Assembly: GCA_900316245.1 (NCBI GenBank) | Contig: ONCE01000012.1 | Coordinates: forward strand, 1 to 64,000 | Length of the DNA: 64,000 bases | Direction of reading: 5' to 3' | DNA from: an uncultured Bacteroidales bacterium | Lineage (GTDB): Bacteria; Bacteroidota; Bacteroidia; Bacteroidales; UBA932 | In this document: positions 1-64,000 of the stretch, one piece after another | Layout: every line of letters starts with the position of its first letter | How positions within the stretch are numbered: position 1 is the first letter of the stretch | The notes under the pieces: generated by a model | Seen by the model: only the letters and a program-made list of their open reading frames with translations | What the model was told of the DNA's origin: nothing | The model's database searches: none | Translations under genes and position numbers: made by a program

Positions 1-26
1 AATGAAGCAAAAACCAGAAAAATGAA

Positions 27-34
27 TACCTTTG
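27..34 (+). promoter_or_regulatory. Putative -7 box (TACCTTTG)
   Basis: TACCTTTG matches the Bacteroidota sigma-ABfr -7 consensus TAnnTTTG and lies 66 bases before the ATG of the first gene. I see no TTTG -33 box at the right distance, so the strength is uncertain. If the repeats that follow are an insertion-sequence end, this may be an outward-facing promoter of that element. Confidence 0.4.
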
Positions 35-46
35 CAGACGATCTCT

Positions 47-92
47 AACTGTTCAACTTTCGTTGGCAAAACTGTTCACTTTTCGGTGGCAA
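47..92. repeat. Two tandem 23-bp direct repeats, possible IS21-family terminus
   Basis: Bases 47-69 and 70-92 are abutting copies that differ at 3 of 23 positions. Both start AACTGTTCA and end TGGCAA. They are followed by AATTTACA just before the ATG at 100. Multiple short direct repeats next to a terminus ending in CA are typical of IS21-family ends, so this may be the edge of an IS lying left of the window. An operator for the downstream gene is the alternative. Confidence 0.4.
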
Positions 93-99
93 TTTACAT

Positions 100-522
100 A
101 TGGCCAACATCTATGTCGCCTCCAGCTGGAGGAATCCTTATTACCCCGAGGTCGTGAAACGGCTCCGGGCCGAAGGGCATGAGGTTTATGACTTCCGCAA
201 TCCGCCTCATGGTGGAAAAGGATTCCGCTGGACGGACATTGACGAAAACGCCCCGAATTGGAGCTTCGAGGAATATTCCGAAGGTTTGCACCATCCGAAG
301 GCCGAAAGGCAATTTTCGGCCGATCTGGAAGCCCTGGAGTGGGCCGACACCTGTGTCCTGGTTCTGCCTTGCGGAAGGAGTGCCCACACGGAGGCGGGTT
401 GGATGGCCGGCGCCGGAAAACGGGTTATCGCCTACATCCCGGAAATGGTTGAACCGGAGCTCATGTACAAGCTGTTTGACGGGGTTGTGGGCAGCCTGGA
501 GGAACTCGCGAAGTCAATTTAG
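100..522 (+). CDS. Nucleoside 2-deoxyribosyltransferase-like protein
   Basis: A 140-residue protein of the usual size for the nucleoside 2-deoxyribosyltransferase superfamily. It opens with a beta strand and substrate loop (IYVASSWRN) and has the family signature GRSAHTEAGWMAGAGK at residues 92-107; the Glu of HTEAG (about residue 98) is the expected nucleophile. Known members exchange the base of 2'-deoxynucleosides in the cytoplasm, and distant members hydrolyse nucleotides or act in phage or defence contexts, so the substrate is unknown here. The start at 100 is the first ATG after the direct repeats and gives the full N-terminal strand. The gene sits alone between a possible IS end and the restriction island. 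Its GC content is like the core genome, and it carries one GGCCGAT motif that the island lacks, so it probably lies just outside the transferred block. Confidence 0.7.
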   Translation: MANIYVASSWRNPYYPEVVKRLRAEGHEVYDFRNPPHGGKGFRWTDIDENAPNWSFEEYSEGLHHPKAERQFSADLEALEWADTCVLVLPCGRSAHTEAGWMAGAGKRVIAYIPEMVEPELMYKLFDGVVGSLEELAKSI

Positions 523-728
523 GAGTTCAAGTAGCACGAATCATGCTCAGGTAGACATATGTCAAGAGTAAGGAAGAGCAACTGTCCAAAGTAAATGAAA
601 CTAGTAACAGGAAAAACAATTATCGACCTAATCTTTGACAGATTCGAAATACGTTCAGTCGAAGCTTTGAAGGACTGGCTGAAACGAGAATTCTCTTAAC
701 GGCCAGCGGCTCAACCATTATTTGCTCC
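523..728. other. Gap with one 34-codon ORF of doubtful status
   Basis: This stretch marks the drop from GC-rich core sequence to the AT-rich island. It holds one short open frame (ATG at 595, TAA at 697-699) encoding MKLVTGKTIIDLIF and 20 further residues; I recognise no family. It could be a remnant of a gene cut at the island edge or chance. I see no attachment-site repeat or tRNA here. Confidence 0.3.
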
Positions 729-1301
729 TTATTGCTGCGGGACAGAAACATCTCGCGGCCTTGCTCTCCTGAGTTCCTCATTGATGTCGCTTGACGCACT
801 GGTGAATGGTGACAACTCGCCAAAAAGTAAAGGTATATCAAGAGCCCCATTGAGACTCATAATTTCCCGTTCCAGTTTCTCAAAAGAAACTATTGCAGCT
901 GCATCATTAGGAGTAATCAAATCCAACGTTTTTCTGTTAGCGGCAAGAATAACAGCTTGCTCCATCCCTTCTATTTTGCATACTTTTATAGCATCAAGAA
1001 TATCTGCTCCCAAACTCATCTGGTGCCTAAATGTGACTCTTACCCAGGTTTTTTCTTTGAAGAAATATCCAGCCTCACCAATCCATCCGTTTGAAGTGAA
1101 GCGTTTAGTAATCACATCATTCAGATACCGCTGCATCCCTTTTGGTGCGCTCTGGCCTAACTTTAATTTAGCATCACGTTCGGCAGCAAAAAGTACAGAC
1201 GCTTCTTTCCATACATCGTCTTTAAGGAGTTCTACCGCCTCTGCCGTTTCACGTGTAAGCTGAGGCTTTGCCCAAGGACTGGCCAATAATCTTGTTTTCA
1301 T
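729..1301 (-). CDS. Unknown island protein, possibly BglII/BstYI-like fold
   Basis: A 190-residue protein and the last gene of the four-gene minus-strand operon, 10 bases after the helicase. By eye its layout resembles BglII-type restriction endonucleases: an N-terminal helical part, a Trp/Gly turn (NGWIGEAGYF, residues 71-80), a beta strand VRVTF at 87-91 where BglII has the catalytic VEVQF, then a helix rich in hydrophobics and a second strand QAVILAA. If that alignment is right, the acidic metal ligands are replaced (Glu to Arg, Gln to Thr), so this copy would bind DNA without cutting. The similarity is weak and could be wrong; unknown function is the safe reading. The base composition is AT-rich like the rest of the island. 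Confidence 0.45.
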   Translation of the reverse strand: MKTRLLASPWAKPQLTRETAEAVELLKDDVWKEASVLFAAERDAKLKLGQSAPKGMQRYLNDVITKRFTSNGWIGEAGYFFKEKTWVRVTFRHQMSLGADILDAIKVCKIEGMEQAVILAANRKTLDLITPNDAAAIVSFEKLEREIMSLNGALDIPLLFGELSPFTSASSDINEELRRARPRDVSVPQQ

Positions 1302-1311
1302 AATGTCGGCA

Positions 1312-4300
1312 TTATTCTACCCAATACAAAGGTGCGGGTTTTATGTCACATTCAACTGCATAGGATAAATCCAGCTGCTTGCTATTCGGCAGCATCGGAG
1401 GGTAGCCCAGCAACACATCATCTCCACCAAGATCTTCCTTTAAGATAACTCGAGGAATACTTGAATGCTTCAATTCAATTGTCACACCGTCCTTGTTGAT
1501 GGTGAAGTATGCTGGTCTAAGATTCTTATCTTTGACTACTGATACGGAATGGTCAAAACATTTTATGTGTTCCCAAACCCTGGCTTTTAGAGAGACACTC
1601 TCCGCCATTCCACTTTTCGCCGATAACCTGAAGAGAGTTCCGTCAGTTGCCTCAAACACCCTTATGACTCCACCCAATTCCGTTCCCGTTTCCCGGAGGA
1701 ACTTTGAACAGATTTTTAATAGTCCCTCTCTGAATATGTCGCTCTCAGTTCCTTTACCTGTTTGACTCCATAATTCTTCAAGAGCGGCAACCTGTTTTGA
1801 ATTGCGGATTTCGAGCAACTCATTAAGGCCCAAATTATCACTATCTGCATCTTCCATGATGGCTGTTCTAATTTTTTGGGCGACAACGTCAGGAAACTCT
1901 CCTATGGCGAGATTGCTACTCTCAAGGCGTGTCTGTATCCTATGGTACATACGGGCCTCGATACTATGGGGATACCACACATTGTAAATAACAACTTCAT
2001 CTGCTATCTGGCCCAAACGAGCAATACGGCCCACTCGCTGCTCAAGTCTGGCTGGAGTCCAAGGGACATCAACATTGATTAAGACTCTAGCGGCTTGAAG
2101 GTTCAAGCCTTCTGAAGCAGCATCAGAACAGAAAACGATTTTTACCTCACCAGAGAATAGGCCACGCTTGAGTTCATTCTTGTCGCAAGGCCACTCTTTC
2201 CCATTCCATACGATACATGACGTGGCTCCTGTGTACACGCCGTATTTATAGAATTTGTGCAGCCCCAGAAGATTGAATTCGTTAAGAAGGGCATCAACGG
2301 TATCCGTATATCTGGAAAAGACCAAGACTATGTCATTGGCTTCAAGTCTCTTTTTAGCAAGATCGATAGATTCCTTAATCTTCAGATCTTTCCGATTATC
2401 CAGCAGTTCACTTGCTCGCTTTATGAGAGGTGAAATTGCTGTTGATTCAAGAGCGATGGCTTGGCGAAGCTCTGGGATATTTACGTTGGACAGATTTACA
2501 TCAAACGTGTCATCGTAACCCTCATCAAGTAAAACTTCAAGATCCACATCATCAAGTCCTGTCGGGTTGCATACGGTGGTCCCAGTATTATTAAGATATC
2601 GCTCTAAGCTCTTCTTCAGATTATTTATCTTCTCCAAACGTCTTTCCAAACTCTTCTTACAAGAATACAAGGAGGAAGCAACCCTTTGCTGATAACTCAC
2701 ACGGACAAAGCCGATAGAAATCTTCTTATCAGGGAAAAGAATTTCCTCTATGGAGAAACATCTTTTTGAAAGATAGCTGTTTACATGGTCATAGAACATC
2801 TCTATTTCCATGGAGTCTGGAATTGAAATCGGGGTCAACTTCCTATTGGGGAATTTGTAACCTTTTTCAGATAGAGAGCGCCTTGTATTTCTGACCGTAA
2901 GTAAATGGGCTGGATGCAAGAGAACTAGCAACTGACGTATGGTTGACCAGTTATCACGTACATAATCAGTTAGAATTGTCACGTCTCCATCATTGAGCTC
3001 AATCACTCGGTTTAATACTCTTTTCTGATCTTCGTTTAATCTATCAATGGATGGCTTCATACCCTCCATAGTCATGTTGAGCATTTTCGCCGCGCCACTC
3101 AAATCTGTAAGGCTAGGATACTCGGAACATGAAATTAGGTCTAACGATTTCATATAGGCCGGCGCCTTTTGCCAGGCCTTCGGCAAACCAAGGAGCTTAA
3201 GCAGCGAATGGTATTCCCCGGCTTCTTTTTGCATGGGGGTGGCTGTCGCTAAAATCATGTGAGGAATCTTCCTCGAGACCCTCTCCAGCATCGTATAGAT
3301 TTGCGTCTTTTTACTGCTCCCAGAGATGTCTTTACTTACTCTCGCCGAATGTGCTTCATCAAGAATAAGTAATTCTGGCAGACATGCTCCATTTCTGGAG
3401 AAAATATCACCATTGTTACCGGAGCCTCGCGCATACTGAGCCGACATCAGTATTATGTCTGGAGACCCTTTCCCAATAGGATTTGAACCAGTTACATACT
3501 TTACGTGATCGAAAGAATCAATATAAGATTTGCTGCCAGAATCATACCTCCATACATTCAGCCTGAAGTGCTCTTTCAGTTCATCCTGCCACTGTTTCAA
3601 AACTGATTTCGGCGTAAGTATAATCACCCTCTTTACGCCGCAATACTTTACCATGAAAGCCATTGTAGCAGCGACTTCGAAAGTCTTTCCCAAGCCAACC
3701 TCGTCAGAGAATAACACTCTAACCGGCCATCTAGAAAGTGCGTCAATAACCGCGCGTTCTTGGTGCACATACAAGGCAGGGATATCACCCGAGACAAAAT
3801 AGTTTGACAACATGGCCGAGGACACTTTAATCAAATCGTCTTTTGAAGATTGATTTGATTTAGACGGGTTGGAGTAAGTGCCTAGTCCTTGCTTGATAAT
3901 ATCCGCCGTTCCTTCTGTAACATCAAGCGTAATGGCATCTTCAAGCGTGTTATTCCATAGGGAATTAAAGAATTCTTCTTGGACAGTCACGGCATCTGGT
4001 TGCTCCCATGATTTGGCGACCATGACCTGCTCAAAGTTGCCTCCTAATCCATAGCTCGTCTCGTTGGGGCTGCCAATCGCCACAATCTTATCTCCACCTT
4101 CATCTGCCAGCAGCAATGTCTTTGGATGGAAGATACCCTCTCCTATAACATCTGCAGTCTTTATCTCAAGGAGGCCATCTTCAATCATCCAGGCTACAGT
4201 TGCCAACCGCTGTCTCTCCAGGCTATCTTTAATGGATTCTATACCTGATCTCAGATTGTTCCTTATTTCGTTAATTTGTTCTTCAAGGTATTTCCTTCTC

Positions 4301-4542
4301 GTTACTGCGTCGAGGAATTCTCCAGGGAAACTGTGAATTCCTATTATCAACCTCATCCGCCCATGCTTCCGATATAGGGAATCTATCCCTTGGGATATGG
4401 CCAACAATGATTCAACAGTATAAAAACTTGTGACGCGGTCATATTGGACGCTCGCATCTATCGAAGGCAATAGAAAACTCTTAAGAATGTCTACGCCTTT
4501 GCCAGCATAACTGACTTTGATATCTATGTCCTTAAGCCCCAT
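1312..4542 (-). CDS. PLD-domain SNF2-family helicase of a restriction/defence operon
   Basis: A 1076-residue fusion. The first ~230 residues look like a phospholipase D-type nuclease domain: an HPK triplet near residue 138 (HxK motif), followed by a GSPNETSYG turn as in PLD-type restriction nucleases. Then come the two RecA-like domains of an SNF2/RapA-type superfamily II translocase: Walker A in DEVGLGKTFEV, DEAH in LILDEAHSAR, motif III ATATPM, and motifs V-VI in SEGLNLQAA and QRVGRIARLGQ. It probably translocates on double-stranded DNA using ATP and may cut or remodel it. It is placed 2 bases after the ParB-like gene and 10 before the BglII-like gene. Combinations of GHKL/MORC-like ATPases with SF2 helicases and nucleases are known from prokaryotic restriction systems. 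The HxK motif lacks the exact fifth-position Asp of classical PLD enzymes, so nuclease activity is not certain. Confidence 0.85.
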   Translation of the reverse strand: MGLKDIDIKVSYAGKGVDILKSFLLPSIDASVQYDRVTSFYTVESLLAISQGIDSLYRKHGRMRLIIGIHSFPGEFLDAVTRRKYLEEQINEIRNNLRSGIESIKDSLERQRLATVAWMIEDGLLEIKTADVIGEGIFHPKTLLLADEGGDKIVAIGSPNETSYGLGGNFEQVMVAKSWEQPDAVTVQEEFFNSLWNNTLEDAITLDVTEGTADIIKQGLGTYSNPSKSNQSSKDDLIKVSSAMLSNYFVSGDIPALYVHQERAVIDALSRWPVRVLFSDEVGLGKTFEVAATMAFMVKYCGVKRVIILTPKSVLKQWQDELKEHFRLNVWRYDSGSKSYIDSFDHVKYVTGSNPIGKGSPDIILMSAQYARGSGNNGDIFSRNGACLPELLILDEAHSARVSKDISGSSKKTQIYTMLERVSRKIPHMILATATPMQKEAGEYHSLLKLLGLPKAWQKAPAYMKSLDLISCSEYPSLTDLSGAAKMLNMTMEGMKPSIDRLNEDQKRVLNRVIELNDGDVTILTDYVRDNWSTIRQLLVLLHPAHLLTVRNTRRSLSEKGYKFPNRKLTPISIPDSMEIEMFYDHVNSYLSKRCFSIEEILFPDKKISIGFVRVSYQQRVASSLYSCKKSLERRLEKINNLKKSLERYLNNTGTTVCNPTGLDDVDLEVLLDEGYDDTFDVNLSNVNIPELRQAIALESTAISPLIKRASELLDNRKDLKIKESIDLAKKRLEANDIVLVFSRYTDTVDALLNEFNLLGLHKFYKYGVYTGATSCIVWNGKEWPCDKNELKRGLFSGEVKIVFCSDAASEGLNLQAARVLINVDVPWTPARLEQRVGRIARLGQIADEVVIYNVWYPHSIEARMYHRIQTRLESSNLAIGEFPDVVAQKIRTAIMEDADSDNLGLNELLEIRNSKQVAALEELWSQTGKGTESDIFREGLLKICSKFLRETGTELGGVIRVFEATDGTLFRLSAKSGMAESVSLKARVWEHIKCFDHSVSVVKDKNLRPAYFTINKDGVTIELKHSSIPRVILKEDLGGDDVLLGYPPMLPNSKQLDLSYAVECDIKPAPLYWVE

Positions 4543-4544
4543 AT

Positions 4545-5186
4545 TTATCTTTCGAGAGCATCCAATACCTTATCACACAACTCCTCATCGCCATCAATAC
4601 TGTTGCGCTGGATGACGTTGTTGTCTGCGAAATTATTAAGAATATCCTTTAGTGTGGCTATCTGTTTCTCACTTAATGCTTTGCCCCGTTTCTTCTGCCC
4701 GGCCAAACTATTTAAGAACTTGATAGTGTTTGGATTCACCGATGTGAAATTTTTAGCTTTTTTCGCCAATGCAAACATTTCACCTCCAGTAAGTTGAGAA
4801 AGCATCTGCTCTGAAGAAGCTCCGGCCACCTCAATCATCTGTTGATAAATAAATTCACTAACCGACTCATTCTTGGATCTGGATGAATCAGACAGCGCAG
4901 ACAATGCCTTCTTAATTTCGTCATCATTGCCACTTGATAATAATGGCCAAGTTGTCTTAGGTGGATTTGCATCAGAGATCATCCTAATCATGTCTTCGTC
5001 AAGATTACTCAAAGACAAAAACGCATAGAGCTCGGCAGGCGTGGTCTTAATAAAATTAGCCGTAGTAGCTATATCAAGGCCGACCGAGTAGAAAGCTTCA
5101 GAGATTGTAATAATCTTCTCTTTCAGACACAGATTCTCGGAATCCCAAGTCTTTCTAATTATTTCTAGCGCATCAATTTTGTCCAT
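4545..5186 (-). CDS. Small operon protein with ParB/KorB-like HTH region
   Basis: A 213-residue, largely helical protein between the GHKL ATPase and the helicase, 2 bases from each, so surely co-translated. Residues ~30-100 follow the pattern of the ParB/KorB helix-turn-helix: ISEAFYSVGLDIATTANFIK, then TTPAELYAFLSLSNLDEDMI and an alanine/leucine-rich helix, resembling the part of ParB that reads parS. The remaining ~110 residues match nothing I know; residues ~165-185 are basic (GQKKRGKALSEKQ). A DNA-recognition or clamp-loading subunit for the ATPase and helicase is a reasonable inference. No ParB CTPase (GERR-type) motif is present. It could also be a purely structural adaptor. Confidence 0.55.
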   Translation of the reverse strand: MDKIDALEIIRKTWDSENLCLKEKIITISEAFYSVGLDIATTANFIKTTPAELYAFLSLSNLDEDMIRMISDANPPKTTWPLLSSGNDDEIKKALSALSDSSRSKNESVSEFIYQQMIEVAGASSEQMLSQLTGGEMFALAKKAKNFTSVNPNTIKFLNSLAGQKKRGKALSEKQIATLKDILNNFADNNVIQRNSIDGDEELCDKVLDALER

Positions 5187-5188
5187 GG

Positions 5189-6655
5189 CTACTTCATTGA
5201 TTCAGTTCTCTGTGAGACCCATTCATTCCTAATCTTTAATGCCTTCCTGCTATCGACATTCAATTCCTCTACAAGTGAGCGGTAGATAGCATCGGAAGTT
5301 GCAATTATTCTACGTACTTCACCATCAATCTTTTTTCGCCAAAGTGGATGGTCTTTGTAGACAAGGACCTGGAGTTCTTGTGGCTCCTGATACATATCAA
5401 GAATGTAGTCAAACGGCCCTACTTCGTGTCCATCTTCTTCCTTCTCTAAATAAGTAATATGAATTTCACTCCCATCCTCCAAGAAGAGCGACTTTTCAGT
5501 CACTATGCTCTTCACAGAGTCGTTAATACTGACGCTCGGTTTATTCTCCTCACGGGGTTCGTTGTTTGACTCTGCTGACGGAGTATCGTTACCTTCGTTC
5601 TCGATCACATACTCTTTGTCTAATTGCTCAAGAACCGCTTTCTTTTCAGATGGTTTATTGATGTTGTGTCCTCTACTAAGATTACGCGAGGCGGCCACTA
5701 CGCCCTTAAGGTAATCTTTCATATGAATTCTCACGAATTCCCAATCCTCAGACTGTTGCACCCCCTGCTTATAGAACGTTGCATCGAGGAAATCCATATT
5801 CACCTCTCCAATGATACGGCTAGTCATCAAGTGAGCAGTGAACCAGCTCTTGTCGTGAGAGATGACCAACTGGCCTCTACGATAGATGTTAAAACCATAT
5901 AGGCCATCGTTGTGTGTCTGTTTGTCAATGGCGACCCATCCTGTAATATGGTATTTGTTCCCTGGTCCAAACTTCTCGTTGATTATGACTTTTGTCCCTT
6001 TCACGAAACTATATGTCTTGGGCTTGGCGGGATAACTATCATTTTCATCAATCACAGTAATGATATCACCTCCCTCGATGTGTCCCTTGAAAGCATCTCC
6101 TAGATACTCAAGCACAGCACTTACGGGGAATTCGTTAATCTTCAGATTCTTAATGACGAACGCAGTCCCATGAGGAGCCTTTTTTAACGGCGAGTAGATT
6201 GAAGGCTTGCTATCTTCTATAGCAATATCCCACGCATCAGAACCAGACGGACGGACGCTATAGTCTTTGATATCAAAAGCCGTATGGTACTCTACATTCT
6301 CACCAATGGGCCTTGTATAGATTTCATAATAATCGCCTAGCGTAGAGCAAGAAGTTTTGAACCCCATTCCAAAGTGGCCTTTAGTACCTTCGCCTCTCTC
6401 AATATACCTAGACATATCTTCACCTATGCATACGGCTTTCTCCAGTATCTCAGAAGTCATACCCTTCCCATTATCCAAGACAACTATCTGGTTGTTCCTC
6501 ATGTCAATGGAAATATTAAGCTTTTCTTCGCCACATCTCGCATCAAAACAGTTTGCCACCAATTCTCCAATCGCTGCTTGAGGCGACTGGTTCGTTGCTC
6601 CGATTGTCTCCATCAATCTAGGAGAGGGATAATTCTTAACAACTCTTCTTCCCAT
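5189..6655 (-). CDS. GHKL (MORC/paraMORC-like) ATPase of a restriction operon
   Basis: A 488-residue protein with a clear N-terminal GHKL ATPase: N box IGELVANCFDA (residues ~29-39, Asn/Asp for Mg-ATP), G1 box VLDNGKGM (~58-65) and G2 box GHFGMGFKTSC (~92-102). An S5-like transducer domain follows to ~330, then a low-complexity acidic linker (~340-385) and a C-terminal domain. MutL/Hsp90/MORC ATPases dimerise on ATP and clamp DNA; prokaryotic MORC and paraMORC proteins are known mainly from restriction operons with SF2 helicases and nucleases, exactly the present setting. It is the first gene of the operon. ATG at 6655 is chosen because it directly precedes the conserved core. No MutL endonuclease motif is seen. 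I found no good consensus promoter directly upstream. Confidence 0.85.
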   Translation of the reverse strand: MGRRVVKNYPSPRLMETIGATNQSPQAAIGELVANCFDARCGEEKLNISIDMRNNQIVVLDNGKGMTSEILEKAVCIGEDMSRYIERGEGTKGHFGMGFKTSCSTLGDYYEIYTRPIGENVEYHTAFDIKDYSVRPSGSDAWDIAIEDSKPSIYSPLKKAPHGTAFVIKNLKINEFPVSAVLEYLGDAFKGHIEGGDIITVIDENDSYPAKPKTYSFVKGTKVIINEKFGPGNKYHITGWVAIDKQTHNDGLYGFNIYRRGQLVISHDKSWFTAHLMTSRIIGEVNMDFLDATFYKQGVQQSEDWEFVRIHMKDYLKGVVAASRNLSRGHNINKPSEKKAVLEQLDKEYVIENEGNDTPSAESNNEPREENKPSVSINDSVKSIVTEKSLFLEDGSEIHITYLEKEEDGHEVGPFDYILDMYQEPQELQVLVYKDHPLWRKKIDGEVRRIIATSDAIYRSLVEELNVDSRKALKIRNEWVSQRTESMK

Positions 6656-6983
6656 TGTAATATAAAGGTTACTAGTTTATTATACTTCTGCAGAAAGACA
6701 ATTATGCCAATCCAATAGTTCTAATACTTTTGCACTTACCGTAATTATGGCACAAAACAACGCACAGTCCTACCATCTGAGTAAACGGGCGGATTAAATT
6801 GAATAAAGGCTTGCTTTCTAAACACTTGTAAATATAGCAAAAAAAACTCTAACTCAGGTAAAAACTCTATTTTGCCTCTATGGTTCCGAGAGCCTAGAAG
6901 AGTCTAAAATGTGAGAGTCGATGTCGAAAAATTTGGATCGAAACGAAAAAGTATGTACCTTTGACATGCCGTTTTTTAAACGA
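6656..6983. promoter_or_regulatory. Divergent control region of the restriction island, with methyltransferase promoter
   Basis: This gene-free stretch separates the GHKL operon from the methyltransferase. The plus strand has a textbook promoter: TTTG at 6932-6935, 20 bases, TACCTTTG at 6956-6963. Transcription should start near 6968, which excludes the ATGs at 6921 and 6966. ACTCTA occurs twice as part of a repeated AAAAACTCTA (6842-6851 and 6860-6869) and its complement AGAGTC twice (6899-6904 and 6914-6919), close upstream of the promoter; these could be an operator for self-control by the methyltransferase or another island protein. Confidence 0.6.
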
Positions 6984-8237
6984 ATGAAAGAAGTTAGAGT
7001 CATAGAGTTGTTCGCCGGGGTCGGCGGTTTTCGAGTTGGCCTTGATCGGGCCAACGCAGACTTCTTTAAGACCATCTGGGCAAACCAATGGGAGCCTGCC
7101 ACCAAGGTTCAGCATGCAGCGATGGTCTATGAAAAAAACTTCGGCGTGGGCAGCGTGGTTAATGACGATATCAATCAGGTTAAGACAAAGGATATTCCGG
7201 ACCACGATATGCTCGTTGGAGGATTTCCTTGCCAGGATTACTCTGTAGCTACAACACTGAGCAACTCCAAGGGTATTGAAGGCAAGAAGGGCGTTCTTTG
7301 GTGGTCCATTTATCGCATCCTCAAAGAAAAAGGTGCTAATCGTCCGGAGATTGTCTTCCTTGAGAATGTTGACCGCCTACTCCTATCCCCTGCAAGTCAA
7401 CGCGGACGTGATTTCGCAATCATCCTCGAGTGCCTTAATGAATTAGGGTATATTGTGGAATGGCGTGTTATCAATGCCGCGGAGTATGCTATGCCCCAGA
7501 AACGCCGCCGTACCTACATTATAGGATTCAAGAAAAACGGCATCATCGGAAAGACATTTACAAAACCGGAAGACTGGGTATTCCATTCGGGAGTTTTTGC
7601 CAAGGCTTTCCCAGTTCTCATAGAGGAGGAACTACCGACATTACGCACGATTAAACTTTCCGATAAAAAGAAGAATCGCTTGGTGGACATTACTGACGAA
7701 TTCAACAAGAATAACAAGTTGCATCCGTTTGAGAAAAGTGGTGTCATGTTGGATGGCATTGCCTATACAGCGACCACGGTCCCTTTATGCGATGAAAAAC
7801 AAATGACAATCAAGGACGTGATGGTCAAACCGGAAGAGGTTCCCGAAGAGTTTTACGTCCCAGAAGAGCAGATTGGGAAGTGGAAGTATTTCAAAGGAGC
7901 CAAGCGCGTACCCAGAACTAAGAAGAACGGCATCCAGTATGTGTTTGCAGAGGGAGGCATGGAATTCCCTGATCCAATTGATAAACCCTCAAGGACAATC
8001 ATAACTTCAGAAGGAGGCAAAAGCCCCGATCGTTGTAGACACATCATCATTGACGAAACAGGACGCTATCGCAGACTAGTTCCAGTAGAGTTAGAAGGTT
8101 TGAATATGTTCCCTAAAGACCATACAAAACTTGAAGGTGTCGATAACGGGAAACGAGCCTTTCTAATGGGGAATGCCCTTGTATGCGGAATCATCACCAA
8201 AGTTGGTAAAGAGCTGGAATTAAGGATGAAAGGATAA
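6984..8237 (+). CDS. DNA (cytosine-5-)-methyltransferase
   Basis: A C5 DNA methyltransferase of the type II restriction kind, 417 residues from the chosen start. Motifs appear in order: I (ELFAGVGGFRVGLD, AdoMet binding), IV (GGFPCQDYS, nucleophile Cys near residue 85), VI (FLENVDRLL), VIII (QKRRRTYIIG), a target-recognition region of ~150 residues, then IX and X (RRLVPVELEGLN, RAFLMGNALV). It methylates cytosine and protects the host from its partner nuclease. ATG 6984 (MKEVRVIELF) is preferred over the longer frame from 6921 because a perfect TTTG-N20-TACCTTTG promoter ends at 6963. It converges on the Sau3AI-type endonuclease 28 bases on, with Vsr beyond, a classic pairing. If the nuclease is a GATC cutter, this enzyme should make GATm5C; that is inferred. 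Confidence 0.93.
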   Translation: MKEVRVIELFAGVGGFRVGLDRANADFFKTIWANQWEPATKVQHAAMVYEKNFGVGSVVNDDINQVKTKDIPDHDMLVGGFPCQDYSVATTLSNSKGIEGKKGVLWWSIYRILKEKGANRPEIVFLENVDRLLLSPASQRGRDFAIILECLNELGYIVEWRVINAAEYAMPQKRRRTYIIGFKKNGIIGKTFTKPEDWVFHSGVFAKAFPVLIEEELPTLRTIKLSDKKKNRLVDITDEFNKNNKLHPFEKSGVMLDGIAYTATTVPLCDEKQMTIKDVMVKPEEVPEEFYVPEEQIGKWKYFKGAKRVPRTKKNGIQYVFAEGGMEFPDPIDKPSRTIITSEGGKSPDRCRHIIIDETGRYRRLVPVELEGLNMFPKDHTKLEGVDNGKRAFLMGNALVCGIITKVGKELELRMKG

Positions 8238-8265
8238 TGAGAATGCGAAGCGTTAAGCTCCGCAC

Positions 8266-9675
8266 TTATTTATCAGCATTCTCAACAATTGCCTTGATAT
8301 AATCGTGATTGAACCAGTAGCAGTATTTCTTGGCTGCTCCGCCATGGGGATTTGCAGTAACATCTGTGGCATTCTTGGCTTTGGGGCGCACATGAAACTT
8401 CCTATGGTCGCTTTCCCTATAGAAGTATTCTGGTGCTATGTGATTGTCCTTAACGGCATTTTTAATGTTCATCCAATACTCCGCAGCTTCTTCCAAATCA
8501 TTAACTGGCATTGTCCAGAAGAAGGCTTTTTGTAAACGGACCTGGCCATCATCTCCTTTTTGGAACACAATGAACAGGAAGCGGCCTGTGAAAATCTCGT
8601 ATAGCCGCGACTCGTACCAATCATTTTCCTGTAGAATATCGAAGTAGTTTATATTCTCAAAAGACATCGCTTCTGCAGGACGGCCGTTCTTTTCAAGGCG
8701 GATAGTCTTGATGACTATGCCTGACTTGACAAACTCATCGGATTTCGTCACGTTAACTCCACGAGTCTCACGTTCAGTAAGGATTTCGTTTGCAATAAGA
8801 AAATACTTGCTCTTAGCTCCTGTGATGGGGGCGCGCAGCTCTTTTACCAGTTCGTCATATGTTTTACCATAGAAAGGCTTGAAACGATCCAGAAGAATCT
8901 CTTCGAAGCTTTTTTTACGTAGCTCCTTTTCCTCAATCAATTGGGGACCATAACCTTGAACCAAGGCTGAAAAGTTGTAGGTCCCTTGACCCCCGGTCCT
9001 TTCGGCAAAAGCTAAGATAGTCCGCATATACTGCGGCTTGAGCGAGAAGGCCCTCTTGGGAGCTGGAGTCTTGGCTCGCGTCCCGTCAGGGAGTTTGTAA
9101 TAGACATCTGTGTCTCCTTTTTGGCCTTTTCTACAGGCGCCAAGATAGGTAGTGTCTCCTTCTGAAAGTTCGTGGGCCTTCCCAGCGCGAATCTTGTCAA
9201 TTATCTTCTCGTAGTCCTGCTTCATGATAAGCAGGTCTTTTTCAGGAATCTGCCAAAGTACAGAGTAAATGAACAACAACTGCTGAATAGGAACATCTGC
9301 CTCATGAAGGTAGAAGAGAATCAGCATATAGGCGCATTTAAGATAGACGTGAGACTGCTCAAAGGGCTTATTCTGATCAGCGTCATAATCTATCATCGTA
9401 CAAACAAGGCGTTCTTTGATTGCCAGCGCCTTATTCTTCAGCTCTTTGAGGGGTGTGACTTTTAGCTCCACCCCAGCTTCCGTGAAGTCTGCGTCTGGAT
9501 TAGAATTGACATTGTACCCAAAGAAATATTCCTCGACCAACTGTCCAAGGCGACCTTTTCCTTTGCGAGCTGAAATAATATCCGGCGCAATGGCCTGCTC
9601 CAGGGTCTTGCCAAGAAGCCGCTTGCTATATTCCAAAATGGACCACTTATTGGCCCTGTTATAGTCGAAATCCAT
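8266..9675 (-). CDS. Sau3AI/MutH-family type II restriction endonuclease
   Basis: 469 residues, close to Sau3AI (489). The N-terminal half carries the MutH/Sau3AI catalytic layout: an Asp in NPDADFTEAG followed by the E-x-K motif in GVELKVTPL (about residues 57-72) and the downstream Lys region. The C-terminal half would be the second MutH-like, allosteric DNA-binding domain of the family. Known members cut GATC, stopped by C5 methylation, which fits the adjacent methyltransferase; specificity is inferred. Transcription starts from a TAACTTTG box at 9705-9698, back to back with the vsr promoter. The convergent layout with the methyltransferase leaves only a weak 7-bp hairpin between the stops. 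The composition is AT-rich. Confidence 0.88.
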   Translation of the reverse strand: MDFDYNRANKWSILEYSKRLLGKTLEQAIAPDIISARKGKGRLGQLVEEYFFGYNVNSNPDADFTEAGVELKVTPLKELKNKALAIKERLVCTMIDYDADQNKPFEQSHVYLKCAYMLILFYLHEADVPIQQLLFIYSVLWQIPEKDLLIMKQDYEKIIDKIRAGKAHELSEGDTTYLGACRKGQKGDTDVYYKLPDGTRAKTPAPKRAFSLKPQYMRTILAFAERTGGQGTYNFSALVQGYGPQLIEEKELRKKSFEEILLDRFKPFYGKTYDELVKELRAPITGAKSKYFLIANEILTERETRGVNVTKSDEFVKSGIVIKTIRLEKNGRPAEAMSFENINYFDILQENDWYESRLYEIFTGRFLFIVFQKGDDGQVRLQKAFFWTMPVNDLEEAAEYWMNIKNAVKDNHIAPEYFYRESDHRKFHVRPKAKNATDVTANPHGGAAKKYCYWFNHDYIKAIVENADK

Positions 9676-9697
9676 GTTTTTCTTGGGTTATCATTGC

Positions 9698-9735
9698 CAA
9701 AGTTAATCATTTTCAATTGAATCTGCGTAAATTTG
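9698..9735. promoter_or_regulatory. Divergent promoters of the restriction endonuclease and vsr
   Basis: The minus strand has TAACTTTG (plus-strand CAAAGTTA at 9698-9705), 22 bases before the endonuclease ATG. The plus strand has TAAATTTG at 9728-9735, 19 bases before the vsr ATG. Both fit TAnnTTTG; neither has a clear TTTG at -33. Start sites this close suggest that transcription of the two genes could interfere. Confidence 0.5.
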
Positions 9736-9754
9736 TATTTCAATATATGTCCCA

Positions 9755-10276
9755 ATGACTCCAGCGCAGCGCTTTATATGCATGTCTCATAACCGGGCCA
9801 ATAATACTGGCCCGGAACTATTACTCCGTCGCGCTCTGTGGCGTCTCGGCTTTCGTTACTGCGTAAACGACAAGCATCTTCCCGGCTCCCCGGACATCGT
9901 TCTCCCCAAGTACCGCACCGTTATCTTCATTCACGGATGCTTCTGGCATGGCCATCAGGGGTGTAAGTACTACACTGTTCCCAAGACCAATACTGAATTC
10001 TGGACAGCCAAAGTGGCGAGGAATCAGCAGCGCGACCAGGAAGTCTGGCGCCAGCTGGAGGCCAAGGGCTGGTATGTCATCGTCGTATGGGAATGCGAAC
10101 TGAAAAAGGGCCGGTTTGAAGATACCGTGAACAGCGTAGCTGCCGAAATCATCCGAAACGGCAATTCTTACCACTACATCCAAGCAGCCAGAAAGAAGGC
10201 CCGCGCCCTCTATCAGGAAGAGCGCAGGCAGGCCAAAGAACGTGAGGCTGCACTGAAGGCGGAGCTTCATCAATAA
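9755..10276 (+). CDS. vsr: Very short patch repair endonuclease (Vsr)
   Basis: Vsr nicks next to T:G mismatches that arise when 5-methylcytosine deaminates, starting repair to C:G. The protein shows the family pattern: NRANNTGPELLLRRALW near the N-terminus, catalytic Asp in PGSPDIVLP (residue ~47), and the zinc/active-site stretch FIHGCFWHGHQGC (58-70) followed by FWTAKVARNQQRD. At 173 residues it is a little longer than E. coli Vsr because of a basic, helical tail (ARKKARALYQEERRQAKERE). It stands beside a C5 methyltransferase, which creates the need for it. Its GC content rises towards the 3' end, marking the right edge of the AT-rich island. Confidence 0.93.
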   Translation: MTPAQRFICMSHNRANNTGPELLLRRALWRLGFRYCVNDKHLPGSPDIVLPKYRTVIFIHGCFWHGHQGCKYYTVPKTNTEFWTAKVARNQQRDQEVWRQLEAKGWYVIVVWECELKKGRFEDTVNSVAAEIIRNGNSYHYIQAARKKARALYQEERRQAKEREAALKAELHQ

Positions 10277-10334
10277 CCTTCCTCACCCTCCCAATCCCTC
10301 CATCGGCCCTAACTATGACGGAACGAGCCGTCGC

Positions 10335-10413
10335 GTGTGTGAAAAGCGGGCAAAACGCACACCGGAAGGGGGGAAAGGGTGTCGCGTGTGCGAAAACAGG
10401 CCTAAACGCACAC
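10335..10413. repeat. Pair of hairpins 51 bp apart with identical right arms
   Basis: Unit 1: GTGTGTG (10335-10341), 14-base loop, CGCACAC (10356-10362). Unit 2: GTGTGCG (10386-10392), loop AAAACAGGCCTAAA, CGCACAC (10407-10413). The units lie exactly 51 bases apart and each is followed by CGGAAG. The same layout with other stem sequences recurs at 38961-39041 and 39148-39232. The rest of the 257-base gap between vsr and the next gene shows nothing else I can name. Confidence 0.7.
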
Positions 10414-10533
10414 CGGAAGCAGCAGGGGAGACCCCCGGTCGGGGCCGGGGGTGACGATGTTCTCGCGGGCACCTTTGTAATTGGGTGGATGCAGCCCGGA
10501 CAATGTCCGAGACCAGCTGTATGTCGATATAAG

Positions 10534-11202
10534 TTATAGCTGTTGTACTGAGTCGTTCTGTCTGCGGATAGCCTCCAGGTAGAAGGCTTTCCGCTGCTCC
10601 TGGAAGATGCGGTAGCGGATCATCCGGGACCCTTCGTCGAGCCCGTCATCGAGGTTGCAGACGAAGAGGTCGTTCACGTCGGCGATATAAAGCCTGTCGT
10701 ACCGCAGGTCCTGATACTTCTGGAGAAAGAGGGTATAGTCCATCGCCTTCCGAGCCTCCGTCTCGCCGAGGTTCTCCCTGCTGAAAACGAACAGGCCCAT
10801 CTTGTCGAAATGCCCGTAGAAGCCGTTGCCGACCTTTGAGACCTTGCTCTCGAGGATACGCTTCATCGGGAGTGCCATCGACCAGTAGGAGAGCTCCTTT
10901 ACGCCGATATACTTTCCTTTCTCCAGGCCGAAGGCATAGCCGTTTTCGAGGATGATATCAAGGTCATCATCATTCTTCGGCCCCGGGGTAATGCCCGAGA
11001 TATCTTTCAGGAGCGCTTCCTGCGCCACCTTGTTTTCCTCCATGGCCCGAGTGACCTCGATGCCGACGGACGCACCGTCCGGGGACTGGAGGTCCGGCCG
11101 GTCCCTGTTCACGAGGGAGGTCATCTCGCCGCCTAGGAAGGTCGCGAGGGTAATCTGGGCGTACTGCTCGAAGAAACAGGTTCCAAAAGGACGGTTATCC
11201 AT
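10534..11202 (-). CDS. Unknown protein, possible PD-(D/E)xK-like N-terminal motif
   Basis: A 222-residue soluble protein with no signal peptide that I do not recognise. Near the N-terminus, RPDLQS followed by a GIEVTR strand (residues ~35-53) resembles the Asp...Glu-x-Thr core of some PD-(D/E)xK nuclease-like proteins, but the usual Lys is not in place. The middle and C-terminal parts are mixed alpha/beta with a basic end. It is the third gene of a minus-strand operon, 5 bases after the C_GCAxxG_C_C gene. Function unknown. Confidence 0.6.
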   Translation of the reverse strand: MDNRPFGTCFFEQYAQITLATFLGGEMTSLVNRDRPDLQSPDGASVGIEVTRAMEENKVAQEALLKDISGITPGPKNDDDLDIILENGYAFGLEKGKYIGVKELSYWSMALPMKRILESKVSKVGNGFYGHFDKMGLFVFSRENLGETEARKAMDYTLFLQKYQDLRYDRLYIADVNDLFVCNLDDGLDEGSRMIRYRIFQEQRKAFYLEAIRRQNDSVQQL

Positions 11203-11207
11203 TGTCG

Positions 11208-11603
11208 TTACTCGCTGAGGAACTCTTCCAGGAACTCCGATGCGTCGGCAACGCAGTCCGGGCAGTCACGAAGGACCTTCCCGGTCCCGATACCCTTAAG
11301 GAGCCCGCAACGGGTTGCTCCGTTCCGCTCCTGGAACCTCTCCATGAGGACCTTCATCCGGGCGCGGGAGAGATTGCGGTCCTTCGTGTGGAGGCCGAGG
11401 ATCATCCCGGCGCCCACGAGGGCTCCGCAGGTCCCTTCCATGTTACCCATTCCGGTCCCGTAGGCCCCGGCGATATCGAGGGCCGTCTGCTCCGGGAGTT
11501 CCACAAGGTCGCAGTAGGTGCAGACCACAGCCTGCGCGCAGTTATGGGAGTTGCAGCGCTTTTTTTCGGCTGCGAGGTGTTTACGTGATTCCATAGGTGT
11601 CAT
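11208..11603 (-). CDS. C_GCAxxG_C_C family protein
   Basis: A small cysteine-rich protein of 131 residues that fits the C_GCAxxG_C_C family: NCAQAVVCTYCD near the N-terminus, then MGNMEGTCGALVGAGMILG, and a C-terminal CGLLKG with CPDCVADA. These cysteines probably bind a metal or an iron-sulfur cluster; the family is often called a putative redox protein, but its reaction is unknown. I choose ATG 11603 because it overlaps the TGA of the beta-flower gene in an ATGA, indicating translational coupling; the longer frame from 11633 would overlap that gene by 34 bases. No signal peptide is seen. Confidence 0.8.
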   Translation of the reverse strand: MTPMESRKHLAAEKKRCNSHNCAQAVVCTYCDLVELPEQTALDIAGAYGTGMGNMEGTCGALVGAGMILGLHTKDRNLSRARMKVLMERFQERNGATRCGLLKGIGTGKVLRDCPDCVADASEFLEEFLSE

Positions 11604-12016
11604 TTGCTGAAAAAGAAAAAGAATGCGGCCCACTTCATTGGAATCCCGCTGGCGTGTCCGATGGTCCTGTAGCTGGAATCCTGGACGGTCCCGTCGCTCT
11701 TGACATGACCGATGGTCCTGTAGTTGGAATCCTGAACGGTTCCGTCGTCCTTGATGTGACCAACCGTCCGGTAACTGTCGTCCTGGACCGTGCCGTCGCT
11801 CTTGAGGTGACCAATCGTGCGGTATGAAGCGTCCTGAACGGTCCCGTCACTCTTGATATGCCCGAGGGTTCGGTAATTACTGTCCTGGATAGTCCCGTCG
11901 GACTTGATGTGGGCGACGGTCTGGTAACTGCCGTTCGTGATCCTCTGTGCGAGGAGGGTTTCCGGAAGAAGGCAGCCAAGGAGAAGTCCCAGGATGATAA
12001 GAAGTGTCCGTCTCAT
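11600..12016 (-). CDS. Secreted repeat protein, 5-fold beta-flower type
   Basis: A 138-residue exported protein. A signal peptide (MRRTLLIILGLLLGCLLPET, cleavage probably after LLAQ) is followed by about five and a half 17-residue repeats of the form NYRTIGHIKSDGTVQDS and a hydrophobic end (AAFFFFFSK). This is the pattern of the Bacteroidota family called 5-fold beta-flower protein in databases; its function is not established. The DNA shows the matching 51-bp tandem periodicity at about 11640-11940. First gene of the small operon, coupled by ATGA to the cysteine-rich protein. Confidence 0.75.
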   Translation of the reverse strand: MRRTLLIILGLLLGCLLPETLLAQRITNGSYQTVAHIKSDGTIQDSNYRTLGHIKSDGTVQDASYRTIGHLKSDGTVQDDSYRTVGHIKDDGTVQDSNYRTIGHVKSDGTVQDSSYRTIGHASGIPMKWAAFFFFFSK

Positions 12017-12174
12017 AATGAATTATTGGTATTCCCTGCTAAGTTACGGAAAAAGTTGCTAATTGCGAATAGGTGCCTTGTACCAAGTCCGCTAAGCTAT
12101 TGTGCGGCGAACTACTTCCCCAACCCGGATGAGAGGCGGCGCGTGCTTCTCCGGACACAATCAGAAAGGAAACC

Positions 12175-13527
12175 TTATTCGTTGAAGCTGATCACCTGTC
12201 CCGCTCCCTCATACAAGGTGGCCGGGCCATCCAGCTCGACAGCCAGCACCGTCATGTGGGGATCCAGGACATCGGCAGGCACCTCGATGTAATAGACGCC
12301 CGGTGTCGCACTCCAATCAATATCGTTGTACTGTTTCCACTCCAGCTCCTTCTCTTCCCCGACTACGCGAACTCGCTGGATTTTGGACTTCAGGCCCTTT
12401 ATCTCCAACGATTCGTTGGGCGCATAAGGGAAGTACAGGTACAGCACGTCTCCTCGCTGGTTCAGCGTGGTGTAAGCCTGCACGTGGCCGGCGGGGATTC
12501 CTGCGCGTGTGGGGTAGACGGCCTCGGAATGACTGTCAATCCATCGGCCCAGCTCCCGTAGGACGGCCACCTCCTCTTCCGGGATGGTGCCGTCGGCTCT
12601 GGGGCCGATATCCAGCAGCAGGTTACCCCCCATGGACATACAGTCTACCAGCATACGAAGGATCGTGTCAAAGGACTTGAAGTCCGTGTCACCCTTGCGG
12701 AATCCCCAGGAATCGTTGATGGTCATGCAGGTCTCCCACCAGGGAGAGACCGGGCGGGAGACCGGAACGCCCAGCTCCGGGGTATCGTAATCGCCGCTGC
12801 CGGCAATGCGCGAGTTCACGATTACGGCGGGGTTGGCTTCGCGCAGACGCCGCACGATCCCCGGCGCATCCCACTCATCAGAGGAGAACTCCCAGTCGCC
12901 ATCGAACCAGAACAGGTCCGGATTATAGGCCTCCTGCAGCTCTTTCAGCTGAGCCGAGTTGAACTCCAGGAAGTGCTTCCAGCGCTCCGGTTCCCTGTGT
13001 ATGTCGTATCGGGCGGGTCCGGAGCGGAAGACGTTGGGATAGTCCTCCCGGGGCCAGTCAATGAGGGAGAAATACAGGCCCAACCTGAGTCCCCCCTGAC
13101 GGCGAACCTCCTCCACGAAAGGCGTGAGGACATCGCGCCCGGCGGCAGACGACCTCACGGCGCTCACATCGCCCGCTTCCGTATCCCAGAGGGCAAAGCC
13201 ATCGTGGTGCTTGGAGGTGATTACCGTATAGCGGGCACCGCTCTCGCGGATAAGCTGCACCCATGCCGCGGGATCATATGAAGCCGCCGTGAAATCAGCC
13301 TCCTGGGCAAAATAGTCCTCCATGCTCACGGTGCCGTTATGGAAGGCCCAGCTTTCACTCCAGTCGCCGCGCGAATAGATGCCCCAGTGAATGAAGATGC
13401 CGAGCTTGGCCTGGGAGAACCACTCCATACGGGCCGTTTTCTCTTCCGGGGTCTCCTGTGGGGGCGGAGGGGTCTTGCAGCCGGCAAGGAAGGAAATGAC
13501 GAGGGTCAACAGAAGGTAGCGTTTCAT
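12175..13527 (-). CDS. Lipoprotein alpha-L-fucosidase (GH29)
   Basis: A glycoside hydrolase family 29 enzyme that removes alpha-L-fucose from glycans by a retaining mechanism, probably anchored in the outer or inner membrane by lipid. The lipobox is in MKRYLLLTLVISFLAGCKTP. GH29 landmarks follow: FSQAKLGIFIHWGIYS, SKHHDGFALWD, and the nucleophile region DLFWFDGDWEF, plus WETCMTINDSWGF and MGGNLLLDIGPRADG. I start it at 13527 because the lipoprotein signal begins there and a TATCTTTG box ends 30 bases upstream; the frame's earlier Met at 13641 would put 38 unrelated residues before the signal. 450 residues. It stands alone, divergent from a fimbrillin-like gene; no SusC/D pair is near, so it is not part of a full polysaccharide utilisation locus here. 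Confidence 0.92.
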   Translation of the reverse strand: MKRYLLLTLVISFLAGCKTPPPPQETPEEKTARMEWFSQAKLGIFIHWGIYSRGDWSESWAFHNGTVSMEDYFAQEADFTAASYDPAAWVQLIRESGARYTVITSKHHDGFALWDTEAGDVSAVRSSAAGRDVLTPFVEEVRRQGGLRLGLYFSLIDWPREDYPNVFRSGPARYDIHREPERWKHFLEFNSAQLKELQEAYNPDLFWFDGDWEFSSDEWDAPGIVRRLREANPAVIVNSRIAGSGDYDTPELGVPVSRPVSPWWETCMTINDSWGFRKGDTDFKSFDTILRMLVDCMSMGGNLLLDIGPRADGTIPEEEVAVLRELGRWIDSHSEAVYPTRAGIPAGHVQAYTTLNQRGDVLYLYFPYAPNESLEIKGLKSKIQRVRVVGEEKELEWKQYNDIDWSATPGVYYIEVPADVLDPHMTVLAVELDGPATLYEGAGQVISFNE

Positions 13528-13556
13528 AATTACTGGGGTTCTATCGGTTATAAATA

Positions 13557-13564
13557 CAAAGATA
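13557..13564 (-). promoter_or_regulatory. -7 box of the fucosidase gene
   Basis: The minus strand reads TATCTTTG, 29 bases before the chosen ATG. I see no TTTG at -33. It supports the short start of the fucosidase. Confidence 0.6.
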
Positions 13565-13670
13565 CATTGTATTTTATGGATTTGGAAGAACAGGCTCCGT
13601 ACACATTGTCGCCGAACGGTGGCCATTACCTTTACCAGCAAGCCTGGGCAACCTGCGGCAGCACTAGCAA

Positions 13671-13702
13671 TTTGGAAAAATGTAATTTAAAGACTAAATT
13701 TG
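13671..13702 (+). promoter_or_regulatory. Promoter of the fimbrillin-like operon
   Basis: TTTG at 13671-13674, exactly 20 bases, then TAAATTTG at 13695-13702: a full match to the Bacteroidota promoter. The ATG follows at 13729. Confidence 0.75.
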
Positions 13703-13728
13703 CTTTAATATAGCCACATAATTAGACT

Positions 13729-14583
13729 ATGAAAAAGAACCATCTTATATTGATATTTGCCGCAGCATTGGCGGCCTGCACCGTTCTCTCTTGCAACCGA
13801 AACGAGGAAGAACAGATGCCGGAGGAGCCCCAGCAGGGGCAGGAAACGCCCTCTGTCTATACCCTTACGGTGGAAGCCGTGAGGGGAGAGTCTACCAAGG
13901 CCTTGACCGAGGATGCGGTGAACCATATCATCAAATCTTCCTGGGCCGACGGGGATAACGTAGACGTGTACGATGTCAACGGAACCAAACTGGGAACCCT
14001 GACACCGGCGGTGAGCAGCACCACCTCCACCACCTTGTCCGGCAATCTGGATACCGCCCCGGCGGTAGAGGATGTCCTGACGCTAAAATACCGCTCGGGA
14101 AACTATGCCAGTCAGGATGGAACGCTGGACTATATTGCCACCCACTGCGACTATGCTACGGCCGAGGTTACCGTGACAAATGTGGAAGGATATTCCATCA
14201 CCACCACTCCGGCCCAATTCGTGAACCAGCAGGCCATCGTTAAGTTTACGCTCAGACAATCCGGCGATGCAAGTTTGTCCGTGATGGAGTTGAAAGTCAA
14301 CGTTGGAGCAACTACCTATACCGTTGCTGCCGGTCCGCCCACAAAGACCAGTACGTTTTACGTGGCGGTTGAGGGATTCTCCGAGCAGACCGTCACCTTG
14401 TCGGCCAATGACGGGAGCGCTTACTATGACAGGAAGGCGGATAATGTAACGTTCGAGAACGGCAAGTTCTACCGTGTGACAGCCGTGATGACCCCGCGTG
14501 TCCTGAAAAGCATCTCCATCAGCGGATTGGATCCCGCCCCCTCCTATTACTATGGCGGAGCCCTTCAGATTGAGGCACGTTAA
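13729..14583 (+). CDS. Fimbrillin-like lipoprotein
   Basis: A 284-residue lipoprotein (signal MKKNHLILIFAAALAACTVLSC, lipobox VLSC). After an acidic, Glu/Gln/Pro-rich spacer comes the pattern seen in fimbrillin family proteins: a beta strand (YTLTVEAVRG), STKAL, then SSWADGDNVDVYD and many short beta strands. Such proteins form or decorate surface pili, or act as single surface lipoproteins. It ends in a short hydrophobic and aromatic piece (SYYYGGALQIEAR). It is followed 11 bases later by the large repeat protein, so the two probably form one surface operon. The exact subfamily is not determined. Confidence 0.7.
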   Translation: MKKNHLILIFAAALAACTVLSCNRNEEEQMPEEPQQGQETPSVYTLTVEAVRGESTKALTEDAVNHIIKSSWADGDNVDVYDVNGTKLGTLTPAVSSTTSTTLSGNLDTAPAVEDVLTLKYRSGNYASQDGTLDYIATHCDYATAEVTVTNVEGYSITTTPAQFVNQQAIVKFTLRQSGDASLSVMELKVNVGATTYTVAAGPPTKTSTFYVAVEGFSEQTVTLSANDGSAYYDRKADNVTFENGKFYRVTAVMTPRVLKSISISGLDPAPSYYYGGALQIEAR

Positions 14584-14594
14584 TTTGTTGAACT

Positions 14595-17500
14595 ATGAAA
14601 GAACGGAAGATGAAAAAGATACAATCCATACTTGCTGCATTGCTCTTTTTGGTAGGAACACAGTTGGGACAGGCCTATACCATCAATGACCGCGGTATCA
14701 AAGGCAGCGGCACGCTTGAAGACCCTTATCTTATCAATTCGGCTGAGGACTGGAAAATTATGTCCATTTTTCAGTCCGGCAATGTAGCTGGAGCCAGCGA
14801 TATAAACCTTACGGGCAAATATGTCAAGCTTACGGCCGATATCAGCGTTGGGGAATATATGTTGGGTGCAGATAACCCGTTCCGGGGCATTTTTGACGGA
14901 AACGGCCACACGGTCACGTACCGGTTCAAAATCCCTACAGACCATGTGCCGGTTTTATATGATTATAGGGCCCCCTTCCGTTTTCTGGGGGATGGCGCCG
15001 TCATCAAGAATCTGCACGTCACGGGCCTTATAGAGTCCTATCAAAAATACAACGCCGGCTTGGTGAGTGAGGTGAAAGAGGATGCCACGGTGACCATCAG
15101 CAACTGTTGGGTGAGTATGACACTTGACGAATATGGCCCCAGGGACGCTGACGCCACCAACGGCGGAATTGTCGCCCACACGTGCAAGGGGTCCGTTACA
15201 ACCATTACGGACTGCCTCTTTGATGGCATATTTAAGACGGGCGGTGGTAATTACAGTGACTATTGCGGCGGCCTGGTGGGTTATAAAAACGGGAAACTGG
15301 TCCTGATCAATTGCCTTTTCAGGCCTTCCAGCATAAACATCGCAACCACCAGCCATTGCAAGACATTGGCCCGCTACAACGACACCAAGAACCTGGTTTT
15401 CGAAAACTGCTACTATACCCAGACCTTTGGCGAGGCCCAAGGTAGGGATGCCAGCGGCATGGACGAAAACGAGTTGTTGGGAAGACTGGGCAGCAACTGG
15501 CGGCTTTCCGCCGGGGGCAAGGTGGTCCCGGCCACAATTGTAGTGAACCCGTTCTATGGAAGCGGTGACTCGGAGTCGGATCCCTATCTCATCTCGTCGC
15601 CTGGCAACTGGAACTATCTGTCCGAAAAGGTGAGAACGGGAAATACTTACAGCGGTAAATTCTTCAAACTGGTCACGGACATTGAGGTCAATACCATGGT
15701 GGGCGTGAGCAACAGCAAGTACTTTGGCGGAACCTTTGACGGTGGCGGAAACACGCTTGTCTTCAACTATACTTCCGTGCAGGAGTATTGCGCTCCGTTC
15801 CGGTACATCCACGGCGCCACCATCAAGAACCTGCAAACTGCCGGCACCATCAATGCCTCGGCCAAGTATGCCGCAGGTATTGCCGGCTATGCCCAGAATA
15901 TTAACCATATAACTTCCTGCCGGAGCAGTGTTGTCATCATGAGCAGCATCGATGGTGACGGAAGCCACGGCGGCCTGGTGGGTGAAGTGGTGAAGGGATA
16001 CACGGACGTTTATTTTGAAGATTGCCTTTTCGACGGCGTCTTCTCAGGTTCGAAGACCGAGAAGTGGGGCGGCTTCGTGGGCTGGAACGAGGATGGGCCG
16101 GACAGCCATTTCTATCATTGCCTGTTCAATCCTTCCTCCGTGGGTGTTGACACGGACGGCTGCTATACTTATGCCCGTAGGAGTGAATCCCATGATATTC
16201 ACTTCTACGAGGACAAAAAGAGTTACTATACGTACCTGCTGAATAATGCGCAGGGCTGGGATGGCAGGGGAAAGTCTGCTGAAGAGCTGGTTTCCCTCCT
16301 CGGCGCCAACTGGGAGGTGTCACTCGGCAGCGCGGTGCCCAAGTTTACCAAATCAGAAGACATCAAGAATTTCCCGGGCCATGGTACGCCGGAAGACCCG
16401 TATCTCATCGCAGAACCGGCCCATTGGTTTAAGCTTGTATCAGGGTTAGATGGCGGAGACAGTTATAACGAGCGTTACTTCAAACTGGTGGCGGATTTGA
16501 CCATCAGCAAAATGGCGGGTCTTGACACGAAGCCCTTCTCCGGTACATTTGACGGGAACGGGCATGTCCTTACCTTGGACCTTGATGGAACCAAATATCC
16601 GTTAATCAATTATCTCGCTCTCTTTGGCTGTCTGGACGGTGCTACCATCAAGAACCTTCACTTGGCAGGAAACGTCACGTCTGATCAGTATCCCGCTGCC
16701 GTGGCAGCCTATGTCAGCAGCAATGGTACTCACAGGTCCAGTACCATTGTAAACTGCGAAAACTCGGCCGCCATCCATTCCACCTCTTCCGGTAATGTTT
16801 ACGCCGGGTCCTATGTGGGGCGTGTTGTAGCTAAAACCTATTTAGGGAGCAATGCTGATCTCATCATAGACGCTTGTTCTTTCCTGGGAAGCATTGATCT
16901 GAGTGCCGGAAAAAGCGGAGGCGGTTTTGTTGGAGATGTTGAATTAGGTGGCTCCGTCAGTGTGAAATACTGCCTGTTTACCCCGTCCTCCCTTAACATC
17001 AAGGAAATCGATGACAGCGATGGAAAGTTTTATATGTTTGGACCAAGGCTGAGTCCCAGCAGCAGTTGCTATAATTCGCTGGCGCGCGATTATCGGTCTC
17101 CCACCGGTAATAAGCCGTTGGAGACTTCTCTGCAGGGTAAGCTTATTCGTACGGTCAGCGGTGGAGATTATATTACCGTGGCCATTGATGGAACGCCAAC
17201 GGAGCACAATGTCAGCGGAATTACCACCTATAAGAACGGAAATGATGATCGTTCAGGCTTCGTTTATGGTAATGAGATCTGTGGTGGAGACGACTTCTAT
17301 TTGTATCTTCTCCTGAGCTATGGGGGCGATACGGGAACCTTCTATGCGTACGTCGCCAACCACGGCACCCTTTCTGGTACTGAAAAGACCTGTACCAATG
17401 ATCACTATCAACATCGTATGGATGATGCTAATACAGTGATTAGCGCCACCGGTGTTGTGGTCCTGCGGGATGATGTGGACAACAGTGCTGTCATAACGCA

Positions 17501-17996
17501 GATGGCCGGGCAATCCAACAAAAACGTGACGGTTGGCCGTACGTTCGTCCACGGTGCGTGGAACAGCATCTGTTTGCCGTTCAACGTTTCTGCCGCTACT
17601 GTCAGTAATGTATTTGGAAATACTACCCAGCTAAAACGATTGGACAGTTCTGCATTTACGGATGGGGCACTTTCCCTTTCTTTTGTGGATATTCCGGTGT
17701 CGTTGGCAGGTACTATCATCATCGAGGCCGGCAAACCTTACCTTATCAAGCCTTCCAAGGGTGCAGACGTGGTGAATCCTGTCTTCGGGGGTGTAACCAT
17801 CGTGAACAGTTCCACGCCCATTGTAACCACTGTGGCAACCTTTACCCCGGTCATCAATCCCACGGCATTCACTGCGCGCGATATGACCATCCTCTTCATT
17901 TCAGGAGACGGGCAGCTGTCCTTCCCGCTCAATAACGAGAGCATCAAGGGCTTCCGCGCGTACATCCTGCTCACCGGCGCCGCCGCCGGCCAGTAG
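14595..17996 (+). CDS. Large surface protein with three GLUG/beta-helix-like modules
   Basis: 1133 residues with a signal peptide (MKKIQSILAALLFLVGTQLG; translation may begin at this Met, 14610). Three related modules each begin with a G-G-T-DPYLI signature (GSGTLEDPYLI ~37, GSGDSESDPYLI ~323, GHGTPEDPYLI ~597), followed by FDGNGHTV, ATIKNLHVTG and GGLVG repeats typical of GLUG-type right-handed beta-helices in Bacteroidota adhesins. From ~970 the part GAWNSICLPFNVS...GKPYLIKPSKG is a common C-terminal region of Bacteroidota surface proteins. The protein stops abruptly at GFRAYILLTGAAAGQ, without the segment that often follows in similar proteins, and only 2 bases before the stop of the convergent adaptor gene; a 3' truncation is possible. 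It holds a single GGCCGAT motif, against one per ~800 bases elsewhere. Confidence 0.75.
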   Translation: MKERKMKKIQSILAALLFLVGTQLGQAYTINDRGIKGSGTLEDPYLINSAEDWKIMSIFQSGNVAGASDINLTGKYVKLTADISVGEYMLGADNPFRGIFDGNGHTVTYRFKIPTDHVPVLYDYRAPFRFLGDGAVIKNLHVTGLIESYQKYNAGLVSEVKEDATVTISNCWVSMTLDEYGPRDADATNGGIVAHTCKGSVTTITDCLFDGIFKTGGGNYSDYCGGLVGYKNGKLVLINCLFRPSSINIATTSHCKTLARYNDTKNLVFENCYYTQTFGEAQGRDASGMDENELLGRLGSNWRLSAGGKVVPATIVVNPFYGSGDSESDPYLISSPGNWNYLSEKVRTGNTYSGKFFKLVTDIEVNTMVGVSNSKYFGGTFDGGGNTLVFNYTSVQEYCAPFRYIHGATIKNLQTAGTINASAKYAAGIAGYAQNINHITSCRSSVVIMSSIDGDGSHGGLVGEVVKGYTDVYFEDCLFDGVFSGSKTEKWGGFVGWNEDGPDSHFYHCLFNPSSVGVDTDGCYTYARRSESHDIHFYEDKKSYYTYLLNNAQGWDGRGKSAEELVSLLGANWEVSLGSAVPKFTKSEDIKNFPGHGTPEDPYLIAEPAHWFKLVSGLDGGDSYNERYFKLVADLTISKMAGLDTKPFSGTFDGNGHVLTLDLDGTKYPLINYLALFGCLDGATIKNLHLAGNVTSDQYPAAVAAYVSSNGTHRSSTIVNCENSAAIHSTSSGNVYAGSYVGRVVAKTYLGSNADLIIDACSFLGSIDLSAGKSGGGFVGDVELGGSVSVKYCLFTPSSLNIKEIDDSDGKFYMFGPRLSPSSSCYNSLARDYRSPTGNKPLETSLQGKLIRTVSGGDYITVAIDGTPTEHNVSGITTYKNGNDDRSGFVYGNEICGGDDFYLYLLLSYGGDTGTFYAYVANHGTLSGTEKTCTNDHYQHRMDDANTVISATGVVVLRDDVDNSAVITQMAGQSNKNVTVGRTFVHGAWNSICLPFNVSAATVSNVFGNTTQLKRLDSSAFTDGALSLSFVDIPVSLAGTIIIEAGKPYLIKPSKGADVVNPVFGGVTIVNSSTPIVTTVATFTPVINPTAFTARDMTILFISGDGQLSFPLNNESIKGFRAYILLTGAAAGQ

Positions 17997-17998
17997 GA

Positions 17999-18829
17999 TT
18001 ACTGGGCCTTGGTAACGATGGCCGTCATACCGGGCATCAGGTGCGGATGGGGCTGGAGGGTGGCCTCCAGGTGCACCATGCCGTTCTTCTCCACCACGGG
18101 GCTGATGGCCGATATGCGGGCCTCGTGGGCTTCGGAGGGATAGGCGACGCTGTAGACAAGAATCTTGGTCCCGGGCTCAAATTTCTGCAGTTCGTTCTCC
18201 AATACGTCAAAGCAGACCTTCAGGTGTTCCGTATCTACTATGTAGAAGAGCGGAACGCCTGGAGTGGCTGCACTGTAGAGGGTGGCGTCTATGCGGCTCA
18301 CTGCACCCGTCAGGGGAGCGGTGATGGTGCAGTAGGTGAGCTCGTGCTCCAACTGCTGGAGGGAGGCCTTGGCGGTATTGTAGCCGCTGTTCACGCGAGC
18401 CTGGCGCTGGAGGTCTTCGGGGGCCTGGTCCAGGTTGCTCCGCTTGTAGCCCTGGCCCATCAGGATGGCCTGGGCTTCATAATCGGCCTTTTCCAGTTCG
18501 GCCTTGTTGCGGTTGATCCGGTCCTTCAGGACATCCTGGCTCAGGCGTACCACCACTTCACCTTTGCGTACGCGCTGGCCCAGTTCAATGTCAAAGCTTA
18601 CAATCTGCTCTGCAATGCGGCTGTAGACGGGGACCTCGGTGATGGCCTCGATGGTTCCCTTGCTGGAGAAGCCTTCGGACTCGATAGTGCGCTGAAGGTT
18701 CTTTTCCGGAGCCGCGGCGGGCTGCTGGGCGGCGGGAGCAGCCTGGGGTTCGGCCACTGGGGCCGATGTACGGCTGTGGCAGGCGCCAAGGGCCAGAACA
18801 AGGGCAAGGAAGGTGAGAGACCTATTCAT
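17999..18829 (-). CDS. RND-type periplasmic adaptor lipoprotein of the export operon
   Basis: A 276-residue membrane-fusion protein. The signal MNRSLTFLALVLALGACHS is a lipoprotein type, followed by an Ala/Pro/Gln-rich spacer. Then come the lipoyl-like hairpin halves (VYSRIAEQIVSFDIELGQRV and CTITAPLTGAVSRIDATL), a short coiled coil between them, and a beta-barrel domain ending HLMPGMTAIV. Such adaptors link an inner-membrane pump to TolC. It is the last gene of the exporter operon and overlaps the TolC gene by 8 bases. With the HlyD-like gene at the operon's other end the system has two adaptors, which is unusual. Confidence 0.85.
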   Translation of the reverse strand: MNRSLTFLALVLALGACHSRTSAPVAEPQAAPAAQQPAAAPEKNLQRTIESEGFSSKGTIEAITEVPVYSRIAEQIVSFDIELGQRVRKGEVVVRLSQDVLKDRINRNKAELEKADYEAQAILMGQGYKRSNLDQAPEDLQRQARVNSGYNTAKASLQQLEHELTYCTITAPLTGAVSRIDATLYSAATPGVPLFYIVDTEHLKVCFDVLENELQKFEPGTKILVYSVAYPSEAHEARISAISPVVEKNGMVHLEATLQPHPHLMPGMTAIVTKAQ

Positions 18830-20231
18830 ACTGCGTAAGGGTTAAGAAGTGGTAATAGGTGGTCCAGTATTTGGCCAGCGCCGTGAGGTGCTGGTTGTAG
18901 GCGTTGTCCCGGCGGCTCTGGGCCAGGGAATACGTGTTGATGTCACAGAGACCGTTGGCGTAGTTTTCGGCCGTGAGTTCAAAGACGTCGTCGGCCAGGG
19001 CTACCGCTTCGGAGGTGTGGGAGAGCATCTGCTCGTGGGAGCGGAGGTTGTCCAGGGTGGTCAGCACATCCTCGGCGAGGGCGCGCTCCTCTTCCCGCAA
19101 CACCTGCTCTTCGCGGGCTTTCCAGGCGGTGGCAGCGGCGTGGCCTTTCTTGGTGGCGCCGTGGTCCAGGAGCGGAACGCTCAGGGTAACGGCTCCTACC
19201 ATATAGAAGGTGGGATCCTTATAGGCTCCCAGGAAGCGGCTGCTCAGTTGCTGCATACCCAGGTTGAGGTCTACGCCCACTTTGACGCCGCCCTCCCTGC
19301 GCACCTTCTCCTGCTGCTGGCGGGCCTGGGTAATGGCCACCTGCTGCTGCAGAAGGGCGGGGCTGTTGGTGCGGGCCAGCTCCAGGGCGTCTTCGTCCGA
19401 GAGGTAGATGGGACGCGTCTCTCCGGGAATGGTGAGGCGCTCCGGGAGGGCCGATGCATCGGCCCTGAGGTAGGACAGCAGGGACTCGCGGGCCAGCTGC
19501 TCCTCGTTGCGGGCGCTCTGCAGGGCGTTGTCTGCGTTGAGGCGCTGCAGCTCCAGGGAGCGGAGCTCGGCCAGGGTGACCATCGCTATGCTGGCTTTTT
19601 CCCTGGCAATGGCGTAGAGGGTATCGGCCGTCTGCTTGTTGCGCTCGCACATATCCAGCATACCTTGGGCGCAGGCCAGGCGGAAGTAGCGGACGGTGGT
19701 TTCCTCGGCTATGAGGTGGAGGTTGTAGTTGAGCTGCTTGCGGGCGGCTTCCAGGCGCTGGTCTTCCACGGCTTTCTCCCAGCGGAAGGGGTTGTAGCCC
19801 AGCAGGGGCTGCTGGTATCCTACCTGCAGGGGAATGGCCACGAACTCACGGGGCAGGCCGCGCTGGTCGCGGGCAAAATACTCGCTCCAGATGGCCTGGG
19901 AGCCCACGTAGGCTTCTCCGCCCAGCCCCAGAACCTTCTGGGTGAGCTGCAGTTGGGCCACGGTAGAGAAGCGGTCGAAGTTGCGGACGTAAATGTAGTT
20001 TCTGCCGGGCTCGGCAATGAGCCGCTGGTAGTTGGGCACCAGCTTGAGTTCCAGCTGGGGCTTTCTCAGGGCCAGGAACTGGCCGTAGTGCTGCTGGTAG
20101 TACTCGTATTCGTACTGGCTCTTGAATGCGGTTATGGTGCTGTCCTGGGCCAGCTGGATGAGCTGCTCCAGGCTCTGGGCACGGGCCGTGAGCGGGAGGG
20201 CGCAGAGGATGACTAACAGGAACTTTCTCAT
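18822..20231 (-). CDS. TolC-family outer membrane efflux protein
   Basis: 469 residues; signal peptide MRKFLLVILCALPLTARA with cleavage before QSLEQ. Two halves each have long coiled-coil helices rich in Gln, Ala, Leu and Arg and short beta strands, as in TolC/OprM channels. It gives the exporter its route through the outer membrane. It overlaps the ABC gene upstream by 4 bases and the adaptor gene downstream by 8, so the chain is one transcript. Confidence 0.9.
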   Translation of the reverse strand: MRKFLLVILCALPLTARAQSLEQLIQLAQDSTITAFKSQYEYEYYQQHYGQFLALRKPQLELKLVPNYQRLIAEPGRNYIYVRNFDRFSTVAQLQLTQKVLGLGGEAYVGSQAIWSEYFARDQRGLPREFVAIPLQVGYQQPLLGYNPFRWEKAVEDQRLEAARKQLNYNLHLIAEETTVRYFRLACAQGMLDMCERNKQTADTLYAIAREKASIAMVTLAELRSLELQRLNADNALQSARNEEQLARESLLSYLRADASALPERLTIPGETRPIYLSDEDALELARTNSPALLQQQVAITQARQQQEKVRREGGVKVGVDLNLGMQQLSSRFLGAYKDPTFYMVGAVTLSVPLLDHGATKKGHAAATAWKAREEQVLREEERALAEDVLTTLDNLRSHEQMLSHTSEAVALADDVFELTAENYANGLCDINTYSLAQSRRDNAYNQHLTALAKYWTTYYHFLTLTQYE

Positions 20232-22333
20232 ACCGTCTGCCGTTTAATGATTTCACTGAAGTAGCCGCCCTTGGCCATCAGCTCGTCGTAGCTTCCGTCT
20301 TCGGCCACCTTGCCGCCGGCGAGCACGATGATGCGGTTGCACTCGCGGATGGTGCTCAGTCGGTGGGCAATGGTAATGCGGGTGCATTTGAGCTTGGTCA
20401 GGTTCTCTGCAATGACGTGCTGGCTGATGTTGTCCAGGGCCGATGTGGCCTCGTCCAGGAACATAATGCGGGGCTTGCGGATGAGGGCGCGGGCCATCAG
20501 GATGCGCTGGCGCTGGCCGCCGGAAACGCCCGAACCGTCTGCCGTGATGGGCGTGTCCAGCCCCTGCGGCATTCCTTCGATGTCCTTGTCCAGCGAAGCC
20601 TGGCGGGCGGCCTCCCAAACCTCCTCGTCCGTGAGTTCTTCGTTGCCAAAGAGGATGTTGTCCCGGATGGTTCCTTCCACCAGCTGGCCGTCCTGCAGGC
20701 AGATGCTCACGCAGTAGCGGCGGAGGCTGGGTTTGTTGATCTCTTCCAGGTTGTGCTCGTCGTAGAAGATGGAGCCGCTTTCGGCCTGCTCGAAGCCCAG
20801 CATCAGGCGCACGAGGGTGGATTTTCCGCAGCCGGAGGGGCCTACGAAGGCCACATAGTCTCCGGGATTGATGTGCAGGTCCAGCCCGTCGAAGATGTAG
20901 GGCATATTTTCAGAATAGCGGAACTTGAGGCCGCGGATGTCGATACTTCCGCTCACCTGGCGGAGCAGCACTTCTCCGGTCTCGCTTTCGGAGGTGGATT
21001 CCAGGATGGGGGAGCAGAGCCGGAGTTCCGGTCCCAGCACGGCCACGTCCTTGGTAATTCTTTCGAACTCTTCCACGGCGCGGGTGGCAATGGTGAGTAC
21101 GCTGCAGTAGGCAATGTAGTCCGACAGGCCCAGGCCGAAGTGCCAGGCTGCCAACATAGTGACCAGCAGCGGGACCAGGCGGAAGTTGTAACTGAGGGAG
21201 TTGCCTATGCTGAACATAGCCGGGTAGCGGCTGCCGTTGGGCTCGGAGGGTTCGTAGGCTACCGCCCAGTGGCGGAAGGCCCTGATCTCGGCCCCGTTGG
21301 TGCGGATCTTCTGGGCGCCGGACACCAGGTTGTAGATGACGCCGGTGAGCTTGGAGCCTGCAGCGTTGGCGCTGTTCTGCACGTTCTTTCGGAAGTAGTA
21401 CACGCTGTAGATGCACAGCAGGTACAGGACTATGACCAGGATGCCCGTCCACAGGAGCGGTCCGCCGTACGTGAAGAACTGGATGAACATCACGGCCGTG
21501 AACAGCAGGGACAGGATGGTGGAGAGCATATCTTCCGTGAGCTTGGTGAACAGTCTCACCACGGACAGGACGCGGTTGGACAGGTCTCCGGGCGCGTACT
21601 GCTTGAAGAAGGTGGTGGGCAGCATCAGGAGCCGGGCCATCAGGGGAGCCTGCATTGCGTACTCCGTCTTGTCCTTCATTCTGACCACCAGGTAGTTACG
21701 GGACAGCTGTACGGTAACCAGGCCCGCCGCAGCGCTGAACAGCAGCACGGCGATGGGCGTAAGCTGCGAGGCGTCTCCGGAAGGAATTACCTCGTTGAAC
21801 AGCAGCTTGCAGATGTAAGGAGTGACCATCGTGAGCAGCACCACGCCCAGGCAGGCCAGGAGGGCGCACACATAGTCGTAGGGATTGAGCTGCTGCAGGG
21901 CGTGCCACAGGAAGGAAGTCACGGTGAGTTTCCCGGAGGGCAGGGGATAGCACAGATAGAAGGCCTCCTTCTTGAGAAGCTGGCTGTCTTTTCGGGCCGA
22001 GCAGCGCTTTCCCGAGGCGGGGTCCACAAAGGTATAGTCTGCAAAGCCGGGGGTGAGGATGACGGGCTTGTCTTCCTGGGCCGTGAAGGCCAGGAGCTTG
22101 CCCGACGAACGCGTCCACCATCGGCCCTCCAACTCTATCTGGTTAAAGAAAATCTGGTTCTGGTAGAAGACTTTCTCCAGGATGTCCAAGTCGGCCGGAA
22201 TCTCCTTCTGCTGCGTGAGTTGCTCCCACATCTTGCGGTCTATCATTCCGCGGAAGATGTCGGCGGTCTGGTTCAGGGCCCGATGGTCACCCTCTATTCG
22301 CTGCACCAGCTGCTCAAAGAAAGGATTAATCAT
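20228..22333 (-). CDS. NHLM/NHLP-type export ABC transporter, second subunit
   Basis: A 701-residue half-transporter. About 155 N-terminal residues of unknown fold precede six membrane segments (~165-440). The nucleotide-binding domain follows with Walker A GPSGCGKST, signature SGGQRQR, Walker B IMFLDEATS and H-loop IAHRLST. A non-peptidase N-terminal region of this size is typical of the second ABC protein (ABC2) of NHLM/NHLP peptide export systems. It would pair with the 572-residue protein encoded just upstream to move a peptide across the inner membrane. No Cys/His peptidase motif is seen. Confidence 0.82.
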   Translation of the reverse strand: MINPFFEQLVQRIEGDHRALNQTADIFRGMIDRKMWEQLTQQKEIPADLDILEKVFYQNQIFFNQIELEGRWWTRSSGKLLAFTAQEDKPVILTPGFADYTFVDPASGKRCSARKDSQLLKKEAFYLCYPLPSGKLTVTSFLWHALQQLNPYDYVCALLACLGVVLLTMVTPYICKLLFNEVIPSGDASQLTPIAVLLFSAAAGLVTVQLSRNYLVVRMKDKTEYAMQAPLMARLLMLPTTFFKQYAPGDLSNRVLSVVRLFTKLTEDMLSTILSLLFTAVMFIQFFTYGGPLLWTGILVIVLYLLCIYSVYYFRKNVQNSANAAGSKLTGVIYNLVSGAQKIRTNGAEIRAFRHWAVAYEPSEPNGSRYPAMFSIGNSLSYNFRLVPLLVTMLAAWHFGLGLSDYIAYCSVLTIATRAVEEFERITKDVAVLGPELRLCSPILESTSESETGEVLLRQVSGSIDIRGLKFRYSENMPYIFDGLDLHINPGDYVAFVGPSGCGKSTLVRLMLGFEQAESGSIFYDEHNLEEINKPSLRRYCVSICLQDGQLVEGTIRDNILFGNEELTDEEVWEAARQASLDKDIEGMPQGLDTPITADGSGVSGGQRQRILMARALIRKPRIMFLDEATSALDNISQHVIAENLTKLKCTRITIAHRLSTIRECNRIIVLAGGKVAEDGSYDELMAKGGYFSEIIKRQTV

Positions 22334-22336
22334 ACA

Positions 22337-24055
22337 TCAGGCATATTTAAGGAGTTCACGGTACAGGCCTTCCTGATTGGCTAGCTCGTCGTGCGTGCCC
22401 TTCTGCAGCAGGTGGCCTTTTTCCATAACGTAGATGCAGTCGCAGTCCCGGATGGTACTCAGACGGTGCGCGATGAGAACGAGCGTGATGCCCAGGCAGC
22501 CGATGTGCTGCATCACCAGCTCTTCAGTTTTAGGATCCAGGGCCGATGTGCCCTCATCCATAATGAGGATGGAAGGGTCTTTGGCCAGGGCGGTGGCAAT
22601 CTCTATGCGCTGGCGCTGGCCGCCGCTGAAGTTCTTGCCGTTCTCGGTAAGGAGGGAATGGTAGGCTCCCGGGCGCCCGGCTATGTCGTCGTGGATCTGG
22701 GCGTCGTGGGCGGCCATTACCATTGAGAAATCTTCAATGGAATCGTCCCACATCTTGATGTTGTCCGCTATGGGACCTTCGAAGAGGGTGATATCCTGGT
22801 TCACCACCGACAGGGAGTTGTTCTTGAGGGAACGGTCCAGTTGGGAGACGGGGATGCCGTCCAGCAGGACTTCTCCTTCCCAGGGCTCGTACAGGCCGGA
22901 GATGAGTTTGGCTATGGTGCTCTTTCCGCAGCCGGAGAAGCCCACGAAGGCTACGCGCTCTCCCGGGGCAATCTTGAGGGAGAAGTTCTTCAGGATGGGC
23001 GGGTTGTTGCGGTCGTATCCGAAGGTGACGTTCCTAAGTTCCACTTCTCCGCGCAGTTTGGGACGGTCCGGTAGGGCGTCTGCGCTCGAAAGCTTGAGGG
23101 GATTGCCCTTGGCGGCTTCCTTCTCCACCTCTTCCAGGCGTTCCATGGCTGCGTGCGAGCGGTAAATCTCCTGCGTGGAACTGACCACCGAGTTGATGGG
23201 GAAGGTGATGCTGGTAGCGAGGGCCTGGGAGGCCAGCAGCATACCGGGCGTGAGTTCACCTTGAAGAATGTACCAGGCGCCCAGGCACAGGATGAGGGCG
23301 TTGCACATATTGAGGACCAGCAGGGGAAGGGAGCCGATGCTCATAGTACCCGTGGTGGTGCGAACGCGGGCGTTGAGGGCCTGGGTATAAGTCCTTTGCC
23401 ATTTGGAGAAGAAGATTCTTTCTCCACCCATCGACTTGATGGTCTCTATGTTCTTGATGCCCGTCATAGTTACGCCTTGCAGGCGGGCGTCCGTTTCTTC
23501 CGAACCCTTGGCTCTTTTCTTGATGTTGCTGGAGGTCATTCGCATCACCACTACCAGCAGAATCATCGAGAACAGCACCACCAGGCCCAGTTTCCAGCTG
23601 TACATAACCAGCAGCCAGGCGCAGACGACGGGCCTCAGGATGAGGACTAGCGCATAGGAGAAGTGGTCCATGGCCGCGCCTATATTCTTGATGCTGGAAT
23701 AGCGGGCTACCAGTTCACCGGCGGAGAACCGGTCTATGGAACTCATAGGCAGTTGCAGCAGGTTGAGCACATAGCGGGAAGAGGAGGTGATGCCCAGTTT
23801 GGCAAACTCCCTTCTGCGCAGGGGATTGAGCAGCAGCCAGATGGTGAGTTCCAGGATGAACAGCAGGCCGTAGAAGATCATCAGGGGAGAGAACCACTCC
23901 GGGTTCTTCTGCGTGATGATATTATCCGTGTATACCTGCTGGAAGAAAGGCGGCAGCAGGTACGAGGCCATATCTCCTATCAGGAGCAGGAAGGTCACTA
24001 AAAAGAAACCCTGGCAGCCCCTGTTGAAGTTACGGATGAGCTTTGCGGTACTCAT
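22337..24055 (-). CDS. Export ABC transporter permease/ATPase without C39 peptidase domain
   Basis: 572 residues: six membrane segments from residue ~15, then an ATPase domain with Walker A GFSGCGKST, signature FSGGQRQRIE, Walker B ILIMDEGTS and H-loop IAHRLST. It resembles the first ABC subunit (ABC1) of NHLM/NHLP systems but starts straight at the membrane part, whereas ABC1 proteins usually have ~150 more residues carrying a C39 leader peptidase. Either the cargo is exported uncleaved or a peptidase acts from elsewhere. ATG at 24055 overlaps the stop of the HlyD-like gene by one base; 3 bases separate it from the next ABC gene. Confidence 0.85.
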   Translation of the reverse strand: MSTAKLIRNFNRGCQGFFLVTFLLLIGDMASYLLPPFFQQVYTDNIITQKNPEWFSPLMIFYGLLFILELTIWLLLNPLRRREFAKLGITSSSRYVLNLLQLPMSSIDRFSAGELVARYSSIKNIGAAMDHFSYALVLILRPVVCAWLLVMYSWKLGLVVLFSMILLVVVMRMTSSNIKKRAKGSEETDARLQGVTMTGIKNIETIKSMGGERIFFSKWQRTYTQALNARVRTTTGTMSIGSLPLLVLNMCNALILCLGAWYILQGELTPGMLLASQALATSITFPINSVVSSTQEIYRSHAAMERLEEVEKEAAKGNPLKLSSADALPDRPKLRGEVELRNVTFGYDRNNPPILKNFSLKIAPGERVAFVGFSGCGKSTIAKLISGLYEPWEGEVLLDGIPVSQLDRSLKNNSLSVVNQDITLFEGPIADNIKMWDDSIEDFSMVMAAHDAQIHDDIAGRPGAYHSLLTENGKNFSGGQRQRIEIATALAKDPSILIMDEGTSALDPKTEELVMQHIGCLGITLVLIAHRLSTIRDCDCIYVMEKGHLLQKGTHDELANQEGLYRELLKYA

Positions 24056-24921
24056 TATTCGGCCCTGAGTTTTATGGCGCGGAACCAGGTTCTGGCACCC
24101 TCAAACAGATACTGGAACATACTGCGGCGGCGGGTCTCGCTCAGGACGGAGCAATAGGTGCCCACGTTCATACTTACGTCTTCCGGCTGGCCGAAGGACC
24201 AGTCGTAGAGGGTAGGGTCCTGCTCCGAGCGCAGCAGTTCTATGTTGACCTGGTACATCATATTGCCCGACTCCAGCAGGCGGCTGGCCATTTCCTCGTT
24301 CTTGAGGGTCTGGCGCACTTCGCTGGAAGAAACGGGGTAGCGGTCTATGCGCATCACGCGGCCTCTCACGTAACCAATCTCGTCTCTCTTTTCATCCTCC
24401 GGCCACACCTGGGCGGTCATTCCTTCCCGGAGGTCTCTCTGGCCGGCGTTGTCTATGTAGGCGATGAGCATCGTGCGGGAGGTCTGAAGGTCGTTGCCGC
24501 TGATGACGCTGATGATGGGTTCGAAGGCCTCGAAGGGTTCATTGTCTACCTTGGTGCTGATGACCGTTCCCTCCACCGTGCTGGTGAGGATGCTGTAACT
24601 GTTGTCTACGGAGATGAGGGCTACGGACTGCCCGCGGCTTACGTGGTCTCCGCTGTGGACAAAGATGGTGCGCACCATACCGCGGTTGGGCAGGGACACG
24701 TCCGAGGTGCCTTCCAGCGGGAATACCACTCCGCTGTAATAGACCTTGTCAGAAACCGTTCCCAGGAAGCCCCAGACAAGGAACGCCCCTATCAGAAGGA
24801 CGGCTGTCAGGGCTAGCAAATAAGTGGGCAGAGCCGTTACTTTGAGCGTGCTGCCAATCTGATCGGGGGACTGTAGCTTCTTCTGGCGACTGTCCTGGCT
24901 GAAAGGGTTCTGGCTAATCAT
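24055..24921 (-). CDS. HlyD-like NHLM-type secretion adaptor
   Basis: 288 residues, one membrane segment (~35-56) after a polar N-terminus (MISQNPFSQDSRQKKLQ). Short lipoyl-like strands follow (GMVRTIFVHSGDHVSRGQSV) and a beta domain (REGMTAQVWPEDEKRDEIGY). The layout, with almost no coiled coil, matches the HlyD proteins of NHLM peptide export systems. It leads the five-gene operon. A TTTG-N20-TAGCTTTG promoter ends at 24925, so the ATG at 24921 would be nearly leaderless; the ATG at 24936 lies upstream of the expected start of transcription. Confidence 0.82.
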   Translation of the reverse strand: MISQNPFSQDSRQKKLQSPDQIGSTLKVTALPTYLLALTAVLLIGAFLVWGFLGTVSDKVYYSGVVFPLEGTSDVSLPNRGMVRTIFVHSGDHVSRGQSVALISVDNSYSILTSTVEGTVISTKVDNEPFEAFEPIISVISGNDLQTSRTMLIAYIDNAGQRDLREGMTAQVWPEDEKRDEIGYVRGRVMRIDRYPVSSSEVRQTLKNEEMASRLLESGNMMYQVNIELLRSEQDPTLYDWSFGQPEDVSMNVGTYCSVLSETRRRSMFQYLFEGARTWFRAIKLRAE

Positions 24922-24924
24922 ACA

Positions 24925-24956
24925 CAAAGCTAACAATAATAGGCTTTTAATGCAAA
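24925..24956 (-). promoter_or_regulatory. Promoter of the export operon
   Basis: Minus strand: TTTG (plus CAAA at 24953-24956), 20 bases, TAGCTTTG (plus CAAAGCTA at 24925-24932). Full match in both boxes and spacing. It is divergent from the purC promoter. Confidence 0.75.
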
Positions 24957-25000
24957 TTAATTTTTTTAAAAAAGTAGTGGCATATTCCGGCTAGAATGAG

Positions 25001-25008
25001 TATCTTTG
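25001..25008 (+). promoter_or_regulatory. -7 box of purC
   Basis: TATCTTTG, 29 bases before the purC ATG. A T7-A6 tract lies ~27-40 bases upstream and may act as an UP-like element; there is no clear TTTG at -33. Confidence 0.6.
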
Positions 25009-25037
25009 TATGATTTAAAACACACACTGATAAAACA

Positions 25038-25982
25038 ATGAAAGCAGTCGTAAAAACCGATTTCCAGCTTCCCGGTCAGGAATCCAAGTACACGGGAAAA
25101 GTTCGCGATGTTTACAGCCTTAACAACGGTTATCTGGTGATGGTGGCCACGGACCGCATCTCCGCCTTTGACGTGGTTCTGCCCGAGGGCATCCCCTACA
25201 AGGGACAGGTCCTGAACCAGATTGCCGCCCAGTTCCTGGACCTCACCCAGGACATCCTTCCCAACTGGAAAGTGGCCACGGTAGACCCTATGGTTACCAT
25301 TGGCTACCGCTGCGAGCCCTACAAGGTGGAAATGGTAGTGCGCGGTTACCTGGCCGGCCACGCCTGGCGTGAGTACAAGGCCGGAAACCGTACCCTTTGC
25401 GGTGTCACCCTGCCCGAGGGCCTCAAGGAGAACCAGAAACTCCCTCAGCCCATCATCACCCCCACCACCAAGGCGGCCGAAGGACACGACGAAGACATCA
25501 GCAAGGAGGAAATCATTGCCCAGGGCATTGTCCCGGCCGATGAATACGAACAGCTTGAAAAATACACCCTGGCCCTGTTCCAGCGCGGAACTGAGATTGC
25601 TGCCAAGAAAGGCCTCATCCTGGTGGACACCAAGTATGAGTTTGGCAAGCGCAACGGCCAGATTGTCCTGATGGACGAGATTCACACCCCGGATTCTTCC
25701 CGTTATTTCTATGCCGATGGCTACGCCGAGCGCCTGGCCAAGGGTGAGCACCAGAAGCAGCTCTCCAAGGAGTTCGTACGCGAATGGCTGATGGCCGGCG
25801 GCTTCCAGGGCAAGGAAGGACAGAAGGTCCCCGAGATGACCCCGGAGGTTGTGAACGGAATCACCGAAAGATACATCGAGCTCTACAACAAGCTCAGCGA
25901 CAAGCCCTTCGAGCGCACCGAGTGCGAGAATGTGGCCGCCCGCATTGAAAAGAACATCCTGGACTTCCTCAAAACCTGCTAA
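25038..25982 (+). CDS. purC: Phosphoribosylaminoimidazole-succinocarboxamide synthase
   Basis: SAICAR synthetase joins CAIR and aspartate with ATP in step 8 of IMP synthesis, in the cytoplasm. 314 residues, the length of the Bacteroidota/yeast-like form. Seen: [26 protein letters not shown] (signature 1), [13 protein letters not shown], and LVDTKYEFG with [14 protein letters not shown] (signature 2). ATG at 25038 follows a TATCTTTG box. It is followed 3 bases later by purB, which works two reactions around it: PurB cleaves the SAICAR that PurC makes. Confidence 0.96.
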
Positions 25983-25985
25983 GTT

Positions 25986-27281
25986 ATGATCGATCGCTAC
26001 TCTAGAAAAGTGATGCGGGACGTCTGGACCGAAGAGAATAAGTTCGGCGCCTACCTGGAAGTGGAAACCCTCTCCTGCGAAGCCTGGAGCAAACTGGGCG
26101 TGATTCCCGCAGAGGATGTGGAGAAGATCCGCGCCAACGCCCGCTTTGAGGTAAGCCGCATCCGCGAGATTGAAGAGCAGACCCGCCACGATGTGGTGGC
26201 CTTCACCCGTGCCGTGAGCGAGAGCCTGGGTGAGGAGCGCAAGTGGGTTCACTACGGCCTCACCTCCACCGACGTGGTGGACACCGCCAACGGTTACCTG
26301 CTCAAGCAGGCCAACGCCATTCTCCGCAAAGACCTGGAGGAGTTCCTGGAAGTGCTGCGCCGCCGCGCCCTGGAGTTCAAGGCAACTCCCTGCATCGGCC
26401 GCACCCACGGTATCCACGCCGATATCACTTCCTTCGGCCTTAAGTGGGCTCTCTGGTATGAAGAAATGAAGCGCAACATCGAGCGCTTTGACTATGCCGC
26501 CGCCGGTGTCGAGGCCGGTAAGATGAGCGGTGCCGTTGGAAACTTTGCCAACATTCCTCCGTTCATTCAGGACTATGTCTGCGGTAAGTTGGGCATTGCA
26601 TCGGCCAATATCTCTACCCAGGTGCTGCAGCGTGACCGCCACGCCTGCTATGTGGGCACCCTGGCCCTCATTGCTTCCACCTTGGAGCAGATGGCTTTCG
26701 AGGTGCGCAACCTCCAGCGTACGGAAGTCCGCGAGGTGGAAGAGGCTTTCCGCAAGGGCCAAAAGGGTTCCAGCGCTATGCCTCACAAGCGCAATCCCAT
26801 CAGTTCAGAAAATATCGTTGGCTGCGCCCGCGTGATGCGCGGCTATATGGCCACCGCCTACGAGAACGTGGCCCTCTGGCACGAGCGTGACATATCCCAC
26901 TCCAGCACGGAGCGTATCGTTCTTCCTGATGCCACCGAACTCCTGGACTATATGCTCCAGCGTTTCAAGGGCATCCTGGACAACCTGGTGGTGTACCCGG
27001 AGACTATGATGGCCAACATCTACCGCACCCGCGGCGTCATCTTTGCCCAGCGCGTGATGAACGCCCTCATTGCCAAGGGTCTCTCCCGCGAGCAGGCCTA
27101 CGACACCGTTCAGCCCATCGCTATGGATGCCTGGACCAATAATAAGGATTACAAGACCCTCCTGGAGGCATCCGAAGACGTTACAAAGAAATTGTCCAAG
27201 GCAGAGCTGGATGATTGCTTCACCTTGGACTATTATTTCAAGTACGTCGACGAGATTTTCTCTCGCGTGGGTATTGCCTAG
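25986..27281 (+). CDS. purB: Adenylosuccinate lyase
   Basis: Cleaves SAICAR to AICAR and adenylosuccinate to AMP, releasing fumarate. 431 residues with the fumarase/aspartase signature [11 protein letters not shown] and the catalytic His region [10 protein letters not shown]; the general order [11 protein letters not shown]...[14 protein letters not shown] is that of the short, Bacillus-type lyase rather than the ~450-residue type. It is co-transcribed with purC. The TAG stop overlaps the purA stop on the other strand (CTAG at 27278-27281), so the two purine genes collide with no terminator between them. Confidence 0.96.
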
Positions 27282-28552
27282 TAGCGCACTACGGTAGCAT
27301 CGCGGTCCGGTCCCACGGATACAATCTTGATCCGGCAACCGGTCTCCTTCTCAATATAGGAGATATACTGTTTGAAGGCCTCGGGGAAATCCTCGTAACG
27401 GCGGAGTCCGCTGAGCGAGGTTTTCCATCCGGGGAATTCTTTATATACGGGTTTCACGTGCTCACCGCCGTCGTAAGGGAAGTTGGTGATGGTCTTGCCG
27501 TTCTCTTCGTAAGCCACGGCCACCTTGATGGTGTCAAAGGTGTCCAGCACGTCGGACTTCATCATAATGAGGTCCGTTACGCCGTTCATCATCACGGTAT
27601 ACTTGAGGGCTACCATATCCAGCCAGCCGGTGCGGCGGGGACGGCCCGTGGTGGCGCCAAACTCGTGGCCAATCTGGCGGAGGCGCTCGCCGTCTTCGTC
27701 AAACAGTTCCGTAGGGAAGGGGCCGCTGCCCACGCGGGTGCAGTAGGCCTTGAAGATGCCGTACACGTTGCCTACGCGGGAAGGAGCAATGCCCAGGCCC
27801 GTGCAGACGCCGGCGGTAAGGGTGTTGGAAGAAGTGACAAACGGATACGTTCCAAAGTCGATGTCCAGCAGGGAACCCTGGGCGCCTTCGGCCAGGATGG
27901 GCGTGCCTTTGTCCAGGGCCTCGTTCACATACACCTCGGTGTCGATGAAGGGGAAGCGCTTGAGGGACTCGATGGCGGCCATCCACTGCTTCTCGTACTC
28001 GGTGATGTCGTACTGGAAGTCGTACTGGGCCAGCAGACCCTGGTGCTTTTTCTTGAGGGCGTTGTACTTGTCCACAAATTCCGGGGTCAGGATGTCGCCC
28101 ACGCGCAGACCGTTTCGGCCCGTCTTGTCCATATAGGTGGGGCCGATGCCCTTGAGGGTGGAACCAATCTTGGACTTGCCCTTGGCGGCTTCGCTGGCGG
28201 CGTCCAGCATACGGTGGGTGGGAAGGATGAGGTGGGCACGCTTGGAGATGACCAGCTTGTCGGTGATGCTTCCCGCCATCTTCTCGATGGCTTCGATCTC
28301 TTCCAGCAGAATCACGGGGTCAATGACCACGCCGTTGCCAATCACGTTCACCGTTCCTTTGCGGAAAATGCCGGAAGGAACCGTGTGAAGCACAAAGTGG
28401 TCACCGCCGAAGACCAGGGAGTGGCCGGCGTTGGGGCCACCCTGGAAGCGGGTCACCATCTTGTAGGCGGGCGTGAGCACGTCCACTACTTTGCCTTTTC
28501 CCTCGTCTCCCCACTGGAGTCCGAGCACTACATCTAACTTGTTCTTTTCCAT
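27278..28552 (-). CDS. purA: Adenylosuccinate synthetase
   Basis: GTP-dependent ligation of aspartate to IMP, the first step from IMP to AMP. 424 residues with [11 protein letters not shown] (P-loop and catalytic Asp), [22 protein letters not shown] and the base-binding [13 protein letters not shown]. It is preceded by glnN with a 22-base gap and probably lies at the end of the carAB-glnN-purA transcript. It meets purB tail to tail with overlapping stops; PurB uses its product. Confidence 0.96.
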
Positions 28553-28574
28553 TATGGTTTAAGGTTTAATTGTC

Positions 28575-30761
28575 TTAGTTGATGAACAGGAGTTCGCGAT
28601 ACTTGGGCAGCGGCCAGAGGTCGTTGTCCACAATCTCTTCCAGTTTGTCAATGGGCCGGCGGATGGCTTCCAGGCGCTCTGCGATGGCGTAGTAGGCGGT
28701 GGCCTTCTCATACTCGTTCTCCAGAACGTTGGCGGCCTTGCGGGCCTCTACCATCTCGTCCACCTTGGTGGTAATCTCAGATACCAGCGAGGAGATGTTG
28801 CGTACCAGATCCAGGGCCACTTTGGCCTGGGCTTCGTAGGTTTCGGGGCACACATCCTTCATCAGCTTCACGTTGTTCAGGAGCTTGGTCTGGTAGGCCA
28901 GGGCGGCGGGGATGATATGGTTGGTGGCCATACGTCCCATTACGCGGGCCTCAATCTGGATCTTCTTTGTGTACATCTCCCACTTCACCTCGTTGCGGGC
29001 CTGCAGTTCCTTGAGGTTGTAGATGCCCAGGGAAGTGAAGAGTTCCACGGACTCGGGCTTGGTGAAGGCCTTGAACATCTCGGGAACGCGGGTTTCGGTA
29101 TCCAGGCCGCGGCGGGCGGCTTCCTTCTTCCATTCTTCGGAGTAGCCGTTGCCATCGAAGCAAACCTTGTCAATGACGGAACGGATGATGGGCTTGAGCA
29201 CATCCATTGCAGCCACGTCCAGCGGCTTTCCGGCGGCCAGCTCCTTGTCCAGGGCGGCCTTGAACTCGATGAGCTGCTGGGCCACGGCGGCGTTGAGCAC
29301 GGTCATAGCACCGGCGCAGTTGGAGCTGGAGCCCACGGCGCGGAACTCGAAACGGTTACCGGTGAAGGCGAAGGGAGAGGTGCGGTTGCGGTCCGTATTG
29401 TCCAGGAAAATCTGGGGGATTTCCACAATGCCCACGGAAGCGCCCTTCTTGCCGGCAATCTCGATGGGAGTGCCGGAGGGAACTTCCAGCAGTTTGTGCA
29501 GCACCTCGGTCATAGCCTGACCCAGGAAGGCCGATACGATTGCGGGCGGAGCCTCGTTGGCACCCAGACGGTGGGCGTTGGTGGCGCTGGCGATGCTGGC
29601 CTTGAGCAGTGCGTTGTGGCGCTGCACGGCGGCAAGTACGTTTACAAAGAAGATGATGAACTGCAGGTTGCTCTTGGCGTCCTTGCCGGGAGCCATCAGG
29701 AGGGTGCCGGTATCGGTACCCAGCGACCAGTTGTTGTGCTTGCCGGAACCGTTGATGCCGGCGAAGGGTTTCTCGTGAAGAAGGACCACAAAACCGTGTT
29801 TCCGGGCTACGCGGTTCATGGTGTTCATAATCATCTGGTTCTGGTCGTTGGAGAGGTTGCACTCGCCAAAGATGGGAGCAAACTCAAACTGGTTGGGAGC
29901 AACCTCATTGTGACGGGTCTTGAGCGGAATGCCCAGTTTGTAGCCTTCGAACTCCAGGTCCCGCATAAAGGCGGCCACACGGGTGGGGATGGCACCGAAG
30001 TAATGGTCGTCCAACTGCTGGTTCTTGGAGGAGGCGTGGCCCATCAGCGTGCGGCCGGTAAGCATCAGGTCCGGACGGGCGGCGTAGAGGTCTTCGTCTA
30101 CCAGGAAGTATTCCTGTTCCCAGCCCAGGTAGGAAATCACTTTCTTGACCCTGGGGTTGAAGAGCTTGCAAATGGGAACGGCGGCGTCGGAAACGGCTTT
30201 GAGGGCCTTCTTGAGCGGAGCCTTGTAGTCCAGGGCTTCTCCGGTATAGGAGATGAAGATGGTGGGGATGCACAGGGTGTCGTCCTGGATGAAGACCGGG
30301 GAGGTGGGGTCCCAGGCGGTGTAGCCGCGGGCCTCGAAGGTGGCGCGGAGACCGCCGCTGGGGAAGGACGATGCATCCGGTTCCTGCTGGATGAGGGCCT
30401 TGCCGTTGAAGGATTCAATCATACCGCCCTTGCGGTCGTACTCCATCAGGGAGTCGTGCTTCTCGGCAGTTACTTCCGTCAGGGGCTGGAACCAGTGGGT
30501 GATGTGCGTCACGCCGTGGCTCAGGGCCCATTCCTTCATACCGTCGGCCACCTCGTCTGCAATGGACAAATCCAGAGGGGTGCCGTTGTCGATGCAGTCC
30601 ACCAGGGCCTCGTAAACCTTGATATCCAGGTACTTGCGCATCATTTCGCGGTTGAACACCAGTTCGCCGAAATACTTGGACGGCAGGCTGGCGGGAGCCA
30701 CTACTTCCAGTGCTCTTTTCTTGAAGGCGTCTTGAACGACGTCAAATCTAAGTTTGCTCAT
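28575..30761 (-). CDS. glnN: Glutamine synthetase type III
   Basis: Makes glutamine from glutamate, ammonia and ATP. 728 residues is the size of the GSIII (GlnN) type, common in Bacteroidota, against ~470 for GSI. Seen: KYFGELVFNREMMRKYL at the N-terminus, the active-site stretch KTRHNEVAPNQFEFAPIFGE, GINGSGKHNNWSLGTDTG, and NRTSPFAFTGNRFEFRAVGS. It lies 24 bases after carAB and 22 before purA; carbamoyl-phosphate synthetase uses the glutamine it makes. No separate promoter is visible, so it likely shares the pyrimidine-controlled leader of carAB, at least in part. Confidence 0.95.
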   Translation of the reverse strand: MSKLRFDVVQDAFKKRALEVVAPASLPSKYFGELVFNREMMRKYLDIKVYEALVDCIDNGTPLDLSIADEVADGMKEWALSHGVTHITHWFQPLTEVTAEKHDSLMEYDRKGGMIESFNGKALIQQEPDASSFPSGGLRATFEARGYTAWDPTSPVFIQDDTLCIPTIFISYTGEALDYKAPLKKALKAVSDAAVPICKLFNPRVKKVISYLGWEQEYFLVDEDLYAARPDLMLTGRTLMGHASSKNQQLDDHYFGAIPTRVAAFMRDLEFEGYKLGIPLKTRHNEVAPNQFEFAPIFGECNLSNDQNQMIMNTMNRVARKHGFVVLLHEKPFAGINGSGKHNNWSLGTDTGTLLMAPGKDAKSNLQFIIFFVNVLAAVQRHNALLKASIASATNAHRLGANEAPPAIVSAFLGQAMTEVLHKLLEVPSGTPIEIAGKKGASVGIVEIPQIFLDNTDRNRTSPFAFTGNRFEFRAVGSSSNCAGAMTVLNAAVAQQLIEFKAALDKELAAGKPLDVAAMDVLKPIIRSVIDKVCFDGNGYSEEWKKEAARRGLDTETRVPEMFKAFTKPESVELFTSLGIYNLKELQARNEVKWEMYTKKIQIEARVMGRMATNHIIPAALAYQTKLLNNVKLMKDVCPETYEAQAKVALDLVRNISSLVSEITTKVDEMVEARKAANVLENEYEKATAYYAIAERLEAIRRPIDKLEEIVDNDLWPLPKYRELLFIN

Positions 30762-30785
30762 ATACTTGGTTGTTGTGTCTGTCTA

Positions 30786-33700
30786 TTAAGCGAATTCGTC
30801 CCAGCTCTTGATGGGAATGCTGTCAATGTCCACGGTGCAGAAGGCCGATATGAAGGCAATGGCCAGGCGGGCATTGGTCACCAGCGGGATGTTGAGGTCG
30901 ATGGCTGCGCGGCGGATCTTGTAGCCGTTGGACAGTTCGCGAGGGGTGAGGTCCTTGGGGATGTTCACCACCAGGTCAATCTCTTTGCGGTGCAGCAGAT
31001 CCAGGGCCTGCGGCTCCTTGTCGGGCTCGCTGGGCCAGTGGACGAGGGTGTTGGGAACGCCGTTCTCCGTGAGGTAGCGGGAGGTGCCGCCGGTGGCGAA
31101 CAGCTTGTAGCCGTGGTTCACCAGCATACGGGCGGCCGGGAGCATATCGGCCTTCTGTCTGGGCGTACCCGTAGACAGGAGGATGTTCTGCTTGGGTACC
31201 CGGTAACCTACCGAGAGCATCGACTCCAGGATGGCGGTGGGCACATCGTCTCCGATGCAGCCTACCTCGCCGGTAGAGGCCATATCCACACCCAGCACGG
31301 GGTCGGCCTTCTGGAGGCGGTTGAAGGAGAACTGGGAAGCCTTGATGCCCACGCAGTCCAGGTCGAAGAGGTCCTTGGACGGAGGCGTCACTTTCTCTCC
31401 CAGCATAATCTTGGTGGCCAGTTCTACGAGGTTGATCTTGAGCACCTTGCTCACGAACGGGAAACTGCGGCTGGCGCGCAGGTTGCACTCGATTACCTTC
31501 ACATCGTTCTCCTTGGCCAGGTATTGGATGTTGAAGGGACCGGAGATGTGCAGGCCGGCGGCAATCTGGCGGCTGATGCGCTTGATGCGGCGCACGGTCT
31601 CCACGTACAGTTTTTGCGGCGGGAACTGGATGGTGGCGTCACCGGAGTGGACTCCGGCAAACTCCACGTGCTCGCCAATGGCGTAGGCTATGATCTGACC
31701 GTGGTCGGCCACGGCGTCGAATTCAATTTCCTTGGCGTTTTCAATGAAGCGGCTCACTACCACGGGGTGCTCCTGGGAGACCGTGGCGGCCAGCTGCAGG
31801 AAGCGCTCCAGCTCTTCCTGGTTGGAACAAATGTTCATCGCTGCGCCGGAGAGCACATAGGAAGGTCTCACCAGTACCGGGAAGCCCACGCGGCCAATGA
31901 ACTGGTCAATATCGGCCTGGGAGGTGAGTTCGCCCCATTCGGGCTGGTCCACGCCCAGACCATCCAGCATAGCGGAGAACTTCTTGCGGTCTTCGGCCCG
32001 GTCAATGTCTTCGGCCGATGTACCCATCAGGCGGATGCCCCGGTTGGCCAGCTTCACGGCCAGGTTGTTGGGGATCTGTCCGCCGGTGGAAACCACCACG
32101 CCCTTGGGCGATTCCATAGCCACCACATCCAGGACGCGCTCGAAGGAGAGTTCGTCAAAGTACAGGCGGTCGGTTACGTCGTAGTCCGTGGAAACGGTTT
32201 CCGGGTTGTAGTTGACCACTACGCTGCGGTAGCCGTGGTTGCGGATGGTCTTGACGGCCTGCACGCAGCACCAGTCAAACTCCACGGAGGAACCGATGCG
32301 GTAGGCGCCGGAACCCAGCACCACCACGCCTTCGCGGCTGTCCTCGCTGCCGGGAGCCACATCGTGCTCCGTGGCCTGGTAGGTCATATAGAGGTAGTTG
32401 GTCTCGGCGGGGAATTCGCCGGCCAGGGTGTCAATCTGCTTGACATAGGGGACGATGCCCAGGGACTCGCGGCGGGCGCGGACGGCCAGGCCTTCCGGCT
32501 TGCCATCCTTGCCGGCGGTGGCGCGGGCAATCTGGAAATCGGAGAAGCCGTATACCTTGGCGCGGCGCAGGAGGTCGGCCGGGAGGCTCTCCACGCTGTA
32601 CCCCTGGAGCTGCTGATCCAGATGGATGATGTTGAGCAGCTTCAGGAGGAACCAGCGATCTATCTTTGTAAGTTCGTGTATCCGTTCCACGGTATAACCC
32701 TGGTGCATAGCCTCGCAGATGGCGAAGATGCGCATATCGGTGGGTTCGCGGAGGGCCTTGTCCAGGTCCTGGAAGGGGAGGGGACGGTTCTCTACGAAGC
32801 CGTGCATACCCTGACCTATCATACGCAGGCCCTTCTGGATGGCCTCCTCGAAGGTACGGCCGATGGACATTACCTCACCCACGGACTTCATACTGGAACC
32901 AATCTCACGGTCTACGCCGTGGAATTTGCCCAGGTCCCAGCGGGGAATTTTGCAAACCACGTAGTCCAGGGCGGGCTCAAAGTAGGCCGATGTGGTCTGG
33001 GTTACGCTATTGCGGAGGTCGAACAGACCCTTGCCCAGGCCCAGCTTGGCGGCAATGAAGGCCAGGGGATAGCCGGTGGCCTTGGAAGCCAGGGCCGAAG
33101 AGCGGCTCAGACGGGCGTTCACCTCAATGACGCGGTAGTCCTCCGAGTTGGGGTCGAAGGCATACTGCACGTTGCACTCGCCCACGATACCCAGGTGGCG
33201 CACAATCTTGATGGCCAGGCAGCGGAGGAAGTGGTATTCCTCGTTGGAGAGGGTCTGGGAGGGAGCAATCACAATACTTTCACCCGTGTGGATGCCCAGC
33301 GGGTCAAAGTTTTCCATATTACAGACGGTGATGCAGTTGTCGTAGGCATCCCGCACCACTTCGTATTCAATTTCTTTCCAGCCCTTCAAGCTCTTCTCCA
33401 CCAGCACCTGGGGAGAGAAGGAGAAGGACTTTTCGGCCAGCTTCAGAAGCTGGGCTTCGTCGTCGCAGAAGCCGGATCCCAGACCGCCCAGGGCAAAGGC
33501 CGAGCGAAGGATCACGGGATAGCCCAGTTCGGCCGCAGCCTTCTTGGCTTCTTCTATGGAGGAGCAGGCTACGCTGCTGATGGTCTTGACGTCAATCTCA
33601 TCCAGTTTCTCTACAAAGAGTTCGCGGTCTTCCGTGTCGATGATGGTCTGGACGGGCGTTCCCAGCACCTGCACGCCGTAGCGCTCCAGCACGCCGCTCT

Positions 33701-35174
33701 TGTAGAGCTGGATGCCGCAGTTGAGGGCCGTCTGGCCGCCGAAGGAGAGGAAGATGCCGTCCGGACGCTCCTTGCGGATGACTTTTTCTACAAAGTCGGG
33801 CGTTACGGGCAGGAAGTAAATCTTGTCGGCAATGCCTTCGCTGGTCTGCACGGTGGCAATGTTGGGGTTGATCAGGACGGTCCGGATGCCTTCTTCGCGA
33901 AGGGCCTTGAGGGCCTGGGAGCCGGAGTAGTCAAACTCACCGGCCTCGCCAATCTTGAGGGCACCGGAACCCAGTACCAGCACGGTGGAGATGGCCTTCT
34001 TGGGCTGGGTCTGCGGAATGGCCTTCTGCAGGTGGCCGCTGATGGGAGCGCGACCGTCCGAGAGGGGCTGCTCCATCAGGTCTGCAAAGCGGTCGAAGAG
34101 GACCTCGGTATCCAGCGGGCCGCCGTTGGCTTCCGGGTGGAACTGGACGGAGAACCAGGGCATAGACTCGTGTTCCATACCTTCGTTGGAACCGTCGTTC
34201 ATATTGACCAGCAGGGGCCTCCAGCCTTCCGGGAGGGAGTCGTTGGCAATGGCGTAACCGTGGTTCTGGCTGGTGATGAAGCACTCGGTGGTGCCGTTCA
34301 GGCGCACCGGCTGGTTGTGGCCGCGGTGGCCGTATTTGAGTTTATAGACGCGGGCGCCGGCGGCGATGCCCAGGAGCTGGTTGCCCAGGCAGATGCCCAT
34401 AATGGGCTTTACCGGGCGGCCTTCCTTGGTGGCCTTCAGGCCATCGGCCAGTACTTTTCTCAGGATGTCCACGGCTTCCTTGCACTGCTCGGGGTTGCCC
34501 GGGCCGTTGCTCAGGAACAGGCCGTCGTATTCCATATTGGTATAGTCGTAGTTCCACGGGACGCGGATGACTTCCAGGTTTCTGGACAGGAGGCAGCGGA
34601 TGATATTGTATTTGCAGCCGCAGTCTACCAGCACCACCTTCTTGCGAGGGGTCTGGGCCGGGAGGTAGTGGATGACCTCGCGGCAGGAGACTTCGGCCAC
34701 GAAGTTGTGGTCTTCGTACGTGTCGGTTCCGGCTTCTTCGGCCTGTCCTTCCATCACGATGCGTCCGCGCATCACGCCCTTTTCGCGGAGGGCCTTGGTG
34801 AGGGCGCGGGTGTCAATGCCGGTGATGGCGGGGATGTCTTCCCGCTTGAGCCAAGCTTCCAGGTTCTCTTCTGCGTTCCAGTGGCTGTAGGCGCTGCTGT
34901 AATCGGCCACTACCAAAGCGCGGGCGTAGATGTGACTGCCCTCGAAGTTCTCTTCCAGGCCGCCTTCTTCCTTGCCGTGCGGCGGTACGCCGTAGTTGCC
35001 GATGAGCGGGAAAGTGGACACCAGGATCTGACCGGCGTAAGAAGGGTCAGTCAGGCTTTCCGGGTAGCCGGTCATAGCCGTGTTGAACACCACTTCTCCG
35101 GAGGTGTTCCGGAGGCTTCCAAATGCGGTCCCTTCGTAGCGGGAGCCGTCTTCCAATATCAAGGATGCTTTCAT
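30786..35174 (-). CDS. carAB: Fused carbamoyl-phosphate synthetase (small + large subunit)
   Basis: One 1462-residue chain with both subunits in CarA-CarB order; separate bacterial subunits total about 1455. Residues ~1-375: glutaminase with Cys in GICLGNQLLG and His in SVQFHPEA. Linker ~375-395. Then the two ATP-grasp halves (VLVLGSGALKIGEAGEFDYS near 397 and VVVLGSGAYRIGSSVEFDW near 940), and a C-terminal regulatory MGS domain (ILLSTGTPRQKADMLPAAR onward). It makes carbamoyl phosphate for pyrimidines and arginine. The frame continues without a stop through the junction, so it is a true fusion, as in animal CPS1/CAD. The ATG at 35174 is chosen over an upstream TTG that lies inside the attenuator's T tract. 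It is controlled by the leader described separately. Confidence 0.95.
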   Translation of the reverse strand: MKASLILEDGSRYEGTAFGSLRNTSGEVVFNTAMTGYPESLTDPSYAGQILVSTFPLIGNYGVPPHGKEEGGLEENFEGSHIYARALVVADYSSAYSHWNAEENLEAWLKREDIPAITGIDTRALTKALREKGVMRGRIVMEGQAEEAGTDTYEDHNFVAEVSCREVIHYLPAQTPRKKVVLVDCGCKYNIIRCLLSRNLEVIRVPWNYDYTNMEYDGLFLSNGPGNPEQCKEAVDILRKVLADGLKATKEGRPVKPIMGICLGNQLLGIAAGARVYKLKYGHRGHNQPVRLNGTTECFITSQNHGYAIANDSLPEGWRPLLVNMNDGSNEGMEHESMPWFSVQFHPEANGGPLDTEVLFDRFADLMEQPLSDGRAPISGHLQKAIPQTQPKKAISTVLVLGSGALKIGEAGEFDYSGSQALKALREEGIRTVLINPNIATVQTSEGIADKIYFLPVTPDFVEKVIRKERPDGIFLSFGGQTALNCGIQLYKSGVLERYGVQVLGTPVQTIIDTEDRELFVEKLDEIDVKTISSVACSSIEEAKKAAAELGYPVILRSAFALGGLGSGFCDDEAQLLKLAEKSFSFSPQVLVEKSLKGWKEIEYEVVRDAYDNCITVCNMENFDPLGIHTGESIVIAPSQTLSNEEYHFLRCLAIKIVRHLGIVGECNVQYAFDPNSEDYRVIEVNARLSRSSALASKATGYPLAFIAAKLGLGKGLFDLRNSVTQTTSAYFEPALDYVVCKIPRWDLGKFHGVDREIGSSMKSVGEVMSIGRTFEEAIQKGLRMIGQGMHGFVENRPLPFQDLDKALREPTDMRIFAICEAMHQGYTVERIHELTKIDRWFLLKLLNIIHLDQQLQGYSVESLPADLLRRAKVYGFSDFQIARATAGKDGKPEGLAVRARRESLGIVPYVKQIDTLAGEFPAETNYLYMTYQATEHDVAPGSEDSREGVVVLGSGAYRIGSSVEFDWCCVQAVKTIRNHGYRSVVVNYNPETVSTDYDVTDRLYFDELSFERVLDVVAMESPKGVVVSTGGQIPNNLAVKLANRGIRLMGTSAEDIDRAEDRKKFSAMLDGLGVDQPEWGELTSQADIDQFIGRVGFPVLVRPSYVLSGAAMNICSNQEELERFLQLAATVSQEHPVVVSRFIENAKEIEFDAVADHGQIIAYAIGEHVEFAGVHSGDATIQFPPQKLYVETVRRIKRISRQIAAGLHISGPFNIQYLAKENDVKVIECNLRASRSFPFVSKVLKINLVELATKIMLGEKVTPPSKDLFDLDCVGIKASQFSFNRLQKADPVLGVDMASTGEVGCIGDDVPTAILESMLSVGYRVPKQNILLSTGTPRQKADMLPAARMLVNHGYKLFATGGTSRYLTENGVPNTLVHWPSEPDKEPQALDLLHRKEIDLVVNIPKDLTPRELSNGYKIRRAAIDLNIPLVTNARLAIAFISAFCTVDIDSIPIKSWDEFA

Positions 35175-35302
35175 ACGCAAAAAAAGCCGGTTCCTCCAAC
35201 GGGGAGAACCGGTAAACTGTAGAGTATAATAGCTGTCAGTGCAACAATGCCCAGCCGGGTGGACACAAGGACGCTAAAGGGTATCTTTGTTACACTACTC
35301 AC
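35171..35302 (-). CDS. Putative pyrL-like leader ORF of carAB
   Basis: An uninterrupted 43-codon frame runs from a GTG at 35302 through the attenuator hairpin and ends in a TGA that overlaps the carAB ATG (ATGA). Its last residues are GGTGFFCV, encoded by the hairpin's right arm and T tract. E. coli PyrL (44 residues) ends in the similar GAFFCPGVRR over the pyrBI attenuator. The GTG coincides with the expected transcription start, so a leaderless start or a later GTG (codon 13) is needed; translation is unproven. The size and position match makes chance less likely but not excluded. Confidence 0.4.
   Translation of the reverse strand: MSSVTKIPFSVLVSTRLGIVALTAIILYSLPVLPVGGTGFFCV
35179..35212 (-). 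promoter_or_regulatory. Intrinsic-terminator attenuator just before carAB
   Basis: On the minus strand, CCGGTTCTCC pairs with GGAGGAACCGG (10 bp, one bulged G, 5-base loop), followed by C and seven T, ending 4 bases before the ATG. A terminator placed between a promoter (35309-35316) and its gene can only act as an attenuator. With the leader ORF it resembles UTP-sensing attenuation of pyrBI; a PyrR-like or riboswitch mode cannot be excluded. Confidence 0.75.
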
Positions 35303-35308
35303 GGGATG

Positions 35309-35316
35309 CAAAGTTA
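35309..35316 (-). promoter_or_regulatory. -7 box of carAB
   Basis: Minus strand TAACTTTG. The start of transcription would be near 35302, giving a leader of about 128 bases before the carAB ATG. There is no clear TTTG at -33, and an A-rich stretch lies upstream. Confidence 0.6.
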
Positions 35317-35337
35317 GTGAAAAAAATTAAAAAAAAG

Positions 35338-35371
35338 AAAAAGGAGACCCAAATTTTGAGTCTCCTTTTTT
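35338..35371 (-). terminator. Terminator of rpmE2
   Basis: AAAAAGGAGAC and GTCTCCTTTTT form an 11-bp stem with an 11-base loop, with T-rich ends on both strands. It lies 21 bases after the L31 stop and just upstream of the carAB promoter. Confidence 0.85.
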
Positions 35372-35391
35372 CAACCTTTGGGTCGCAAAAC

Positions 35392-35643
35392 TTACTTTTT
35401 GCGGCTCTTGTATCTCTGATAGAACATATCCACACGGCCGGCGGTGTCCACAAGCTTCACCTTGCCCGTGTAGAACGGGTGGGAAGTGTTGGAAATTTCC
35501 AGCTTCACCAGCGGGTACTCAACGCCCTCGACAGTGAGGGTCTCCTTGGAAGGAGCGCAGCTGCGAGTCACGAAGACGGTGTCATTGGACATATCCTTGA
35601 AAGCTACAAGACGGTAGGTTTCGGGATGAATTCCTTTCTTCAT
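35392..35643 (-). CDS. rpmE2: 50S ribosomal protein L31 type B
   Basis: 83 residues, the length of type B L31. Starts MKKGIHPETYRLVAFKDMS, contains SNTSHPFYTGK and ends DMFYQRYKSRKK. It lacks the zinc-binding cysteine pairs of the other L31 type; the single Cys (RSCAPS) is not a zinc site. It is a single-gene unit with a full promoter upstream (35692-35713) and a strong terminator downstream. Confidence 0.97.
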   Translation of the reverse strand: MKKGIHPETYRLVAFKDMSNDTVFVTRSCAPSKETLTVEGVEYPLVKLEISNTSHPFYTGKVKLVDTAGRVDMFYQRYKSRKK

Positions 35644-35691
35644 TTTACGTAAAAAATATAATTGTTAACAATTTTGGACCGCAAAGATAGG

Positions 35692-35713
35692 AATAGTTTA
35701 CGGGATTTCCAAA
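35692..35713 (-). promoter_or_regulatory. Promoter -7 and -33 boxes of rpmE2 (partial span shown)
   Basis: Minus strand: TTTG (plus CAAA at 35710-35713) and TATCTTTG (plus CAAAGATA at 35692-35699). The spacer between the boxes is short in these coordinates (10 bases), so the pairing is not ideal; the -7 box itself is a perfect consensus. It overlaps the end of the namZ gene's neighbourhood. Confidence 0.6.
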
Positions 35714-36781
35714 TTATTTCATTCTGTACGGCGCATCTTCGTACAGGAGATACCTCTTGGCCTTGCGGATCCACTTCTGCTCTTCTACCTTCACGTGCTC
35801 CTGGACCACGTCAAAGGAGATGTCCTCCTTGAGGTAGGCTTCCAGGACCGGGTCTGCGAGCTTGGTCCAGAACGCGGGGTCAAACTCGAAGGCCGAATAG
35901 TGCTCCCGGAACCAGCGCATCAGGTGCAGGGTGTGCAGCAGGCTGTGGTAGGGCTCGCCGGGCACCAGCATAATCTGGAAGCCCTGGCAGCGCTCTCCGG
36001 CGTATCGGCCCGCAGAAGGTGTAAAGGAACAAGGTCTGAGCAACGCGCCGTGCGCCTGGGGCAGTTCTTCGGGCCTCAGCGGTTTCACGAACGGTGCACC
36101 TATATATTCATAAGGTCTCGCCGTGCCAATGCCGGGGGTGACGGTGGTGTTGTTCCAAAGGCCGCCGCCGCAGTAGAGGTAGGAACTGAACAGGCCGGGG
36201 ATGTCGCTGGCCGGGGCTATGGTCCAGGGCATCAGTTGCCGGCTCTGGTCCGTAGCCATGGCCGATATCACGTGGATGGGGAACTTGGCTCCGATCTCGG
36301 AGGCGTACAGGTTCACCAGTTCTCCCAGCGTGAGGCCGTGCCGGTGCGCTACCTGGGGCACGAACATTTCTCCGCTCACGGCCGGGATGGAGCCTTCCAC
36401 TACTCGGCCCGAAGGATTGATGTGGTCCACGATGTAGAGAGAGGGGGCCTCTTCTCCCAAAAGACGCAGCGCATCCATAAGCTGCATCACGTCTTTGGTA
36501 TAGTTGAAGTACCTCACGCCCACATCCTGGATCTCCACCACCACAGCGTCCAGGGCCTGCAACTGATCGGCCTCAAAGACTATGTGGTTGGTGCCGGGCG
36601 TGAGTTCCGCCTCGCGGGGGTTGAACACCGTGGCCAGGTTGCCCCGCTCACGGAAGATGTCCCACATCCATCGGCCCTTTCCGGTATCCCAGCAGTTCTG
36701 GGTACAGAAGCAGCCTACCTTGCCGTACAGCAAGGCTTTGTCCAGCTGGTCTTCCAGGGGGGTGGTTCGGAACGAAAACAT
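35714..36781 (-). CDS. namZ: DUF1343 / NamZ-family exo-beta-N-acetylmuramidase
   Basis: 355 residues of the DUF1343 family, whose founding member NamZ removes non-reducing terminal MurNAc from peptidoglycan fragments. Seen: GKVGCFCTQNCWD near the start, the family core VVVEIQDVGVRYFNYTKDVM, DHINPSGRVVEG, and GLWNNTTVTPGIGTARPYEY. Most relatives are ~400 residues with a signal peptide; here no signal is visible (start MFSFRTTPLEDQL), so a cytoplasmic recycling role or a mis-set start is possible. It follows glmM, an enzyme of amino-sugar synthesis, after a 33-base gap holding a palindrome, so both may serve cell-wall sugar metabolism. Confidence 0.82.
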   Translation of the reverse strand: MFSFRTTPLEDQLDKALLYGKVGCFCTQNCWDTGKGRWMWDIFRERGNLATVFNPREAELTPGTNHIVFEADQLQALDAVVVEIQDVGVRYFNYTKDVMQLMDALRLLGEEAPSLYIVDHINPSGRVVEGSIPAVSGEMFVPQVAHRHGLTLGELVNLYASEIGAKFPIHVISAMATDQSRQLMPWTIAPASDIPGLFSSYLYCGGGLWNNTTVTPGIGTARPYEYIGAPFVKPLRPEELPQAHGALLRPCSFTPSAGRYAGERCQGFQIMLVPGEPYHSLLHTLHLMRWFREHYSAFEFDPAFWTKLADPVLEAYLKEDISFDVVQEHVKVEEQKWIRKAKRYLLYEDAPYRMK

Positions 36782-36788
36782 AGAAGAG

Positions 36789-36809
36789 ATGCCCGGTCAA
36801 GCCGGGCAT
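36789..36809. repeat. Palindromic repeat, family P, copy 1
   Basis: ATGCCCGG, loop TCAAG, CCGGGCAT: a perfect 8-bp stem between glmM and namZ, followed by GACG. Related copies with compensating stem changes lie at 38884-38905 and inside ftsK (59541-59561, and a degraded one at ~59638-59657). It has no T tract, so it is not a normal terminator. Confidence 0.75.
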
Positions 36810-36813
36810 GACG

Positions 36814-38229
36814 TTAACCGATAATTTTCTTTGCTACTGCGATTACCTCGTTGCCCAGGGCCTCGGCGGCTTCCATTGTGGAGGCTTCGGAGTAGATGCG
36901 GATGATGGGCTCCGTGTTGGACTTGCGCAGGTGGACCCAGGTCTTGTTGGCCTCGAAGTTGATCTTGACGCCGTCTATGTCGTTGATGTTTTCCTTGGCG
37001 TAGATGACCTTGAGTTCATTGAGAATCTTCTCGATGAGGGCGCTGTCGGAGAGCTGGATCTTGTTCTTGGCAATGAAGTACTGAGGGTAGGTCTTCTTGA
37101 GCTCGCTCACTTTCATCTTCTTGTGGGCCAGGTTGCTCAGGAAGAGGGCTACGCCTACCATAGCGTCGCGGCCGGCGTGGATGGCGGGATAGATGACGCC
37201 TCCGTTGCCTTCGCCGCCGATGAGGGCGCCTACCTCGTGCATCTTGGTGGTAACGTTCACCTCACCTACGGCCGATGCGTAGTACTTGCCGCCGTGCTTC
37301 TCCGTTACGTCGCGGAGGGCGCGGGTGCTGGAAAGGTTGGAAACGGTAGCGATGGGCTTTCCTTCCTTCTGGGCCAGTTCGCACAGATAGTCTGCCACGC
37401 TTACCAGGGTATATTCTTCTACGAAGGGCTCACCGTTCTCGCAGATGAAGGCCAGACGGTCTACATCAGGGTCTACGGATACGCCCAGGTCTGCTTTTTC
37501 TTTCTTGACGGTTTCGCACAGGTCAACCAGGTTGGCGGGGAGGGGTTCCGGGTTGTGGGCGAAGTCTCCGGTGGGGTTGCAGTTGAGTTCGATGCACTTT
37601 ACGCCCAGGCGCTTGAGGAGGCGGGGCATAATGATGCCGCCCACGGAGTTGATGGCGTCTACCACCACCGTGAACTTGGCGGCCTTGATGGCCTCAGCGT
37701 CCACGGCGGGGAGGGCCAGGACGGCGTCCAGGTGCTTGTCGGTGAAGTCTTCTTCTTCGATGTTGCCCAGCTGGTCAACCTCTGCAAAGTTGAAGTCCTC
37801 TTTCTCTGCCAGATCCAGCACGGCCTGGCCTTCAACGGCGGTGAGGAATTCTCCCTTGTCGTTGAGGAGCTTGAGGGCGTTCCACTGGCGCGGGTTGTGG
37901 CTGGCGGTGAGGATGATGCCGCCATCGGCCTTGGCAAAAAGGACGGCCATTTCCGTGGTGGGGGTGGAGGCGAAACCGCACTTGACCACGTCTATTCCGC
38001 AGCCGATGAGGGTGCCCACTACCAGTTGTTCCACCATATCTCCGCTCATACGGGCGTCTTTACCTACTACTATTTTATAGCGTTCCCCGTTGTTGGGTTT
38101 GGCCTTGCGCTGAGGCAGGGTGGCGGCATAAGCAGCCGTAAACTTGACAACGTCTACAGGAGTGAGTGAATCGCCGGGCTGGCCACCGATGGTGCCGCGG
38201 ATGCCGGAAATGGATTTGATAAGAGTCAT
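36814..38229 (-). CDS. glmM: Phosphoglucosamine mutase
   Basis: Alpha-D-phosphohexomutase that turns glucosamine-6-phosphate into glucosamine-1-phosphate for UDP-GlcNAc. 471 residues from the chosen start. Motifs: phosphoserine loop TASHNPRQWNALK, metal loop DPDVDRLAF, sugar-binding GGEGNGGVIY, and phosphate-binding RKSNTEPIIRIYSE. ATG 38229 (MTLIKSISGIRG) is chosen because the conserved GIRG start follows and a full promoter ends at 38260; the upstream Met at 38262 would precede transcription. GlmM and phosphomannomutases are close, so the substrate is assigned by the usual Bacteroidota annotation. Confidence 0.88.
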   Translation of the reverse strand: MTLIKSISGIRGTIGGQPGDSLTPVDVVKFTAAYAATLPQRKAKPNNGERYKIVVGKDARMSGDMVEQLVVGTLIGCGIDVVKCGFASTPTTEMAVLFAKADGGIILTASHNPRQWNALKLLNDKGEFLTAVEGQAVLDLAEKEDFNFAEVDQLGNIEEEDFTDKHLDAVLALPAVDAEAIKAAKFTVVVDAINSVGGIIMPRLLKRLGVKCIELNCNPTGDFAHNPEPLPANLVDLCETVKKEKADLGVSVDPDVDRLAFICENGEPFVEEYTLVSVADYLCELAQKEGKPIATVSNLSSTRALRDVTEKHGGKYYASAVGEVNVTTKMHEVGALIGGEGNGGVIYPAIHAGRDAMVGVALFLSNLAHKKMKVSELKKTYPQYFIAKNKIQLSDSALIEKILNELKVIYAKENINDIDGVKINFEANKTWVHLRKSNTEPIIRIYSEASTMEAAEALGNEVIAVAKKIIG

Positions 38230-38259
38230 GTTTTGGTCAATTAAATTCGTTAAATCGTA

Positions 38260-38291
38260 CAAAGTTATTAAATTTGCGCCCCAATTACAAA
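38260..38291. promoter_or_regulatory. Divergent promoters of glmM and the DUF486 gene
   Basis: Minus strand: TTTG (plus CAAA at 38288-38291), 20 bases, TAACTTTG (plus CAAAGTTA at 38260-38267), a full match for glmM. Plus strand: TAAATTTG at 38269-38276 for the small membrane protein. The two -7 boxes are one base apart, so the polymerases must exclude each other. Confidence 0.75.
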
Positions 38292-38297
38292 TTGACT

Positions 38298-38666
38298 ATG
38301 CAAGGTTTCTGGACCATCTTGATGCTTGTGTTTTCGAACGTGTTTATGACGTTCGCCTGGTACGGCCACCTCAAATTGCAGGAGATGAAGATCTCCACCG
38401 GCTGGCCCCTCATCCTTATCATCCTGTTTTCCTGGGGGATAGCCTTCTTCGAGTACTGCCTCACCGTCCCCGCCAACCGGATCGGATTCATAGGAAACGG
38501 CGGCCCCTTCAACCTGATGCAGCTCAAAGTAATCCAGGAAGTCATCTCCCTTACCATCTTCACGGTCATCGTCACCTTTTTATTTAAAGGTACGCCCCTC
38601 CAGTGGAACCACATCGCCGCCTTCGTCTGTATGGTCCTGGCTGTTTTTTTCGTGTTCCTGAAATAA
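38298..38666 (+). CDS. DMT-family small membrane protein (DUF486)
   Basis: A 122-residue protein with four membrane segments (about WTILMLVFSNVFMTFAWYGHL, residues 4-24, and three more), fitting the DUF486 family, a four-helix relative of the drug/metabolite transporters. Its substrate is unknown; such proteins act as dimers in the inner membrane. ATG 38298 is chosen because the -7 box ends at 38276, so the frame's upstream Met at 38274 would not be transcribed. Confidence 0.85.
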   Translation: MQGFWTILMLVFSNVFMTFAWYGHLKLQEMKISTGWPLILIILFSWGIAFFEYCLTVPANRIGFIGNGGPFNLMQLKVIQEVISLTIFTVIVTFLFKGTPLQWNHIAAFVCMVLAVFFVFLK

Positions 38667-38670
38667 AAAA

Positions 38671-38701
38671 TTTGGAGATTCAGATTTTTATCGTACCTTT
38701 G
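38671..38701 (+). promoter_or_regulatory. Promoter of tRNA-Glu
   Basis: TTTG at 38671-38674, 19 bases, TACCTTTG at 38694-38701. Full match to the Bacteroidota promoter, 12 bases before the tRNA. Confidence 0.8.
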
Positions 38702-38713
38702 CATTCCCAACCC

Positions 38714-38788
38714 GCTGGGTTCGTATAACGGTTAGTACTCGAGATTCTCAATCTCGCAATAGGAGTTCGATTCTCCTACCCAGTACCA
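38714..38788 (+). tRNA. tRNA-Glu (CTC)
   Basis: Cloverleaf by eye: acceptor GCTGGGT with ACCCAGT (G-U at the first pair), D arm GTAT/GTAC, anticodon stem CGAGA/TCTCG with loop TTCTCAA (anticodon CTC), T arm AGGAG-TTCGATT-CTCCT, discriminator A and encoded CCA. The CTC anticodon reads GAG. A strong promoter precedes it and a terminator follows. Confidence 0.93.
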
Positions 38789-38791
38789 AAA

Positions 38792-38820
38792 CATCCGACG
38801 CAACCGCGCCGGATTTTTTT
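38792..38820 (+). terminator. Terminator after tRNA-Glu
   Basis: ATCCGACGC, loop AACC, GCGCCGGAT then TTTTTT: a nine-position stem with one mismatch and a T tract. Confidence 0.85.
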
Positions 38821-38883
38821 ATGCCTACACCCCTCCCATCTCATTCACGACCCACCCCATCCCGGACCGGACCCCTTGTCGTC

Positions 38884-38905
38884 ATGGCCGACTCCGATCG
38901 GCCAT
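38884..38905. repeat. Palindromic repeat, family P, copy in the gene-free block
   Basis: ATGGCCGA, loop CTCCGA, TCGGCCAT, preceded by CGTC; this is the inverted orientation of the copy at 36789. The stem differs from the other copies but pairs perfectly (compensating changes). Confidence 0.7.
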
Positions 38906-38932
38906 CTCCCGCGCACGGATTTGCCCCTCCTG

Positions 38933-39042
38933 GTGCTCGGAACCTGGTATTCCCCCTTCCCGAGCACGAAAACGGCCTTATTGGTGCTCGGAACCTGGTA
39001 TTTCCCCTTCCCGAGCACGAAATCGCCCCTCCCGGTGCTCGG
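38933..39042. repeat. 51-bp periodic hairpin array (CGAGCAC/GTGCTCG stems)
   Basis: GTGCTCGG occurs at 38933, 38984 and 39035, exactly 51 bases apart; CCGAGCAC at 38960 and 39011. Two hairpins can be drawn with CGAGCAC left arms (38961 and 39012) and GTGCTCG right arms. The loop of the first reads GAAAACGGCCTTATTG, like the pair at 10335-10413. The intervening GGAACCTGGTATT is repeated as well. Confidence 0.75.
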
Positions 39043-39147
39043 AATGCACCCTCATCCCGGGCATTGCCCCGGGATCTCCCGTCCAGAGCGCAGTAGACGT
39101 GCCATTATCTGTCCCGTCTACCGCACCTCCCCGTCATTCTTGACGCC

Positions 39148-39232
39148 GCAGCCAGCAAAAATCGCCAAAAGTGCAGGCTGTCACGTCATGCGGAACGCCG
39201 CAGCCAGCAAAAAAGGCCAAAAGTGCTGGCTG
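39148..39232. repeat. Pair of hairpins 52 bp apart (CAGCCAGCA stems)
   Basis: Two copies of CAGCCAGCA, loops AAAATCGCCAAAAG and AAAAAGGCCAAAAG, right arms TGCAGGCTG and TGCTGGCTG. The 9-bp stem of the second copy is perfect. The copies are 52 bases apart, with similar spacers (CGTCAT...CGCCG) in front. Confidence 0.75.
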
Positions 39233-39299
39233 TCAGGTTATGGTTCGGTGGAGATATAAGGATCAGAAGAAGCGCGGGAGACAGTGCAACGCCCAGAAA

Positions 39300-39850
39300 A
39301 GCTTTGGGTGCGGTGCAAGAGCCTCTGCCAGCGGTTACGCCTCGTTTGCCTGTGGGCAAACGCCGCGCCCTTTCTTTAACCTACACCCCACCAGCGGTGC
39401 CAATGGCAACGTTCGTCACATGCCCTTAGGTTCAAAGGTTGGCACACATTTATTCGGGGGTCGGGTGCCGGGCCTTCGGCCCAGATAGGAAAATACCGTG
39501 AGATGGGTCATGGACCGCTGGCACTTAAGTCAATGATCATGTGATAGTTAACCACTATAACCCCCTTTCTCGAGATGGGGGTTTATGTATCTATTCTGTT
39601 GATTTATTGTGTGTTAAGTGCCAGACCCAAACTCCGTCACTTCCTTTTTTCTCTGCTTGAAGTGGGCAACGGGCAAACCCTGCATGGGCCCTTTAATGGA
39701 GCCCGTGCAGGGGTTGTTCCGTAGCAGCCGGATGTCGCATACTCCGGCTGCGGTGCCTTCCGTTCCTTTACCTTTCCCTCACAGCGGGCAACAGACGAAG
39801 TCTGTAGCCGCCGAGCCTCGTTACCGAGGCGGCGGTGCCCGTTTATCGGC
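39300..39850. other. Gene-free, hairpin-dense intergenic block
   Basis: No convincing gene. It holds several strong stem-loops: CGTTTGCC/GGGCAAACG (~39349-39368), GCAGCCGGA/TCCGGCTGC (~39724-39751), CAGAC/GTCTG (~39791-39802) and GCCGCC/GGCGGC (~39809-39832). Partly repeated lead sequences of the kind TTCCTTTACC...CAGCGGGCAAC precede some of them. The 107-bp element copy A lies inside. Possible readings are a decayed mobile element, structured RNA or a repeat sink. Confidence 0.5.
39518..39624. repeat. 107-bp palindromic element, copy A (divergent core)
   Basis: Starts CTGGCACTTAA and ends TTAAGTGCCAG, an 11-bp perfect terminal inverted repeat, exactly 107 bases long like the five copies at 47484-52786. 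Its central hairpin is AACCCCC/GGGGGTT (about 39559-39583) where the others have an ACGGGTAG-type stem. Confidence 0.8.
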
Positions 39851-39980
39851 CTAACGGTCCAAACCGTGGGACGTTAGGCAGGAATACATACCTAAACCAT
39901 ACCTAACGGTCCAAACCGTGGGACGTTAGGCAGGAATACGTACCTAAACCATACCTATCGGTCCAAACCTTGGGACGTTA
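39851..39980. repeat. 52-bp tandem palindromic repeats, about 2.5 copies
   Basis: CTAACGGTCC...GGGACGTTAG units start at 39851 and 39903; a variant CTATCGGTCC begins at 39955 and its right arm GGGACGTTAG ends the array. Spacers read GCAGGAATACRTACCTAAAC and a few more bases. Each unit folds into a ~9-bp stem. They lie just downstream of the minus-strand tyrS operon. Confidence 0.8.
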
Positions 39981-39994
39981 GAGCAGTAGCGGTC

Positions 39995-40522
39995 CTACAG
40001 CTGGAGGAGTGGAAAGGCGGCGAGGAGAGTGTCTTCGCGGGTGTTGGGGGTGGATTCGAGGAGGCGGCCGGCGGGGGTGAGGGCCAGTACGCGGTGGGCG
40101 ATGGCCAGCGCGTCGTTGAGGTCGTGGGAGGTGAAGAGGACGGCCATCCCGGTCTTGCGGGCGAGGTCCCGTACGGCGCTCAGCAGCAGCTGCCGCTCTT
40201 CGGGATTCAGATCGCGGGTGGGGTTGTCCAGGATCAGGACTTCCACCTTTCGGTTCAGGGCGGCGGCCAGGCAGTATTTGATGCGGCCCACAGTATCCAA
40301 CTCTTTCCATTGGCAGCCCGGCTTAAGTCCCAGCAGGGCCTGGGCGCCTTCTACGCGGGCATTCAAACGCAAAAATAACGGCCTTCTGAAGGAGACCAGA
40401 ACGCATTCCGGGCGGCGGCTTAGCTCCCGGAGAATTGGACGGCAACCGCTGCGGCCGGTGAGCAGCACGCACTCGCCGGAACCTAGATGGAAAGTGTGGG
40501 GACCCAGGTTGTACTCCGTCAT
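39995..40522 (-). CDS. Degenerate ABC ATPase-like protein
   Basis: A 175-residue relic-like ABC ATPase. The Walker A position reads GRSGCRPI, lacking the Lys-Ser/Thr that bind phosphate; no LSGGQ signature is present (VGRIKYCLAAAL stands there); Walker B is VLILDNPT with Asn for the catalytic Glu; the H-loop FTSHDL remains. It cannot be a normal ATPase, yet the frame is intact and overlaps the LolC/E-like gene by 4 bases. Perhaps it is a structural partner of that permease or a recently decaying LolD. It is the last gene of the tyrS-rbfA-lol operon. Confidence 0.7.
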   Translation of the reverse strand: MTEYNLGPHTFHLGSGECVLLTGRSGCRPILRELSRRPECVLVSFRRPLFLRLNARVEGAQALLGLKPGCQWKELDTVGRIKYCLAAALNRKVEVLILDNPTRDLNPEERQLLLSAVRDLARKTGMAVLFTSHDLNDALAIAHRVLALTPAGRLLESTPNTREDTLLAAFPLLQL

Positions 40523-41712
40523 TGCAACTTGCGGGAGGGGATGAGGGCCATCAGGAAGCCTACGCCGGCAACGCCCACCACCGTCCAGAGCAAGTCGGAC
40601 GCCTGGAGCACCACCGGATAGGAATTCACGATGAAATTGCCGGGCATCGGAACCAGGCCCCAGCGCTGCTGTGCCAGGACCAGCAACACGCCCAGAACCA
40701 GGCCAATAGCCATTCCCAGCAGCGACACCAGCCAGCCTTCCAGCAGGAAGATTTGGCGGAGCAGGGGTTCCGGGGCGCCCATAGCGCGGAGGGTTCCCGT
40801 ATCGGCCTTCTTCTCTATGACCAGCATCTTGAGGGAACTGTATATATTAAAGGCCACCAGCAGCACAATGAAAATGAGGATGAGGTAGATGGCCAGTTTC
40901 TCGTAGCGCATCATCCGGTACAGGGATTCGTCCTGCTGCACGCGGCTGAGCACGCGGTAAGAGGACCCCAGATGGGCCGATAAGTCTTTCTGCACGGCAT
41001 CGGCCTTTCCCGGAGCCGTCCAGATGTCCAGGGAGGAAACTTCGGTCTCGTATTCCAGCAGATTCCGCATCAGGCCGATGGGAACCAGCATCAGGCGGGC
41101 GTCTACGTCTGCATTGACGGAGAAGACCCCGGCCAGGCGCAGTTTGGCGCTGCGGAGGGAGGCCGAAGGGTTGGCCAGCGATACCGCCTTGGTGCGGGAA
41201 GGGTAGTAGACCTCGATGGGCGTGATGAAGCGGGGGCTCAGGCCCAGGCTGTGGGCCAGGCCGGCGCCCGCCACGCCAAAGGAAAGGTCTTCCCGCTGGA
41301 AGGCCCAGGAACCGTCGATGAGGTGGTCCTTCAGGAGGGATTCTTCCTGGGCTACCTCGTCCAGGCCCTTGAGGCGGGCCAGGCTCTGCTTGCCTTCATA
41401 GGATAGGAAAACCTGCTCTTCCAGCACGCTGGAGAAGCGGGTTACGCGTTCATCCGTGAGCAGGCCGCCGAAGGTGGCGCTGTCCGGAGTGAACACCTTG
41501 CCCGTGGCCGGACGCACCACAAGGTCTGCCTTTGCGTCGGCCAGGGAGTTGGCTACCAAATCGTTGAATCCGTTGAAAACGGAGAGGATGATGACCAGGG
41601 CCGCCGTGCCCACCGCCATACCGGCTACCCCTATACCCGAAATCATATTGATGACATTGTACGATTTGCGGGCAAAGAGATAACGGAAGGCGAATCTCAG
41701 CGGCAGGTTCAC
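40519..41712 (-). CDS. LolC/LolE-like ABC transporter permease
   Basis: 397 residues with an N-terminal membrane segment (MISGIGVAGMAVGTAALVII), a ~220-residue periplasmic domain, and three C-terminal segments (YLILIFIVLLVAFNIYSSL and two more), the FtsX/MacB layout of lipoprotein-release permeases. LolCDE extracts lipoproteins from the inner membrane for transfer to LolA. Its normal ATPase partner LolD is not here; the adjacent ATPase-like gene is degenerate, so the energy source must come from elsewhere or the complex is altered. Overlaps rbfA by 4 bases. Confidence 0.88.
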   Translation of the reverse strand: MNLPLRFAFRYLFARKSYNVINMISGIGVAGMAVGTAALVIILSVFNGFNDLVANSLADAKADLVVRPATGKVFTPDSATFGGLLTDERVTRFSSVLEEQVFLSYEGKQSLARLKGLDEVAQEESLLKDHLIDGSWAFQREDLSFGVAGAGLAHSLGLSPRFITPIEVYYPSRTKAVSLANPSASLRSAKLRLAGVFSVNADVDARLMLVPIGLMRNLLEYETEVSSLDIWTAPGKADAVQKDLSAHLGSSYRVLSRVQQDESLYRMMRYEKLAIYLILIFIVLLVAFNIYSSLKMLVIEKKADTGTLRAMGAPEPLLRQIFLLEGWLVSLLGMAIGLVLGVLLVLAQQRWGLVPMPGNFIVNSYPVVLQASDLLWTVVGVAGVGFLMALIPSRKLQ

Positions 41713-42056
41713 TTTTTCAAGAGTTCTTCAATGTGCTGGGCGTAGTCCAGGGAAGTATCCAGAAGGAAAACCAGTTCGGGTACAATGCGGAACTGCTTGG
41801 CCACCACGTGACCCAGCTCTCCGCGGAGGGCTTTGTTGTTCTCTTCCAGCAGGGCCATCACCGGCTCCTGCTTCTCGGAAGGGAAGATGCTCACGAAAAC
41901 CTTGGCAACCGACAGGTCCGGGCTCACACGGACCTCGCTTACCGTCACCAGGGCGCCGTCAAAGGCGGCCATACCCTTGGACCGGATAATCTCTGCCAGG
42001 TCTTTCTGGATTTCGCGGGCAACCTTGAGTTGCCGGGTGCTTGCGGGTTTTTCCAT
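41709..42056 (-). CDS. rbfA: Ribosome-binding factor A
   Basis: 115 residues, KH-like. Binds the 30S subunit late in maturation and helps 16S 5'-end processing. Start RQLKVAREIQKDLAEII and the core VTVSEVRVSPDLSVAKVFVSIFP are typical. The stop of tyrS and the ATG overlap (TAATG); the rbfA stop overlaps the LolC/E-like ATG by 4 bases. Confidence 0.95.
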   Translation of the reverse strand: MEKPASTRQLKVAREIQKDLAEIIRSKGMAAFDGALVTVSEVRVSPDLSVAKVFVSIFPSEKQEPVMALLEENNKALRGELGHVVAKQFRIVPELVFLLDTSLDYAQHIEELLKK

Positions 42057-43342
42057 TACTTGACGTGAATGATAAAGTAGTTCTTCTTACCCTTCTGGGC
42101 CAGGATGTAGTGACCGTTGACAATATCGGCCTTGGTTACCTCGGCGTTGATGTCCGTCACCTTGTCCTTGTTGATGGCGATGCCGTTGCCCTGGATCATC
42201 TTGCGGGCTTCTCCCTTGGAGGGGAGGATGGCGGTCTTCACGGCCAGCAGGTCCATAATGTTGCAGGGAAGATCGGCCTCTGTGATGTCGAAGGAAGGGA
42301 CGTCTCCGAAGACGGCGAGGAAGGTACGCTCGTCCAGTTTCTTGAGGGCCTCGGAGTTGCCGCCGAAGAGCATCTGGCTGGCTTCCAGGGCCTTGTCGTA
42401 GGCTTCCTGTCCGTGGCACATTACGGTGACTTCGCGGGCCAGGACTTTCTGGAGCTCGCGGGCGCCGGGGTTCTCGCGGTGGCGGGCAATCAGGTCTTCG
42501 ATGGTGGGGCGGTCCAGCAGGGTGAAAATCTTGATGTAACGCTCTGCGTCGTCATCGGCCACGTTGAGCCAGAACTGGTAGAACTCGTAGGGCGAGGTGC
42601 GTTCTGCGTCCAGCCATACGTTGCCCTTCTCGGTTTTGCCGAACTTGGTGCCATCGGCCTTTCTGATGAGCGGGCAGGTGAGGGCGAAGGATTCTCCGCC
42701 TTCGATTCTGCGGATGAGCTCGTTGCCGGTGGTGATGTTGCCCCACTGGTCCGAACCGCCGAACTGCAGGATGCAGCCGCGGTTTTTCCAGAGCCAGTAG
42801 AAATCGTAGCCCTGCATAAGCTGGTAGGAGAATTCCGTGAAGGACATACCCTCGCTGGATTCGCGGGAAAGACGCTTTTTCACGGAATCCTTGGCCATCA
42901 TATAGTTGACGGTGATGTGCTTGCCAATGTCACGGATGAAGTTGATGAAGGTGTAGTCCTTCATCCAGTCGTAGTTATTGACCAGTTCTGCCTTGTTGGG
43001 GGCGTCGGAGTCAAAGTCCAGGAAGCGGGCCAGCTGGGCCTTGAGGCAAGCCACGTTGTGGTTGAGGGTTTCCTCGTCCAGGAGGTTGCGCTCTGCGCTC
43101 TTCATAGAGGGGTCACCGATCATACCGGTGGCGCCGCCAACCAGGGCGTAGGGCTTGTGGCCGCAGCTTTGGAAATGCTTCAATATCATTACGCTTACCA
43201 GGTGGCCGATATGGAGGGAATCGGCGGTGGGGTCAATGCCCACATAGGCCGCCTGAGGGCCTTCCATCAGTTTCTCTTCCGTTCCGGGCATGATGTCCTG
43301 GATCATGCCTCTCCACCTGAGCTCTTCTACAAAATTCTTCAT
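42056..43342 (-). CDS. tyrS: Tyrosyl-tRNA synthetase
   Basis: Class I synthetase, 428 residues. HIGH motif in [10 protein letters not shown], tyrosine pocket around [12 protein letters not shown] and [16 protein letters not shown] equivalent KFGKTEKG, and an S4-like C-terminal RNA-binding domain ([19 protein letters not shown]). A TATCTTTG box lies 29 bases upstream. No T-box-type leader is seen. First gene of a four-gene operon. Confidence 0.96.
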
Positions 43343-43370
43343 ACCAACTGTATCTTTTCTAAAAAACGCA

Positions 43371-43398
43371 CAAAGATACGAAAATTTGTGTATTTTTG
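43371..43398. promoter_or_regulatory. Divergent -7 boxes of tyrS and the M16 peptidase gene
   Basis: Minus strand TATCTTTG (plus CAAAGATA at 43371-43378) for tyrS; plus strand TATTTTTG at 43391-43398, 28 bases before the peptidase ATG. Neither has a clear -33 TTTG. Confidence 0.55.
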
Positions 43399-43426
43399 TC
43401 CTGCATTAAGTTAGTAGCTAAGGGAT

Positions 43427-46312
43427 ATGAAACGTTTTATTTTTCTTTTTGCTGTGGCCGCTGCCGTGGCCCTCTCAGCCTGTTCCCGTTATGAGACGGT
43501 CCAGGGAGACCCCATGGATGTAAAAATCTACACGCTTAAGAACGGTCTTAAGGTGTATATGTCCGTCAACCGGGACGAACCCCGTATTCAAACCTATATG
43601 CCCGTCCGCGTGGGCGGCAAGGATGACCCCGCAGACAACACCGGTCTGGCCCACTACCTGGAACATATGATGTTCAAGGGCACGGAGATTCTGGGAACCC
43701 AGGATTACGAGGCCGAAAAGCCCCTCCTGGCCCAGATTGACAGCCTGTTCGAGGTATACCGCACCCTCACGGACCCCGCCGAGAGGGAAGCGCTGTACGC
43801 CAAGATTGACGCCGTGAGCTATGAGGCATCCAAGCTGGCCATCCCCAACGAGTACGACAAGCTGATGTCCGTGATTGGCTCCGAGGGCTCCAACGCCTTT
43901 ACCAGCGAAGACGTCACCTGCTATGTGGAAGAGATCCCTTCCAACCAGGTGGAGAACTGGGCCCGCATCCAGGCCGACCGTTTCAAGAACTGCGTCTTCC
44001 GCGGATTCCACACGGAGCTGGAGGCGGTGTATGAGGAGAAGAATATGTCTATGATGGACGACGAGGAAAAGGCCATCGACGCCCTCAATGCGATGCTGTT
44101 CCCGCACCATCCCTACGGTACCCAGACCGTGATTGGCACCCAGGACCACCTCAAGAATCCTTCCCTGAAGGCCATCCGCAAGCAAAAGGATACCTATTAC
44201 GTTCCCAACAATATGGCCATCTGCCTGTCCGGTGATTTCGATCCCGACGAGATGGTACGGATCATCGAGAAATACTTTGGCGACTGGGAGCCCAATCCCA
44301 ACGTGCCTCAGCGCACCGTGGTGGCCGAAGATCCCGTTTCCCAGCCCCTCTCCCGTGACGTTTACGGTTTCGAGGGCGAGTTTGTGCTGATGGGCTGGCG
44401 CACCCCCGGCAGCGCCTATGAGAATGCCGAGTACGGAGACCTGGCCAGCGACATCCTTTCCAACGGCCTCGCCGGCCTGATCGATCTGGATGTGATGCAG
44501 GCCCAGAAGGTGCTGGATGCATCCGTCTCTCCCTATTCCCGTACAGACTGGGGCCTCCTCCTGGCCGAGGTAAAGCCCAAGGACGGCCAGACCTTGAAAG
44601 AGGCCGAAGAGATCATTAAGGAACAGGTGGCCCGCCTGGCTGCCGGAGAATTCTCCGATTCCCTCCTGCAGGCTGCCAAGGCCAACTACCGCCTGGCCAT
44701 TATGAACAGTATGGAGAACAACCGTTCCCGTGCCGGTTTGATGATGAATTCCTTCGTGGACGGCCGTGACTGGGCCTCCACCGTGGCCAAGATCAAGAAT
44801 ACCGAGGCCATTACCAAGGACCAGATGGTGGCCTGGGCCCAGCAGAACCTGGTGCCCGAGACCTACGCCGTGGTTTACAAGCATTCCGGTCCCGACCCGT
44901 CCGTCAAGCGCATCAGTGCCCCCAAGATTACCCCCATTGTCACCAACCGTGACAAGCAGAGCGCCTTCCTCCAGGAGATTGCCAGTGCCCCTGTGGCCCC
45001 CATCGAGCCCGTGTTCGTGGACTTTGAGAAAGATATGGTGGTAGACAATTTCGAGGGTATGGAACTCCTCTACAAGCAGAACACCAAGAACGACATTGCC
45101 ACCCTTACCCTGTGGTTCGATTTCGGAAGCAATGACGACCCTGTTCTCCCTATGGCCTCCGACTACATCCGCTTCCTGGGCTTCCCGGGTATGTCCCCTC
45201 AGGATATCCTGGTGGAACTGTACACCCTGGCCTCCAAGTGGAATATGAACGTGAGCTCCGACCTTACCACCCTCACCATCCGCGGCCTGGGCGAGAATAC
45301 CGCCAAGGTGCTGGATCTGGGTGCTTCGCTGGGACGCCACGCCATTCCGGATTTATCGGCCCTGGATGGTCTGAAGGCCGATATCATCCGCTCCCGTGCC
45401 GACGCCAAGAAGCGTCAGGGTGCCTGTAACGCCGCTCTTCAGAACTATATGATGTACGGCCCCGAGCTGATCAAGGCTTCCACCCTTACCAACGAGCAGG
45501 TGATGAACCTCACAGCGGCCGATCTGGTGAAGAGCTTTATGCAGCTGTTTGGCTACAAGCACCGCATCCTCTATTACGGACCTGCCTCCCTGGAGGAGGT
45601 CAAGGCCATCCTGGCTAACCACAAACTGGGTGAACTGAAGCCCGTGAAGAGCGCGCGTCCTCCCAAGATCCATACCCGTGAACCCAAGGTTTATGTGGGC
45701 GACTACAACTCCCGCCAGTTCAGTTATTTGCAGTACTCCAACCGCGGCGAGTCCCTCATTATGGAACAGATTCCTTACATCGATCTGTTCAATGAGTACT
45801 ACGGTTCCGGTATGAACTCCATCGTGTTCCAGGAGATGCGTGAGTCCCGCGCCCTGGCTTACCGCGCCGGTGCCAGCCTCGTGCTGCCCACTTTCACCAA
45901 CGACGATTATTATTTCCGCGCCACCATTGCCTCCCAGAACGACAAGCTCCGTAAGGCCGTGGAAGGCTTTGAAGAGATCATCGAGACCCTGCCCGAGTCT
46001 CCCGAGAACCTGGAGATTGCTAAGAGCGCCATCCTCAATAAGATTCGCACGCAGCGCTATCACGGTATTTCCGTCCTGTACCAGTACATCCGCAACAAGG
46101 AACTGGGCCTCACCGTGCCCCGGGAGAAGATTGTCTACGACAAGGTGGGCAGCCTCACTATGTTCGACCTCCTGTCCACCCACGAGGACTGGGTCCGCGG
46201 CCGTACTTATCACTACGCCATCCTGGGAGACGTGAAGGACCTGGATATGGACTTCCTGCGTACCCTGGGAACGGTTAAGGTGGTGACTCCGGAAGAAATG
46301 TTCGGTTATTAA
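43427..46312 (+). CDS. M16-family metallopeptidase lipoprotein
   Basis: 961 residues, a full two-lobed pitrilysin/insulinase-type peptidase. Lipoprotein signal MKRFIFLFAVAAAVALSACS. The zinc site HYLEH (HxxEH) lies near residue 76, with a distal Glu in ELEAVYEEKN (~205-214). The second, inactive M16 lobe starts about residue 535. It probably degrades peptides in the periplasm or at the outer membrane. Between H-motif and distal Glu an unusually long insert (~70 residues) is present, which some Bacteroidota members share. Co-transcribed with the serine hydrolase 11 bases downstream. Confidence 0.92.
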   Translation: MKRFIFLFAVAAAVALSACSRYETVQGDPMDVKIYTLKNGLKVYMSVNRDEPRIQTYMPVRVGGKDDPADNTGLAHYLEHMMFKGTEILGTQDYEAEKPLLAQIDSLFEVYRTLTDPAEREALYAKIDAVSYEASKLAIPNEYDKLMSVIGSEGSNAFTSEDVTCYVEEIPSNQVENWARIQADRFKNCVFRGFHTELEAVYEEKNMSMMDDEEKAIDALNAMLFPHHPYGTQTVIGTQDHLKNPSLKAIRKQKDTYYVPNNMAICLSGDFDPDEMVRIIEKYFGDWEPNPNVPQRTVVAEDPVSQPLSRDVYGFEGEFVLMGWRTPGSAYENAEYGDLASDILSNGLAGLIDLDVMQAQKVLDASVSPYSRTDWGLLLAEVKPKDGQTLKEAEEIIKEQVARLAAGEFSDSLLQAAKANYRLAIMNSMENNRSRAGLMMNSFVDGRDWASTVAKIKNTEAITKDQMVAWAQQNLVPETYAVVYKHSGPDPSVKRISAPKITPIVTNRDKQSAFLQEIASAPVAPIEPVFVDFEKDMVVDNFEGMELLYKQNTKNDIATLTLWFDFGSNDDPVLPMASDYIRFLGFPGMSPQDILVELYTLASKWNMNVSSDLTTLTIRGLGENTAKVLDLGASLGRHAIPDLSALDGLKADIIRSRADAKKRQGACNAALQNYMMYGPELIKASTLTNEQVMNLTAADLVKSFMQLFGYKHRILYYGPASLEEVKAILANHKLGELKPVKSARPPKIHTREPKVYVGDYNSRQFSYLQYSNRGESLIMEQIPYIDLFNEYYGSGMNSIVFQEMRESRALAYRAGASLVLPTFTNDDYYFRATIASQNDKLRKAVEGFEEIIETLPESPENLEIAKSAILNKIRTQRYHGISVLYQYIRNKELGLTVPREKIVYDKVGSLTMFDLLSTHEDWVRGRTYHYAILGDVKDLDMDFLRTLGTVKVVTPEEMFGY

Positions 46313-46323
46313 TTTATAGGATT

Positions 46324-47457
46324 ATGTTTAAGAAAATTCTGTTTCTTGCAGGAGCAGCGGCCCTGGCCCTTTCCTGCGCAGAGAGCCACCAGAAGGCTTT
46401 TGAAAAAGATTTGGAAGCTTACCGCCAGGAAATTGGCAATGTGGGTATGGCCGTAGCGGTGGTCAAGGACAACAAGATTGTCTACAGCCACGAGTTCGGT
46501 GTAGCCGACCGCGAGACCGGCGCTCCCGTGAAACAGAATTCTCTTTTCCGCATAGCCTCCATTTCCAAGAGCTTCAGCGCCACTTCCATCCTGCAGCTGG
46601 TGGAGAAGGGCCTGGTATCGCTGGATACCGATGTGAGCACCCTGGCCGGTTTCCCCATCCGCAATCCCAAGTTCCCCGAGAAGGTCATTACCCTGGAGAT
46701 GCTGCTCTCGCACACCTCCAGCCTCAATGACAGCGAGGGTTACTTTGAACTGGACGTGGTGAACCCGGAGGTGAATCCCAACTGGGCCAACTGCTACAAC
46801 GACTACGAGCCCGGCAAGGGTTACGAGTACTGCAACCTGAATTTCAACCTGGTGGGCACCTTTATCGAGAAGCTCTCCGGTGAACGCTTCGACCAGTATG
46901 TGGTCCATCACGTGCTGGAGCCCCTGGGCCTGTACGGCGGCTACTGCGTGGACTCCCTGGATGCCTCCCGTTTCGTGAAACTGTATGCTTATGAGAACGG
47001 CCAGTTCGTTGAGGAGGAGGCTGCTTACGCTCCCCGCAGCGAGCGCATTGCCAACTACCGTTTCGGCTACGATACGCCCGTCTTCTCTCCCACCGGCGGT
47101 ATGAAGATATCGGCCTGTGACCTGGCCCGCTATATGATGATGCATATGGGGTGGGGGACCGCTCCGGACGGCACCGTCATCATCTCCGAGGCCTCTTCCC
47201 GCAGTATGCAGACGCCCCGCTCCGACCCTGAGCACTACGGCCTGGCCCTGTGGCACGACTATGCTATGATTCCGGGCGTAGAGCTGGTGGGCCACACCGG
47301 CGGCGCCTACGGTCTCCGCAGCGCGATGTTCTGGGCCCCCGACCGCTCCTTCGGCCTGGTCTGCATCTCCTCCGGCACCTACGGCGACTTCGAGGACGAG
47401 CAGAGCGGTGTCCTGGAAGGCACCCTCCAGCGCCTCTACAAGTATTTCTGCAAATAG
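46324..47457 (+). CDS. Serine hydrolase lipoprotein (class C beta-lactamase fold)
   Basis: 377 residues; lipobox in MFKKILFLAGAAALALSCAE. The beta-lactamase/DD-peptidase motifs are SISK (nucleophile Ser, residues ~76-79), YCN in GYEYCNLNFN, and HTGG near residue 322. The family includes DD-peptidases, esterases and D-amino-acid amidases; resistance to beta-lactams should not be assumed. It contains the codon run ATA TCG GCC for Ile-Ser-Ala at 47111-47119, one of the GGCCGAT-motif sites. It ends 26 bases before 107-bp element copy B. Confidence 0.9.
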   Translation: MFKKILFLAGAAALALSCAESHQKAFEKDLEAYRQEIGNVGMAVAVVKDNKIVYSHEFGVADRETGAPVKQNSLFRIASISKSFSATSILQLVEKGLVSLDTDVSTLAGFPIRNPKFPEKVITLEMLLSHTSSLNDSEGYFELDVVNPEVNPNWANCYNDYEPGKGYEYCNLNFNLVGTFIEKLSGERFDQYVVHHVLEPLGLYGGYCVDSLDASRFVKLYAYENGQFVEEEAAYAPRSERIANYRFGYDTPVFSPTGGMKISACDLARYMMMHMGWGTAPDGTVIISEASSRSMQTPRSDPEHYGLALWHDYAMIPGVELVGHTGGAYGLRSAMFWAPDRSFGLVCISSGTYGDFEDEQSGVLEGTLQRLYKYFCK

Positions 47458-47483
47458 GTGCCTCTGGTTCGCCGGTTCGCCCG

Positions 47484-47590
47484 CTGGCACTCAACGCTCT
47501 GACATTCAGCCTTTTAACAACACGGACGGGTAGCTCCAGGCTACCCGTTCAGTGTATTATGTATTTGATAATCAGCGTGGTAAGTGCCAG
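47484..47590. repeat. 107-bp palindromic element, copy B
   Basis: CTGGCACTCAA ... GGTAAGTGCCAG; central hairpin ACGGGTAG/CTACCCGT. Exactly 107 bases. The last 19 bases contain the 3' end and stop codon of the RAYT gene on the other strand. Confidence 0.9.
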
Positions 47591-48495
47591 GGGTCTAAGC
47601 GAAGAAATTTCGCTATCTGCCTTGAACTGGCCTCCGTTTTGGACCTCAGAAGGGCCGAAACCGCATTCCTCTCCCTCTCCGGCCAGGACAGGATGTCGTG
47701 GACATCGGCCAGCCCATATTTCTTTACCAGAATCTGCGACATCTGAGCGTACACTTTGTCGTCCCAACCCACGAACTCTTCTTTCAATTCAAACTCCGAT
47801 CCTTTGGAATTATGCATGGCCGATAGCATTCCTTCCCAGTCTCCAAAGTAAGCCATGGCTAGCGGAAAGTCTATGTATTGATAAGCGGTTATTATGAAAT
47901 CCGTAAGTTGCTGCCTCTCTACAGGATTCAGAGGCTCGGTTATCCGCCGCAGGGTGGTATAGGATAAGGGCCGATCCGCTTTTCGGCAGGCCTTAACCTC
48001 CTGGATTGCCCTCCTCATCGGCCTGGAAGCATAATCCAGGTGCAGCTTTTCAGAAAATGGATGATCACTTTTGGCGTAGGCCAGGAACGACCACCGATAC
48101 TCCTCAGCCGTGGCGGACAAACGTCGTTCAGGCCCATTGTTCCCCAGATAAATCAGATGGGAACGGACGTCTTTACCGTGTACTTTGGGCGCACTTCCAA
48201 ACGGCTTGAAGAGCGGGGCATCCCGATGGCAGGTTACATTGTGAGCCCGGGCGAAGTGGCTGGTGTAGTCTTGAACGAAATCGGCCAGGGCCCATTCCCT
48301 CTCGGCAACCACACTCGCATGTAGATGGTCCGGCATCAGTATCTGGGACAGGACCTTCACGGGATGGCGACGGGATGCAACGCTGATATGCGTGAAGCAA
48401 ACCAGATAGTCAATGACACAGTAAAAGATTACCTCACCATTGATGGTTTTCTGATAACAATGGTTAACAGAACCGGATATAAACTTTCTCTTCAT
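47572..48495 (-). CDS. REP-associated tyrosine transposase (RAYT, Y1 HUH type)
   Basis: 307 residues of the IS200/IS605-like Y1 family. The HUH motif is in MPDHLHASV (~residues 54-62) and the catalytic Tyr probably in DFVQDYTSHFAR (~73-84). RAYT enzymes cut and join single-stranded REP/REPIN hairpins. Beyond the ~145-residue catalytic part is a long extension ending in a helix-turn-helix-like segment (AVSALLRSKTEASSRQIAKF), as in some Bacteroidota members with a DnaA-C-like tail. The gene lies between copies B and C of the 107-bp element, and its last codons (Trp-His-Leu-Pro-Arg-stop) are read from copy B's terminal repeat. No IS ends of its own are seen, as expected for a domesticated RAYT. 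Confidence 0.88.
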   Translation of the reverse strand: MKRKFISGSVNHCYQKTINGEVIFYCVIDYLVCFTHISVASRRHPVKVLSQILMPDHLHASVVAEREWALADFVQDYTSHFARAHNVTCHRDAPLFKPFGSAPKVHGKDVRSHLIYLGNNGPERRLSATAEEYRWSFLAYAKSDHPFSEKLHLDYASRPMRRAIQEVKACRKADRPLSYTTLRRITEPLNPVERQQLTDFIITAYQYIDFPLAMAYFGDWEGMLSAMHNSKGSEFELKEEFVGWDDKVYAQMSQILVKKYGLADVHDILSWPERERNAVSALLRSKTEASSRQIAKFLRLDPWHLPR

Positions 48496-48555
48496 AATGA
48501 TCCAAGGCCACTAATTGGCCCGGATAAAGCTATACAGAATTGTTGTTAAAACCCA

Positions 48556-48601
48556 CAATCGTAAAAAAAGTAATTGAAATTTTTGCTGTTTTTTACGATT
48601 G
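48556..48601. repeat. 13-bp perfect inverted repeat upstream of the RAYT gene
   Basis: CAATCGTAAAAAA (48556-48568) and TTTTTTACGATTG (48589-48601) with a 20-base AT-rich loop. It sits between the RAYT start and copy C. It could be an operator, a RAYT substrate or a weak bidirectional terminator. Confidence 0.7.
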
Positions 48602-48655
48602 CGCCGTTTACCCTCACAAAAGAACGGGAGAATGAAGGGGCACGCCCTCCTACCG

Positions 48656-48762
48656 CTGGCGCTCAACTCGCTAACTCACAGCCTTTTAACAACACGGACG
48701 GGTGGCTCCAGACTACCCGTTCAGTGTGTTATGTGTTTGATAATCAGTCTGGTAAGTGCCAG
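48656..48762. repeat. 107-bp palindromic element, copy C
   Basis: CTGGCGCTCAA ... GGTAAGTGCCAG; central hairpin ACGGGTGG/CTACCCGT. Exactly 107 bases, extended to CGCTGGC and GCCAGCG at the ends. It is directly followed by the duplicated promoter and signal-peptide cassette. Confidence 0.9.
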
Positions 48763-48786
48763 CGTGCATTGCTTTATTATTTTTAC

Positions 48787-48794
48787 TACTTTTG
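48787..48794 (+). promoter_or_regulatory. -7 box of the alpha/beta hydrolase gene (cassette copy 1)
   Basis: TACTTTTG, only 7 bases before the ATG at 48802, so the message would be nearly leaderless. The same box, spacing and following coding bases recur on the minus strand at 52648-52655. Confidence 0.6.
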
Positions 48795-48801
48795 CAGTGC
48801 T

Positions 48802-49602
48802 ATGAAAAGAACTCTGATACTGATTGCGCTTCTGGTGGTGACAGCCTGTGCCATTCGGACTTATACCTTCAGTGCTGAGGAGCTTAAGCTCCACAGTGGA
48901 GAGAAGGAAGTGTATGGCATCCTTTATCGGCCCGATGGCCTCAAAAAGGCTCCGCTTGTGATCATTTCCCACGGCTTTGGCGGCACCAATCTGTTTGGAA
49001 AGGCCTATGCGGAGGCCCTGGCCCCGCTGGGTTACGCCGTTTATTGCTTTGATTTCTGCGGCGGCTCCAACTTCAGCCGCTCGGAAGGAAAGACCTCGGA
49101 GATGTCCATCTTCTCGGAGGCCGATGACCTCAAGGCCGTCATGGACCAGCTCGGCGGCATGGATTTCATTGACACCGGGCACATCCTTCTGCTGGGAGAA
49201 AGCCAGGGCGGTATGGTCTCCAGCCTGGTGGCAGCCGAAAGGCCGGACCGCGTAGAGCGCCTGCTGCTCATCTATCCAGCGTTCTGTATCAAGGACGACT
49301 GGGTCAAGATGTATCCCACCCTGGACGATATGCCGGAAGAAGTAGACTTCTGGGGAATGAAACTGGGCCATCCTTATCTGGAGGGACTGTACAACCTGGA
49401 TGTGTACGAAACCATCGCCCAGTACAAGGGCCCTGTGGCCATCTTCCACGGCGACCAGGACCAGGTGGTGAACATCTCTTACGCCCAGCGGGCCGAAGAA
49501 GCCTACAAGAACTGTACGCTCACCATCCTGCCCGGCGAGGGGCACGGTTTCAGTCCCGAAGCCCAGGCGCAAGTGATAGAAGCCATAAAGAAGCTGTTAT
49601 AG
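48802..49602 (+). CDS. Alpha/beta hydrolase lipoprotein
   Basis: 266 residues from ATG 48802. Signal MKRTLILIALLVVTAC, with Cys as the lipid site. Alpha/beta-hydrolase features: oxyanion strand VIISHGFGG, nucleophile elbow LLGESQGG (Ser ~135), Asp in FHGDQDQVV and His in GEGHGFS. Probably an acyl esterase or peptidase acting in the envelope; substrate unknown. The frame is open further upstream through element copy C, but those residues are translations of the repeat. Its first ~14 codons are the same at the DNA level as those of the 161-residue protein at 52155-52640, although the mature parts are unrelated. Confidence 0.88.
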   Translation: MKRTLILIALLVVTACAIRTYTFSAEELKLHSGEKEVYGILYRPDGLKKAPLVIISHGFGGTNLFGKAYAEALAPLGYAVYCFDFCGGSNFSRSEGKTSEMSIFSEADDLKAVMDQLGGMDFIDTGHILLLGESQGGMVSSLVAAERPDRVERLLLIYPAFCIKDDWVKMYPTLDDMPEEVDFWGMKLGHPYLEGLYNLDVYETIAQYKGPVAIFHGDQDQVVNISYAQRAEEAYKNCTLTILPGEGHGFSPEAQAQVIEAIKKLL

Positions 49603-49604
49603 CG

Positions 49605-49711
49605 CTGGCGCTCAAATAGCTGAAATACAGCCTTTTAACAACACGGACGGGCAGCTCCAGGCCACCCGTCCAATGCGTTATATATTTGATAATCAGCTCG
49701 GTAAGTGCCAG
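49605..49711. repeat. 107-bp palindromic element, copy D
   Basis: CTGGCGCTCAA ... GGTAAGTGCCAG; hairpin ACGGGCAG/CCACCCGT. Exactly 107 bases. It begins 2 bases after the hydrolase stop and ends 13 bases before the stop of the XRE gene. Confidence 0.9.
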
Positions 49712-49724
49712 CCCAAAACGGGCG

Positions 49725-49934
49725 CTACTCTTCCGGCTTATATTCCAGGATATCTCCCGGTTGGCAGTCCAGGGCTTTGCAGATGGCCTCCATGGTACTG
49801 AGCCGGATGGCCTTCGCTTTGCCGCACTTGAGGATGGAAAGATTGGCGGGGGTGATGCCGACTTTCTCGGCCAGCTCGCCGGAAGACATTTTCCGGCGGG
49901 CCAGCATTACATCAATATTGGTGATGATCGGCAT
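49725..49934 (-). CDS. XRE-family HTH regulator
   Basis: 69 residues consisting of one Cro/C1-type helix-turn-helix (MSSGELAEKVGITPANLSIL as the core). Resembles the small YozG-like regulators. It lies 6 bases after the flotillin gene in the same direction, so it is the third gene of that operon; what it controls is unknown. Confidence 0.88.
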   Translation of the reverse strand: MPIITNIDVMLARRKMSSGELAEKVGITPANLSILKCGKAKAIRLSTMEAICKALDCQPGDILEYKPEE

Positions 49935-49940
49935 AGGCGC

Positions 49941-51320
49941 TTACTTTTCGGGCTGGGGCTGCTCTTCCGGGGTCTTACCCTTGAGGTAGGACGGGAGCTC
50001 CATACCGGCCATCTTGAAGAGGTCGTCGAGCGGAGGAACGCTCTTCATCATACCGGAAATGAAGTTGGAAGTAGCGGTCTTGCCGTCGGTTCCGTTGCCG
50101 GTATCCCAGACGGTTACCTTGTCGATGTTGATGCCCTTGACGGCCTCTACCTGGGTCTTCACCAGTTCGGGCAGTTTGTCGGCAATCATCATCAGGACGG
50201 CCTTCTGGGCGTCTCCCTCGGCGGCGTTCACCAGGTTCTTGAAACCATCGGCCTGCTTGGTGAGGATTTCCAGCATACCCTTTGCCTGGGCGTCCATCTT
50301 GGCGAAGATAGCGTCGGCTTCACCCTTTGCCTTGCGGCGGATCTGCTCGGCTTCGGCCTCGGCCTCGATGATCTTCTTCTGCTTGTCAATCTCAGCTGCC
50401 ACAACGATGTTGGCCTTCTGGGTGGCCTCTTCACGTTCGGCACGGGCCAGTTCGGCGTCACGCTCACTCTGGTATGCTTCTTCCAGAGCCTTTGCGGCCT
50501 GCACCTTTTCTGCGGCCACGGCTATGCGGTCGGCCTCAGCGGTCTTCTGACGACGGAGAGCGTCGGAGTTGGCAATCTCAATCTTGGCGGTGTTTTCACC
50601 CTTCACGGCGTCTGCGTCTGCAGCGGCCACGTTGATACGGGTGTCCTTGTCGGCGTTGGCCTTACCGGTTTCACCGTAACGGTTCTGCTCAGCCACGGAC
50701 TTCTTGGCGTCGTTGATGGCCTTGGCGGCGGCTTCCTTACCCAGGGCCTCGATGTAGCCGGACTCATCGCGGATATCGGTTACATTCACGTTGATGAGCT
50801 TGAGGCCAATCTTGCGGAGTTCGGCCTCCACGTTGGTGGAAACGTTGGCCAGGAACTTGTCGCGGTCGGCGTTGATTTCCTCGATATCCATAGTAGCGAT
50901 GACCAGACGGAGCTGACCGAAGAGGATATCGGTAGCGATGTTCTGGATGCTGTCCACGCTCAGGCCCAGCAGACGCTCAGCGGCGTTGGTCATATTCTCG
51001 GGCTCGGTGGAGATACCCACGGTGAAGCGGCAGGGAACGTCTACGCGGATGTTCTGTTTGGACAGGGCGTTGGTGAGGTTGCATTCGATGGAGATGGGCT
51101 TGAGGTCCAGGAAGGCATAGTCCTGGAAGACAGGCCAGATAAAGGCGGCGCCGCCGTGGATACAACGGGCCGAAGAAATGGAGCCGGCACCGTTCTTGCC
51201 GGTTTTACCGTAGATGACAAGGATCTTGTCGGAGGGGCAGCGACGATAGCGCTTGAGGATGGCCGAAAGGGTGACGAACACCACGGCCACGATGATGAGG
51301 ATCAGATACAGTTGAGTCAT
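49941..51320 (-). CDS. Flotillin-family (SPFH/Band 7) membrane protein
   Basis: 459 residues: an N-terminal membrane segment (LYLILIIVAVVFVTLSAIL), an SPFH domain (~30-220) and a long Ala/Glu/Lys/Arg coiled coil (~220-380) with many EAEAEQIRRKAKGEADA-type heptads, then a Pro/Glu-rich end. Flotillins form oligomeric scaffolds in membranes. With the NfeD-like gene just upstream it matches the widespread YuaF-YuaG pairing. Confidence 0.9.
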   Translation of the reverse strand: MTQLYLILIIVAVVFVTLSAILKRYRRCPSDKILVIYGKTGKNGAGSISSARCIHGGAAFIWPVFQDYAFLDLKPISIECNLTNALSKQNIRVDVPCRFTVGISTEPENMTNAAERLLGLSVDSIQNIATDILFGQLRLVIATMDIEEINADRDKFLANVSTNVEAELRKIGLKLINVNVTDIRDESGYIEALGKEAAAKAINDAKKSVAEQNRYGETGKANADKDTRINVAAADADAVKGENTAKIEIANSDALRRQKTAEADRIAVAAEKVQAAKALEEAYQSERDAELARAEREEATQKANIVVAAEIDKQKKIIEAEAEAEQIRRKAKGEADAIFAKMDAQAKGMLEILTKQADGFKNLVNAAEGDAQKAVLMMIADKLPELVKTQVEAVKGINIDKVTVWDTGNGTDGKTATSNFISGMMKSVPPLDDLFKMAGMELPSYLKGKTPEEQPQPEK

Positions 51321-51322
51321 AA

Positions 51323-51931
51323 TTATACGGTATATGTATTACTTTCTTCTACTAAAAGGGTATTGGCATCCAGGGCGTCTACCACGCGGATGGAAGTGCC
51401 GGTCTTGAGCGGGGTGTCACTCTCCGTCACGGCATCGTACTCGCGGACAGCGCCGTTGATGGTGATCTGTACCTTGCCGGAACCGCTTCTGCCTTCGGGG
51501 ATGGTAAGGTACACCTTGCCCTCGCAGCCGGCGGCCGAACGCTGCAGGTTGATGTTACCGCTCTGCTGCATGCCGGACAGCCATTTGAACAGGTACATCA
51601 CGGCTGCCACCAGAGCTATGCCGATGAGCACGGAGAGGATGATCCGGAGCGGCACCGAGGGAACGCTTTCCTGCAGGAGGATGGCGCTCCAGCCAAAGCC
51701 CAGGATGAAGTTCACAAAGTTACGGAAGGTGTACAGATTGGACCCGCCGTCAATGTTGGAGAGATCTGCTCCGTCCATAGAGGTATCCACATCTACGTCG
51801 AAGTTCGAGTCTGCATCGGCCCCTATGAAAGTAAGGACACTTTGGATGATGAACACGAGCGAAGCCGTAAGGGTGACGCCCCAGAGGATTTTCATAACAA
51901 GGCTGAGTTCAGCCCACCAGGTAGCAATCAT
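51323..51931 (-). CDS. NfeD-like membrane protein (YuaF type)
   Basis: 202 residues with two or three membrane segments (MKILWGVTLTASLVFIIQSV and RIILSVLIGIALVAAVMYLF) and a C-terminal OB-fold of ~75 residues (SAAGCEGKVYLTIPEGRSGS onward). It lacks the ClpP-like protease part of long NfeD proteins. It is the partner of the flotillin encoded 2 bases downstream. Promoter at 51956-51963. Confidence 0.88.
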   Translation of the reverse strand: MIATWWAELSLVMKILWGVTLTASLVFIIQSVLTFIGADADSNFDVDVDTSMDGADLSNIDGGSNLYTFRNFVNFILGFGWSAILLQESVPSVPLRIILSVLIGIALVAAVMYLFKWLSGMQQSGNINLQRSAAGCEGKVYLTIPEGRSGSGKVQITINGAVREYDAVTESDTPLKTGTSIRVVDALDANTLLVEESNTYTV

Positions 51932-51955
51932 AGCGTTTCAGTGTTTGTTTGATGC

Positions 51956-51963
51956 AAATTTAG
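51956..51963 (-). promoter_or_regulatory. -7 box of the NfeD-flotillin operon
   Basis: Minus strand TAAATTTG (plus CAAATTTA), 24 bases before the NfeD ATG; an ATTG sits about 19 bases further upstream as a partial -33 box. Confidence 0.6.
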
Positions 51964-52031
51964 TAAATAATTATTGATTTGCAATAAAAATTTTAGAAAT
52001 TTTGATGTGGTGGTTCTTGTGGCAAAGTCCG

Positions 52032-52138
52032 CTGGCACTTACTAGGCTGATTATCAAGCACATAACACACTGAACGGGTAGCCTGGAGCCGCCCGTCCGT
52101 GTTGTTAAAATACTGTATTTCAGAGAGATAGTCGCCAG
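52032..52138. repeat. 107-bp palindromic element, copy E (inverted)
   Basis: CTGGCACTTAC ... TCGCCAG on the plus strand; relative to copies B-D it is inverted. Exactly 107 bases, hairpin ACGGGTAG/CCGCCCGT. The ATCTCTCTGAAATACAG-type arm is the most diverged part. Confidence 0.88.
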
Positions 52139-52154
52139 CGCAATAATGCGCCAT

Positions 52155-52640
52155 CTACACGCTTAGAAGGATTCTGTCTTCTCCCAGTTCTTTCTCCAGG
52201 CCCTTCCTCAGGGAACGGACCAGTCTCCAAGAGACGCTTTTCACGGCCTTGAAACCGTTGGACAGATTGGCCCAGTCGTAAACCGTCTCACCCGTCCAGA
52301 CGTCGGTTCCGTCCTTTCGGCGGACGGTAGGGGTCATGTAATAGGTTTTGCTGGTGATGGAGTGCTGCGAACGGCCGGAATGCCCTTCCACGTAAAGCAC
52401 AAAATCGGCCTCCTTGAGGCTTTCGACCACCTTCCAGCGGGCATCCTGGGTCAGGAATTCTACAATGTATTCGGCCTTCTCGTCAAAGTCACCGGTCTTG
52501 TCGTCAAAGACCACGAAGACCTTGTTCCCAGGCTTCACCAGCTCCCGCAGTTCCTGGGTAGTCACACCTCCCTGGAGTTGTGCCACCGCCGTGAGGCTGG
52601 TCACCACCAGAAGCGCAATCAGTATCAGAGTTCTTTTCAT
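52155..52640 (-). CDS. Small exported protein of unknown function
   Basis: 161 residues from ATG 52640. Signal MKRTLILIALLVVTSLTAVA, cleaved before QLQGG. The mature part (~140 residues) is mixed alpha/beta with VFVVFDDKTGDFD, ADFVLYVEGHSGR and a C-terminal basic helix (SWRLVRSLRKGLEKEL); I recognise no family, though the style recalls DUF4136-like periplasmic proteins. Its promoter and first codons are a copy of those of the alpha/beta hydrolase at 48802. The message is nearly leaderless (TACTTTTG ends 7 bases before the ATG). Confidence 0.75.
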   Translation of the reverse strand: MKRTLILIALLVVTSLTAVAQLQGGVTTQELRELVKPGNKVFVVFDDKTGDFDEKAEYIVEFLTQDARWKVVESLKEADFVLYVEGHSGRSQHSITSKTYYMTPTVRRKDGTDVWTGETVYDWANLSNGFKAVKSVSWRLVRSLRKGLEKELGEDRILLSV

Positions 52641-52647
52641 AGCACTG

Positions 52648-52655
52648 CAAAAGTA
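52648..52655 (-). promoter_or_regulatory. -7 box of the small exported protein gene (cassette copy 2)
   Basis: Minus strand TACTTTTG (plus CAAAAGTA), 7 bases before the ATG at 52640. Same as cassette copy 1. Confidence 0.6.
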
Positions 52656-52679
52656 GTAAAAAAAATAAAGCAAAATACG

Positions 52680-52786
52680 CTGGCACTTACTAGATTGACT
52701 ATCAAACACATAACACACTAAACGGGTGGCTTCAGGCTACCCGTCCGTGTTGTTAAAAGGCTGTGAGTTAGCGAGATGAGTGCCAG
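52680..52786. repeat. 107-bp palindromic element, copy F (inverted)
   Basis: CTGGCACTTAC ... GAGTGCCAG; inverted relative to copy C and closest to it (both have CTCGCTAACTCACAGCC in the outer arm). Exactly 107 bases, hairpin ACGGGTGG/CTACCCGT. Directly followed on the minus strand by cassette copy 2. Confidence 0.9.
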
Positions 52787-52811
52787 CGGTAGAAGGGTGC
52801 GGTTTTTTTCG

Positions 52812-52819
52812 TATATTTG
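52812..52819 (+). promoter_or_regulatory. -7 box of manC
   Basis: TATATTTG, 21 bases before the manC ATG; no clear -33 box. Confidence 0.6.
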
Positions 52820-52840
52820 TAATTCATAACACTTGAACTT

Positions 52841-53881
52841 ATGAATACACACGTGGTAATTATGGCCGGTGGTATTGGAAGCAGGCTGTGGCCGCTCTCT
52901 ACGCCGGATGTTCCCAAACAGTTTATCGATGTGCTGGGCGTGGGCCGCAGTCTCATCCAGCTCACCGTAGACCGCTTTGCACCCGTCTGCGCTCCGGACC
53001 ACTTCTGGGTGGTGACGGGGGAGAAGTACGTGGACCTGGTGAAGGAGCAGCTGCCCGCCATTCCGGAAGACCAGATTCTTGCCGAACCGGAAGGCCGCAA
53101 CACCGCCCCCTGCATCGCCTATGCCTCGTGGAAGATTTGCAAGAAAGATCCTGATGCCAATATAGTGGTAACGCCGGCCGATGCCCTGGTCCTCAAGACG
53201 GAGGAGTTTGCCAGTACCATAGCCAAGGCCCTGGCCTTTACCGAGGAGCGGGACGCCATTGTAACCGTGGGCATCACGCCCTCCCGTCCGGAAACCGGTT
53301 ACGGCTACATCCACGCCACCGAGGCCCTTCACGGACAGCTGGTGAAAGTGAGCGAGTTCAAGGAAAAACCGGACCTGGATACCGCCCTGGCCTATCTGGA
53401 AGACGGACACTATTTCTGGAACGCCGGTATCTTTGTATGGAATGTGGGCACCATTGTCCGGGAACTCCGGGCCTATGTGCCGGAGATTGCCGCCGTGATG
53501 GATGAGCTGGCCCCTTCCTTCTTTACGGAAAAGGAAACGCCCGAACTTCGCCGCCTGTTCCCCACCTGCGAGAAGATTTCCATAGACTACGCCGTGATGG
53601 AAAAGTCTCCTTATATCTATGTGATTGCGGAAGATCTCGCCTGGAGCGACCTCGGAAGCTGGGGCTCCATCCAGACTCATTTAAAGGCCGATGAAGACGG
53701 TAACGCAGTGGTGGGCAAGGACGTACGTCTGTTCGACTGCCAGAACTGCTTCGTGCACACCGCCTCGGAGAAGACGGTAGTGGTGGAGGGCCTGGACGGA
53801 TACATCGTGGCCGAGTCCAAGGACCGCCTCCTGGTATGCCGCCTTTCGCAGGAACAGCACATCAAAGAATTCAGCGCTTAA
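52841..53881 (+). CDS. manC: Mannose-1-phosphate guanylyltransferase
   Basis: Makes GDP-mannose from GTP and mannose-1-phosphate for surface glycans and GDP-fucose. 346 residues, the single-domain (GMP) form without the phosphomannose isomerase part. Nucleotidyltransferase signature GGIGSRLWPLSTPDVPKQF, then EPEGRNTAPCIA, VTPADALV, RPETGYGYI, KPDLDTA and AEDLAWSDLGSW. It stands alone between 107-bp copy F and the tRNA-Lys genes. Confidence 0.93.
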   Translation: MNTHVVIMAGGIGSRLWPLSTPDVPKQFIDVLGVGRSLIQLTVDRFAPVCAPDHFWVVTGEKYVDLVKEQLPAIPEDQILAEPEGRNTAPCIAYASWKICKKDPDANIVVTPADALVLKTEEFASTIAKALAFTEERDAIVTVGITPSRPETGYGYIHATEALHGQLVKVSEFKEKPDLDTALAYLEDGHYFWNAGIFVWNVGTIVRELRAYVPEIAAVMDELAPSFFTEKETPELRRLFPTCEKISIDYAVMEKSPYIYVIAEDLAWSDLGSWGSIQTHLKADEDGNAVVGKDVRLFDCQNCFVHTASEKTVVVEGLDGYIVAESKDRLLVCRLSQEQHIKEFSA

Positions 53882-53909
53882 GTTTTTTTAAAAAAGTTTT
53901 CCTTTAGGT

Positions 53910-53940
53910 ATTGCAGATTCAAAAAAAGGTTGTACCTTTG
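53910..53940 (+). promoter_or_regulatory. Promoter of the tRNA-Lys genes
   Basis: ATTG at 53910-53913, 19 bases, TACCTTTG at 53933-53940. A T7-A6 tract just after the manC stop may be a weak terminator or an UP-like element. Confidence 0.7.
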
Positions 53941-53972
53941 CAATCCCGTTTACGGGAAACCTCAAAACGAGA

Positions 53973-54045
53973 GACTCGTTAGCTCAGTTGGTAGAGCACA
54001 ACACTTTTAATGTTGGGGTCTCGGGTTCGAGCCCCGAACGGGTCA
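53973..54045 (+). tRNA. tRNA-Lys (TTT)
   Basis: Acceptor GACTCGT/ACGGGTC with discriminator A, D arm GCTC/GAGC, anticodon stem CAACA/TGTTG with loop CTTTTAA (anticodon TTT), T arm CGGGG-type stem TCGGG/CCCGA. CCA is not encoded. Confidence 0.95.
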
Positions 54046-54063
54046 CAAAAAACCAGACTGTTT

Positions 54064-54136
<73 letters not shown>

Positions 54137-54142
54137 CTTCTA

Positions 54143-54188
54143 AAGAAGCTAAGTAGCTATCAAAAGCAACTTAGCTTCTTCTTTTTTT
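54143..54188 (+). terminator. Terminator after the tRNA-Lys pair
   Basis: AAGAAGCTAAGT (54143-54154) and ACTTAGCTTCTT (54169-54180), a perfect 12-bp stem, then C and seven T. The T tract also supplies the TTTG -33 box of the next promoter. Confidence 0.92.
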
Positions 54189-54217
54189 GTTTCTTTGCTC
54201 CAGGAAAGATATATTTG
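54186..54217 (+). promoter_or_regulatory. Promoter overlapping the tRNA terminator
   Basis: TTTG at 54186-54189 (end of the terminator's T tract), 20 bases, TATATTTG at 54210-54217. Full match; it drives the FISUMP-like lipoprotein gene and probably the helicase gene behind it. Confidence 0.75.
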
Positions 54218-54247
54218 TATTGTTCTAGGCTAAAAATGTATTTGTAT

Positions 54248-55252
54248 ATGACCCGGAGATTGATAACACTGTTGGCAGCCGTGGCACTCCTGCTGGGAAT
54301 GACCACCGCGTGCAACCGCATAGGCATCGAAGATCTTGAGAAGGAACTGGTAGGTGTCTGGTGGGATGAATATGAGCATTCTGACGTCACGGAACAGGGA
54401 GTTGCCTTTGACCGGGTGCTTCTGGCCGTACAGGCCCTGGCAGACCACACCGGCTGCATCTATGTGGGCGTCTACGATTCCGAAAATGAGAACCTCGTAG
54501 CCATCTATGGCGGCCCGGAGGTGGCCGGTTTTACCTGGCACCTGCTGGAGGACGGCAGCCTGCAACTTGCAGAGGCTAATATGGTGAAGGGAACTGGCGA
54601 CGGTCAAGGCTATTATGGCGACGATATGACCAATGTCTCCAGCACCAATATGACCTACACCAACGGCAACGTTACGGTAACAAACACCATTTATTCCGGA
54701 ACGCTTAACAAGGCGGAGGGTGAAAAAGTGACCCAGATTGTGGACAATGTATGCGACACACCTATGAACAATCCCGCCGTGGGTCAGGTTATTGGCAGTG
54801 ATGGCAAGAACTACAATTACAACCGGCTGCCCTCGGGTGTGACCGCAGTGGCCAAGATTGTCTATTTGGGCAGCGACACCAATGTGCCTTCTCCCTACAA
54901 CCACGGCTTGGCCCTGGCGATGAAGGATGAATATGGCATGCCTTGGGAAGCTGCCAAGACGTATTGCTCAAAAACGAAGAACACGGACAATCCTGTTCCC
55001 AACGCAACTTGGATGCTGCCCAGCATCCATCAGTGGGGAACGATGGGTGCCAGGGCGGGGGGAAGCACCACCTATATGACCCTTCGCGACGGTTTCAGAA
55101 CCATCGGCGGCCAGAATCTGAAGAAGGTCCCTTACTGGACAAGCACGCCGAATGGCTCCATATTTGCGGGGTCGTTCGGCTTCAGCAATGGCACTTTGGA
55201 TTTCTACAATAGGGATATTAAGTTATGGGTTCGTGCCTGCCTGGCGTTCTAG
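54248..55252 (+). CDS. Lipoprotein with FISUMP/DUF1566-like C-terminal domain
   Basis: 334 residues from ATG 54248; signal MTRRLITLLAAVALLLGMTTAC (lipobox TTAC). The middle (~25-190) is unfamiliar and rich in Asn, Thr, Gly and Asp. The C-terminal ~150 residues (AVAKIVYLG..., WMLPSIHQWGTMGA, YWTSTPNGS, LWVRACLAF) follow the FISUMP/DUF1566 pattern of surface proteins in Bacteroidota. Function unknown; probably exposed at the cell surface. It ends 7 bases before the helicase gene. Confidence 0.78.
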   Translation: MTRRLITLLAAVALLLGMTTACNRIGIEDLEKELVGVWWDEYEHSDVTEQGVAFDRVLLAVQALADHTGCIYVGVYDSENENLVAIYGGPEVAGFTWHLLEDGSLQLAEANMVKGTGDGQGYYGDDMTNVSSTNMTYTNGNVTVTNTIYSGTLNKAEGEKVTQIVDNVCDTPMNNPAVGQVIGSDGKNYNYNRLPSGVTAVAKIVYLGSDTNVPSPYNHGLALAMKDEYGMPWEAAKTYCSKTKNTDNPVPNATWMLPSIHQWGTMGARAGGSTTYMTLRDGFRTIGGQNLKKVPYWTSTPNGSIFAGSFGFSNGTLDFYNRDIKLWVRACLAF

Positions 55253-55259
55253 TTAGGGT

Positions 55260-58232
55260 ATGCTGAAGATACTCAAGGCGTCGGCGGGGTCCGGCAAGAC
55301 ATACAACCTGGCACGGGAATATATCCGGCTCATCGTGGGGAGTGACCAGCCCGACGCATACCGCCACGTGCTGGCCGTGACCTTTACCAACAAGGCCACG
55401 GACGAGATGAAGCGCCGTATCCTGAAAGAACTGTACACCTTGAGCAAGGACCCTCAGGAGTCGCCGTATTTCGGGGACCTGGCACCGGCTGTCCAGCCCA
55501 ATGCACAGGCCCTGCAGGAGCGGGCGTCTCAGCAGCTGTCGGCCATCCTCAATGACTATTCGGCCTTTGCCGTCTCTACCATAGACCGCTTCTTCCAGCA
55601 GACGCTGAGGGCGTTTTCGCGGGAGATCGGGCAGTTTGCGTCGTATCAGGTGCAGGTGGACCGCGAGGCCCTCATCACCGAGAGCGTGGACCGCGTGCTG
55701 GACGGCCTGTCGGAGAAAGACACGCCGCTTCTGGACTGGCTCACCCGCAGCGCACAGGAGAACCTTCAGGAGAAGGGCAAAATAGGTCTGGAAGACGGTC
55801 TCACGACCATCGCCAAGGACCTTTTCCAGGTTCCGGAAGGCGAGATCCGCTATGACAAGCAGGCGATGGACCAGCTCCGCACCCAGTGCGAGAAGATTAT
55901 CAAAGCCTTCCCCGAAAAACTGAAAGCGGCGGTGGAAAATATCCAGGAAGCATTGAAGAGCGTAGGCGTGGAGTTCTCGGACTTTAACCGGGGATTCCTG
56001 GGCGCCATCGCCAAGAACCTCGACAGCGCAACCAAGCCCACAGATGCCTTCATCAAAAAGGCCGAAGACCCCGGTCAGTGGTTCGCCAAATCCAACGCGC
56101 ACCTCCTTCCGGCGGTGCAGCCCGTGCTGGAAGGTCCCTTGAAGGACTATCTGGCGCTCTTCGGCCCGGAATATAAGGAATATATGACGGCGCTCATTCT
56201 CAAGGGGCAGCTGTACAGTTTGGGCGTGGCGCGGGAACTGCGGGATGCGTTTTCACAGATCCAGCAGGAGAAGAACGTGCTGTCGCTGGACGATTCCAAT
56301 ACCATCCTGCACCGCATCATTGACGGGACCGATACGCCGTTCATCTACGAGAAGATGGGCGTGAGGTACGAGGATTTTCTGCTGGATGAGTTTCAGGATA
56401 CTTCTGATATCCAATGGGATAACTTCCGGCCGCTGGTGCACGGCAGCATAGACAGCGGCAACGATTCGCTGGTGGTGGGAGACGTCAAGCAGAGCATCTA
56501 CCGCTGGCGGGGGAGCGACTGGAACCTGCTGGGGAGCCGCTTGGAGGAGGAGTTCCGCAAACCGGAGGTGACGGTGCTGGACGGCAACTACCGCACCTGC
56601 CGGGCCATCGTGGAGTTCAACAATGGCTTTTTCATAGACCTGGCCACCCGCCTGGATACCCTGCTGGGCACCACCCGCATATCCCAGTTATACGCCGATG
56701 TAAAGCAGAATGTCAACGTAAAGGAAACCGCCCCCGGCTCCGTGGACGTGGAGTTCACGGATGACCAGATGGGGGAGATTCTGAAGACGCTTTCGCAGGT
56801 ACGTGACCGGGGAGCGGAATGGGCCGATATCGCCATTCTGGTACGCGGAAACGACGACGGAGAACGGATTGCATCGGCCCTCCTGGAGGCCGGCATCCCC
56901 GTGGTGTCCGACGATTCCCTGAACGTGAAATCGTCCGTCACGGTGCGGCGGCTGGTGTCGCAGCTGTCGCTGGTAGACAGCGTCCCGCGCGAAGGAAAAC
57001 CCGACGTAGCCGGCTATATGGCCCGCTCGCTGGAGGTGGAAATCCCCGCACAGTACCATTCCCTGATGGAACTGGCCGAGGCCATCCTCCGGGATTTGCA
57101 AAAGGCCGATCCTTCCAAGTTCGAGGCCGAAGTGCCCTACATCCAGTCCTTTATGGACTACCTGCAGGAGTGGACGGCCACCGGCGGCAACCGGCTGGAT
57201 GCATTCTTGCGAAACTGGGAAGAAGCAAGTCCCAAGATCTCGTCTCCGGCGGCGGGGAATTCCGTTCGCGTGATGACCATCCACAAATCCAAGGGCCTGG
57301 AATTCCCGTTTGTGATAGTTCCGTTTGCAGAAAAGATAACGCTGTACAAGGCTCCTGTGGCCTGGGCCCAGCCTTCGGTGGAGGGTTCATCCCTGGAGAA
57401 AGAGGCCGATGGGCTCTTCCGGGTGAAGCTGGACGGGAAAGCAGCCGATTCGTTCTTTGACCAGCGTTACGGCCAGGAGACCGAACTCCAGGCCATTGAC
57501 AATATCAACGTGCTGTATGTGGCCCTTACCCGCGCCCAGTACGGGCTCAAGGTGATTGCAGCCGCGCCGCCCCAGAAACTCACGTACAAGAATTTCTCGC
57601 ACTTCCTCTACGACTATGTGGGTACCGCTTCCTTCAGCACCGGAGTGCCCTACGACTTCTCCCGTCTGCCCCGGGCTTCGGCCCAGGTGGAGGAACTGCC
57701 GCTGGGCTATGCTTCCTATCCCGCCGACAGCGGGAGCCGGCTCCGCTTCAGCCCCGAGGCCGTGGACTACTTTGGCCCGGAGGGTCTCACCGGCCCTGCC
57801 GCCTCCACCCGCATCAGGGGTAATGTGCTGCACGGGATCCTGTCCTCCGTCGTGGTCCCTGAGGACCTTCCGGCCGCCGTTGAGGCTGCCATCCAGAACG
57901 GCGACCTGCCGCTTTCGATGAAGGCCGAAACGCTTGACCTGCTTTCCGGCCGTCTGGCCTCTGTGGCAGACCGCGGGTGGTTCTCGCCGGAGGTCCGCGT
58001 GCGCTCCGAAGCCTCCATCCTGGTCCCCGGAGGAGACGAATATCGGCCCGACCGCGTGGTCCTCTTCCCCGACGGCTCCGTTGCCGTGGTGGACTACAAA
58101 TTCGGCAAGCCGGAAGAGAAGTACAAGTTCCAGGTCCGTCGCTATGTAAGCCTCTATAAGAAAATGGGTTATCAAAAAGTTGAGGGCTACATCTGGTATT
58201 TGGAAGATAATTTGATTATCTTTGTAAACTAA
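55260..58232 (+). CDS. UvrD-like helicase with RecB-type nuclease domain (AddA/RecB-like)
   Basis: 990 residues. Superfamily I helicase motifs: Walker A ASAGSGKT (residues 8-15), Ia VTFTNKATDEMK, II LLDEFQDTS, III VVGDVKQSIYRWRGSD, V TIHKSKGLEF, VI NVLYVALTRAQ. The C-terminal RecB-family nuclease shows GNVLHGILS and DRVVLFPDGSVAVVDYKFGK (the D...DYK catalytic core). Such proteins process double-strand ends for recombination, normally with an AddB-like partner; none is encoded in this window. Followed 10 bases later by DUF4290, and probably part of one long transcript to lolA. Confidence 0.92.
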   Translation: MLKILKASAGSGKTYNLAREYIRLIVGSDQPDAYRHVLAVTFTNKATDEMKRRILKELYTLSKDPQESPYFGDLAPAVQPNAQALQERASQQLSAILNDYSAFAVSTIDRFFQQTLRAFSREIGQFASYQVQVDREALITESVDRVLDGLSEKDTPLLDWLTRSAQENLQEKGKIGLEDGLTTIAKDLFQVPEGEIRYDKQAMDQLRTQCEKIIKAFPEKLKAAVENIQEALKSVGVEFSDFNRGFLGAIAKNLDSATKPTDAFIKKAEDPGQWFAKSNAHLLPAVQPVLEGPLKDYLALFGPEYKEYMTALILKGQLYSLGVARELRDAFSQIQQEKNVLSLDDSNTILHRIIDGTDTPFIYEKMGVRYEDFLLDEFQDTSDIQWDNFRPLVHGSIDSGNDSLVVGDVKQSIYRWRGSDWNLLGSRLEEEFRKPEVTVLDGNYRTCRAIVEFNNGFFIDLATRLDTLLGTTRISQLYADVKQNVNVKETAPGSVDVEFTDDQMGEILKTLSQVRDRGAEWADIAILVRGNDDGERIASALLEAGIPVVSDDSLNVKSSVTVRRLVSQLSLVDSVPREGKPDVAGYMARSLEVEIPAQYHSLMELAEAILRDLQKADPSKFEAEVPYIQSFMDYLQEWTATGGNRLDAFLRNWEEASPKISSPAAGNSVRVMTIHKSKGLEFPFVIVPFAEKITLYKAPVAWAQPSVEGSSLEKEADGLFRVKLDGKAADSFFDQRYGQETELQAIDNINVLYVALTRAQYGLKVIAAAPPQKLTYKNFSHFLYDYVGTASFSTGVPYDFSRLPRASAQVEELPLGYASYPADSGSRLRFSPEAVDYFGPEGLTGPAASTRIRGNVLHGILSSVVVPEDLPAAVEAAIQNGDLPLSMKAETLDLLSGRLASVADRGWFSPEVRVRSEASILVPGGDEYRPDRVVLFPDGSVAVVDYKFGKPEEKYKFQVRRYVSLYKKMGYQKVEGYIWYLEDNLIIFVN

Positions 58233-58242
58233 AGTCTATACT

Positions 58243-58911
58243 ATGGAAGCGTTAGAAAATTCTATTAAGCTTTATTACAATACGGAAGTGGAGAAACTGC
58301 AGATGCCGGAGTACGGAAGAAACGTGCTCAAAATGGTGGAGCAGCTCAAGGAAATCCCGGACAAGGCCAAGCGTACGGAGCAGGCCCAGGCCGTGGTGAA
58401 GGTGATGGAGAGCCTGAACCCGCAGGTGCACCAGCAGGAGAATTTTGCCCAGAAGCTCTGGGACCACCTGTTCATCATTGCGGGCTATGACCTGGATGTG
58501 GATTCTCCTTTCCCCAAGCCGGAGCCGGAGGTGGTGAACAGCCGTCCGGATCCCATTCCGCTCAATACCAAGCCCATCCGTGCCCGTCATTACGGCCGCA
58601 ATATCGAGAGCATCCTGGACCTCATTGCCAAGGAACCCGAAGGCGAGGTAAAGACCGCTATGATCCGTTCCCTGGCCATCTATATGCGCCAGCAGTATCT
58701 TATCTGGAACAAGGATACGGTGGCCGATGCCACCATCTTCCAGGACATCGAGCGCCTGTCCGGTGGCCGCGTGAGGGTGCCGGAAGGCATTGAACTGTCC
58801 AAGATATCGGCCGATGCCAACTTCAACCGCCCGGGTATGAACCTGAACTTCGGGGGCAACAAGGGCGGCAAGTTCAATCGCAATTTCAGAGGTAAAAAAG
58901 GCAAGAAGTAA
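58243..58911 (+). CDS. DUF4290 family protein
   Basis: 222 residues of the Bacteroidota-specific DUF4290 family: start LKLYYNTEVEKLQMPEYGRN-like (here SIKLYYNTEVEKLQMPEYGR), RTEQAQAVVKVMESLNP, DHLFIIAGYDLDVDSPFPKP, HYGRNIESILDLIA. The end is a Gly/Asn/Lys/Arg-rich tail (NFGGNKGGKFNRNFRGKKGKK) that may bind nucleic acid. Function unknown. Its stop overlaps the ftsK ATG (TAATG). It contains ATA TCG GCC GAT, a double motif site, at 58804-58815. Confidence 0.9.
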   Translation: MEALENSIKLYYNTEVEKLQMPEYGRNVLKMVEQLKEIPDKAKRTEQAQAVVKVMESLNPQVHQQENFAQKLWDHLFIIAGYDLDVDSPFPKPEPEVVNSRPDPIPLNTKPIRARHYGRNIESILDLIAKEPEGEVKTAMIRSLAIYMRQQYLIWNKDTVADATIFQDIERLSGGRVRVPEGIELSKISADANFNRPGMNLNFGGNKGGKFNRNFRGKKGKK

Positions 58912-61319
58912 TGAATCCCGTCAAGAAGTGGTGGAATGGGCAGAGCGAGCGGAGGCGTGATGGCCTTCGCTTTGTTGGGATTGCCATAGTGCTGTTGATT
59001 ACGGTGATGGTCTCCATCTCCGTGATTTCTTACGTCCTTACCTGGCAACCGGACCAGAGCGCCCTGGTTTCCGGAGAGAACGTGCAGAACGCTGCCGCAT
59101 CCGGCGGTCTGTCCCTGGGTCACTTCCTGGTAACGGAGAGCTTCGGCCTGGCTTCTTTCTGCCTGGTCGTCTTCCTGTTGGGATGGGCCATCAAACTCAT
59201 CTGGAGCGCTTCGGGCATCCGGATCCGGAGATGGTTCTTCGGCCTGCTTACCCTTACCTTCCTTCTTTCCTGGATTCTGGCCTTTGTAGATATCTTCCTT
59301 CCCTGGGATTACCTCTTTGGAGGTGGTATGGGAGGCCGTGCCGGCGCCGCCCTGGTGGGCTGGGCCGTGGCCAAGACGGGCCTGATTGTAACGGGCCTGG
59401 CCCTGCTGTTCCTCCTGATCCTGTGGGCCTTCTTTATGAGCCGCCGCTTCTACGACTGGATTATGGGCCACAAGCGCGAACTGCCGGAGGTGGACGAGGC
59501 GTCGGAGATGCCGGTGGAGACTACGGATACGCTGGATGAGATGGCCGGTCAGGCCGGCCATGACGAGGAAGAGCCGGTGGTCATTGAACCGGAACCCGAA
59601 CCGGAGCCTATGTTTGTGACTTCGCCCACTCACGTGGTGACCGATCAGGTCGGCCATGACGGAGGTGACGGAGAGGAAGAACCGGGCATCAACATTGTCA
59701 AGGACAATACTTTGGAGCAGGAGGTGAAAGAGCCTCTGAAGCCCATTGACAACCGTCTGGATCCGCCGGACGGCCTTCCCAAATACAAGACCCCGGAACT
59801 GAGCATCCTGGGAGATTACGCCAACGCCCGCCACGAGGTCCAGCAGGAAGAACTGGTGCGCAACAATACCAAGATCCGCAACACCCTGGCCAACTACAAG
59901 ATCCAGGTGCGGGACGTGACCGCCATCGTGGGTCCTACCGTAACCCTGTACAAGGTGTATCCGGCCCCGGGCGTGAAGATTGCTGCCATCAAGCAGCTGC
60001 AGGAAGATATCGGCATCAGCCTGGGAGCCCGCGGTGTGCGCATTACCACCCTGTCCGATTCCGTAGGTATCGAGGTGGCTAACGACGTAGCCTCCATTGT
60101 GCCGCTCAAGTCCCTCCTGAACGACGCCGCCTTCCGCGACAGCAAGGCCGAACTCCCGGTAGCCATCGGCTACACCATTTCCCAGCAGGTGAAGGTGTTT
60201 GACCTCACCGATGCGCCCCACCTCCTGGTAGCCGGTGCCACCAAGCAGGGTAAGTCCGTGGGCCTGAACGTGATTGTGGCCTCACTGCTGTATTCCAAGC
60301 ACCCGTCCGAACTGAAGTTCGTGTTCATAGACCCCAAGATGGTGGAGTTCTCGGCCTATGGCAAACTCCTGCACCATTACCTGGCCGTGCTGCCCAACGC
60401 CGCCAGCGAGCAGGACGAGAAAGAGCGCGCCATCATCAAGAACGCCAAGGACGCCGCCGCCGTGCTGCAGTCCCTGTGCATAGAGATGGACGCCCGTTAC
60501 GAGCTCCTGTCCAAGGGTATGGTGAACAACATCAAGCTGTACAACGCCAAGTACAAGGAGCATCATCTGAGGGCCGATGAAGGCCATCACTTCCTCCCGT
60601 ACATTGTGGTAGTGATAGATGAGTACGCAGACCTCACTATGTCCGTGGGTGCCGGTCCGGAGTCCAAGGCCCTGGCCCGCAGCATCACCACCTCGGTTAT
60701 CCGCCTGGCCCAGAAGGGCCGCGCCGCCGGTCTGCACGTGATTCTGGCCACCCAGCGTCCTACCGTGGATGTGATTACCGGTCTCATCAAGGCCAACTTC
60801 CCTATGCGTATCGCTTTCCGCGTAACCTCCCGTATAGACTCTTCCACCATCCTGGACCAGCCCGGTGCCGATAAACTGATTGGCCGAGGCGATATGCTGC
60901 TGTACAGCGGCGTGGAGATGGAACGCGTGCAGTGCGCCTTCATCGGCAACGACGAGATTACGGATCTGACCAACGCCGTGGGCAACCAGATTGGCTATCA
61001 GAAGAGTTACAATACCCCGTATTATCTGCCCGAACCCGCTCCCCAGGAAGGAGAGGAAGGCTCCGGCGGAATGGTGGATATGAAGAGCCTGGACGAGCGT
61101 TTTGAAGAAGCCGCCCGCACCGTGGTGCTCAATCAGAGGGGCTCTACCTCCGATCTGCAACGCAAGCTTGGCATGGGATATGCAAAAGCAGGAAGAGTAA
61201 TGGATCAGCTGGAAGCCGCCGGCATCGTAGGACCGCAGAACGGGGCCAAGCCCCGCGAGGTCCTGGTGAAGGACCTGGCCGAGCTGGACGAGATCCTGCA
61301 GCATTTCCTCAACCAATGA
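58911..61319 (+). CDS. ftsK: DNA translocase FtsK
   Basis: 802 residues. Four membrane segments (RFVGIAIVLLITVMVSISVI, ASFCLVVFLLGWAIKLIW, WFFGLLTLTFLLSWILAFV, TGLIVTGLALLFLLILWAFF), an acidic Pro/Glu linker (~185-300), then alpha/beta motor: Walker A AGATKQGKSVGLN, Walker B YIVVVIDEYADL, and a C-terminal gamma winged-helix (QRGSTSDLQRKLGMGYAKAG) that reads KOPS-like polarity sites. It pumps DNA at the closing septum and activates XerCD at dif. The linker contains two family-P palindromes in frame. Overlaps lolA-like by 4 bases. Confidence 0.96.
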   Translation: MNPVKKWWNGQSERRRDGLRFVGIAIVLLITVMVSISVISYVLTWQPDQSALVSGENVQNAAASGGLSLGHFLVTESFGLASFCLVVFLLGWAIKLIWSASGIRIRRWFFGLLTLTFLLSWILAFVDIFLPWDYLFGGGMGGRAGAALVGWAVAKTGLIVTGLALLFLLILWAFFMSRRFYDWIMGHKRELPEVDEASEMPVETTDTLDEMAGQAGHDEEEPVVIEPEPEPEPMFVTSPTHVVTDQVGHDGGDGEEEPGINIVKDNTLEQEVKEPLKPIDNRLDPPDGLPKYKTPELSILGDYANARHEVQQEELVRNNTKIRNTLANYKIQVRDVTAIVGPTVTLYKVYPAPGVKIAAIKQLQEDIGISLGARGVRITTLSDSVGIEVANDVASIVPLKSLLNDAAFRDSKAELPVAIGYTISQQVKVFDLTDAPHLLVAGATKQGKSVGLNVIVASLLYSKHPSELKFVFIDPKMVEFSAYGKLLHHYLAVLPNAASEQDEKERAIIKNAKDAAAVLQSLCIEMDARYELLSKGMVNNIKLYNAKYKEHHLRADEGHHFLPYIVVVIDEYADLTMSVGAGPESKALARSITTSVIRLAQKGRAAGLHVILATQRPTVDVITGLIKANFPMRIAFRVTSRIDSSTILDQPGADKLIGRGDMLLYSGVEMERVQCAFIGNDEITDLTNAVGNQIGYQKSYNTPYYLPEPAPQEGEEGSGGMVDMKSLDERFEEAARTVVLNQRGSTSDLQRKLGMGYAKAGRVMDQLEAAGIVGPQNGAKPREVLVKDLAELDEILQHFLNQ
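59541..59657. repeat. Two family-P palindromes inside the ftsK linker region
   Basis: ATGGCCGG-TCAGG-CCGGCCAT at 59541-59561 is a perfect 8-bp palindrome followed by GACG. A second, degraded copy ends at 59657 (CCGA-TCAGG-TCGGCCAT then GACG, left arm incomplete). They encode MAGQAGHD and TDQVGHD in the acidic linker. Confidence 0.7.
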
Positions 61320-61840
61320 GAAGATTCTTAAGCATACTCTTTTTATCGGCCCTTTCCCTGGGCGTCCGCGCGCAGGAGGGGATTCCTCTGCTGGACCAGG
61401 TGGAGGGACACCGTGTTACGTTCCACTATACCTACTCCCTGTCCCAGAAGGGGGGAGATTTCAACCAGGTGACCGACGGAGACGTTACCCTGGAAGGCAA
61501 CTGCTACAAGCTGCAGGGCCTGGGGATGGAGGTGATCAGCGACGGCACTACCCGCTGGACCCTTGACCGCGCCGCCAAGGAAGCCCTGGTAGAGACGGTG
61601 GAGAAGGAAGATCTCTTTACCAATCCGGCCCTTTTTGTGGCTTCTTACAAAAGCCATATGAACCAGCTCACGGTGAACGGGGAAGGGAAGGACTGGCTGG
61701 ATGTAACGTTGAAACTGGACGATGACAACAGCGCCCGTTTCCTGCTTAAGGATATTGTCTTTTTGCCTCTGGAAGGAAAAAGCGACTTCTCCGTGGAGGA
61801 GAAATCGCTTCCTGATTTTCTGATTACAGATTTGCGTTAG
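61316..61840 (+). CDS. LolA-like outer-membrane lipoprotein carrier
   Basis: 174 residues; signal MRRFLSILFLSALSLGVRA, cleaved before QEG. The mature part is an 11-strand-like beta fold as in LolA (VTFHYTYSLSQKG, GNCYKLQGLGMEVISDGTTRW, DNSARFLLKDIVF). The location directly after ftsK is the common Bacteroidota order for lolA-like genes. It carries lipoproteins across the periplasm, presumably including the many encoded here. It has TTA TCG GCC for Leu-Ser-Ala at 61342-61350. Its stop overlaps the stop of the convergent FISUMP gene by 4 bases. Confidence 0.82.
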   Translation: MRRFLSILFLSALSLGVRAQEGIPLLDQVEGHRVTFHYTYSLSQKGGDFNQVTDGDVTLEGNCYKLQGLGMEVISDGTTRWTLDRAAKEALVETVEKEDLFTNPALFVASYKSHMNQLTVNGEGKDWLDVTLKLDDDNSARFLLKDIVFLPLEGKSDFSVEEKSLPDFLITDLR

Positions 61841-62793
61841 TCTCTGACGCAGCGTACACTCAGGGCCAGGGTGTGCTTGTCTCCGTGGCCTGCCTGGATG
61901 GCATTCTCTTTCTGATAAATGTAGCGGAACTCGCCCAGGTCTTCCTCGTTATCGTCGGAGGTCCAGAAGCAGGCGTAGGACTGGTAGCCGTCTTCCGGGG
62001 TTTTCTCCAGCGTGAAATCGCGGTAACCTACCGGGATGGCGCAGAACTGCTTCTTGTTGGTGATGGGAACCTGGGGCCAGTAGGGCCACATAACCTTTTC
62101 TACAAACTTGGCATCTACCATAGCGTCTCCGGCAACGTCTCCCAGGCACTTGTCAAAATCTTCTGCCGAGGGGAGGTGCCAGCCGGCGGGGCAGGCGGTC
62201 TGGGCTTCGGTCCAGGTGTAATACTGGCCGAAGACGGAAGCAAGAATCTCTGAATTTTGGAAATAGGTGCCGGAGTTGGTGCCATACAAGTTGTTGGCCA
62301 TCCACGTCTTTCCTTCCAGTTCTACGGTAAGGAAACTGTTGCCGGCAATTTGAACGACGGGAAGGTCCGGCAGGCCGGTAAGGGCCGATACAGGATCTAC
62401 AACCGTGAAATTGAGCGTAGCGGAAGCATTGTAGAATTTGTCTCCACCGAAGGCGTAGCAGTACAGGACGTAGTTGCCGGGCTTATCTAATGTAATCTCA
62501 TAAGTGGGGTTGGAGACATCTACATTGGTGGTGGTGGTGTCGCGGTCGCTGGTGCCGTTGAGCACGAAGTAGATACCGATGGTTTCCGGGAACGTTTTCT
62601 TGTCTGAAGAGACCAGATTGGTTACGTCCGGGGTAACGTGGACGGTTACACCCATTCCCATAAAGGTAGTATGGTCGCTATTGAGAACAAGCCCGCTGAG
62701 GGTGGGCTTGGTGGTATCTTCTTCCTTCTTTTTGCAGCTGAAAGCGGTGATCAAAAGAAGCAGTAAAGCGGTGCAGAATATGGTTTTTTTCAT
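61837..62793 (-). CDS. FISUMP-domain lipoprotein
   Basis: 318 residues from ATG 62793 (MKKTIFCTALLLLLITAFSC, lipobox AFSC); the longer frame to 62844 adds a non-signal stretch. Residues ~25-140 form an Ig-like beta domain with TYEITLDKPGNYVLYCYAFG. The C-terminal half is a FISUMP domain: VELEGKTWMANNLYGTN, YYTWTEAQTACPAGWHLPSA, ACFWTSDD and LALSVRCVRD. Surface protein of unknown function. Convergent with the LolA-like gene. Confidence 0.88.
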   Translation of the reverse strand: MKKTIFCTALLLLLITAFSCKKKEEDTTKPTLSGLVLNSDHTTFMGMGVTVHVTPDVTNLVSSDKKTFPETIGIYFVLNGTSDRDTTTTNVDVSNPTYEITLDKPGNYVLYCYAFGGDKFYNASATLNFTVVDPVSALTGLPDLPVVQIAGNSFLTVELEGKTWMANNLYGTNSGTYFQNSEILASVFGQYYTWTEAQTACPAGWHLPSAEDFDKCLGDVAGDAMVDAKFVEKVMWPYWPQVPITNKKQFCAIPVGYRDFTLEKTPEDGYQSYACFWTSDDNEEDLGEFRYIYQKENAIQAGHGDKHTLALSVRCVRD

Positions 62794-62833
62794 CTTTTTT
62801 CGCTTGTGTCCGGCAAATATCGCAATTTTTTTA

Positions 62834-62841
62834 TAAATTTG
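62834..62841 (+). promoter_or_regulatory. -7 box of apbE
   Basis: TAAATTTG, 32 bases before the apbE ATG; no clear -33 TTTG. Confidence 0.55.
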
Positions 62842-62873
62842 CACAAAAATCTTGCCAAGATATAAGACTCGCT

Positions 62874-63911
62874 ATGAAAAAGCTTTTGTTCATATCCGCC
62901 CTCTTGCTATTCGTACTTTCTTCGTGCGGAGTGCAGAAGGATGAATATGTGCAAATTAGCGGTTATGCACAGGGCAACAGCTACACTGTCAAGATCAATA
63001 TGAAGGGCGTACAGGTCCCTGTAGAGACGGTCAGAGACAGTATCGACGCCCTGGTAGTCCAGATTGACACCACCCTTTCCGGATACAACAAGAAGTCTCT
63101 TCTGTCCCGTTTCAACGCAGGAGAAAAGATTCCTTCCACCCAGATGTTCCTGGATATGTACCGCGTGGCCTACCGCCTGTGGGAGCGTTCCGGAGGAGCC
63201 CTTGATTTTGGCGCCGCCGCCTTGTACGACGCCTGGGGCTTCGGTTTCCGCAACAGCACCTTCCCCACGGACGAAGAAGTGGCCCGGCTCCTGGAGCAGT
63301 GCGGTATGGGTCACCTTCCGGCAGAACTTCCTGTAACGGACGGCTACATTGACCCCGCCGTGATGGGTTATCCCCGTCTCAACTACAACGCCATTGCCCA
63401 GGGATACAGCTGCGACATCATTGCCAAGTATCTCTACAGCCTGGGCGTAAAGGATATGCTCATTGACATCGGAGAAATCTGGTGCGACGGAATGAGCCCC
63501 TCCGGCCAGCCCTGGTCCGTGGGTGTGGACCGCCCCGTAGACCGCGTGGACGGTGAAGAGACGGAAGCCGGTCTCAGCGGTGTCTGGAGCTCGGAAGGCA
63601 AGCCCGCCGGCATTGTGACTTCCGGTAACTACCGCAAGTTCTATGTCAGGGACGGCCGCAAATACGCACACACCATCAACCCCCGTACGGGTTATCCGGT
63701 ACAGCATAACCTCCTCAGCGCCACGGTGGTCTCTTCCACCAACGCCGCAGAATCCGACGCTATAGCCACCTGGTGTATGGTAACCGGCCTGCACGGTGCC
63801 CAGGTGCTCATTCTGGGAGACCCCAATCTGGAGGGTTATCTCATTTACACAGACGACAACGGAAATATGAAGGAATGGGCCTCTCCGGGCTTTGCCCTCA
63901 AGAGCGATTAA
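62874..63911 (+). CDS. apbE: FAD:protein FMN transferase
   Basis: 345 residues; lipobox in MKKLLFISALLLFVLSSCGV. ApbE attaches FMN by a phosphoester bond to Thr/Ser of target proteins such as the NqrB/NqrC or RnfD/RnfG subunits, in the periplasm. Seen: GYAQGNSYTVKI, DTTLSGYNKKSLLSRFNAG, GGALDFGAAALYDAWGFG, LNYNAIAQGYSCDIIAKYL, IDIGEIWCDG, KYAHTINPRTGYPV and a C-terminal SDAIATWCMV. No flavoprotein target is encoded in the window. Confidence 0.95.
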   Translation: MKKLLFISALLLFVLSSCGVQKDEYVQISGYAQGNSYTVKINMKGVQVPVETVRDSIDALVVQIDTTLSGYNKKSLLSRFNAGEKIPSTQMFLDMYRVAYRLWERSGGALDFGAAALYDAWGFGFRNSTFPTDEEVARLLEQCGMGHLPAELPVTDGYIDPAVMGYPRLNYNAIAQGYSCDIIAKYLYSLGVKDMLIDIGEIWCDGMSPSGQPWSVGVDRPVDRVDGEETEAGLSGVWSSEGKPAGIVTSGNYRKFYVRDGRKYAHTINPRTGYPVQHNLLSATVVSSTNAAESDAIATWCMVTGLHGAQVLILGDPNLEGYLIYTDDNGNMKEWASPGFALKSD

Positions 63912-63923
63912 ACACCCCTCTTT

Positions 63924-64000
63924 ATGCTGCGGGGACGTTTCATCATACTTCTTTCTTTCCTTGGACTGCTGTTCTCCTGTCAGCCCATTGAGCAGGGCGG
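63924..64000 (+). CDS. Lipoprotein gene, cut by the window end
   Basis: The first 25 codons of an open frame 12 bases after apbE: MLRGRFIILLSFLGLLFSCQ and a few more, a lipoprotein signal with lipobox LFSC. It is probably co-transcribed with apbE. The rest lies outside the window. Confidence 0.65.
   Translation, partial: MLRGRFIILLSFLGLLFSCQPIEQG

Follow-up and report, generated by a model that had tools for sequence, protein, structure and literature searches.

The DNA analysed here (the window) comprises positions 1-64,000 of contig ONCE01000012.1 from an uncultured Bacteroidales bacterium (GCA_900316245.1), the draft genome of which is 2.24 Mb in length and 93% complete. The window encodes a RAYT-type HUH/Y1 transposase and contains six palindromic elements, whose positions are collected with those of the neighbouring genes in Table 1. 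As proposed in the initial annotation, each element spans exactly 107 nt from CTGGC to GCCAG; in the 64 kb this end pair is found in six places at the 107-nt span and no more than once at any other span from 80 to 139. A covariance model trained on 47 elements from relatives, to which the window contributed none, returned exactly these six sites at E <= 1 (11 rows, both strands), with better-strand E values of 7e-5 to 0.06 in the 64 kb. The model extends each element by a single base at both ends, to 109 nt, and the copies at 48656, 52032 and 52680 extend as CG...CG to 111. Two elements flank the RAYT gene, also as annotated, one of them overlapping its 3' end and supplying the stop codon. Gene names other than SPFH, hydrolase and beta-lactamase-family are our own reading of the open reading frames.

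Table 1. Elements and genes at the RAYT locus, with the family B element
Feature	Position	Strand	Remarks
Family B element	39518..39624	+	same ends and length, interior differs; module of a larger dispersed mosaic repeat (~39.3-39.85 kb)
E1, family A	47484..47590	+	107 nt; model ends 47483-47591; overlaps RAYT 3' end and gives its TGA stop
RAYT-type HUH/Y1 transposase, 307 aa	47572..48495	-	N-terminal HUH domain and helical C-terminal part of ~170 aa
E2, family A	48656..48762	+	upstream of both RAYT and hydrolase genes
Alpha/beta hydrolase gene	48802..49602	+	start codon read from the sequence
E3, family A	49605..49711	+	end pair, BLAST and covariance model
Three-gene block S	49725..51931	-	orientation relative to the RAYT varies between species
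Small HTH-like gene	49725-49934	-	own reading of the ORF
SPFH/Band 7 gene	49941-51320	-	in block S
202-aa gene	51323-51931	-	no Pfam match; 'NfeD-like' is our own label
E4, family A	52032..52138	-	inverted; weakest model score (E 0.059)
161-aa ORF (ORF161)	52155..52640	-	upstream region and first codons duplicated before the hydrolase
E5, family A	52680..52786	-	inverted; between ORF161 and the ManC-like gene
ManC-like gene	52841-53881		own reading of the ORF

The cluster had been described as six copies of one element at the RAYT, and this holds for five. The elements at 47484, 48656, 49605, 52032 and 52680 are 77-88% identical in oriented pairwise comparison and constitute family A, whereas 39518 is only 46-53% identical to them in either orientation and represents another family, B, with common ends and length. 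Because 39518 cannot be oriented against the rest, the count of four elements against two inverted ones becomes three against two. Family A is confined to five places at 47.5-52.8 kb of this contig (BLAST at E <= 0.001, whole draft genome) and is weakly scored by the genus model: when this genome was searched as a whole at E <= 0.05, the 23 places returned included two of the five family A elements and none of family B. The strict end pattern, searched with spans of 94-124 nt allowed, is present in 11 elements of this genome, all of 107 nt, and has zero matches across 60 relatives.

Family B is represented by 11 copies in this genome (10 BLAST places combined with the end pattern), and in all of these the sequence of a mosaic repeat, a larger dispersed repeat built of palindromic modules, extends past the element on at least one side. 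The sister genome G061, whose RAYT ortholog is 86% identical and which harbours parts of the mosaic, gave no match to B. Since all 11 copies share mosaic flank and G061 lacks B, the simple reading of B as an independent, RAYT-dispersed REPIN was rejected; B is best described as a mosaic-repeat module with family-A-like ends, outside the RAYT cluster. One mosaic copy (C22:34234) was considered as an empty site for B and dropped, since a different hairpin occupies that position.

Alignment of the window protein locates an HUH motif and, in the Y1 domain, a catalytic tyrosine followed by asparagine; H57, H59, Y116, N119 and N120 are invariant in 27 (A1) and 45 (A3) aligned sequences. In structure comparison the protein is nearer to a solved RAYT (4ER8, which we take to be the E. 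coli protein) than to the IS200/IS605 TnpA. It scores 25.2 bits against NCBIfam NF047646 and 17 bits against Pfam Y1_Tnp, under the respective cut-offs of 80 and 23 bits, and both profiles are matched by 27 of 27 members at E <= 0.1. It is a divergent relative and, by the NF047646 model, not a REP_Tyr_transpos equivalog. No viral contigs were found, and a PHROGs search gave a single, uninformative match (E 0.062).

Elements of this kind recur beside RAYT paralogs across the genus. Flanks were scanned for ungapped palindromes matching at 7 or more of the outer 8 bases and over at least 56% of the arms, at 93 loci with complete flanks taken from two partly overlapping sources, in which some loci are repeated. 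A palindrome of at least 95 nt is present on at least one side at 64 of the 93 loci, which is a lower bound because elements whose arms differ in length escape an ungapped scan, and on both sides at 21; five block shuffles of every flank produced zero. The scan gave 92 elements, of which 90, lying within 100-119 nt, were carried on and two, of 96 nt and 155 nt, were excluded. Of these 90, 80 are less than 80% identical to one another, and their length is nearly constant: anchored on a common profile, it is exactly 108 nt in 47 of 80 and 104-109 nt in 72 of 80. The arm consensus reads CGT-N7-AA-nT-nn-YTGATWATCAG-nnnn-TTAcgcAAA.

An alignment of the 47 elements that measure exactly 108 nt is free of gaps. 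In this set, which was preselected for the outer-8 match, overall palindromy and anchored length, position i pairs with 109-i in 74.3% of cells, compared with 57.0% for shuffled and 37-39% for slid partners, and the covariation score is 0.512 versus 0.199. Two-sided changes cluster in columns 1-10 (with 99-108) and approximately 40-51 (with 58-69); columns 13-37 pair poorly, yet carry conserved boxes. In roughly the first eight columns the covariation is to some extent a product of the scan, which demanded matching outer bases, and the palindromy threshold biases the remaining columns, the apical stem being no scan requirement as such. Whole elements fold better than shuffles (z -5.73), whereas the arms, taken as the first 40 nt (n = 94), do not (mean z -0.30). 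In their minimum-energy folds, 38 of the 47 elements form at least 8 of the 12 terminal pairs and 36 form at least 10 of the 14 apical pairs. The scaffold has a 12-bp terminal stem (CGT-N7-AA, with N7 family-specific) and a 14-bp apical hairpin, separated by a symmetric unpaired region in which a CTGATNATCAG-like box and a TTA box are conserved. Arms start with CGT in 66 of 94 cases, the GT of this start thus being common, and GT[AG]G within the first 20 nt is enriched but not conserved (32 of 94 arms, 13.9 expected).

Element abundance, on which the initial annotation had made the link to the RAYT depend, goes with RAYT presence. A covariance-model search over 61 genomes, counting rows on both strands, gave a median of 40 rows for the 23 genomes of the genus in which a RAYT was matched, compared with 1.5 for the other 14 (Mann-Whitney p 1.3e-4, Spearman 0.71, kinship among genomes ignored), high counts being lower bounds because 63 candidates were scored per genome; the 24 genomes of other genera had 12 rows in total, spread over five genomes. 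Three genomes depart from this pattern: in G030, which is 97% complete, no RAYT was detected at E 1e-6 or with a profile although it has at least 63 rows, G011 has 28 rows and only partial HUH matches, and G036 has zero rows and a RAYT with an in-frame TGA stop. Of the 14 genomes counted as negative, 6 show partial HUH matches in a profile search, and G027, counted as positive, has weak partial profile matches only.

These data also bear on the idea that the elements are ordinary MITEs of another, DDE-type transposase that lie near the RAYT by chance. Near-perfect terminal inverted repeats would suit such an origin, which we nevertheless regard as highly improbable: elements stand beside RAYT genes that are many and divergent, at a frequency that shuffled flanks do not reproduce, their abundance follows the RAYT, and inspection of the window and family B copies by eye revealed no obvious target duplication.

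The elements are also specific to lineages. A search of 14 families against 14 genomes gave 251 matches, and those among them that were listed fall at 131 distinct places. These belong to the genome from which the family was taken, except that four families also have places in G061, G062 or G063, all of them carriers of RAYT relatives. For the E58 family, the RAYT relative in G063 is a putative ortholog. Each lineage has its own version of the element, and dozens of RAYT-element families exist in one genus of gut Bacteroidales. Over 62 loci, similarity between RAYTs is correlated with that of the element ends (r 0.11; 41 of 2000 permutations) and hairpin (r 0.16; 1 of 2000), and not significantly with that of the box region (r 0.10; 254 of 2000). 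The correlation is weak overall and strong only above 60% RAYT identity (36 pairs).

A further possibility is that the elements are structural or regulatory palindromes, such as terminators, RNA-stability elements or nucleoid sites, maintained by selection, with the RAYT at most regulating itself via the flanking copies. At 28 of 48 loci the downstream element contains the RAYT stop codon or has it at its edge, which makes the flanking copy part of the gene's end, and family A has five copies only, all by the RAYT. No clean empty site was found, moreover, when the joined flanks of three dispersed elements of this genome (C4, C18 and C33) were searched in five relatives: C18 gave no clean alignment, C33 matched in one flank only, and C4, a candidate with a 135-nt gap in G061 around the 107-nt element, more likely reflects a deletion, because a more distant genome has the element and the gap is of 135 nt, not 107. 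This explanation is nonetheless unlikely in our view. Among the matches listed, a family in G019 occupies 26 places, one in G065 26 and one in G005 20; every one of these families has a sequence of its own and gave no match in the unrelated genomes searched, which implies repeated spread; in addition, the common ends and length of A and B, combined with divergent interiors, fit recognition of the ends.

The genes around the RAYT are arranged differently between species. With S denoting the HTH-SPFH-202aa block, E an element and E' an inverted one, this genome has the order bLac - E - RAYT - E - hydrolase - E - S - E' - ORF161 - E' - ManC. In G061, whose aligned stretches are 83-92% identical, the order is bLac with ~0.5 kb extra - E - RAYT - E - S - E' - reversed hydrolase, ORF161 - E' - ManC, read over two contigs joined by a 30-nt overlap. 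S and the RAYT are together inverted against ManC in G005 and G063, and in G062 and G065 ManC and the RAYT are inverted with S retained. Elements are present at most junctions, though not all, none being found between the hydrolase and ORF161 in G061 or between the RAYT and S in G062. The start of the hydrolase gene in the window is a copy of the ORF161 upstream region and first codons (198 nt, 91% identical, element included), and the G061 hydrolase lies across the SPFH block, reversed, with a different N-terminus. Two further inversions distinguish G061 at the locus of RAYT2, the second RAYT of this genome: one of a BlaI-BlaR-like block and one of the block with RAYT2, each keeping its place. 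Elements lie at the joints, and the G061 version spans two contigs joined by short overlaps.

Such changes in gene order could have arisen by RecA recombination between repeats or by errors in MAG assembly, with no catalytic role for the RAYT, and we give this a chance only slightly short of even. Repeats of 107 nt with the identity seen within family A could recombine or mislead an assembler, and all genomes are drafts, with both G061 loci joined across contigs in the manner described. Set against this, six assemblies present four different block orders in which the outer genes (TyrS-M16 and, at the opposite end, UvrD) are collinear where present, the RAYT2 locus behaves likewise, and the copied start of the hydrolase gene is a real sequence difference from G061. 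This account is compatible with a RAYT-element system, denying the RAYT only a part in inversion. The converse proposal, that the RAYT itself drives a gene-block shuffler as its recombinase, acting on the near-palindromic elements to invert and move the blocks between them, and that one gene gained a new upstream region and a signal-sequence start in the same way, we consider quite improbable; if true, the genus would carry HUH-driven, element-bounded invertible neighbourhoods.

Taken together, these findings are probably best explained by a RAYT-element system of a Bacteroidales genus, in which the RAYT processes its own folded element and copies of that element reshape the neighbourhood. Binding, cleavage and mobility are what published RAYT work (PMC8266576, in the parts available) would lead one to expect by analogy. 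The RAYT, as an HUH/Y1 single-strand transposase, would recognise the element when single-stranded and folded as one long hairpin, cut at its ends and re-insert or copy it, often near its own gene; family A would stay by its RAYT, and other families would spread through their genomes. Several similar palindromes by the RAYT may then act as recombination sites, and recombination between them, with RecA and the RAYT as candidate agents, could leave the intervening gene blocks inverted, lost or relocated.

Most of what is known of RAYT biology comes from Gammaproteobacteria and their GTAG hairpins. The RAYT lineage described here is divergent and is accompanied by a single scaffold of near-constant length, the shape of which is kept while most letters change. 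This allows what the protein reads (the fold, the CTGAT box and the ends) to be separated from what drifts, and opens a direct test of whether a RAYT remodels the gene order around itself.

The initial annotation had suggested a parallel to REPIN/RAYT systems in Bacteroidales, and this stands as regards a RAYT flanked by elements that are one-hairpin units, although REP units and a conserved GTAG foot are absent. In REPIN/RAYT systems, as covered in the available parts of PMC3116915 and PMC2817692, a RAYT-type HUH gene is likewise flanked by palindromic elements of genome-specific families, and the whole element can fold as a single hairpin. In common with REPINs, the elements have conserved ends and are dispersed in genomes (family A itself is not), their intergenic position having been checked in the window. 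Unlike REPINs, they contain no arm that folds alone, and they differ further in their near-constant length of ~108 nt, their terminal stem, unpaired conserved boxes and apical hairpin, and in the large helical C-terminal part of the RAYT. Among the TnpA-Y1 proteins classified in PMC6006769, as far as the accessible text extends, those of subclass 2.6 (Bertels group 5) from Bacteroidetes are flanked by 'atypical secondary structures' with copies elsewhere. Subclasses 2.6 and 2.4 share the phylum and the HUH/Y1 domain with the present protein, and the Y-x-x-N-N here resembles the YIxNNP of 2.4; their median lengths are 179 and 194 aa, however, compared with ~307 aa here, of which ~170 aa is the extra part, and that text describes the subclass 2.6 repeats without stating a fixed length, a fold or a consensus. 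TIRYTs and TIRtrons (subclass 2.1; PMC3733652, seen in part) also combine a RAYT-like gene with flanking inverted repeats that are not of the GTAG REP type, some of which overlap the gene, are self-complementary or form families. In the portion available, no common length or covarying fold is described for them, and their shared motif GGGGWSAS is absent from the present consensus, the comparison being made at consensus level.

The IS608/ISDra2 (IS200/IS605) transposases are a further group of near relatives among known systems. In shufflons and other invertible regions, blocks between inverted repeats likewise differ in orientation; here the difference lies between genomes. No description of constant-length elements with a Bacteroidales RAYT was recognised in the literature searched, which excluded subscription papers. 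Local accumulation of REPs at the rayt gene in some genomes and the association of their abundance with rayt presence have precedents in the accessible parts of PMC2817692, as has the overlap of repeat and gene in those of PMC3733652. New, as far as could be seen, are the additional C-terminal part of the RAYT, a covarying scaffold of near-constant length that unlike families have in common, and the rearrangement of gene blocks, most of whose junctions carry elements.

The RAYT stop codon, which belongs to an HUH/Y1-type transposase gene, lies inside or at the edge of the downstream element in 28 of 48 RAYT loci with such an element. In 7 of these 48, including that of the window, the stop is a TGA at element offset 16-18, a position that coincides with the CTGAT box, a conserved motif of the element arms. 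Elements are numerous in G030, a draft genome of the same genus in which RAYT is not detectable, and this may reflect loss of the transposase, an assembly gap or the presence of a more distant HUH gene.

Repeats and duplications in the window and related loci
Feature	Window position	Remarks
Inverted duplication, 198 nt	48645-48842 and 52600-52797	91% identity
Short tandem arrays, period 51-52 nt	38907-39059, 39132-39235, 39850-40005	surround B copy
Five tandem 51-nt units	11650-11904	
Mosaic repeat, palindromic modules	39298-39844	also loci L158, L036-L042, L146-L149

Each duplicate of the inverted pair contains an element together with the upstream region and first codons of a gene, the two genes being different (a hydrolase and a 161-aa ORF). 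The five 51-nt units, 84-67% identical to the first, possibly encode a 17-residue repeat.

Tandem duplications of flank and element end are found upstream of RAYT at locus L044 (GGGGCGTGAAATG units) and, comprising flank and the first bases of B, left of the B copy at L040; these are perhaps traces of end processing. The larger mosaic repeat occurs at about a dozen places in the window's genome, with one of its joints forming the site of the B element, and parts of it are present in the sister genome G061.
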